Assembly: GCA_903865015.1 (NCBI GenBank)
Contig: CAIPID010000296.1
Coordinates: 1 to 33,321, forward strand
Direction: 5' to 3'
DNA: 33,321 nt
Origin: an uncultured beta proteobacterium
GTDB lineage: Bacteria > Pseudomonadota > Gammaproteobacteria > Burkholderiales > Burkholderiaceae_B
The notes beneath the pieces were generated by a model. The model saw only the letters and a program-made list of their open reading frames with translations, made no database searches and was not told the DNA's origin. Within the stretch, counting starts at the first letter, position 1. Every line of letters begins with the position of its first letter. The position numbers were made by a program, and so were the translations under genes. This document shows, piece by piece, positions 1 to 33,321 of this stretch.

Positions 1-564
1 CAAGAAGGCTTGCATCAGCGGCTTCGACAGATCATCGATGCGTGCCGATTGGTTGTAGCGATCGTCAAACGGCACCTTGGCTGCCAGACTCAACAGCTCC
101 TGCTCGGTATCACCTTTCGCCTCGACAGTGCTGCTGTAGCGCCGGATGAAGTAACGCCACGTCTTCTTGTTCGCGGTGACGGCTTCCGGCGCCTTGTACG
201 GACGATTCTGCCCACCCGGGGCCCACAGCACGATCAGATTGCGCCCCTCAACTTTCTCGAGGCTCAACACAGGGAAATAAGGCGGCTGAATCAAATGGCA
301 GTCAGCCAGTAGCTCCTGCTGAATCTTGTCGAGCTGGTTATCAGCCAGCCCCACAGGTGGGAAAACCGGCTGGCCGTTGGCGTCGCAATCCTGCCCGATC
401 ACCACATAACCGCCGCCGAGGTTTTCGAAGTCGTTGGCAAAGGCGCAGACTGTGCGGATGATCGCGTCCGGATTCCATCCGGCTTTGTACTCGATGCGCT
501 CGCCCTCCACTGTGCGCTGGCGCAGCAGGTCGGTGAGATTGATTGGGAGCTTTGTCATATTCAT
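1..564 (-). CDS. AlbA_2/Schlafen-like ATP-binding / putative DNA-binding protein, 3'-truncated by window edge
   Basis: Minus-strand reading gives MNMTKLPINLTDLLRQRTVEGERIEYKAGWNPDAIIRTVCAFANDFENLGGGYVVIGQDCDANGQPVFPPVGLADNQLDKIQ..., the typical AlbA_2 N-terminus (ERIEYK...CAFAND..GGGYVVIG). It starts 3 nt after the hsdR stop codon. Confidence 0.8.
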   Translation of the reverse strand, partial: MNMTKLPINLTDLLRQRTVEGERIEYKAGWNPDAIIRTVCAFANDFENLGGGYVVIGQDCDANGQPVFPPVGLADNQLDKIQQELLADCHLIQPPYFPVLSLEKVEGRNLIVLWAPGGQNRPYKAPEAVTANKKTWRYFIRRYSSTVEAKGDTEQELLSLAAKVPFDDRYNQSARIDDLSKPLMQAFL

Positions 565-567
565 GCC

Positions 568-3500
568 TCAGACCTGCCCGCCCACGCCTTTGAACTTCTC
601 AACAAAAGTCGCGATTTTCTGGAACACGCTTTGCTTTTTGGTCAGGTACTGCGGATTAAGCGGGCTCATCTTTGGCAGAAGAGCATTCAGTTCAGTGCCA
701 TTGTCACTGGCAAATTCCCGTTTCAGCGAAGTGGTGATGTAGCGCTTGGCCGCTTCTACATTCAGGCTCTCGGCGCTGATTAGCACTTGCGCTTCACGCT
801 GTTGTTCTGCTTGGGCAAAGTTGAAGAAGGCGTCAATCACACTGGCCTTATCGCCAATCTGATCGAGGTCAGTTTGGTTAATAAAATCGACCAGCAAGCT
901 CTCTTTGGCACGGTTGCCCAGGCTGGCCCGAATCACCCGGCGTACGTCTTCAATCAGTGAGGCCTTGTCCTTAATCTTTTTATTATTATCAAAAATCAAT
1001 TCCAAAATATAGTCCAGGTTGATCTCTTGCGATTTCAAAAGATCAACCTCAAAGACCACGTCATCCCAATCAACGGTCGATTTTTCTTTTTCAGCTACAG
1101 ATTTTTCTCGGCGCTGCCAATCGCGAATATCGTTGTAGCTTGAACGGTAGTCCTGAATTTTCCGTTCAGTTGGCATCTTGATCGATTGCAGTGCTGCCAG
1201 ATCTTCATTGCCTAAATAATGTCTGGCCTTGAACTCCTCAACCGCCGCCGGGTCGTTCATGTCGATTTTCTGCAAGGCCTTCAGGCTGGTAAATTCATCG
1301 TAGTTTTGCAGCACGTTTTCAATGCGCAAATACTCGCCAAATAGTTTTGCGAAAGCCTTTTTTTCAGACTCCTTTTCAATGGCAGAGGGATCAGGAAAAC
1401 GCTGCTCCAACTCCCTCACTACTTCCACAAAGCCACGCCGCGCTTCACCGGTGGCCACATCGGTAAAGCCTTCCATGTATTCCTTGTAGCTTTTTTCCAA
1501 CACCACATTTTTGGTGTTGGTATCTCCAAACAAGGTGATGGCGTCGATGGTCGCCTGCTCCAGATCGCGGAAGGTGACGATATTGCCAAAGGTTTTGGTG
1601 GCGTCATAAATACGGTTGGTACGGGAAAAGGCCTGCATCAAACCGTGGTAGCGCAAGTTTTTATCAACAAATAAGGTGTTCAGCGTAGGGGCGTCAAAGC
1701 CTGTCAGGAACATACCCACCACAATCACCAAGTCGATTTCCTTAGTCTTAACTTGCTTGGCAAGATCGCGATAGTAGTTTTGAAAACCATTGCTATCCAC
1801 GCTGAAGTTGGTTTTAAACAGAGCGTTATAGTCAGCGATGGCCGCGCTTAAAAACTCTTTGGCGCTGCTATTCATGGCTGAAACATCAAAGCTTTCATCC
1901 AGAATATCGCCTATGGCATCCTGCTCTTCATTGGCCGCAAACGAGAAGATGGTGGCCACTTTCAGCGGCTTGTCAGTGGCTTTTTGCAACTCCTTGAACG
2001 CCTCGTAATACAACTTGGCGGCATCCACACTGCTCACAGCAAACATGGCATTAAAGCCTTTAACGCCAGCCTGCAGGCGATGGGTTTTTTGCCGGAAGTT
2101 ATTCAAGATGTACTGGGTAATTTCCCGAATACGATCAGGGTGCAACAAGGCTTGCTTGTTTTCCGCCGCACTGAGTTTTTTCTCGTCCTGTTCGCTTTCA
2201 ATAGCTTTGAAGTGCGGGCGCACATCGTTGTAGTCGACCTTGAACTTGAGCACCTTTTCATCACGAATAGCATCGGTGATCACGTACGAATGCAGTTCAC
2301 GGCCAAACACGCTAGCGGTCGTCTCTGCGCCGAGCGCGTTTTGCGGGAAGATCGGCGTACCCGTAAAGCCAAACTGATAAAACTTTTTGAATTTCTTCTT
2401 CAGGTTTTTCTGCGCTTCGCCAAACTGGCTGCGGTGGCACTCATCAAAAATAAACACCACTTGCTTGTTGTAGATAGGCAGATCGCCTTCGTTCTTCATC
2501 AGGTTGTTGAGCTTCTGGATGGTGGTGACAATGATTTTGTTGTCGTCCTTATCCAGATTACGCTTGAGGCCTGCGGTGCTGTCAGATCCATTCACGCTGT
2601 CGGGCGAAAAGCGCTGGTATTCCTTCATGGTCTGGTAATCCAGATCTTTACGATCCACCACGAAAAAAACCTTGTCGACAAACTCCAACTCGGTGGCCAA
2701 GCGCGCCGCTTTGAAACTGGTCAGGGTTTTGCCTGAGCCGGTGGTGTGCCATATAAAGCCACCGCCCTCAAGATGGCTCCATTTCTTAGCCCGATAAGCG
2801 CTGCTTATTTTCCACAAGATGCGCTCAGTGGCGGCAATCTGGTAGGGGCGCATTACCAGCAGCGCATTGCTGACATCAAACACCGAATAGTGCAGCAGCA
2901 CATTGAGCAGGGTGTTCTTCTGGAAGAAAGTGGCGGTAAAGTCTTTCAGGTCTTTGATCAGGCTGTTATCCGCCTTCGCCCAGTTCATGGTGAAGTCGAA
3001 GCTATTCTTGTTGCGCTGAGTGGTGTTGGCGAAATACCGGCTATCGGTGCCGTTGGAAATCACGAACAGCTGCAAATACTTGAACAAGGACTGCTCGCTG
3101 TTATAGCTTTCTTTGCTGTAGCGGTGCACCTGATTAAAGGCTTCACGAATCGCCACGCCGCGCTTCTTCAGCTCAACCTGCACTAGCGGTAGACCATTGA
3201 CCAGCACCGTCACATCGTAGCGGTTGGCATGGCTGCCCATTTGCTCAAACTGCTTAATCACCTGCACCTTATTGCGGGCAATATTCTTTTTGTCCAGTAG
3301 GTAGATGTTTTGAATACGACCATCGTCAAACACAAAATCATGAATATAGTCATCATGGATTTTGCGGGTTTTATCCACGATGCTGTCGCTAGGTCTATCC
3401 AGCCAGGTCTCCACAAAACGCAGCCACTCGCCTTCGGAAAACTCCACATTATTAAGGGCTTGCAACTGCTCGCGCACATTGGCAAGCAGCTTCTCGGGGG

Positions 3501-3666
3501 TGGTTAAATCATGTACATATTCATACCCCTGCCTCTGCAAATCCTGGATGAATTCCCGCTCTAAATCATATTCGCTTTGGTAGTTTTGATTGGCCTCCCA
3601 TTCTTTGCCGTATCTATCGAGTACGATAAAGCTATTTGATTCAGCAACAGCCTTGTATTCGTACAT
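568..3666 (-). CDS. hsdR: Type I restriction endonuclease subunit R (type IC-like)
   Basis: 1032-aa ORF with N-terminal nuclease region ([19 protein letters not shown]), Walker A (WHTTGSGKT), [18 protein letters not shown] and [21 protein letters not shown] motifs. Confidence 0.95.
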
Positions 3667-3910
3667 GCTTTATCCCTAAATTCGGTTTCTTTTGCTTTTG
3701 GTTTAATGAAAAAGATAAATGGTGTTGATTCCATTCACCAAATAACGCAAAAGACGGTTGTCATCTTCGGTGAGATTGGCTATTTTTTGCCAGCGTATTT
3801 CGAGTACCTAGAGATTTTAATGATTCGAGCCTCGTACGGAATGTTTTTGGCGTCATCATCGGTATCTAATAAGTAACTTACCTTCGAAAATGCTTTTGCA
3901 GTTGTCTAGT

Positions 3911-3940
3911 GTTGTCTTTTGTCTTTTGTCTTTTGTCTTT
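3911..3940. repeat. Short tandem heptamer repeat (TTTTGTC, three perfect units plus partial flanks) in the hsdS-hsdR intergenic gap
   Basis: Direct read: gttgtc-ttttgtc-ttttgtc-ttttgtc-tttg. Confidence 0.85.
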
Positions 3941-4085
3941 GATTTTATATTCTTTATTAAATTGCGGCGTTAATTTCTCATTTGCTTAGCGTACTGAGTT
4001 GGTGATAACACTTCGGTCTTGCCCTCAATAGTTTGGGTCACAATTGGCAAATGAATTGAGCTAGTTTTTCAGCGGCTTGCTCATG

Positions 4086-5291
4086 TCAGGCCGGTATCCC
4101 TTCATGCTTAGGGAAGCTCAACAGCAAATCGCGGTAATACTCATACTGCTTTTGACGCAATTCAATTTCGCGCGGCAGGCCTTCGGTGATGGAGTTTGTT
4201 AGGGCGTCGAATTTGTCTAGGATTGCGACAATGTGAGCTTGTTCAGCGATTGTGGGGATAGGGACAATGAATGAATTTATTTGTTCTAAATTTAAATTAG
4301 GTTGCGCAGACCCTTTTGAATTTTTTTCTATGTATTGTTTCATTCGATTTGATGTCAATATATAAAATATATATTTCTTATTCACTGTTTGGCCTAATCG
4401 AATTATTGCCAGAGCTTGGTTTGTATTTGCTGGCAAAATATCTTCATTTACAATTGCAATTTTTCCAATGGTAGCTCCTGCAATTGTGAATAAAATATCG
4501 TCTGCTTCTAGCATAGAACGCTTCAATTCCATTTGATGTGTGATTTTATCGATATAAGATAACTTTTTCTTATTAATTCTTGTGCCATCAAAAGCTTCTG
4601 TCTTTACGAATGAGATACCACTTTGTTCATATGATTTAGGTGTAGTGCCTTTTGTTATTAAAGCTGCCAGCTCCCCCAACGTCTTCCACTCAATTTCTCC
4701 TTCTTCAAAACTCAACAACTGGTCGCGATAGTAGTTGTATTGTTTTTTGCGGGAGTTCAGCTCGGCTGTCAGCTCGGCTGTCAGCTCGGCGAAGGCGTCC
4801 AGAATACGGGCGATTTCAGCTTGGATTTCAAGCGATTTTTCTGGGTTTTCTGGGCATGGGATGGGGATTTGCAGCTCTTTTAAATTGCCTGCATTTAAAG
4901 CCGGAATTCCGTCATATGTACACAACGCCTGAATATCTGATTGCATTTCAAGCAACAGGTGATAAAGATACCTTATGCTAATTTTTAGGCTGCCATTGAT
5001 GGTGACCGAGTAATTCAGGTTTCCACGAAAATATTTTCCCTCTTGCCATGTTATTGATCCAACCCCAGCCCCACGGGTTGTTACACCAATTGGGTCATTA
5101 TCAGTATTCCACTCGTTGATAAAACCAAGCGGTTCGCGCCCACTGTTAATTACAGGGTATTCACCGGGGTTGGCTGAAATTATTTGCTTGTTTACTGATG
5201 GGCCTGTTTTTATTGTCGTAACTGCTCCCAATGCCTTCCATTGACATTCAACGCCATCCAGCAGCTTTTCCATAAAGTTCATGCTGCTCAT
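4086..5291 (-). CDS. hsdS: Type I R-M specificity subunit S, two TRDs, type IC-like
   Basis: 401 aa with two TRD halves, each followed by a conserved helical region ([28 protein letters not shown] and [22 protein letters not shown]). Start overlaps the hsdM stop. Confidence 0.95.
4758..4793 (-). repeat. 12-bp in-frame tandem repeat encoding the (F/T)[11 protein letters not shown] spacer of HsdS
   Basis: Plus strand reads cagctcggctgt / cagctcggctgt / cagctcggcgaa; protein reads ...[23 protein letters not shown].... Confidence 0.9.
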
Positions 5292-6844
5292 GCCTCCAGC
5301 TCCTCACCTTCAATCTCCGCCACAATGGCATCAATATCCGCCCGCAGCTGGTCGATCCTGGCGACCGTGATTTTTAGTTCGGCATTGAGCTCGCCAATAT
5401 CCACCACTTCGCGGTTGTCTTTGGCCTCGACGTAGCTGCTGACCGAGAGGTTGTAATCGTTGGCCGCAATGGCATCAAAGCTCACCGATTTGGCAAAGTG
5501 TTCCACATCCACTTTGCTATCGAAAACTTGCATGATGCGTTCGATATGCGCGTCCAGCAGCACGTTGTTATTGGTTTCTTTTTTAAACAGGCCGCTGGCA
5601 TCAATAAACTGGGTATCGGTGTCGGTTTTGTGTTTGGACAGCACCAGAATATTGACGGCGATAGTGGTGCCAAAAAAAAGGTTGGGCGCGAGCGAGATCA
5701 CGGTTTCGACGTAATTGTTATCCACCAGATATTGGCGGATTTTCTGCTCAGCGCCGCCACGGTAAAAAATTCCGGGAAAGCAGACAATGGCCGCGCGACC
5801 TTTGCTGGACAGATAACTCAGCGCATGCAGCACAAAGGCAAAGTCGGCTTTGGATTTCGGGGCCAGCACACCGGCCGGGGCGAAGCGGTCATCGTTGATC
5901 AGGGTGGGGTCGTCTGCGCCGATCCATTTCACCGAGTAAGGCGGGTTGGAGACGATTGCATCAAAGGGTTTGTCGTCACCAAAATGCGGATTTCGCAGCG
6001 TATCACCCAGCTGGATATCGAACTTGTCGTAGTTAATGTTGTGCAAGAACATGTTCATACGGGCCAAGTTGTAGGTGGTGTGGTTGAGCTCCTGCCCCCA
6101 AAAACCGTCTTCAATGATGTGGGCGTCAAAATGTTTCTTGGCTTGCAGCAGCAGCGAGCCGGAACCACACGCCGGGTCATAAATTTTGTTGACGCTGGTT
6201 TGCTTGTGCATGGCGAGCTGGGCAATCAGCTTGGAGACATGCTGCGGGGTGAAAAACTCGCCACCGGATTTGCCGGCGTTGGCGGCATAGTTGGAGATCA
6301 GGAACTCGTAGGCATCGCCAAACAGGTCAATGTGGTTGGCGTCAAACTCGCCAAAGTCTAGCTTGGCTACGCCTTTGAGTACGGCTGCCAAGCGGGTGTT
6401 TTTGTCGACGACAGTATTGCCGAGGCGGTTGCTGGTGGTATCAAAATCGGCAAACAGGCCTTTGATGTCGCGCTCGGAGGGGTAGCCGTTGGCAGAACTT
6501 TCGATGGAGGCAAAGATGGCGGCCAGATCGGTGTTCAGGCTCTCGTTAGTGTTGGCACTGGCGGCGATGGTCGCGAACAGCTGGCTGGGGTAGATGAAGT
6601 AGCCCTTGGTTTTAATGGCATCGTCTTTGATGTCTGAAGTGATGAACTTATCGGCAAGCTCAGCGTAGTTGATGCTGTCGTCACCGCCTTCGATGTAGCT
6701 GGCGAAGTTCTCACTGATAAAGCGATAGAACAGGGTGCCAAGAACATACTGCTTGAAATCCCAGCCATCGACGGCGCCGCGGACATCGTTGGCGATTTTC
6801 CAGATCTGGCTCTGCAGTGCGGCGCGTTGTTGGGTACTGGTCAT
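5288..6844 (-). CDS. hsdM: Type I R-M DNA methyltransferase subunit M (type IC-like)
   Basis: 518 aa; N6-MTase motifs ([35 protein letters not shown]). Confidence 0.95.
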
Positions 6845-6974
6845 TGTTTTGTTCCTGTTTTAATACGGTTTGTTTGATGGCACATATTGGTCGGCGCTTT
6901 GGCTCAGGCCTGGCTGATAGGCCGTGTTTTGAGTCAAGTCAGGGCATGCGGTAGCGTGTGCCACTGCGCCTCCT

Positions 6975-7243
6975 CTACTGAATCAGCTTTCTCACTGTCA
7001 CCAGCTGCTCGATTGCCCGTCGTACGCGTGAGCGCGGTATTTCAAGCTCAACCCGCTGGTGAGTGTCGCTAATTTTTGTGTTGGGATAACGGCCCACGTC
7101 CTGAACGATCAGCTCCAGCACACGATGTGGCTCGATGCGTTGGCAAAAGCGATGCAATTTTTGGCGATTTCTTTCCAGTCTGCCGTCTTGCCTGATACTG
7201 GCCGCAAGCACTTTCGGTCAATGAGTTTTTCTTCTAGGCTCAC
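6975..7243 (-). pseudogene. Remnant of an AlbA_2-type regulator with an apparent internal deletion/frameshift
   Basis: GTG-initiated frame at 7243-7109: (V)SLEEKLIDRKCLRPVSGKTADWKEIAKNCIAFANASSHIVCWS-stop, an AlbA_2 N-terminus. A second frame (ORF 6975-7211) ends with a winged-helix-like C-terminus (HRVLELIVQDVGRYPNTKISDTHQRVELEIPRSRVRRAIEQLVTVRKLIQ-stop). Confidence 0.55.
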
Positions 7244-7812
7244 GCTATATTTTTCCCTCACTGGATTCAATTTTGTTCGCTCCCGCTCTCTGAAACGACA
7301 TCACCTACGAGTCCTATGATCTATTTTTGATAACTGAAATTTGCAAAGCCGTCCTACCTACTGCGCGGGCAGGACATTGCCCTTAATTATTTGCCTCAAT
7401 GTCTTTCAAAATTGTAATAAGTCTAACAGACCATCGCTTAACACCTACAGGTTCTGGCGGTGAAAGCTTGGCTTCATGATCGCTAAGCGCGCTAGGGAGA
7501 CGCCATCCATCAAATCACCACCTAGCAACGTCATTAAAGCTAGATGACATCTGTTTCATCACCGGTCGCTGTAACGGTCATGATGTTTGTGCTAGTGGTG
7601 AATTCCATAGCAAGCGTCCCTAACCATTGTTGTTGGTATTAATCATTTAGAGGAGATTTCCGCTTATGTGCTTATCGCAAAAATAATCAGGGTTACTTGA
7701 TCGATTTGTGCGATGAACGTTGGCGTGTCGTTTGTGGCTACGACAAAGCAATTCAATATCACCACATCGATGGTGCGACTTACGTTGAACTCCCTGTTGT
7801 CCTTTACGCAAT

Positions 7813-8379
7813 GTGATCGCACCCAGCACCTGGAACGCTGTGCAGTCGGTCTTGAAGATCAGTCCCCGCATGCGGGGTAACTACACGTGCGCGTCTGTGC
7901 CGTTTCTCTTGAAGGGCATAGTCGAGGGTGCCGATGGTCGTGCATTGACAGCAGCTTGGACCCGCAAGGGCGCAGGCAAGTTGTACCGGTATTACATCCA
8001 CACCCGCGAAAACAAGGAGCACGCTGGCGCATCGGGTTTGCCACGGTTTCCGGCGATCGAATTGGAAGCTAATGTGGTGGCGCAACTGCGCCGTATCCTG
8101 TGCGCGCCTGATCTCAAGACCTGGGTGGCTCAATTCATGATTGCCAGAGACTCGCAGATTGATGAAGCTAGGGTGTACATCGCGATGCTGCAGATCGACA
8201 AGATCTGGGATCAGCTTTTCCCGGTCGAACAAGAACGCATTGTTCGTCTGCTGATTACCAAGGTGGTGGTCACGTCTCACAACATTGAATTGCAATTTCG
8301 GCCTAATGGCATCGAGCTGTTGGCAGCGGAAATAAGACTTCCCGTTGTCGAGGAAGATTCTGCAGAGGTGGTGGCGTGA
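7813..8379 (+). pseudogene. C-terminal fragment of a large serine recombinase (zinc-ribbon/coiled-coil part), catalytic resolvase domain missing
   Basis: From about 7885: VPFLLKGIVEGADGRALTAAWTRKGAGKLYRYYIHTRENKEHAG...PRFPAIELEANVVAQLRRIL...VEQERIVRLLITKVVVTSHNIELQFRPNGI. No resolvase N-domain is found upstream. Confidence 0.7.
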
Positions 8380-8804
8380 ACGAAATTAAGATTAAAGCCG
8401 CCGGCGAAGCGGATGTGGTGGTGGCCAGCGATGGCAGCTTGAATGTGACTTTCCCGATCAAGATCAAGCGCCGGGGGCGACGCAAGGCGGTAATGATGCC
8501 GGATGGTACGGACTTTCATCCTCGCGATTGGGATGGTGAGCCAACGCCAATACAAATGGCATTGGCCAGAGGTCACCGATGGTTGGCCATTTTGGAATCC
8601 GGACAGGTAAAGAACCTCACGGAGATTGCGACGCTGGAGGGAGTCGATAACAGCTATGTCAGCCGGATGGTCAACTTGACTTCGCTGGCGCCCGACATTG
8701 TCGCTGCTATCTTGGACGACACGCTACCAAACCATGTCACGCTTTTTGATATTGCGGTGGATCCGCCCGCGCTTTGGGAGCTGCAGCGGAAACGAGTTTG
8801 GTGA
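8376..8804 (+). CDS. Small recombinase-associated HTH-like protein
   Basis: 142-aa ORF overlapping the recombinase stop by ATG/TGA coupling; contains an HTH-like segment (NLTEIATLEGVDNSYVSRMVNLTSLAPDIVAAIL). Confidence 0.65.
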   Translation: MNEIKIKAAGEADVVVASDGSLNVTFPIKIKRRGRRKAVMMPDGTDFHPRDWDGEPTPIQMALARGHRWLAILESGQVKNLTEIATLEGVDNSYVSRMVNLTSLAPDIVAAILDDTLPNHVTLFDIAVDPPALWELQRKRVW

Positions 8805-8899
8805 GGGTAAGAGTCTTATAAACACAATGTGATGAAAACTGAATCCAAGAGTTCCACAGCGCTTATTTTAAGACTCGTGATTATGAGCGGATTTGTAAG

Positions 8900-9550
8900 T
8901 CAGCTGCTGTGAACAACTAGCCCGCAGTTATCTAATTTATAGGGTCCCTCAAAGTGAGGTGAGGGATAGAGACCAGATTTCTTGGCGAGCATGTACAGAG
9001 CCACACGAAGCTGCTTACGAAGAGCTTTTTTCTCACCATCAAGGCCGCGCATATTTGCAACTATGTCGCCATGCAACTGGTCGTTTGGGCCTCGCGACGT
9101 GTCGTAAATACGAAGTCGACAGGCAACCTCATCCACGGCTAATGCCCTAACTTCCTTTGCAGCCAACTTGATCGCGCCCAAGTACTGCCTGTCAGGCTGC
9201 GGAGCGCGTCCTGATGTACCTTTCCGAACCGAGGCAGCCATCGATTCACCGCGCAGATGAAGATCCTCTGGTACGGCCTCCTCTGATTCCATAAGACGAT
9301 TCACCGAGCCGCCAATACTCGTAATGTCAGCAAATAGCGACTCGTCGATTTGCTCATATTCATCACCAATTTTTTTTACGTGTGCGGGACAAAATACAAA
9401 TCGCGCTAGCGTCTCATTGTCCCGCACAGGTCCAGGTGAGTGCTCGCCGACTTTGATGTTTTGGCAAAATCCATCTGAATCCTGCTGCAAGACAAAATCG
9501 ACGAAGCTCTTCTGCTCCCCGTTGAAAGCACCGATCTCATCGCACGTCAT
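8900..9550 (-). CDS. Hypothetical protein (third gene of a minus-strand operon)
   Basis: 216-aa ORF beginning 15 nt after the upstream gene's stop, same strand; no recognised motif. Confidence 0.6.
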   Translation of the reverse strand: MTCDEIGAFNGEQKSFVDFVLQQDSDGFCQNIKVGEHSPGPVRDNETLARFVFCPAHVKKIGDEYEQIDESLFADITSIGGSVNRLMESEEAVPEDLHLRGESMAASVRKGTSGRAPQPDRQYLGAIKLAAKEVRALAVDEVACRLRIYDTSRGPNDQLHGDIVANMRGLDGEKKALRKQLRVALYMLAKKSGLYPSPHFEGPYKLDNCGLVVHSS

Positions 9551-9565
9551 TTCAATTTCGCTGAG

Positions 9566-10138
9566 TTAGGCGCAAATAGCGACACGTAGATCTTGAGGGA
9601 ACGGCTGGGATTGCACCCAAATACCAGATCGAAGTGAATGTCCGCAAGCGATCGTCCATGGAAATTCGCCGTCTTGATCGAAATCGATGCTTGCATATAG
9701 CCCGTCAAGTCGCCAGTAAGCACCGATAGTACCTCCGTCCAAAAGCATTGCCTTCGGAGCTGGAACTGAAGCAACCATCATGGCGATAAGTGCTCTTTGA
9801 GCAACACGGCTCTGCTCTTCAGATGGTGCCTCTGCTTCAGTCATAGACCAGTTCGAAGGCGCAGACTTGAAGCGTTCAATGGCAGCAAATTGAGCGTGAA
9901 AATCCGTAGTTTTAGAGCTTACGCTCAGAGATTCTGAAATACCCAAGCTCACGAATTGAGCAAGTGTAGAATTCATCCCGCTTTTAATGGGCGTTTGCTG
10001 AGTGAACCGCCGTACTGTATTGATAAGGCCATGCATGATTCCATCACGATAATCTTGGTTCGGGATTGAACTAGTGAAGCTTGAAGGTACAAAATAGCTT
10101 GGACTCTCATATGACGTAGATGCAAACTGAAGATTCAT
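9566..10138 (-). CDS. Hypothetical protein (second gene of a minus-strand operon)
   Basis: ORF extends to 10174, but an ATG at 10138 (MNLQFASTSYES...) overlaps the preceding stop as ATGA, so this start is preferred. Confidence 0.6.
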   Translation of the reverse strand: MNLQFASTSYESPSYFVPSSFTSSIPNQDYRDGIMHGLINTVRRFTQQTPIKSGMNSTLAQFVSLGISESLSVSSKTTDFHAQFAAIERFKSAPSNWSMTEAEAPSEEQSRVAQRALIAMMVASVPAPKAMLLDGGTIGAYWRLDGLYASIDFDQDGEFPWTIACGHSLRSGIWVQSQPFPQDLRVAICA

Positions 10139-10983
10139 GTTTCCTCCGGAATAGTTAATCCGATCTGAACGCAAACGCTATCGCTCAACAGACGGCGTAA
10201 AGCTATTTTATTGTCAAGATGAAGCCCGTCAAGAGCATCGGAAATATCAGCCAATGCCAGTGGCTTAGGTTCTCGACCGCTCTTATCGACCGCCTGAATA
10301 CGATGTTGACCATTGATCCGAACCACGCAGTAGTCTTTTTCGGCTATAAAGTCTATGTTGAGGAGGTTGTGAACCCTTCGTCCACTAGTAGCCAAAGAGA
10401 ACCAGCCTTGATGGACATGCCATGCACCATCTGTGGTCCAAGCGTGAGGACTCAACCAAGGGCCCTCCTCACGGAACAATCGCCTTGTCGCCATTAAAGG
10501 CTCACTTGTTTGTATGCGGAAGGAATCTTGGTACTGCAATCCAACCGCATTAATGAAGTGACCAGTTATCAACCCGCACTCGACCAAAGGAGTTAGCACC
10601 TCAATCGCCTTCGGCTTCACCGTGTTCCATCGATCGTAGTCCAAGCAGTTGCACGCGATCAAGTCCGGACGAATGCTTACAGTCAAAACGACCTTGCCAT
10701 CATCATCAATCTGCGAAAGTTGAAGCCCACCCGACTCAGGGGTGCTAACAGTAGTGCCGTCATCTCCGAAGTGCAATGACATACCCTGAATGCGATCCAT
10801 AACCGGCAAAAGCCGTTGCAAATCTTTAGATAGACGATATGTATCTTCCATCTGAGCCAGCACTTCCGGCGCCAAAGGACGATCCCACTCCACTGCCAGA
10901 GCCATAACCTCAATGGCGTGCTTGCCCGCTGCAGGTTGTATCTCAATAGAGCCACACATAAATGAGTAAGAGTAGGATGTCAT
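10135..10983 (-). CDS. TIGR04255-like family protein
   Basis: Start MTSYSYSFMCGSIEIQPAAGKHAIEVMALAVEWDRPL...; overall layout resembles TIGR04255 proteins (conserved GLQYQDSFRI-like segment, NIDF, late LH...). Family call is from memory of the pattern only. Confidence 0.5.
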   Translation of the reverse strand: MTSYSYSFMCGSIEIQPAAGKHAIEVMALAVEWDRPLAPEVLAQMEDTYRLSKDLQRLLPVMDRIQGMSLHFGDDGTTVSTPESGGLQLSQIDDDGKVVLTVSIRPDLIACNCLDYDRWNTVKPKAIEVLTPLVECGLITGHFINAVGLQYQDSFRIQTSEPLMATRRLFREEGPWLSPHAWTTDGAWHVHQGWFSLATSGRRVHNLLNIDFIAEKDYCVVRINGQHRIQAVDKSGREPKPLALADISDALDGLHLDNKIALRRLLSDSVCVQIGLTIPEET

Positions 10984-11373
10984 TAAAGCGTCAACGATAG
11001 CACATCCGCCTAGTTCGAACGCTGGATCCCTCTTTGTTAGACTATGATTCCTTCTTGTTCGACCGTCCGTAATGGATCTGTCATTGAGTGTCACCGAAAT
11101 GGCTAGGAGTACCACTTTTATGGGCGCAAGCTTTACCAATACCTACCAATGCCAGAAAAAAACCGATTGATTCGTCCACTCCTAATCCGTTGATTTATAT
11201 AGGGGTGGCAGGCGTGCCTTCTGGACTTCGGCCTGTGCAGGGTGGGGAGGGTGGGAGAGAGAATGCCCAAACGGAGAGTAATACCTGCCGGTTGCTGTCA
11301 GAAATGGCGAGATTTGAAGTCCGTAAGAATCCAAAGGAATCCGCGTAAACACGCGGTAGTAGGCAAAAAAAAG

Positions 11374-11396
11374 CCAACCCCGAAGGGTTGGTTTTT
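11374..11396. terminator. Rho-independent terminator-like hairpin, possibly bidirectional
   Basis: ccaaccc-cgaa-gggttgg followed by ttttt on the plus strand and preceded by aaaaaaaa (T-tract for the minus strand). Confidence 0.7.
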
Positions 11397-11767
11397 CCTT
11401 TATTGGTGGTGGGGCTACAACCCGCGCCAAACCGCGCCAGTTCTGGCCCTTATGCCCGCTGAGAACTGCTGCGGAAAGGTGCGAAACCCACCCAGTACTG
11501 CCGTGAATGGTAGCAAATCCTCGCGCCTCTGCCGTCAGCACGTGCCGCGGGACCGACGTCCAGTTCGATTCCCATTTACGGAATTGAACCTGCGTCCGCA
11601 TCTGCCGCGTCAGTGGCAGCGCTTGGTGCATCTTCGTGATCAAGACTCATCCACTTTGTTTACTTGCGTAGACACAATCAATGGCGCATAATGTCATCAC
11701 AATGATGATATAAATGGCGCCATGATGAACAGTCAATCCGATTTTTACGGTCTACCGGTCGTCTCTC

Positions 11768-12691
11768 GTGGATGAGGAGTCTTTGACCATGCACCCTCAG
11801 CGTGTCGAAAGTTTGAGTCATGCACAACGCGAGCGTTTGGCGTATATCGACTTCCGCCTGTACTTCATGGGGGAAGTCGGGCGACCTGACTTGGCAAACC
11901 GCTTCGGCGTGGCACCTGCGGCGGCGACTCGGGACTTGGCACTGTACCGGGAAGTGGCGCCACAGAACATTGAATTCGACGGCAGCAACAAGATCTACCG
12001 GATCGGCAAAGCGTTCGCGCCCTTGTTCGACCATGCCCCGCAGCGGGTGCTGTCAGCGCTTTCGCTTGGGTTTGGTGATGGTGTGAAAGGCGAGTCGCAG
12101 CCCATGCTCTCTTGTGAGTCGCCTGCTGCGTTGAGCAGTCCTCGGATGGACGTACTTGCACCGATTTGCCGCGCCATCCACGCCAAGCGCCCGGTGTCGA
12201 TTCGCTACCATTCGATGAGCAACGGCGAGTCCGAGCGGGTCATCGTCCCGTTTGCGCTGGTTGACACTGGCCTGCGTTGGCACGCACGGGCATTTGACCG
12301 AAAGTCCGGCGAATTCCGCGACTTTGTCATCACCCGTATCGAAGCGCCGACCCTGATCGATGACGAACCCAAGGCCAACGAGCGCCCGGACAACGACATT
12401 CAGTGGACGCGGATCGTGGAACTAGAACTGGTTCCGCATCCCCGCCTCGGTCGTCCTGAAATCATCCGGATGGACTACGGAATGCAGGACGGCTCCATGC
12501 GGATGCGAGTCCGGGCAGCGGTCGCCGGTTACATGCTGCTGCGCTGGAGCGTAGACGCTTCGCCGGATCACAGCCTCAAAGAAGAACAGTACCGGTTATG
12601 GCTCAGTGATCCGTTGGCCTTGTACGGCGTGGAAAACGCAAAGCTCGCACCGGGATATCAAGCTCCTGCGGCCAAAACAATACGCAAATAG
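11768..12691 (+). CDS. WYL-domain transcriptional regulator (BrxR/CapW-like) of the defence operon
   Basis: 307 aa; N-terminal wHTH (GRPDLANRFGVAPAAATRDLALYRE), WYL-type core (ISIRYHSMSNGES...VPFALVDTGLRWHARAFDRKSGEFRDFVITRI). Lies immediately upstream of hsdM. ATG at 11789 is an alternative start. Confidence 0.85.
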   Translation: MDEESLTMHPQRVESLSHAQRERLAYIDFRLYFMGEVGRPDLANRFGVAPAAATRDLALYREVAPQNIEFDGSNKIYRIGKAFAPLFDHAPQRVLSALSLGFGDGVKGESQPMLSCESPAALSSPRMDVLAPICRAIHAKRPVSIRYHSMSNGESERVIVPFALVDTGLRWHARAFDRKSGEFRDFVITRIEAPTLIDDEPKANERPDNDIQWTRIVELELVPHPRLGRPEIIRMDYGMQDGSMRMRVRAAVAGYMLLRWSVDASPDHSLKEEQYRLWLSDPLALYGVENAKLAPGYQAPAAKTIRK

Positions 12692-12702
12692 GACAAAACA
12701 CG

Positions 12703-14244
12703 ATGGCAACTAACGACACAAACAAGAACGGCGGCAACCTCGGCTTCGAGGCCGAGATGTTCAAGGCAGCGGACAAGCTGCGCGGCAATATGGAGCCGTC
12801 CGACTACAAGCACGTCGCGCTCGGACTTATCTTCCTGAAGTACATCTCGGACGCCTTCGAGGCGCGGCACAAAGCGCTGCTGGCAGAAGACTCCGAAGCG
12901 GCCGAGGACAAAGACGAATACCTCGCGGACAACGTCTTCTGGGTGCCGAAGGATGCGCGCTGGTCGCACTTGCAAGCCAACGCCAAGCTGCCCACCATCG
13001 GCACGCTGATCGATGACGCGATGCGCTCCATCGAGAAAGACAACGAGTCGCTTAAGGGCGTTCTACCCAAAGACTACGCCCGGCCTGCGCTCAACAAGGT
13101 GATGCTCGGTGAGCTAATCGACCTGATTTCGGGGATTGCACTCAACGAGGAAGGCGACCGATCAAAGGACATCCTCGGCCGAGTCTACGAATACTTCCTT
13201 GGCCAGTTTGCGGGAGCCGAAGGCAAGCGCGGCGGCGAGTTCTACACGCCGCGCTCCGTCGTGCGCGTCCTCGTCGAGATGCTGGAACCCTATCAAGGCC
13301 GCATCTATGACCCGTGCTGCGGCTCGGGCGGGATGTTTGTGCAGTCAGAGAAATTCGTGCAAGAGCACGGCGGCCGTATCGGCGACATAGCCGTCTACGG
13401 TCAGGAGTCAAACTACACGACGTGGCGCTTAGCCAAGATGAACCTTGCGGTACGCGGCATCGACTCCGACATCCGCTGGAATAACGAGGGCAGCTTCCAC
13501 AAGGATGATCTGCGCGACCTCAAGGCAGACTACATCTTAGCCAACCCGCCGTTCAACATTTCCGATTGGGGCGGAGAACGCCTGCGCGAGGACGTTCGTT
13601 GGAAATACGGCGTGCCGCCAACTGGAAACGCCAACTATGGGTGGTTGCAACATATCGTGCACCACCTAGCGCCGAACGGTGCAGCAGGTGTCGTTCTTGC
13701 GAACGGTTCATTGACATCGAACCAAACCACTGAAGGCCAGATACGTCAGGCAATGGTTGAGAATGATGTTGTTGCTTGCGTCCTGACATTACCAGTACAA
13801 CTGTTTTATTCGACACAAATATCGGCGAGCGTGTGGATTCTTGCGCGCAACAAGAAGTTTGCGAATGGCACTGACCGCTCCGGCCAAGTCTTATTCATCG
13901 ACGCACGATCTCTCGGCAGTCTAGTAGACAGGACCCGGCGCGAATTTTCTGAAGCCGAGATATTAAAAATAGCAAATGCATATAAGTGCTGGAAAGGTGT
14001 CGACCAGTCTGAAGGGTACAAGGATGTTCCAGGATTCTGTCGATCAGTAGATATCAAAACCATTGCAGAACATCGATGGGCCCTCGTTCCTGGTCGTTAT
14101 GTCGGGTTTGATAGATCGGAACTCTCCACCAAAGCAATTACGAAGCTACAGGAAGATTTTTCCGAACTGAAGGCTGCACTTATAAATTTGCCGAGTGAGG
14201 TTGCACAGTCAATTAAGATTTTTGAGGAGTTGTTCCATGGCTGA
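12703..14244 (+). CDS. hsdM: Type I R-M DNA methyltransferase subunit M (second system)
   Basis: 513 aa; EFYTPRSVVRVLVEML, YDPCCGSGGMFVQSEKF, ILANPPFN motifs. Confidence 0.95.
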   Translation: MATNDTNKNGGNLGFEAEMFKAADKLRGNMEPSDYKHVALGLIFLKYISDAFEARHKALLAEDSEAAEDKDEYLADNVFWVPKDARWSHLQANAKLPTIGTLIDDAMRSIEKDNESLKGVLPKDYARPALNKVMLGELIDLISGIALNEEGDRSKDILGRVYEYFLGQFAGAEGKRGGEFYTPRSVVRVLVEMLEPYQGRIYDPCCGSGGMFVQSEKFVQEHGGRIGDIAVYGQESNYTTWRLAKMNLAVRGIDSDIRWNNEGSFHKDDLRDLKADYILANPPFNISDWGGERLREDVRWKYGVPPTGNANYGWLQHIVHHLAPNGAAGVVLANGSLTSNQTTEGQIRQAMVENDVVACVLTLPVQLFYSTQISASVWILARNKKFANGTDRSGQVLFIDARSLGSLVDRTRREFSEAEILKIANAYKCWKGVDQSEGYKDVPGFCRSVDIKTIAEHRWALVPGRYVGFDRSELSTKAITKLQEDFSELKAALINLPSEVAQSIKIFEELFHG

Positions 14245-14926
14245 GGCTTTTCTGGATCACCCTGATGGGTGGAAAATTATTTCACTGGAACCGAAGCCTA
14301 AATCCGGTTTCATCGAGCGCGTGGAGAGTGGAGGAACCCCAAGTACATCTGTCGATGAATACTGGGATGGTGACGTTCCTTGGTTGACGCCAAAGGAGAT
14401 AACCAGAAACAACGGCGCGCTCTACGTATCCAGCACTGAACGAAATATTACAGAACTTGGCGTGCAGTCAAGTGCGGCAAAGCTAATGCCTGTAGGTACT
14501 GTAATGCTTTCTAAGCGGGCACCAGTGGGCGCTGTTGCAATCTCAACTGTTCCAATGTGCACAAACCAAGGTTTTCTCAATTTCATATGCGGGGAAAAGC
14601 TGTTGCCAACCTACCTCGCTTACTGGCTTGTTGCGAATAAGAGATATTTGGACGCAGTCGCAAATGGATCAACTTACCCGGAGCTCTATAAAGGGGATCT
14701 GTTCGAATTCCAAATGGCTGTCCCGTCAATTGGACAACAAAAAGAAATTCTTCGGACTATCTCATCTGCAAAGCAGCTTGCACTTTGTTTGGATGCAACA
14801 TCACATTCGGCCATTGAGGTTGCTGAGGTTCTTAAGCTTCAGACTCTGAAAGAAAGAATCGATCACTTCTACACCACCCTATTGCCAATAATCCTTTCCG
14901 GTCGTTTGGTCGGAGGTCAAGCATGA
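14237..14926 (+). CDS. hsdS: Single-TRD (half) specificity subunit S
   Basis: 230 aa from ATG 14237 (MAEAFLDHPDGWKIISLEPKPKSGFIERVESGGTPSTS...). One TRD and one conserved helical region only. Overlaps the hsdM stop (ATGGCTGA). Confidence 0.85.
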   Translation: MAEAFLDHPDGWKIISLEPKPKSGFIERVESGGTPSTSVDEYWDGDVPWLTPKEITRNNGALYVSSTERNITELGVQSSAAKLMPVGTVMLSKRAPVGAVAISTVPMCTNQGFLNFICGEKLLPTYLAYWLVANKRYLDAVANGSTYPELYKGDLFEFQMAVPSIGQQKEILRTISSAKQLALCLDATSHSAIEVAEVLKLQTLKERIDHFYTTLLPIILSGRLVGGQA

Positions 14927-16098
14927 CCCTCTGCTTGACAAATTCGTGCCGAAAACTCCTCGGACACACCGGGCAGCATGATATGTACCCATCAGTTCCA
15001 TGGGCATTCATGACCGTGAAGGATAAGGACAAGCTAGCAAAGGCTGGTTTTGCCACGCCTAGAGGTGGCGCGAAAGGTGCTTATCAAAACCATGTTTTGC
15101 GAAGCAATCGGGTCATCGTTCCGTTTGAACGCCTGAGTCAAGCACCCGTAGCCAGTTATCAAGATGGGTATGTGATTCGCATCTACCCTGACCAGTATTT
15201 TGACGCGCCCGGCCAGATCAAGCCCACATTTAGTCAGGCCGGTGCGCCTCAGGTCGGCACCAATGCATTCGTCCTATATCGCACACACGACCAACTGGCG
15301 AGTTTTCCTCCTCCTGCAGACTGGAATGTCCGTTCTCTTTCGCTGAATGGAATTCAGGTCAACGAGCGCGTGTCTGGAGCAATAGATTCCGGAGAATATG
15401 TTCTACGAATTGCTGCTCATGGTAACAATGCCGCGAGATCTGATGGGCCTCCACAGGGAATATTTGCGCCGGAATACGCGAACGAAAACACCAACTACCT
15501 TGCCAAATGTGTACTGGCCTGGCTTACGTCGCATACCGTTGATAGCCCTTATGTTGCGACTCAGGCTCAGCATCTAGAAACAATTCTGCAGGATGCCGGC
15601 ATTTTTGAGCCGCACGAGTGGGAGGCAATGGGGTTGCTACGAGGCGGACTCACCTGCTGCCCTTTGTGCATGAAACACATTCGGTACTCAGAGTTACACG
15701 ATCAAGTTTCATTTGCGGATGAATCTTCGCTGCTCAATGCGTCCGAACAGGTTGTGAATGCGACGCGATCCACCGTGGTCAACCTGTTTCATATGGCTCC
15801 GCTCACGTATTCCGACGTGGAGCACACGCCGCAGAACGTTGCTTGGGGTCACGCCATTTGCAATACAAAGCTTGGGCAACGCAAATGTTATCCATTGTCG
15901 GAGTTAATCGCCGATGGGTCGAAGGTTGGAATAGTGGATCAAGAGGGGCTGATATCAACATTCGGCTGGATTTCCGAAAGTCTAGAAATGATCAGATCTC
16001 CGGCAGGGGCGGTTTGGATTCGAATCGTAGAAGATCATCTTTCAGCTGAAGATCAGTCAAGCCTGATTGAGTTTTTGGAAAATCACAGGGACGAATAG
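14923..16098 (+). CDS. BstXI-family-like HNH/zinc-ribbon restriction endonuclease
   Basis: 391 aa, ATGA overlap with hsdS. Features: [73 protein letters not shown] (HNH-like), [23 protein letters not shown]. Family recognised from memory. Confidence 0.7.
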
Positions 16099-16099
16099 C

Positions 16100-19000
16100 A
16101 TGGCATTTCTGTCAGAGGCTTTAGTCGAGCAGGCGCTGCTTGAACAGCTTGGTACGCTGGGATATAGCGTCGAGCAGGAGGAAAACATCGGCCCTGATGG
16201 TCACCGGCCTGAGCGCGAAAGCCATGACGAGGTAATACTGAAAAAGCGGCTTACGGAAGCCGTTGCGCGCATTAATCCGGAGATGCCACTGGATGCGCGT
16301 CAGGATGCGATCCGCAAGGTAATGCAGTCCGATCTACCATCGTTGCTTGAGGAAAACCGCCGCATTCACAAGTTGATCACAGAGGGCGTCGACGTCGAAT
16401 ACTACGCCGACGACGGCACACTGACCGCAGGCAAGGTTTCCCTCATCAACTTCGAGCGGCCAGAGCAGAACGATTGGTTGGTGGTGAGCCAGTTCGTGGT
16501 GATCGCCGGGCAATACAATCGCCGCCCAGACGTGGTGGTGTTCGTTAATGGCCTGCCGCTGGGTGTGATCGAGCTGAAGGCTCCCGGCAGCGGCAACGCA
16601 ACATTGGTCGGGGCTTTCAATCAGCTGCAGACCTACAAAAAGCAGATCCCGGCGCTGTTCAATACCAACGCCCTGTTGGTGACTTCTGATGGGATCACCG
16701 CACGGGTTGGCTCGCTCTCTGCCGACCTAGAGCGGTTCATGCCGTGGCGCACGACCGACGGCAAAGACGTTGCACCGAAAGGTGCGCCGGAGCTCTCGAC
16801 ATTGATCGAGGGCGTTTTCGAGCAGCGCCGCTTGCTCGATATGTTGTGCCACTTTACCGTCTTCAGTGAGACGGGCTCCGGCTTGGCGAAGATCATCGCG
16901 GGCTATCACCAGTTTCACGCGGTTAAGCATGCGGTTAACAGTACCGTGACGGCGTCCGCCCCTGGTGGCAATCAGCGGGTTGGCGTGATCTGGCACACCC
17001 AGGGCTCCGGCAAAAGTCTGCTGATGGCGTTCTACGCCGGGCAGCTGGTCAAACATCCTGCGATGGCCAACCCAACGCTCGTGGTGCTGACCGACCGCAA
17101 TGACCTCGACGACCAACTGTTCACCACCTTCTCGATGTGCCGCGACCTGATTCGGCAGACGCCGGTACAGGCTGACAGCCGCGAAGACTTACAGAAGCTT
17201 TTGGCGCGTGCATCGGGTGGCGTGATTTTTACGACCTTGCAAAAGTTTGGCGAGACAAGTCAGGCGCTGACAGACCGCCGCAATGTGGTCGTCATCGCTG
17301 ATGAAGCGCACCGCAGCCAATATGGCTTTCGTGCCAAGGTGGATGCCAAGACCGGGGAGATTTCCTACGGGTTCGCCAAGTACCTGCGCGACGCGCTGCC
17401 CAACGCATCGTTCATTGGGTTTACCGGCACGCCCATTGAGGCCGACGATGTGAATACCCCGGCGGTATTCGGCAACTACATCGACGTTTACGACATCAGC
17501 CGCGCCGTTGAGGACGGTGCGACCGTGCCAATCTACTACGAGTCGCGACTCGCACGCATTGAGCTTGATGAGGACGAGAAGCCCAAGATCGATGCCGAGG
17601 TGAACGAACTTACGGAGGACGATCCGGAGGTTGAACAGGAGCGCTTCAAGCGCAAATGGTCGACAGTAGAAGCCTTGGTGGGCAGCGATAAGCGCCTCGC
17701 GCTGGTTGCGCGGGATATGGTCACCCACTTCGAGGATCGCGTTGCTGCGCTGGACGGAAAAGCGATGGTGGTGTGCATGAGCCGTCGCATCTGCGTGAAG
17801 CTGTATGACGAGATCGTGAAGCTCCGTCCGGACTGGCACAGTGCCGATGACAACGCGGGGGCAGTCAAGATTGTGATGACGGGCGCTGCCAGCGACCCCG
17901 AAGAATGGCAACAGCACATCGGCAACAAAGCCCGCCGAGATTTGCTGGCCAAGCGCGCACGCGATGCCAAAGACCCGCTCAAGTTGGTGATCGTGCGAGA
18001 TATGTGGCTTACCGGATTCGATGCGCCCTGCATGCACACGATGTACGTGGACAAGCCGATGCAGGGGCACGGCTTGATGCAGGCAATTGCGCGGGTGAAT
18101 CGTGTGTTCCGCGACAAGCCTGCTGGGTTGATCGTCGATTACATAGGTATCGCTCAGAACCTGAAATCGGCGCTTCAGCAGTACTCGAAGAACGACCAGG
18201 AGAACACCGGCGTCGACGAGTCGCAGGCCATCGCAGTTCTGATGGAAAAGTACGAAGTCGTTCGCGACATGTATCACGGCTTCGACTACGCATCAGCGAT
18301 GGGCGGAACACCTCAAGAACGCTTGGCAATGATGGCCGGTGCAATTGAGTGGATTCTCGACATGCAGCAAAAGTTGGCGGCGAAGGAGAAAACCAAGGAA
18401 GGCAAGAAGGACGCACATCGCCGCTATCAGGATGCCGTGCTGGCGCTGTCCAAGGCCTTCTCCCTTGCATCGGCATCCGACGAGGCTCGCGAAATACGAG
18501 AGGAAGTGGGCTTCTTCCAGGCGATTCGCGCGGCGCTGGTAAAGAGCAGTACCGGGTCGGGCGTGACTCAGCAAGAGCGTGAACTGGCAATCCAGCAGAT
18601 CGTGAGTCGCGCCGTAGTTTCCACCGATATTGTCGACATCCTCGCTGCCGCCGGGATCAAGAGCCCGGACATCTCGATCTTGTCAGACGAGTTCTTGGCC
18701 GAAGTTCAGCAGATGGAGCGCAAAAACCTCGCGCTGGAGGCGTTGAGAAAGCTCATCAACGACGGCATCCGTTCCCGCAGCAAATCCAACGTGGTGCAGA
18801 CCAAGGCATTCTCGGAACGGTTGGAAGATGCGGTCGCACGATATCACGCCAATGCGATCACCACTGCTGAGGTCTTGCAGGAGTTGATCGACCTCGCCAA
18901 GGATATTCGAGCAGCCCGCCAGCGGGGTGAAGAGCAAGGTTTGTCCGAAGATGAAATCGCCTTCTACGACGCGCTGGCCGAGAACGAGAGCGCCATTCAA

Positions 19001-19255
19001 ATGCTGGGTGACGACAAACTGAAACTTATCGCACACGAGTTGTTGGTCAGCCTGCGTGAGAACGTGTCAGTGGACTGGGCACATCGTGATTCTGCCCGCG
19101 CACGGATGCGAGTTTTGGTGAAGCGCATTCTGCGCAAGTATGGCTACCCGCCTGATCTGCAGGACGCGGCCGTGCAAACGGTACTGCAGCAGGCCGAGGC
19201 ATTGTCGTCGACGTGGAGCATGCCGAGACCTGGCAGCGGAGGTGGCAATGGCTAG
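16100..19255 (+). CDS. hsdR: Type I restriction endonuclease subunit R (second system)
   Basis: Start [23 protein letters not shown] one nt after the upstream stop. Contains [66 protein letters not shown]. Confidence 0.95.
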
Positions 19256-19913
19256 GACTAAACGCTCATCTTCCCTTAAAGCTGAGAACGGCAAAGCCAT
19301 TTGGCTGCTGGTAAGCGCCGACATCGTTGTAATAGTTTTGGTGCTTACCGGTTTTGTGTTTACTCAGGCGTCCCTAACAAAACTTGCGCAGTCCGCGCTC
19401 GTTCGAGGGATATTGCTGGCTGCTGCTGGCCCGCTCATCGCCGTCTTCTTGAACGACTTGTTGCCATCGAACGCCAAGGCTTCAATCGTGTTCTGGCGTT
19501 TCAAAGACGCACTGCCGGGTCATCGCGCATTTAGCGAGCACGTCGAAGCTGACCCTCGAATCGATATGGTGGCGCTGAAGAAGAAAATCGGAGAATTTCC
19601 GCAAAGCCCAAGAGATCAAAATACCCGCTGGTATCAGTTATTCCAAAAGTATCAGTCGAACGTCATCGTCAGTGACGCACACAAGCGATTTCTGCTGTTT
19701 CGGGACTCGTCCAGTCTAACGCTTCTGATCCTGGTGATTGCCGGTATAGCCGCAGTGCTGTCGGGTGTTCCACTTGGCCTGCAAGCAATACTTGCAGGCG
19801 GACTGGCAATACAGTTTCTTTGGCTCGCCTTATCCGCCCGAAATACGGGTATACGGCTTGTGCAAAACGTCCTAGCGCTCGAGTCGAGCGACGATGAAGG
19901 GAAAAAGAAATGA
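19248..19913 (+). CDS. Predicted four-TM membrane protein with a central soluble domain
   Basis: [38 protein letters not shown]...[19 protein letters not shown], a soluble stretch, then [39 protein letters not shown]. Start overlaps the hsdR stop (ATGGCTAG). Confidence 0.75.
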
Positions 19914-20866
19914 CCACTCGATCCATCGTGACGCGATTCCGTGCATATCAGCTTGGCAATGCCGGTGCTTCCTTTTCGTTCTTTGCCGACGGCACGTTTA
20001 CGTTGATCGAAGCGCGGCTCACCGATCTCAGTCGCCCCAACCTGAACCAAGAATTGGCACAGTGTGGAAAGACCTCCATTGACGTTCTGCATATTACCGG
20101 CTGGGACCAGGACCATTGCGCCATAGCTGATCTTGAGGAATTACTTTCACTCTACAAACCAGCGAAAGTTGAGTATCCAGGATATCCGCCGCACAGTGAT
20201 ACTGCAAAAGAATGCTTAAAGATAATTCTGAGATATCGGACGACGAATTCGAACAAAGGGCGGTCCGTAAAATGCGTCGCTGTCAATCCCGACTACATCA
20301 AGGGGCTAAAGAGTGCAGATGATCTGGCATACCGAGATATTCTGTACCACCCGCGCATTTTGGTGGACGAGGACTCCAACAATAATTCGACAGTCAAGTT
20401 GTATCGACAAGGCTGCTTTAACGTAGCCAGCCTGGGCGATGTCGAGGATGCCAACATTGGCGCTTACCTTCGTCGTTGCAAGATTTTCAAGCGCGAAGTG
20501 GATGTCCTACTTCTTGCTCATCACGGAGCTGATTGCCCGACCAATTCAAAAACATTCTTTGAAACCGTGCAGCCTAGGATAGCCATTTGCGGGAGCCAGT
20601 TTGACAACCAGTTCGAACATCCCAAGCCAGAAGTTCGCCAGAGACTCTTTGAACTGGACATTCCGCTCATGACGACCAAAACGGGCGACGTGTTAATCCA
20701 GTCGCGTTCGCCCCATTCGCATAAGTTTCGTGCCACGAATCTGATCGCCAACTCGACGAAAGTTTCAAGAGAGCTTGATTTTGTGACGCGAAAGAGTCAC
20801 TGGCTTTCAATGAATGCGGACACCCTCCGGAACCTTTATCGGCCTGGTTTCAAAGGACTCCGCTGA
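19910..20866 (+). CDS. MBL-fold (ComEC C-terminal-like) protein with altered metal-binding motif
   Basis: ITGWDQDHC, SLGDVED, LLLAHHGAD, ICGSQFDNQFEHP. ATGA overlap with the membrane-protein gene. Confidence 0.75.
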   Translation: MTTRSIVTRFRAYQLGNAGASFSFFADGTFTLIEARLTDLSRPNLNQELAQCGKTSIDVLHITGWDQDHCAIADLEELLSLYKPAKVEYPGYPPHSDTAKECLKIILRYRTTNSNKGRSVKCVAVNPDYIKGLKSADDLAYRDILYHPRILVDEDSNNNSTVKLYRQGCFNVASLGDVEDANIGAYLRRCKIFKREVDVLLLAHHGADCPTNSKTFFETVQPRIAICGSQFDNQFEHPKPEVRQRLFELDIPLMTTKTGDVLIQSRSPHSHKFRATNLIANSTKVSRELDFVTRKSHWLSMNADTLRNLYRPGFKGLR

Positions 20867-20953
20867 TGGTGCTAAATAGAAATGGGGGGCGAGTGAAACA
20901 AAACTTAATCGACTGCGCGCATGACACCCGTGCGTTGCCTAAAGGCTGACACG

Positions 20954-21958
20954 ATGGCCACCATACACTTTCTCAATGTGCGTGAGGGCGACTGCATCGT
21001 GGTTCAACACAACAGTGGCAGGACCACGATGATCGACATCTCCTGTGGCAACTTAACCACTGTGACCGAATCCACCAATCGACTAATGAAATTAGCAGGC
21101 CTCGCGGGCTCCAACACGGGCGGCAACTTTAACATGAAGGCATATCCAACAAGGCCACAGTCCTACTTGTCCAATATCGGGATCAACTCAATCTGGCGCT
21201 TTATCCTGACCCATCCTGATATGGACCACCTGGACGGGTTCAATGCCTTGATGGACGAGTTGGCCATCAGCAATTTCTGGCACTCAGGAGCCGATAAACC
21301 CAAGCCAGACTTCAACGGCTACAACGGTTATAAGGAAGAGGACTGGGATCGTTATGCCAAGGTCAAACAAGGCAACGAACAAGGCACCACAACGCTAAAA
21401 ATCCTTTCGGGCGACGTCTTTAAATATGCCAACCAAGACGACAATGGCGAGGGCGGCGATGGCCTCCAAGTGATCGCGCCAACCAAAGACCTGGTGGATA
21501 AAGCCAACGAGAGCGAAGACTTCAACGACTGCTCATTCGTGATTGTCTATCGCACGGCTGGCTTTAAGATCGTCTTCACAGGCGACTCCCATGACTCGAC
21601 ATGGGAGCACATTTTAGACAATCATGTTGAGGATGTCGCGAACTGCGACCTGCTGATTGCTCCGCACCACGGGCGCGATTCCGGCCGCTCATGGGATTTC
21701 TTGGATGTGTTAAAGCCGCGCTTGACTCTGTTCGGTGTAGCCAACTCGGACCACCTAGCTTATGACGCTTGGAATCGGCGCGGGCTTGATAAGATCACCA
21801 ACAACCAAGCGGGCAATGTGGTCCTGGACATAGACGGTGATCGTATGCATGTCTATGTCGAGAACGATTCGTATGCTGAATCCAGGAATCCCGGCAGCGT
21901 TACTCGAAATTCATTAGGCTATCGAACTTTAGGCTATTTGGAAGCCAGTCACGCTTGA
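20954..21958 (+). CDS. MBL-fold hydrolase (ComEC C-terminal-like), motifs intact
   Basis: MATIHFLNVREGDCIVVQHNSGRTTMIDISCG, LTHPDMDHLDG, FTGDSHD, LLIAPHHGRDS, GVANSDHLAYD. In-frame ATG at 20921 is an alternative start. Confidence 0.85.
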   Translation: MATIHFLNVREGDCIVVQHNSGRTTMIDISCGNLTTVTESTNRLMKLAGLAGSNTGGNFNMKAYPTRPQSYLSNIGINSIWRFILTHPDMDHLDGFNALMDELAISNFWHSGADKPKPDFNGYNGYKEEDWDRYAKVKQGNEQGTTTLKILSGDVFKYANQDDNGEGGDGLQVIAPTKDLVDKANESEDFNDCSFVIVYRTAGFKIVFTGDSHDSTWEHILDNHVEDVANCDLLIAPHHGRDSGRSWDFLDVLKPRLTLFGVANSDHLAYDAWNRRGLDKITNNQAGNVVLDIDGDRMHVYVENDSYAESRNPGSVTRNSLGYRTLGYLEASHA

Positions 21959-22120
21959 GTCAAACTGCCTCAGTCATGACTTCGCCGCGAGCACCAGTCC
22001 ATCTCGCAGCCCACTAAGCGTTCAGTCGGCGGCTCTCCCGAGGGCTTCCGCCTGCTCCCGATGCCATCAATGAAACCCCACCGCCATCATATTGGTCTGC
22101 CCCATCTTCAAGCCGAATTT

Positions 22121-22240
22121 CTACGCTGCCCCGTTCACCCTCTCCGCGACATGAAGCCCGCCAAGACCAAGCATGCCCAGTGTGAGCGTGGCCAGTGGAC
22201 CGATATCGAGCGATGGCAAATTGAGCAGATGGCTTATCGC
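22121..22240 (-). pseudogene. C-terminal fragment of a phage holin-like protein
   Basis: Minus-strand frame reads AISHLLNLPSLDIGPLATLTLGMLGLGGLHVAERVNGAA-stop; open only back to the TGA at 22243-22241. Resembles the GLGGLRTxEK(x)NG end of phage holins. Confidence 0.45.
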
Positions 22241-22252
22241 TCAGCCACACTT

Positions 22253-22765
22253 TTAGTCTGTTCTCTGACTGAATGCGTCGGCCTGTTCCTTATACCAACG
22301 CTGAAACTCCATCACCATCAACGTCGTCTGAGCGGCATCCTCAGCTAATTTTTCGCAGCTGCCGGTGGATTGTTCTGAATCAGATACAGCGTAGGCGGCG
22401 CTTGCATTAGCCCCGGTGGTACCGCTGGAAATGCTGGGCATAGGGCTGTTATCACCTGAGGGTTTGATGCGCACCCGCTGAGGAATGCGATCAAGCAAGT
22501 GCTGATCAGAGGCAAGGACTGCAGTTTTTTGTTGAATGTCATTTGAAATTTCCTGATTGATGGTGGTTTGTGCGTTGGTTTCTTGTGCAACTTGTTGTTC
22601 ACGCTTGGCAACGGCAGCCGCCTCTTTGTTTCTTTCTGTAGCCCAATTTGCATTGATACGGTTTTCTCCAAACTGGCAACCGCTAATAAAAAGTGCCGAT
22701 ACGACTGCGATGATCCCTAACAAGCGCCAGGGTAAGTTGGTGAGTAAATGAAGTAGAGCAAGCAT
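22253..22765 (-). CDS. Rz-like inner-membrane spanin subunit
   Basis: 170 aa with one N-terminal hydrophobic segment, then a charged coiled-coil-like region (ATERNKEAAAVAKREQQVAQETNAQ...); last gene of the lysis cassette; hosts a nested Rz1 frame. Confidence 0.75.
   Translation of the reverse strand: MLALLHLLTNLPWRLLGIIAVVSALFISGCQFGENRINANWATERNKEAAAVAKREQQVAQETNAQTTINQEISNDIQQKTAVLASDQHLLDRIPQRVRIKPSGDNSPMPSISSGTTGANASAAYAVSDSEQSTGSCEKLAEDAAQTTLMVMEFQRWYKEQADAFSQRTD
22345..22542 (-). CDS. Rz1-like outer-membrane lipoprotein spanin nested in Rz
   Basis: From ATG 22542: MTFNKKLQSLPLISTCLIAFLSGCASNPQVITALCPAFPAVPPGLMQAPPTLYLIQNNPPAAAKN. Lipobox LSGC plus proline-rich tail, in an alternative frame within Rz. 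Confidence 0.75.
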   Translation of the reverse strand: MTFNKKLQSLPLISTCLIAFLSGCASNPQVITALCPAFPAVPPGLMQAPPTLYLIQNNPPAAAKN

Positions 22766-23226
22766 TACTGAACTCCATCGAGCGATAACAGGTTATGACG
22801 GTCAATGATTGCAATGAGCTTGTTTGCATAGTCAGGATCGGTGGCATAACCAGCTTTTGCAACAGACTTTGCAAAATCATCACCTAAGGTGCAATCGAAG
22901 CAATCTGCATAGCGTCCGTTTTGATGAAGGAATGCTGCGTGATCATCCATGCACGATTGCCAGTTCGGGTACTTCCTCCACTTCGCTTGAACGATGACCC
23001 ATTGACCGTGCAAATACTCACGCGTATTCAGGGTCAATACATCGCCTTGCCATGACGGATCCGCCTTTACGCCAAACAGATTCATACCCTCAGTTGCTAG
23101 TTGAGAAGATCCCCATCCTGACTCAAGAGCGGCCTCTGCCACCGTGAAACTTGCAGGGACTTGAGTTTTTAATGCAGATGCTTGAGCAGCTGGCCCAATC
23201 AGATTAATAAAGTCTTGCGGTGTCAT
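22765..23226 (-). CDS. Phage endolysin, glucosaminidase (FlgJ/GH73-like)
   Basis: MTPQDFINLIGPAAQASALKTQVPASFTVAEAALESGWGSSQLATEGMNLFGVKADPSWQG...FAKSVAKAGYATDPDYANKLIAII. Confidence 0.9.
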   Translation of the reverse strand: MTPQDFINLIGPAAQASALKTQVPASFTVAEAALESGWGSSQLATEGMNLFGVKADPSWQGDVLTLNTREYLHGQWVIVQAKWRKYPNWQSCMDDHAAFLHQNGRYADCFDCTLGDDFAKSVAKAGYATDPDYANKLIAIIDRHNLLSLDGVQ

Positions 23227-23618
23227 TGGATGATGTCCTTTACGTCTTTAGCGACTTGATCAATTGAGTCGTTGCGGTGTTCGTCGATGAAGTTAAATAG
23301 CCAGCGAACAATGGCCCAACCAGGTAGGCCGCACGCGAAGATGACGCCGCCCATGGCCATCAACCCAACTTGGCTGTTGACCCAGTCTCGAACTCCAAAA
23401 TACTGAATCGCCGCAGCGCCTCCCCCAATGCTTGAGACAACGGTGCTAATGAGTCCGACAGTCCATTCACGTTTGTTTCGTGGTGGTGTCATAAGCATCA
23501 CAACAACGGCGGCCAAGGTGGTGCCAAAGGCTGACGCAATGGCTGGTCCCCCAATGGCTTTGTAGGCTGCCGCTGCTCCGGCAACGCCTACGACTGAACT
23601 GCTAGCTGGTTCTGGCAT
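23223..23618 (-). CDS. Phage holin-like small membrane protein
   Basis: 131 aa with about three hydrophobic segments and a charged C-terminus; immediately upstream of the endolysin with an overlapping stop/start. Confidence 0.7.
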   Translation of the reverse strand: MPEPASSSVVGVAGAAAAYKAIGGPAIASAFGTTLAAVVVMLMTPPRNKREWTVGLISTVVSSIGGGAAAIQYFGVRDWVNSQVGLMAMGGVIFACGLPGWAIVRWLFNFIDEHRNDSIDQVAKDVKDIIQ

Positions 23619-23633
23619 TTATAAATCTCCAAT

Positions 23634-23664
23634 AAAAAAGCCGTCAGGAGCAATCCTTGACGGC
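23634..23664 (-). terminator. Intrinsic terminator at the end of the tail/modification operon
   Basis: Minus strand: GCCGTCAAGGA-TTGC-TCCTGACGGC-TTTTTT (single bulge), between the radical SAM gene and the holin. Confidence 0.8.
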
Positions 23665-23713
23665 CATGGCTTATGAAATTGGGGGCGTATTATTTACGTA
23701 CTGAGATCGACTT

Positions 23714-25075
23714 CTAAATCGCCCTGATAGGAATCACGCGATTGGTCTTGGGCTTTACATTTGGCACATCATTTGCCAACCCCTGCACAACGCCAAATAT
23801 GTCTTTTCGGTCTTGAGGAAAATCACCCTCGATATAAATCGGGACATGCCCCGTTAAAAGGGTGATTCCAAACGCAAAAAATGCGATGTTGTCTGAGTAA
23901 GATGCCGCGCAAGCTGCATTCCATAGTGGCCCGTCAAGAAACATGCAGGAGCCCTTGCACAGCTGCAACACAGGGCAACTTGAGCAATCTTTTCGTTCGC
24001 GCCAGTGCGTTGAGCTTTTCATCTGCACCTTGCTTAGATCTGCCAATGTGCCAATCGCATGAGACTCTCCATTAGGCGCACGTGAAACCGCGCTGACGTT
24101 TTGACAGGTGACAACTCGACCTTTTAGGTCTACTGCAATGTGATCACTTCGGTCCATATTGCACTTTTGCCCCAAACTGCTGGCGGGCCTACCTTGCCTG
24201 ATAGAGTTCACAAAATCCATCGTTTTAGAGCTGGCCAAATCAAATTGACTCGCTGCGCCACTACGCAAATCATCAAAGGCTTGTCGTCTAAATAAAATGT
24301 GCTCTTGCGGATTTCTAAAGAGCGCACCCAATCCGCCATCGTCATACGGATCAATAAATGCGCCTTCGCCAATCGGCACATCCGCACCAAACCGTGTCTG
24401 CAACCAATGCTGTACTGCGGCGCGACTTGGGTTGTGACGACTCATCATGGCGTTGATGCTGATGCGGCCCTTTGGATGCAGTCTGGCATACAAATCCATC
24501 ACAGCCGCGTGCTGATTTGGATCATCCAGTGGATCAAGTCCGCGTGCGTGATAGCCAGGACCATCATGCGAAATCGCAACACAAAAATCCAGCATTTCTA
24601 ACCACGCATTAATCTCTGCATTCAACAAAGATCCATTGGTGATCAAGTGAAATTGCGCCTTCGGATAAATTGCTCGAAGCTGGTTGGCAAGTGGCTGCAA
24701 GGTTTTGATATAGACCAGAGGCTCGCCGCCCCAAAACTCAATACGCTCGGGCGGGACTTGAACTGCTGTTGTCAATTGCTGGATAAAGCGGTCAACATCT
24801 TGAGGGTTGGTTTGCTCAGCATGCGGCACAAAACGTTGGCTGCAGTAATTGCATTCATAGTTGCAAGATAAGCCAAGACTAATTTTGAGGACTTTGATGT
24901 CGGACTTTTGACCCGGCAAAGACTGGCACACGACGGTGGCATCTTGAAATACTTTTGGCTTGACCTCGACCACAGGGCTTCCGTCTTCCCAAGTCAAGCT
25001 ACTGGTTTGGTTGTCATAACCCAGGTGACGTACATCCCCATTGGGCGCAATTGCACGAATTAAAAAATGAGCCAT
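23714..25075 (-). CDS. Radical SAM/SPASM peptide-modifying enzyme
   Basis: 453 aa; CNYECNYC (CxxxCxxC), FWGGEPL, ITNGS, and SPASM cysteines (CNMDRSDHIAVDLKGRVVTCQN...CSSCPVLQLCKGSCMF...C). Confidence 0.95.
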   Translation of the reverse strand: MAHFLIRAIAPNGDVRHLGYDNQTSSLTWEDGSPVVEVKPKVFQDATVVCQSLPGQKSDIKVLKISLGLSCNYECNYCSQRFVPHAEQTNPQDVDRFIQQLTTAVQVPPERIEFWGGEPLVYIKTLQPLANQLRAIYPKAQFHLITNGSLLNAEINAWLEMLDFCVAISHDGPGYHARGLDPLDDPNQHAAVMDLYARLHPKGRISINAMMSRHNPSRAAVQHWLQTRFGADVPIGEGAFIDPYDDGGLGALFRNPQEHILFRRQAFDDLRSGAASQFDLASSKTMDFVNSIRQGRPASSLGQKCNMDRSDHIAVDLKGRVVTCQNVSAVSRAPNGESHAIGTLADLSKVQMKSSTHWRERKDCSSCPVLQLCKGSCMFLDGPLWNAACAASYSDNIAFFAFGITLLTGHVPIYIEGDFPQDRKDIFGVVQGLANDVPNVKPKTNRVIPIRAI

Positions 25076-25935
25076 TACGGGGTCACCTGACGCAGATTGA
25101 AATAGGTGGTTTGTAATTTTCTGATGACAGCTTTGGTCGCGGCAATATCGCTAACCGCTGCGTCATCACCCATAAATTGCGTGGCCGATGACTGACTCAT
25201 CATTGTGGTGAGAGCTGCCAGCCAATTTGGCACTTGAGCAGCAGGCAATGAGGCAGATAAAGTGATGACGAGCTGCGTCACTAAATCCAATTGCTTCTCC
25301 AGGGCGGCGATGGAATCTTCGGGTTTGATCTGTGCTAACAGCGGACGCTTTGCCTTATTGCGGATGATCAGTGTTTGCAATCCACGAGTGTGACTGGCCA
25401 TCCATTGCCTTGGGCGCATGTAGTTCAGATCATCCTTCACTATCGAGCTCAGTGTGATTCCGGCGATGTTGACCGCAAGAGGCTGGATCTGTTTTCGGGT
25501 GATGAAATGAATGTCACCTCCATCAAAACCAACAATAAATAGATGTTGCGTTAAATCGCGTACCCCTTTTCTCTCGGCAACGCTGGAGGCTGCGCCGCGT
25601 GAGTTAAACCGCTCAGAGTCCCAAACCAACTCAATAGAAGATTCCAGTCCGGCATACCCCACGGCCATGTCAGGGGTTTCCAACAGCAGTCTTGGGTCTA
25701 GAGTGATGGTTTGGTTTTTGTACGTCACCTGCAAGCAAACCGCATCAACGACGGCTAGGGTGAGTGCTTCACTGGTGTCTACCGGTAGGCTGACGTTTGT
25801 AACAGCAACTGTCGTTTGTGCTTCTTGGCTGGCGTTGGGGTCGGCTGAAGTTGCCGACGTTGCTGAAACCGGTGATGGTGATGCTGGCGAAGCAGGGGTT
25901 GCTGCTGGCAGAATTTCTGCTGCGATGTAAATCAT
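25075..25935 (-). CDS. Unknown protein of the tail-fibre modification cassette
   Basis: 286 aa; Ala/Pro/Ser-rich N-terminus (PAATPASPASPSPVSATSATSA). Start overlaps the 2OG-oxygenase stop (ATGA); stop overlaps the radical SAM start (TAATG). Confidence 0.75.
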   Translation of the reverse strand: MIYIAAEILPAATPASPASPSPVSATSATSADPNASQEAQTTVAVTNVSLPVDTSEALTLAVVDAVCLQVTYKNQTITLDPRLLLETPDMAVGYAGLESSIELVWDSERFNSRGAASSVAERKGVRDLTQHLFIVGFDGGDIHFITRKQIQPLAVNIAGITLSSIVKDDLNYMRPRQWMASHTRGLQTLIIRNKAKRPLLAQIKPEDSIAALEKQLDLVTQLVITLSASLPAAQVPNWLAALTTMMSQSSATQFMGDDAAVSDIAATKAVIRKLQTTYFNLRQVTP

Positions 25936-26573
25936 AGATTTCCTCTAAAGTAGTCTTTGGGCCAAGGCAAGCGCACTTGGGCCACGATGTGAACAAAGGG
26001 GTTTTCTCCCCGGTAAGGGTGAACGTTGTGGGGTAAATGCGCGGGATAGATGGCGAGCAACCCAGGCCTTGGACACACATCTACAGAGTGGCGCATCTCC
26101 ATTGGTAGTCTTAACTCTGACAAGTGCCTTGATGGATCTTCAAGCGTAAAAACTGGCGCATGAAACCCATCTGCGTTCTGGTTAATGGGCTGACCAATTT
26201 GAGATGGGTCACCGCTGGGCCAATACGCGATGCCCAGATCGCTTTCACGCGCTTCGGTGTGCGTGTTGATGTGATCAAACTTTTTCAAGACCACGCCGCG
26301 CAAACCAACTTCCATGTCTTCATTGGATGCAAAACCACAATAGTGGGCACAGGCCTCTTTGATGACCCTGAGCAGCCATTCAACCGAAGACGATTGGTTT
26401 GCATGCAACTCATGTAGCCTTAGTTCGTGCATGGAACCTTCTTGAGCTTGGCAACCCGAAATAACCAGCGCTTCTAATGTACGGTTGTGCTGATCAATAT
26501 CAGATCCCGCGAACTGCGTGAACATTACCGGGGTTGGCCAGAGCATTTCTTTGACAACGTGCGCTGTATTCAT
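25932..26573 (-). CDS. 2OG-Fe(II) oxygenase-like protein
   Basis: Start MNTAHVVKEMLWPTPVMFTQF, 1 nt after the tail-fibre stop. Resembles phage 2OG-Fe(II) oxygenases (INTHTEARESDLGIAYWPSG...PRPGLLAIYPAHLPHNVHPYRGENPFVHIVAQVR), with a candidate HxE...H...R set. Confidence 0.75.
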   Translation of the reverse strand: MNTAHVVKEMLWPTPVMFTQFAGSDIDQHNRTLEALVISGCQAQEGSMHELRLHELHANQSSSVEWLLRVIKEACAHYCGFASNEDMEVGLRGVVLKKFDHINTHTEARESDLGIAYWPSGDPSQIGQPINQNADGFHAPVFTLEDPSRHLSELRLPMEMRHSVDVCPRPGLLAIYPAHLPHNVHPYRGENPFVHIVAQVRLPWPKDYFRGNL

Positions 26574-26574
26574 C

Positions 26575-27492
26575 TCAGCACCCACAGTTGCAATTGCAGT
26601 TGCAGTTGTTTGAGAGTTGCGGTCTGATGACGCCACCTGAAATATTCCAACTCACAATATGCCAAGCTCCCGCGCCATCTCCTCCGGTGTTATCCCAGGC
26701 CACCCAATTCGCTATATTCGCGCTTGCTGCTGAACCAGCGCTGTTGGCGTAGTTCACCGAAAAGTTCGATGGATTCCAAACATAAAAATTAGCGCCGTCG
26801 CTGCTTCCCCAAAGCCAGGCCGGCTGCCCGCCTTGTCCTGACCAGTTGTAGGTTCCAGGACCCGCAGTGGAAATGAGTTTTGAGGCGGTAGCGGCATTAC
26901 CACTCACGCTGATGGGCCATGTGCCAGAGGATCCTGATCCCCCCGGCTGCGGCGGCGTGTACCCAAGCGCGCCCGTGACATCGCTAGAGCCCAAAGCCAC
27001 AGCACCAGATCGTCCAAAGACTGATGTGACCGGTGCAGCAGGAAAACTAATTGCAGCCGTCCCCACGGCCGTGACTTGCCCCTTAGCGTTGGTCGTGATC
27101 ACCGGTACCGAGGTGGCGCTACCGGCTGTTCCAGTATTACCGTTGACAGTCGGAAGGGTGGCTGTAATGGAGACGTTGCCACTGCCATCAAAGCTAGTAC
27201 TGCCAGAGACATCGCCGGTAATTGCAATCGTCACTGCGGATTTCAGCTTTGAAGCTTGTGCTGCCACGATGTTGTAGACGCTCGCTAATGCACCCCAGGT
27301 GGTTCCAGAGAACTTTTCCCAAAAGCCGTTGGCACTATTCCACCTCACGGCATTGGTTGGGACGTTGGCGGGGTTGCTTGTTGCAGGATCTAGCGCTTTG
27401 GACAAATCGCCAGCCAGTGCGTTGACCTCAGACGCGACGTTGACGTAGGTATCGGTCGTTTGTGGTTTGGAAAAATCAGATGTATTGCTCAT
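26575..27492 (-). CDS. Phage tail fibre/appendage protein with Asn-Cys repeat C-terminus
   Basis: 305 aa; tail-fibre repeats (GDVSGSTSFDGSGNVSITATL, VTGALGYTPPQPG, GGQPAWLWGSSDGANFYVWNPSNFSVNYANSAG). Lies directly downstream of J and ends ...SGGVIRPQLSNNCNCNCNCGC. Confidence 0.85.
   Translation of the reverse strand: MSNTSDFSKPQTTDTYVNVASEVNALAGDLSKALDPATSNPANVPTNAVRWNSANGFWEKFSGTTWGALASVYNIVAAQASKLKSAVTIAITGDVSGSTSFDGSGNVSITATLPTVNGNTGTAGSATSVPVITTNAKGQVTAVGTAAISFPAAPVTSVFGRSGAVALGSSDVTGALGYTPPQPGGSGSSGTWPISVSGNAATASKLISTAGPGTYNWSGQGGQPAWLWGSSDGANFYVWNPSNFSVNYANSAGSAASANIANWVAWDNTGGDGAGAWHIVSWNISGGVIRPQLSNNCNCNCNCGC
26578..26610 (-). other. C-terminal NNCNCNCNCGC motif of the tail fibre (candidate modification/core region)
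   Basis: Minus strand codons: AAC AAC TGC AAC TGC AAT TGC AAC TGT GGG TGC, then TGA. Confidence 0.9.
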
Positions 27493-27536
27493 GCGTGCCC
27501 TCTATGTGTCAAATCAATTGCGTGTAATAGACGCGT

Positions 27537-30500
27537 TTAATAACCCTTAGCAGACCAAGACACCGTTCCAGATGTCCGTTGTCCCGACTGGTTGAATAAG
27601 AAAACTTGAAAATTCGTTGGATCGGCATTGCCCAAGAATTGATAAATCGCTGTCAAAGGCGTTGAGCCAGCTGGTGTGACCGTGATGCTGATGACGTCCA
27701 CAAATGGGACGTTGAAGTTGACGTTGGTTCCATTGATGTCGCTCGCGTTTGCCTGCACAGAGCCCGCATCGTTTTTAAGCTTGACATCCAACTTGATCTC
27801 AAGATTGGTCATGGCCAGTAACGACTTGTTGTCAGGCGATGTGACTGTCAAACGAACTTTGAGCCACCGAAAATTCGTGAGGTACACCTGACTGACATTT
27901 GGATAGTCCGTCCATGGACCTGTAGTGCTGGTATTGCTGCAACTGATCGTCACGCTGGTCGCAGGGTTTCCAGCCAAGGACTGCATGGTGGGTGTTACGG
28001 TGACATTGGTCGCAGCAAGCAACGCGCCGTAATCAATCACCTCCTCGTAATAACCGCTAGCGACCGTCGGCTGTGCATATAGTGGGTAGCCGGCATTGAT
28101 TTGGTCGTTGGGGGAGGCCCAGCTGTTGTTTGAGAAATGCTGAGCCCATGAAGATGCCGCATCAACAGGCAATACAACTTGTGATTCTTCATGCACGGCA
28201 TTAACAAGGGTGCCCGTGAAACTGCTAAAAATATCTGAATGCAAGACATAGTCCGGCGGCGCATTTACCGTTGCCGTAATGCTGCCCGGCGCACCTAAAT
28301 TTCCTGCAGCATCAATTCCCGTGATCCAGTAGGTGTAGGTTCCAGCCACGGTCTCGAATACCGTTGTGAATAACCCGGACTTGGTGCCAATCACGGCTGC
28401 ATTTGCCAGGGTGGAGCCTTTGGCAATTTGGTAGGTGGAGACTGGCAGCGATTTGGTTGCATCCGTCCAGTACAGCAAGACGTTGTTATCGATGATCTGC
28501 GTCGTGACGCTAGGCGCTGCAGGTGCCGACACCGTGAGTTGGGTCATGGCAGAGACACCCACATTACCAGCAATGTCGACTGCACTGACCCAAAAAGTAG
28601 AGTTACCCGAGAAATTGACTTTGCTCTGGTATTGCGTGGTGTAGGCTAAAGCCATCTGTACCGAGGTTTGTACGGTCGGCCCCTCGGCAATCACATAGTG
28701 ATCGATGGGAAACATGGAGGGCGGCGTGTTCCATGCGAGCACATAGTTTGGTCCTGAGAGGCTGGCGGTCAGACTTGGCGCTAGTGGAATCGATACGATC
28801 AGCGCCGCAACCGTTGCATCAGCTGATTCATTAAGCAGCTTGTCTCGAGCTTTGATCATCCATTGGTATCCGGCAGCGGCCAATGGCGCAACCAACGCGC
28901 TGGTTCCTGCAAAAAATCCTAAGGACATTCCGCTCGACCAGCTTGTACCTTCCCTGATTTCATAGTCATAGAGCATGGGGTCGGCAATATCTGTCCATGC
29001 CAACTGCACACCATTGTTTTGAACGGTCGCGCTCAAGCTGCTCACATCCGATGGCAACACCATGGGCGGCGGCGTGACGGTCACGCTCAAATTCGCGGCT
29101 TGAGATGAAAACCCCAAAGCGGAAACTGCCACCACAGAAAATTGATAGATCGCGCCCTGATCAACGCTCTCAATGTCTAAGCTTGGCTGATTTTGAGAAA
29201 TCGTGGTGACGGTGCCATTGACTTTTTGTGTCGTCACTAGAAAGCTGTTGGCCGATCCACTCCACGACAAGTTCAGACGCAGACCCGCCACGCCAATATC
29301 AATGGCATAGCGAGAGACGGTGGCCGTTAAATTGGTTGGTACGGCAGGTGTCGCACTCAGATTACTGGTCTGCGCTTGCGAGAGGGTTAAGCCATCTTCA
29401 ATAAAACCATACTTACTGGGATTGTGTGCGACCGCCGAGATTTCCAGTTGATTGCTCTCCACTTCAGAAATCGTGACCACGCGCCAAAATTCTGGCGTGA
29501 TGTCAGATTCGACGAGCAGATAGACGGCATTAGCCAATGGCACTTGCGGCAACGGGCTGGAGAGCTTAAGTGAAGCGCCATTCACCGTCTCTACTGCGGT
29601 GCTAACCATCGTGCCGTCCGGCATGACCAGCTGTAGCGTGAGCGGCAACCCCGTCGTTGCAATGAATGGGTTGTCGAGCGTGACTTGCGTGAGGTCTGTG
29701 GAGATCGCAACCATACGGCCGCCCATGCGCTTACCCGCTCGGTTGGGGTCCGAGCTTTGAATCACCGCTCCTGGATATAGATAGATGCTGTCCATTCCCG
29801 CTCTGAACGTCACAGTCTCTGTCTCTAACTGCTCCGAATAAAGCAACCACTGCCCAACACGGTGCGCTTGACCACGACTCGTGCATCCAAACGCGGTGAT
29901 CTGACTCTTGATGACGCCGTACTTAGCAACCGAAGCGTCGTCTTGAACGTACTCCACTTTTTGTTGGTACCAGTCGTTGGGGTCGTTCCAACTCACCAGC
30001 ACTACCGTGTGGCGCGTCTTAAGACTGCTGCCCTGGTATTTGAATGCGCCGTTAAGGACATTAGCTGGGGTGAACATTTGCACCGGATCACTAGGGGCGT
30101 CTTGCATCACCGCAATGGAGCCTGCCGCCCAGTACACGATCGAGCGGAAGATGCTCGCCATGTTTTGCACGACCTTCCAAGCATCCTCATCTGACTGCAG
30201 CAAGAGGTTGCAAGTAAAACGGGGTTCTTGACCGCCAAAACCATCTGGCACCAGCACGTCGCAATACTGACCAATGGCATAGAGCTGCCACTGATCGATG
30301 CTGGCACTGCTCAATCTGTCCCCCAGGCCATAGCGGCTGTTTGTCAGTAGATCGTAAAAGCACCAGGCGGGATTGTCAGACCAGGCCAGTTTGAATGTGC
30401 CATCCCATGATCCGCTGTAAACGTGTCCAATAGGGTCATAGTTGCTCGGTACATTGATCACCAGACCTTTGACGTCATAGGCACGACTGGGAATAGCCGA

Positions 30501-31262
30501 GAACTGCTGTGCATCGATGGCCATCCCGACTAACGCGGTGTGCCGATACTCGAGCTTGGTTGACACAATGGCGGTGAACTCGTCAAACCACAACTGGTTT
30601 TGCAAATAAGTTGCACCTGAATCGGGTGTCACACGTGTCACCCGAACATCAAAGGGGCCGCTGCCCGTCAAAGGGATTAAGTACGAGCGTGAATAGCGAC
30701 TGGTTGTTTTGCCGGAAATGGTGTCTTGCACAGCCGTCACGAATCCGCCACCATTGTTTTGAATATCAATGGTGTATTCCACTGAGGCTCCTGAAATATT
30801 GCCAGAGCTCGGGTCTTGATAGGTCAGGCTAGGCACACTGACCGTAATCCGCAAAGCATCAATATTGGGTGTGGTCACGTTACGCACAATGGCGGTGGCC
30901 TGCCACACCTGAATACCCACCGCCGTGGTGGCTTCAACCGATCCAGCGTCTCCTGAGAGTTGCGACACGGCGGCTTGGTTGCTGGCGATGTCACCGGTTG
31001 TGTAGCCAAAAGTTGCGCTATTGAAGTTGTAACTGCCATCCAGATTTTGCAGAGGCGTCTTATCCAGATAGATGGACTGCGCACCATTTACCAGACCCAC
31101 AATGGGACCTTCACAAAGGGCATCCATGACAAAGGCTTGCTGACTTGAGCGCAGGGTGTCAGGGGACTCTGACGGCGCGGATCCACTACCGCCTCCCCCT
31201 TTACCTGATCCACCACCTCCTCCTTGAATCAGGGCTGGGCGGATCACACCAATCCCTTCCAA
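27537..31262 (-). CDS. Phage tail tip/host specificity protein J (lambda gpJ-like)
   Basis: 1241 aa; N-terminal Gly-rich linker then SSQQAFVMDALCEGPIVGLVNGAQSIYLDKTPLQN; repeated fibronectin-III-like modules; position after I in tail order. Confidence 0.95.
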   Translation of the reverse strand: MEGIGVIRPALIQGGGGGSGKGGGGSGSAPSESPDTLRSSQQAFVMDALCEGPIVGLVNGAQSIYLDKTPLQNLDGSYNFNSATFGYTTGDIASNQAAVSQLSGDAGSVEATTAVGIQVWQATAIVRNVTTPNIDALRITVSVPSLTYQDPSSGNISGASVEYTIDIQNNGGGFVTAVQDTISGKTTSRYSRSYLIPLTGSGPFDVRVTRVTPDSGATYLQNQLWFDEFTAIVSTKLEYRHTALVGMAIDAQQFSAIPSRAYDVKGLVINVPSNYDPIGHVYSGSWDGTFKLAWSDNPAWCFYDLLTNSRYGLGDRLSSASIDQWQLYAIGQYCDVLVPDGFGGQEPRFTCNLLLQSDEDAWKVVQNMASIFRSIVYWAAGSIAVMQDAPSDPVQMFTPANVLNGAFKYQGSSLKTRHTVVLVSWNDPNDWYQQKVEYVQDDASVAKYGVIKSQITAFGCTSRGQAHRVGQWLLYSEQLETETVTFRAGMDSIYLYPGAVIQSSDPNRAGKRMGGRMVAISTDLTQVTLDNPFIATTGLPLTLQLVMPDGTMVSTAVETVNGASLKLSSPLPQVPLANAVYLLVESDITPEFWRVVTISEVESNQLEISAVAHNPSKYGFIEDGLTLSQAQTSNLSATPAVPTNLTATVSRYAIDIGVAGLRLNLSWSGSANSFLVTTQKVNGTVTTISQNQPSLDIESVDQGAIYQFSVVAVSALGFSSQAANLSVTVTPPPMVLPSDVSSLSATVQNNGVQLAWTDIADPMLYDYEIREGTSWSSGMSLGFFAGTSALVAPLAAAGYQWMIKARDKLLNESADATVAALIVSIPLAPSLTASLSGPNYVLAWNTPPSMFPIDHYVIAEGPTVQTSVQMALAYTTQYQSKVNFSGNSTFWVSAVDIAGNVGVSAMTQLTVSAPAAPSVTTQIIDNNVLLYWTDATKSLPVSTYQIAKGSTLANAAVIGTKSGLFTTVFETVAGTYTYWITGIDAAGNLGAPGSITATVNAPPDYVLHSDIFSSFTGTLVNAVHEESQVVLPVDAASSWAQHFSNNSWASPNDQINAGYPLYAQPTVASGYYEEVIDYGALLAATNVTVTPTMQSLAGNPATSVTISCSNTSTTGPWTDYPNVSQVYLTNFRWLKVRLTVTSPDNKSLLAMTNLEIKLDVKLKNDAGSVQANASDINGTNVNFNVPFVDVISITVTPAGSTPLTAIYQFLGNADPTNFQVFLFNQSGQRTSGTVSWSAKGY

Positions 31263-31879
31263 GTCACTTGATTGGGTGCGGGCGTTGCATTGGGCGCAAT
31301 CGCCAGGTCATAGGCGGAGATACTTGCTGAGATCACTTGCGAGCCGATGATGAGGCGCCCATAGAGCACGGGAACGGGGTTGCCTTGCTCGGTGGTATTG
31401 ACCGGTCCGTTGAATAAATACGAGGCGTTGTTGTTAGGCTTGGTTGGATTTTTGGCCAGCATTTGAGCGAGACCACCCAGAATCAACGTTGCCCCAAAAG
31501 AGATGGCCATGGTGCCAACCGTACTGGCAACACCCGCTGATGCGCCCAGCTCTGGCAGTAACTCGGGTGCATAAATGCCTGCGACCACCAAAGCCACGCC
31601 CATGAAAATTTGACCAATGCCATTACCAGCTCCTGAGATGACTGGCACGATGCGGATTTCTCGTTGTCCAACAAGCTGTAACGCTTGGCGCTCCTCAATG
31701 GGCCAGGCATCCATGTACACACGGTAGCCGCCGGGATGCTGCACCAGTGCTTGTCGAAAGCCTGGCTGCAGTACTGAGAGCGCTCGAATTGCGTCAATCG
31801 GACTAGCGACATTTAATCGGTGCAACTTACCGAAGCGTTTGCCGAGGTGCCCATACAGTTTGATGGTTTTGAGCATCAA
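31244..31879 (-). CDS. Tail assembly protein I-like
   Basis: MMLKTIKLYGHLGKRFGKLHRLNVASPIDAIRALSVLQPGFRQAL... with Gly-rich hydrophobic centre; lies between K and J. Confidence 0.9.
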   Translation of the reverse strand: MMLKTIKLYGHLGKRFGKLHRLNVASPIDAIRALSVLQPGFRQALVQHPGGYRVYMDAWPIEERQALQLVGQREIRIVPVISGAGNGIGQIFMGVALVVAGIYAPELLPELGASAGVASTVGTMAISFGATLILGGLAQMLAKNPTKPNNNASYLFNGPVNTTEQGNPVPVLYGRLIIGSQVISASISAYDLAIAPNATPAPNQVTWKGLV

Positions 31880-32607
31880 CGGCGTCCTTGCAACAAACTC
31901 TGGTGGCGTAGCACCATCCGGGTTGCACGCTGCCAGCCTCCCCCATACACATCACGACTCGATAGACGTCCCGCACAATGCTGCATGAGTTGGTTATTCC
32001 CCAGATAGACGGCTGCATGATTGATCACAGGCGCACCCACTTGCATGAGTAGCACATCGTGTTCTCGCATCGCAGCTGTATCTGTCTGAACAAAACCGGC
32101 TTCCTCAAAATGGTCCAGGTAGAGGTTCTGTCCTTTAAGCCACCAATGTGAATCACGCTCAAAATCGGGCAAAGTAATACCGAGCTCCATGCGGTAGTGG
32201 TCACGCAGCAAGCTGTAGCAATCGAGCACTCCATGATGAAAGCTTCTGCCAATCAACGGCGCTTCATAGCCAGAGGGCTCAATCGTTTGAATGCTTCCGG
32301 TTGGCCAGTTCACAATGAGCCAAGGCAGCTTGGAGATTTCGCAGCCCACTAAGTCAGCCTGTGAAGGATCGGGCGCTAGGTTGGGGTGTGAGTGCACCAC
32401 GACAGCCAACTCACCAGCATCTTCAGCCAAAGCTAAATCGTCTGGAGATAGTATGAAATGAAGATCAGGTGCATCGGCCAAGTTTTGACAAGGCCAATAC
32501 AGAGGCTTACCCCGGTGCACGATCACCACGCCACACGATTCTTTCGGAAAGCAGGATTTGGCGTGTTCTCGAATCGCTCCGAGCACGCTATCAGTTAACT
32601 CAATCAT
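31876..32607 (-). CDS. Tail assembly protein K-like, JAB + NlpC/P60 domains
   Basis: JAB motifs (KESCGVV, VVHSHPN...DPSQADL) followed by NlpC/P60 (DCYSLLRDHYR, NHAAVYLGNNQLMQH). Confidence 0.9.
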   Translation of the reverse strand: MIELTDSVLGAIREHAKSCFPKESCGVVIVHRGKPLYWPCQNLADAPDLHFILSPDDLALAEDAGELAVVVHSHPNLAPDPSQADLVGCEISKLPWLIVNWPTGSIQTIEPSGYEAPLIGRSFHHGVLDCYSLLRDHYRMELGITLPDFERDSHWWLKGQNLYLDHFEEAGFVQTDTAAMREHDVLLMQVGAPVINHAAVYLGNNQLMQHCAGRLSSRDVYGGGWQRATRMVLRHQSLLQGRR

Positions 32608-32627
32608 GAAGGTTCTCTAGTTAGCCT

Positions 32628-33317
32628 TTAGGTCACCAGTCCACAACCTGGAAACCCACCAAAGGGAAGTACGGCGTTGGCACCAAAACGCAATGTGCAA
32701 TCACTCAATTGCTTGCCGCATGCATCCAGCGCAGGGTTGGTGGTTGCATTGCCTGAGGCATCTGCGACAGGCGCGCCGGTGTAGCCGCAGTCAGCCCCCC
32801 GGTAAAGCCATGCGCAACAGTTTTGAATGAACTGGCGACGCGGCAAGCGAATGGAAATCAAATCTAGGCTAGATGCCAGTTCAAACTGCATGGACTGACC
32901 ATCCTCATTGCTCTTGCGGTCAATGAACCAAACCTCAATGGGTAAATGCTGTGTTGCATCCGCTAGCAAGTTGCCATCCGTGAAGTTCGCCGCATCCAAA
33001 AACCGTGCAAAGGTGCGAATCCTTGTGAGATTGCAACCCGCAAAGTCGCTGTAACTTCTTGCCAATGCACCCAGTGCCCCTTGGATATTGGATGCGGTCA
33101 AAGTCGGCCGAGGCTGCGCGCCGGTCATGGATTGTTTGAAGCCTTCTGCACTCACGGGAAACCGCGTGTACGTTTGACCACCCCAGACGACATCTCCAAA
33201 CAAGCCATTGGTGCCTGCGTGAAAATACAAAACTGGGCCGCCTTGCAAACTCAGATCAAGCGTGAAGAGCTCAATCAGTGCAGATGGGGACAGGGACTGG
33301 ATTTCAGATTGAATCAT
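32628..33317 (-). CDS. Minor tail protein L-like
   Basis: MIQSEIQSLSPSALIELFTLDL...GVLYFHAG-like start; Cys-containing C-terminus (CCAWLYRGADCGYTG...DACGKQLSDCTLRFG...GGFPG). Confidence 0.9.
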   Translation of the reverse strand: MIQSEIQSLSPSALIELFTLDLSLQGGPVLYFHAGTNGLFGDVVWGGQTYTRFPVSAEGFKQSMTGAQPRPTLTASNIQGALGALARSYSDFAGCNLTRIRTFARFLDAANFTDGNLLADATQHLPIEVWFIDRKSNEDGQSMQFELASSLDLISIRLPRRQFIQNCCAWLYRGADCGYTGAPVADASGNATTNPALDACGKQLSDCTLRFGANAVLPFGGFPGCGLVT

Positions 33318-33321
33318 TAGC

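Follow-up and report, generated by a model that had tools for sequence, protein, structure and literature searches.

Organization of the locus

The window, the whole stretch of 33,321 nucleotides that was analysed, carries a lambda-type tail module L-K-I-J followed by a tightly packed minus-strand operon. The operon lies 3′ of a lambda-like J gene encoding the central tail/host-specificity protein (27537..31262, minus strand; phrog_1727, 2e-272; Pfam FNIII-A_GpJ), and its order is fibre, 2OG-oxygenase-like protein, 286-aa protein and radical SAM/SPASM enzyme. The sequence-only reading had described four consecutive minus-strand genes joined by overlaps or a 1-nt gap, and all of them were found in place.

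The first gene, directly after J, encodes a 305-aa protein (26575..27492, minus strand), the proposed substrate. It was assigned to the phage tail fibres based on its fibre-type sequence beside the tail-tip gene J and on PHROG tail-fibre and structural-protein matches (5e-10 to 5e-6). The protein ends in SNNCNCNCNCGC, the longer stretch being ...GGVIRPQLSNNCNCNCNCGC. The Asn-Cys tail itself, NNCNCNCNCGC, is the proposed modification site; it occupies 26578..26610 (minus strand), is encoded by AACAACTGCAACTGCAATTGCAACTGTGGGTGCTGA and has equivalents in 205 ORFs of 191 radical SAM (rSAM) loci.

The gene for the 2OG-Fe(II) oxygenase-like protein (25932..26573, minus strand; 213 aa) starts with the ATG at 26573, one base past the fibre stop, and has its own stop at 25932; the mechanical ORF extends back to a GTG at 26636. 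The gene for the 286-aa protein (25075..25935, minus strand) overlaps it by ATGA, and the gene for the radical SAM/SPASM enzyme (23714..25075, minus strand; 453 aa), the proposed tail maturase, overlaps that of the 286-aa protein by TAATG. No short precursor, cleaved leader, protease or exporter was found within the operon of the window. Of the earlier description of the system as RiPP-like, the proposal that a RiPP-type enzyme acts on a structural protein was kept, but with a 305-aa substrate and no precursor, leader or exporter the locus falls outside the RiPPs in the strict sense.

The radical SAM/SPASM enzyme

The enzyme matched phrog_1802 (1.2e-56). The CX3CX2C motif of the radical SAM superfamily was located at C71, C75 and C78, with 97–100% conservation across 49 non-redundant relatives. 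The Pfam model Fer4_12 scored above its cut-off, and Radical_SAM (PF04055) fell just below (29.1 versus 29.5). The SPASM model TIGR04085 was above its cut-off (34.1 versus 27), and C305, C324, C364, C367, C373, C377 and C389 were each conserved in 100% of the 49 relatives. An AlphaFold model (pLDDT 93) was nearest in fold to ChlB, CteB, anSME and TigE, with the rSAM epimerase EpeE also among the matches, and the best solved relatives were mostly peptide maturases. The radical SAM protein with SPASM cysteines that had been recognized from the letters was thus confirmed as a SPASM enzyme of the peptide-maturase type by TIGR04085, the seven cysteines, the fold and the solved relatives. The top NCBIfam match by score was PapB (NF047865), the radical SAM/SPASM enzyme of PapA/freyrasin, at 57.3 bits versus the 340 required of this ranthipeptide maturase; the NCBIfam thioether-maturase models were far under cut-off.

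Co-occurrence of the enzyme and the Asn-Cys tail

In hundreds of phages, including that of the window, this rSAM gene adjoins a fibre gene with an Asn-Cys-repeat C-terminus. The link was counted in both directions in loci that include near-copies, so that the counts are of non-independent events. In the forward direction, restricted to homologous rSAM loci with at least 4.5 kb of upstream DNA (n=117), an Asn/Asp-Cys-tailed ORF was found within 4 kb in 101. In the reverse direction, IMG/VR was scanned blind to the enzyme for DNA encoding NCNCNC[ND]C, and 73 in-frame loci had 2.5 kb or more of downstream sequence; 66 of these carried this rSAM within 4 kb on the same strand. The seven exceptions comprised five that were not C-terminal tails, one cut by a contig end and one without explanation. 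When the same DNA pattern was out of frame, the rSAM was found in 0 of 14 loci. The search for co-occurrence with Cys-rich fibre C-termini, on which the sequence-only reading had staked its proposal, therefore showed a conserved association across divergent phages, and the enzyme belongs with the Asn-Cys fibre tail. Given the reverse scan, it is unlikely to be a stray metabolic gene. The DNA examined around some rSAM relatives (L011, L012, L049 and L059) showed neither the tail nor phage surroundings.

At least three Asn/Asp-Cys pairs were present in the last 20 residues of 191 of the 205 tail ORFs and of 21 of 7243 other ORFs of at least 100 aa in the same loci, a contrast that is descriptive only, since a related motif had served to select the tail ORFs; the test of the link against chance is the reverse scan. 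The last Cys was within 10 residues of the C-terminus in 115 of 117 distinct non-Hint tails. The residue preceding Cys (n=753) was mostly Asn (503), followed by Asp (76), Cys (63) and Ala (61). The motif is therefore not strictly Asn-Cys, as Ala-Cys and Cys-Cys also occur and some Rhodospirillaceae tails are mostly Ala-Cys. Mixed synonymous codons were seen inside the repeat in 95 of 105 distinct repeat DNAs, which points to selection at the protein level. On the mixed codons and the out-of-frame control, an origin of the tail by chance or as a DNA repeat was rejected.

The fibre bodies vary widely, forming 10 groups without mutual BLAST links, yet the tail is nearly always C-terminal. The same tail was borne by short ORFs of 64–115 aa without a visible fibre domain, and in the L046 fibre it is preceded by collagen repeats (Pfam collagen, 1.4e-22).

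Accessory and partner proteins

The 2OG-oxygenase-like protein scored below the cut-off of PF13759 (19.2 bits versus 27) and matched phrog_81 at 1.9e-4. The positions of its putative metal triad, H105-x-[H/E/D]107...H182, were conserved in the family, with H105 in 44 of 45 sequences, H182 in 45 of 45, and position 107 being H in 21, E in 17 and D in 5. A 2OG enzyme of either family was present at 134 of the 191 loci, and the remaining 57 had no 2OG match; among the non-redundant loci it was present at 12 of 35. A fixed rSAM and 2OG pair was therefore rejected as the core, and the 2OG enzyme is accessory. Of the enzyme pair originally envisaged, the rSAM is tied to the tail but the 2OG member is inconstant.

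A more constant companion than the 2OG enzyme is the slot of the 286-aa protein, which is occupied by one of two unrelated families, type U in the window and type A in most relatives. These could not be treated as a single family, as hhalign revealed no profile similarity. Type U, with nine non-redundant members at tail/rSAM loci, had no match in Pfam, PHROG or NCBIfam; its AlphaFold model had a pLDDT of 69, and PDB fold and sequence searches returned nothing usable. The core unit is accordingly rSAM plus tail, usually with one of these two partners, and fibre bodies and partners are exchanged around this constant pair.

Hint domains and the cultured phage JWF

A few tails are directly followed by a Hint/intein-like domain, which is absent from the fibre of the window. 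Among them is that of the fibre PJWF_00028 of the cultured Achromobacter phage JWF (PF05203, 47.5 bits, above the cut-off of 32.1); the Rhodospirillaceae cases scored below cut-off. Cleavage by such a C-terminal self-processing domain would leave the tail exposed as the C-terminus. The only annotated phages with this rSAM were JWF (two records) and phage 2-1. A search with the fibre tail against annotated phages gave no match, for which the low-complexity filter is possibly responsible. As JWF is a cultured temperate phage, a direct test of fibre-tip maturation is feasible.

The JWF depositors named the rSAM homologue anSME (anaerobic sulfatase maturase). Like anSME, which is among the top fold matches, the enzyme is a SPASM rSAM, and its substrate would likewise be a protein. 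anSME converts one Cys or Ser of a sulfatase to formylglycine, whereas here a sulfatase is absent and the tail has many Cys.

Proposed maturation of the fibre tip

Given how faithfully tail and rSAM occur together, the Asn/Asp-Cys tail at the fibre tip is very probably the substrate that the enzyme modifies. The locus as a whole was interpreted as a cassette by which the phage matures one of its own virion proteins (probability about 0.6). The fibre would be made with its C-terminal Asn/Asp-Cys repeat, and the neighbour-encoded radical SAM/SPASM enzyme would bind the tail and modify it residue by residue. The leading guess for the chemistry, at somewhat under even odds, is that hydrogen is abstracted from Asn/Asp by a radical mechanism and the thiol of an adjacent Cys closes a short thioether link, with a mass change of about −2 Da per link. 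At loci that have it, the 2OG-oxygenase-like enzyme may well hydroxylate the same tail, a guess at about even odds. The partner, type U or A, is probably a chaperone or serves to bring the fibre, or its tail, to the enzyme. The finished tip would be the free end of the fibre and would rather likely serve adsorption.

PapB provides the thioether precedent. According to PMC9413430, it joins Cys to Asp/Glu several times per substrate, with 0–6 residues between Cys and Asp; Cys-Xn-Asp was linked and the transposed Asp-before-Cys pair of a DSANC motif was not. With the alternation of the repeat, nearly every Cys also has an acceptor after it, so that the failure with the transposed pair is not decisive. 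PapA, however, is a short, leader-bearing precursor, and the substrates proposed here are virion proteins of 60–690 aa. An Asn-specific thioether model also does not account for the largely Ala-Cys Rhodospirillaceae tails.

Tolerance of Ala-Cys would better suit epimerisation. PoyD-type epimerases are not known to have the SPASM layout found here. The Asn/Cys alternation, the many Asn and the pairing of an rSAM with an Fe/2OG oxygenase nevertheless resemble the polytheonamide pathway, where, according to PMC9505594, an Asn-rich core acquires 18 D-residues from PoyD and hydroxyl groups on Val and N-methyl-Asn from PoyI. By analogy, the rSAM would flip alternate repeat residues to D and the 2OG enzyme would hydroxylate Asn, so that the tip would become a rigid helix of alternating D and L residues. 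The EpeE fold match is compatible with this, but the fold is nearer to ChlB, CteB, anSME and TigE, the full seven-Cys SPASM domain is family-wide, and Cys, the most constant tail residue, is unneeded for epimerisation alone. The polytheonamide system also has a leader-type precursor, methyltransferases and a protease, none of which is present here. Epimerisation was considered an unlikely but serious rival to thioether formation.

A structural role was judged more improbable. The tail would tie three fibre chains together, via the rSAM or simple disulphides, like a collagen C-terminal cystine knot, and contribute trimer stability instead of a binding tip. The C-terminal placement in all fibre types and, in one case, the collagen repeats of L046 agree with this; the 64–115-aa ORFs with the same tail but no visible fibre domain do not, and chain linking has no need for Asn before Cys or for a 2OG enzyme. 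Cys-rich repeats can bind metal unaided and linkage is not biochemistry, but an unmodified metal-binding or disulphide tail, with the rSAM finding its substrate elsewhere, in the host or in a different phage protein, and the genes linked only as both suit the same phages, is very improbable given that the reverse scan couples the enzyme to the tail as the common feature of dissimilar fibre bodies and that enzymes of this class have peptides and proteins as their substrates.

Relation to known systems

Which hosts a phage can infect depends mainly on its fibre tips, and these are assumed to be built from the twenty coded residues. If the tips are matured as proposed, adsorption would depend on phage enzymes requiring Fe-S clusters, SAM and sometimes oxygen, fibres expressed alone would be without their working end, and the family would provide a large natural collection of rSAM enzymes directed at a portable tag placed at the C-terminus. 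It is conceivable, though somewhat less likely than not, that a widespread and undescribed viral chemistry turns the Asn-Cys repeat into a non-proteinogenic receptor-contacting cap, made of linked rings or of a D/L helix and in some cases hydroxylated or bared by a self-cleaving Hint domain; the cap would perhaps be a metal-binding mimic of a siderophore-like ligand that outer-membrane receptors take up. No description of fibre tips modified by an rSAM or another enzyme was found in the full-text literature searched, whose coverage mostly leaves out subscription papers, so that absence is not proof.

One sub-clade of the same rSAM family (SH-aLRT 98), at six Variovorax/Ramlibacter loci (L061–L065 and L074), had no Asn-Cys-tailed fibre seen nearby. 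Unlike the phage loci, these clusters combine the rSAM with YcaO and nitroreductase genes and a short peptide-like substrate, and the adjoining short ORFs share an invariant Asp-Cys.

Linkage of the radical SAM enzyme to the fibre tail

Relatives of the window's radical SAM/SPASM enzyme (rSAM) were sought in whole genomes and GTDB contigs as well as in IMG/VR (80 of whose 365 relatives were kept), giving 151 loci. Most of these had a same-strand upstream ORF ending in repeated Asn/Asp-Cys, here called the tail. For the 117 loci with at least 4.5 kb of upstream DNA, the tail ORF lay within 4 kb of the rSAM in 101. Of the 16 exceptions, six were YcaO-linked (L061, L063 and L065 by Pfam; L062, L064 and L074 by sequence likeness), two had an rSAM adjoining transport genes (L049, L059), two carried the tail beyond the 4-kb limit (L097, L117) and a further two had a tail ORF overlooked by the motif rule (L048, L137), leaving L031, L069, L080 and L129. 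In L048 (Polynucleobacter), the tail was degenerate and the 2OG and rSAM genes were each broken into several ORFs; as all three are degraded, the set seems to decay jointly. At L059 (5768-17290), the rSAM adjoins an ABC transporter together with an RTX-repeat ORF of 2218 aa, possibly a non-phage secreted substrate. Three Burkholderiales-like phage contigs (L013, L034, L072) came from assemblies titled Akkermansia or Klebsiella and are likely mis-binned.

IMG/VR DNA encoding NCNCNC[ND]C was also scanned, so that loci were not selected by the enzyme. Among the matches listed, at least 120 loci were found, 106 in frame; the repeat was within 15 residues of the C-terminus in 91 of these 106, a same-strand rSAM was present within 4 kb in 66 of the 73 in-frame loci with at least 2.5 kb of downstream DNA, and an rSAM accompanied none of the 14 out-of-frame occurrences of the same DNA pattern. 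Five of the seven exceptions (L229, L247, L251, L266, L277) were not C-terminal tails, and at L245 the contig ended 2.7 kb past the tail. L271 had a proper tail and no rSAM within 4 kb, and may resemble L097 and L117, whose rSAM stands 5-6 kb off. The co-occurrence of rSAM and Cys-rich fibre ends, set beforehand as a check on the sequence-only reading, therefore held from both directions, in sets that overlap in some contigs and include many near-copies.

Sequence of the tail

In 120 distinct tails, usually with 4-11 Cys each, the residue preceding Cys (753 in total) was Asn in 503 instances, Asp in 76, Cys in 63 and Ala in 61. The final Cys was within 10 residues of the end in 115 of the 117 distinct non-Hint tails and was the very last residue in 82. 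Asn/Asp or Cys were encoded by a mixture of synonymous codons in 95 of the 105 distinct DNA repeats, which argues, at the sequence level, that selection conserves the tail as protein rather than as a DNA repeat. The preceding fibre bodies fell into 10 groups without BLAST links between them, although one large group (174) was chained by single linkage, making the number of truly unrelated bodies uncertain. Short tailed ORFs occurred in tandem pairs or triplets at some loci (L215, L236, L244).

The tail continued into a CF.AGT-type Hint sequence at L066, L067, L068, L070, L221, L232 and L240 (the last three called by eye) and in the Achromobacter phage JWF. Of the sequences scanned, JWF alone scored above a curated cut-off (PF05203, 47.5 against 32.1); three Rhodospirillaceae cases scored under theirs. 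Hint cleavage, if active, would again place the tail at the C-terminus. JWF is described in PMC3899368 as a cultured, UV-inducible temperate siphovirus, and phage 2-1, compared by gene order, matched it.

The radical SAM enzyme and its proposed chemistry

The CX3CX2C motif and seven SPASM cysteines were conserved among 49 non-redundant relatives, the latter in 49/49. The confident AlphaFold model (pLDDT 93) was closest in fold to ChlB, CteB, anSME, TigE, SkfB and SuiB, for the most part peptide maturases, and sequence profiles agreed. The rSAM belongs to a known enzyme class, and the tail/rSAM system does not qualify as a strict-sense RiPP. Full-text literature searches found no report of radical-SAM-modified phage fibres.

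Based on gene linkage, which does not identify the product, the tail is likely the rSAM substrate. The preferred reading is that the rSAM would form thioethers between tail Cys and neighbouring Asn/Asp, because Cys is constant, Asn/Asp adjoins most Cys, and the characterised enzyme PapB makes Cys-Asp links even with zero intervening residues (PMC9413430). Against this, Ala-Cys tails occur and, in the same paper, PapB did not link a transposed pair. Epimerisation of tail residues by the rSAM is the strongest rival, given the alternation of residues in the tail and a resemblance to the PoyD/PoyI enzyme pairing (PMC9505594). Cross-linking of the fibre trimer's chains by the tail, or an unmodified metal motif, is less likely.

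The six YcaO-linked rSAMs formed one clade in a quick tree (SH-aLRT 98), whose arbitrary root leaves the direction of descent unreadable. In five (L061, L062, L063, L065, L074), a short ORF between YcaO and rSAM showed by eye Asp-Cys, as in fibre tails, followed 2 or 3 residues later by I-[SA]-P; none was seen in L064. YcaO may also act on this Cys. All six loci, where nitroreductase genes were also present, are possible undescribed RiPP clusters. More than one rSAM homologue occurred at L045, L147, L171 and L223; at L171 and L223, one short tailed ORF preceded three to four homologues.

Partner proteins and 2OG enzymes

In 191 tail and rSAM loci, the partner was type A, with a conserved VYLE..G.LP..R motif in its C-terminal region, in 152, type U (as in the window) in 20, both in 0 and neither in 19. 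Profile comparison gave no similarity between the two types. L283, the window's nearest relative in the whole-genome search (64% rSAM identity; tail NCNCNCDCCC), has type A where the window has type U, indicating that the partner is exchanged.

Two 2OG families were present at these loci. The window's putative 2OG assignment draws on weak scores and a conserved H-x-[H/E/D]...H. A 2OG gene of either family occurred in 134 of the 191 loci and 12 of 35 non-redundant loci; of the enzyme pair earlier proposed to act on the tail, the rSAM is linked with it, but the 2OG enzyme is inconstant. A member of the second family (L017, 6753-7328; HxD...H) scored above the cut-off for Pfam 2OG-FeII_Oxy_3 and also matched PHROG 274, whose name (DNA endonuclease V) looks like a misannotation.

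Gene order in the window

Contig C296 (33,321 bases), part of a fragmented 3.58 Mb assembly, makes up the window in full. Genomes with close rSAM relatives were of the same order as this assembly, and most database neighbours were Burkholderiales, e.g. Limnohabitans. A lambda-type tail and lysis module runs on the minus strand from 33317 to 22253, in the order L, K, I, J, fibre, 2OG-like, 286-aa unknown, radical SAM, small protein, endolysin and spanin. The fibre ends in SNNCNCNCNCGC. The four adjoining genes noted from sequence were confirmed: the fibre and 2OG-like genes are separated by 1 nt, the 2OG-like gene and the 286-aa unknown overlap as ATGA, and the latter overlaps the rSAM gene as TAATG.

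Within the Rz-like spanin gene (22253-22765), a second ORF in another frame (22345-22671) with a lipobox-like LSGC is a candidate Rz1. Two type I restriction-modification systems, one per strand, lie within 568-19255, the second enclosing a BstXI-like nuclease gene. The window also encodes a WYL-domain protein, and the ORFs at 19910-20863 and 20921-21955 match PADLOC PDC-M48B models, the second also matching LmuA.
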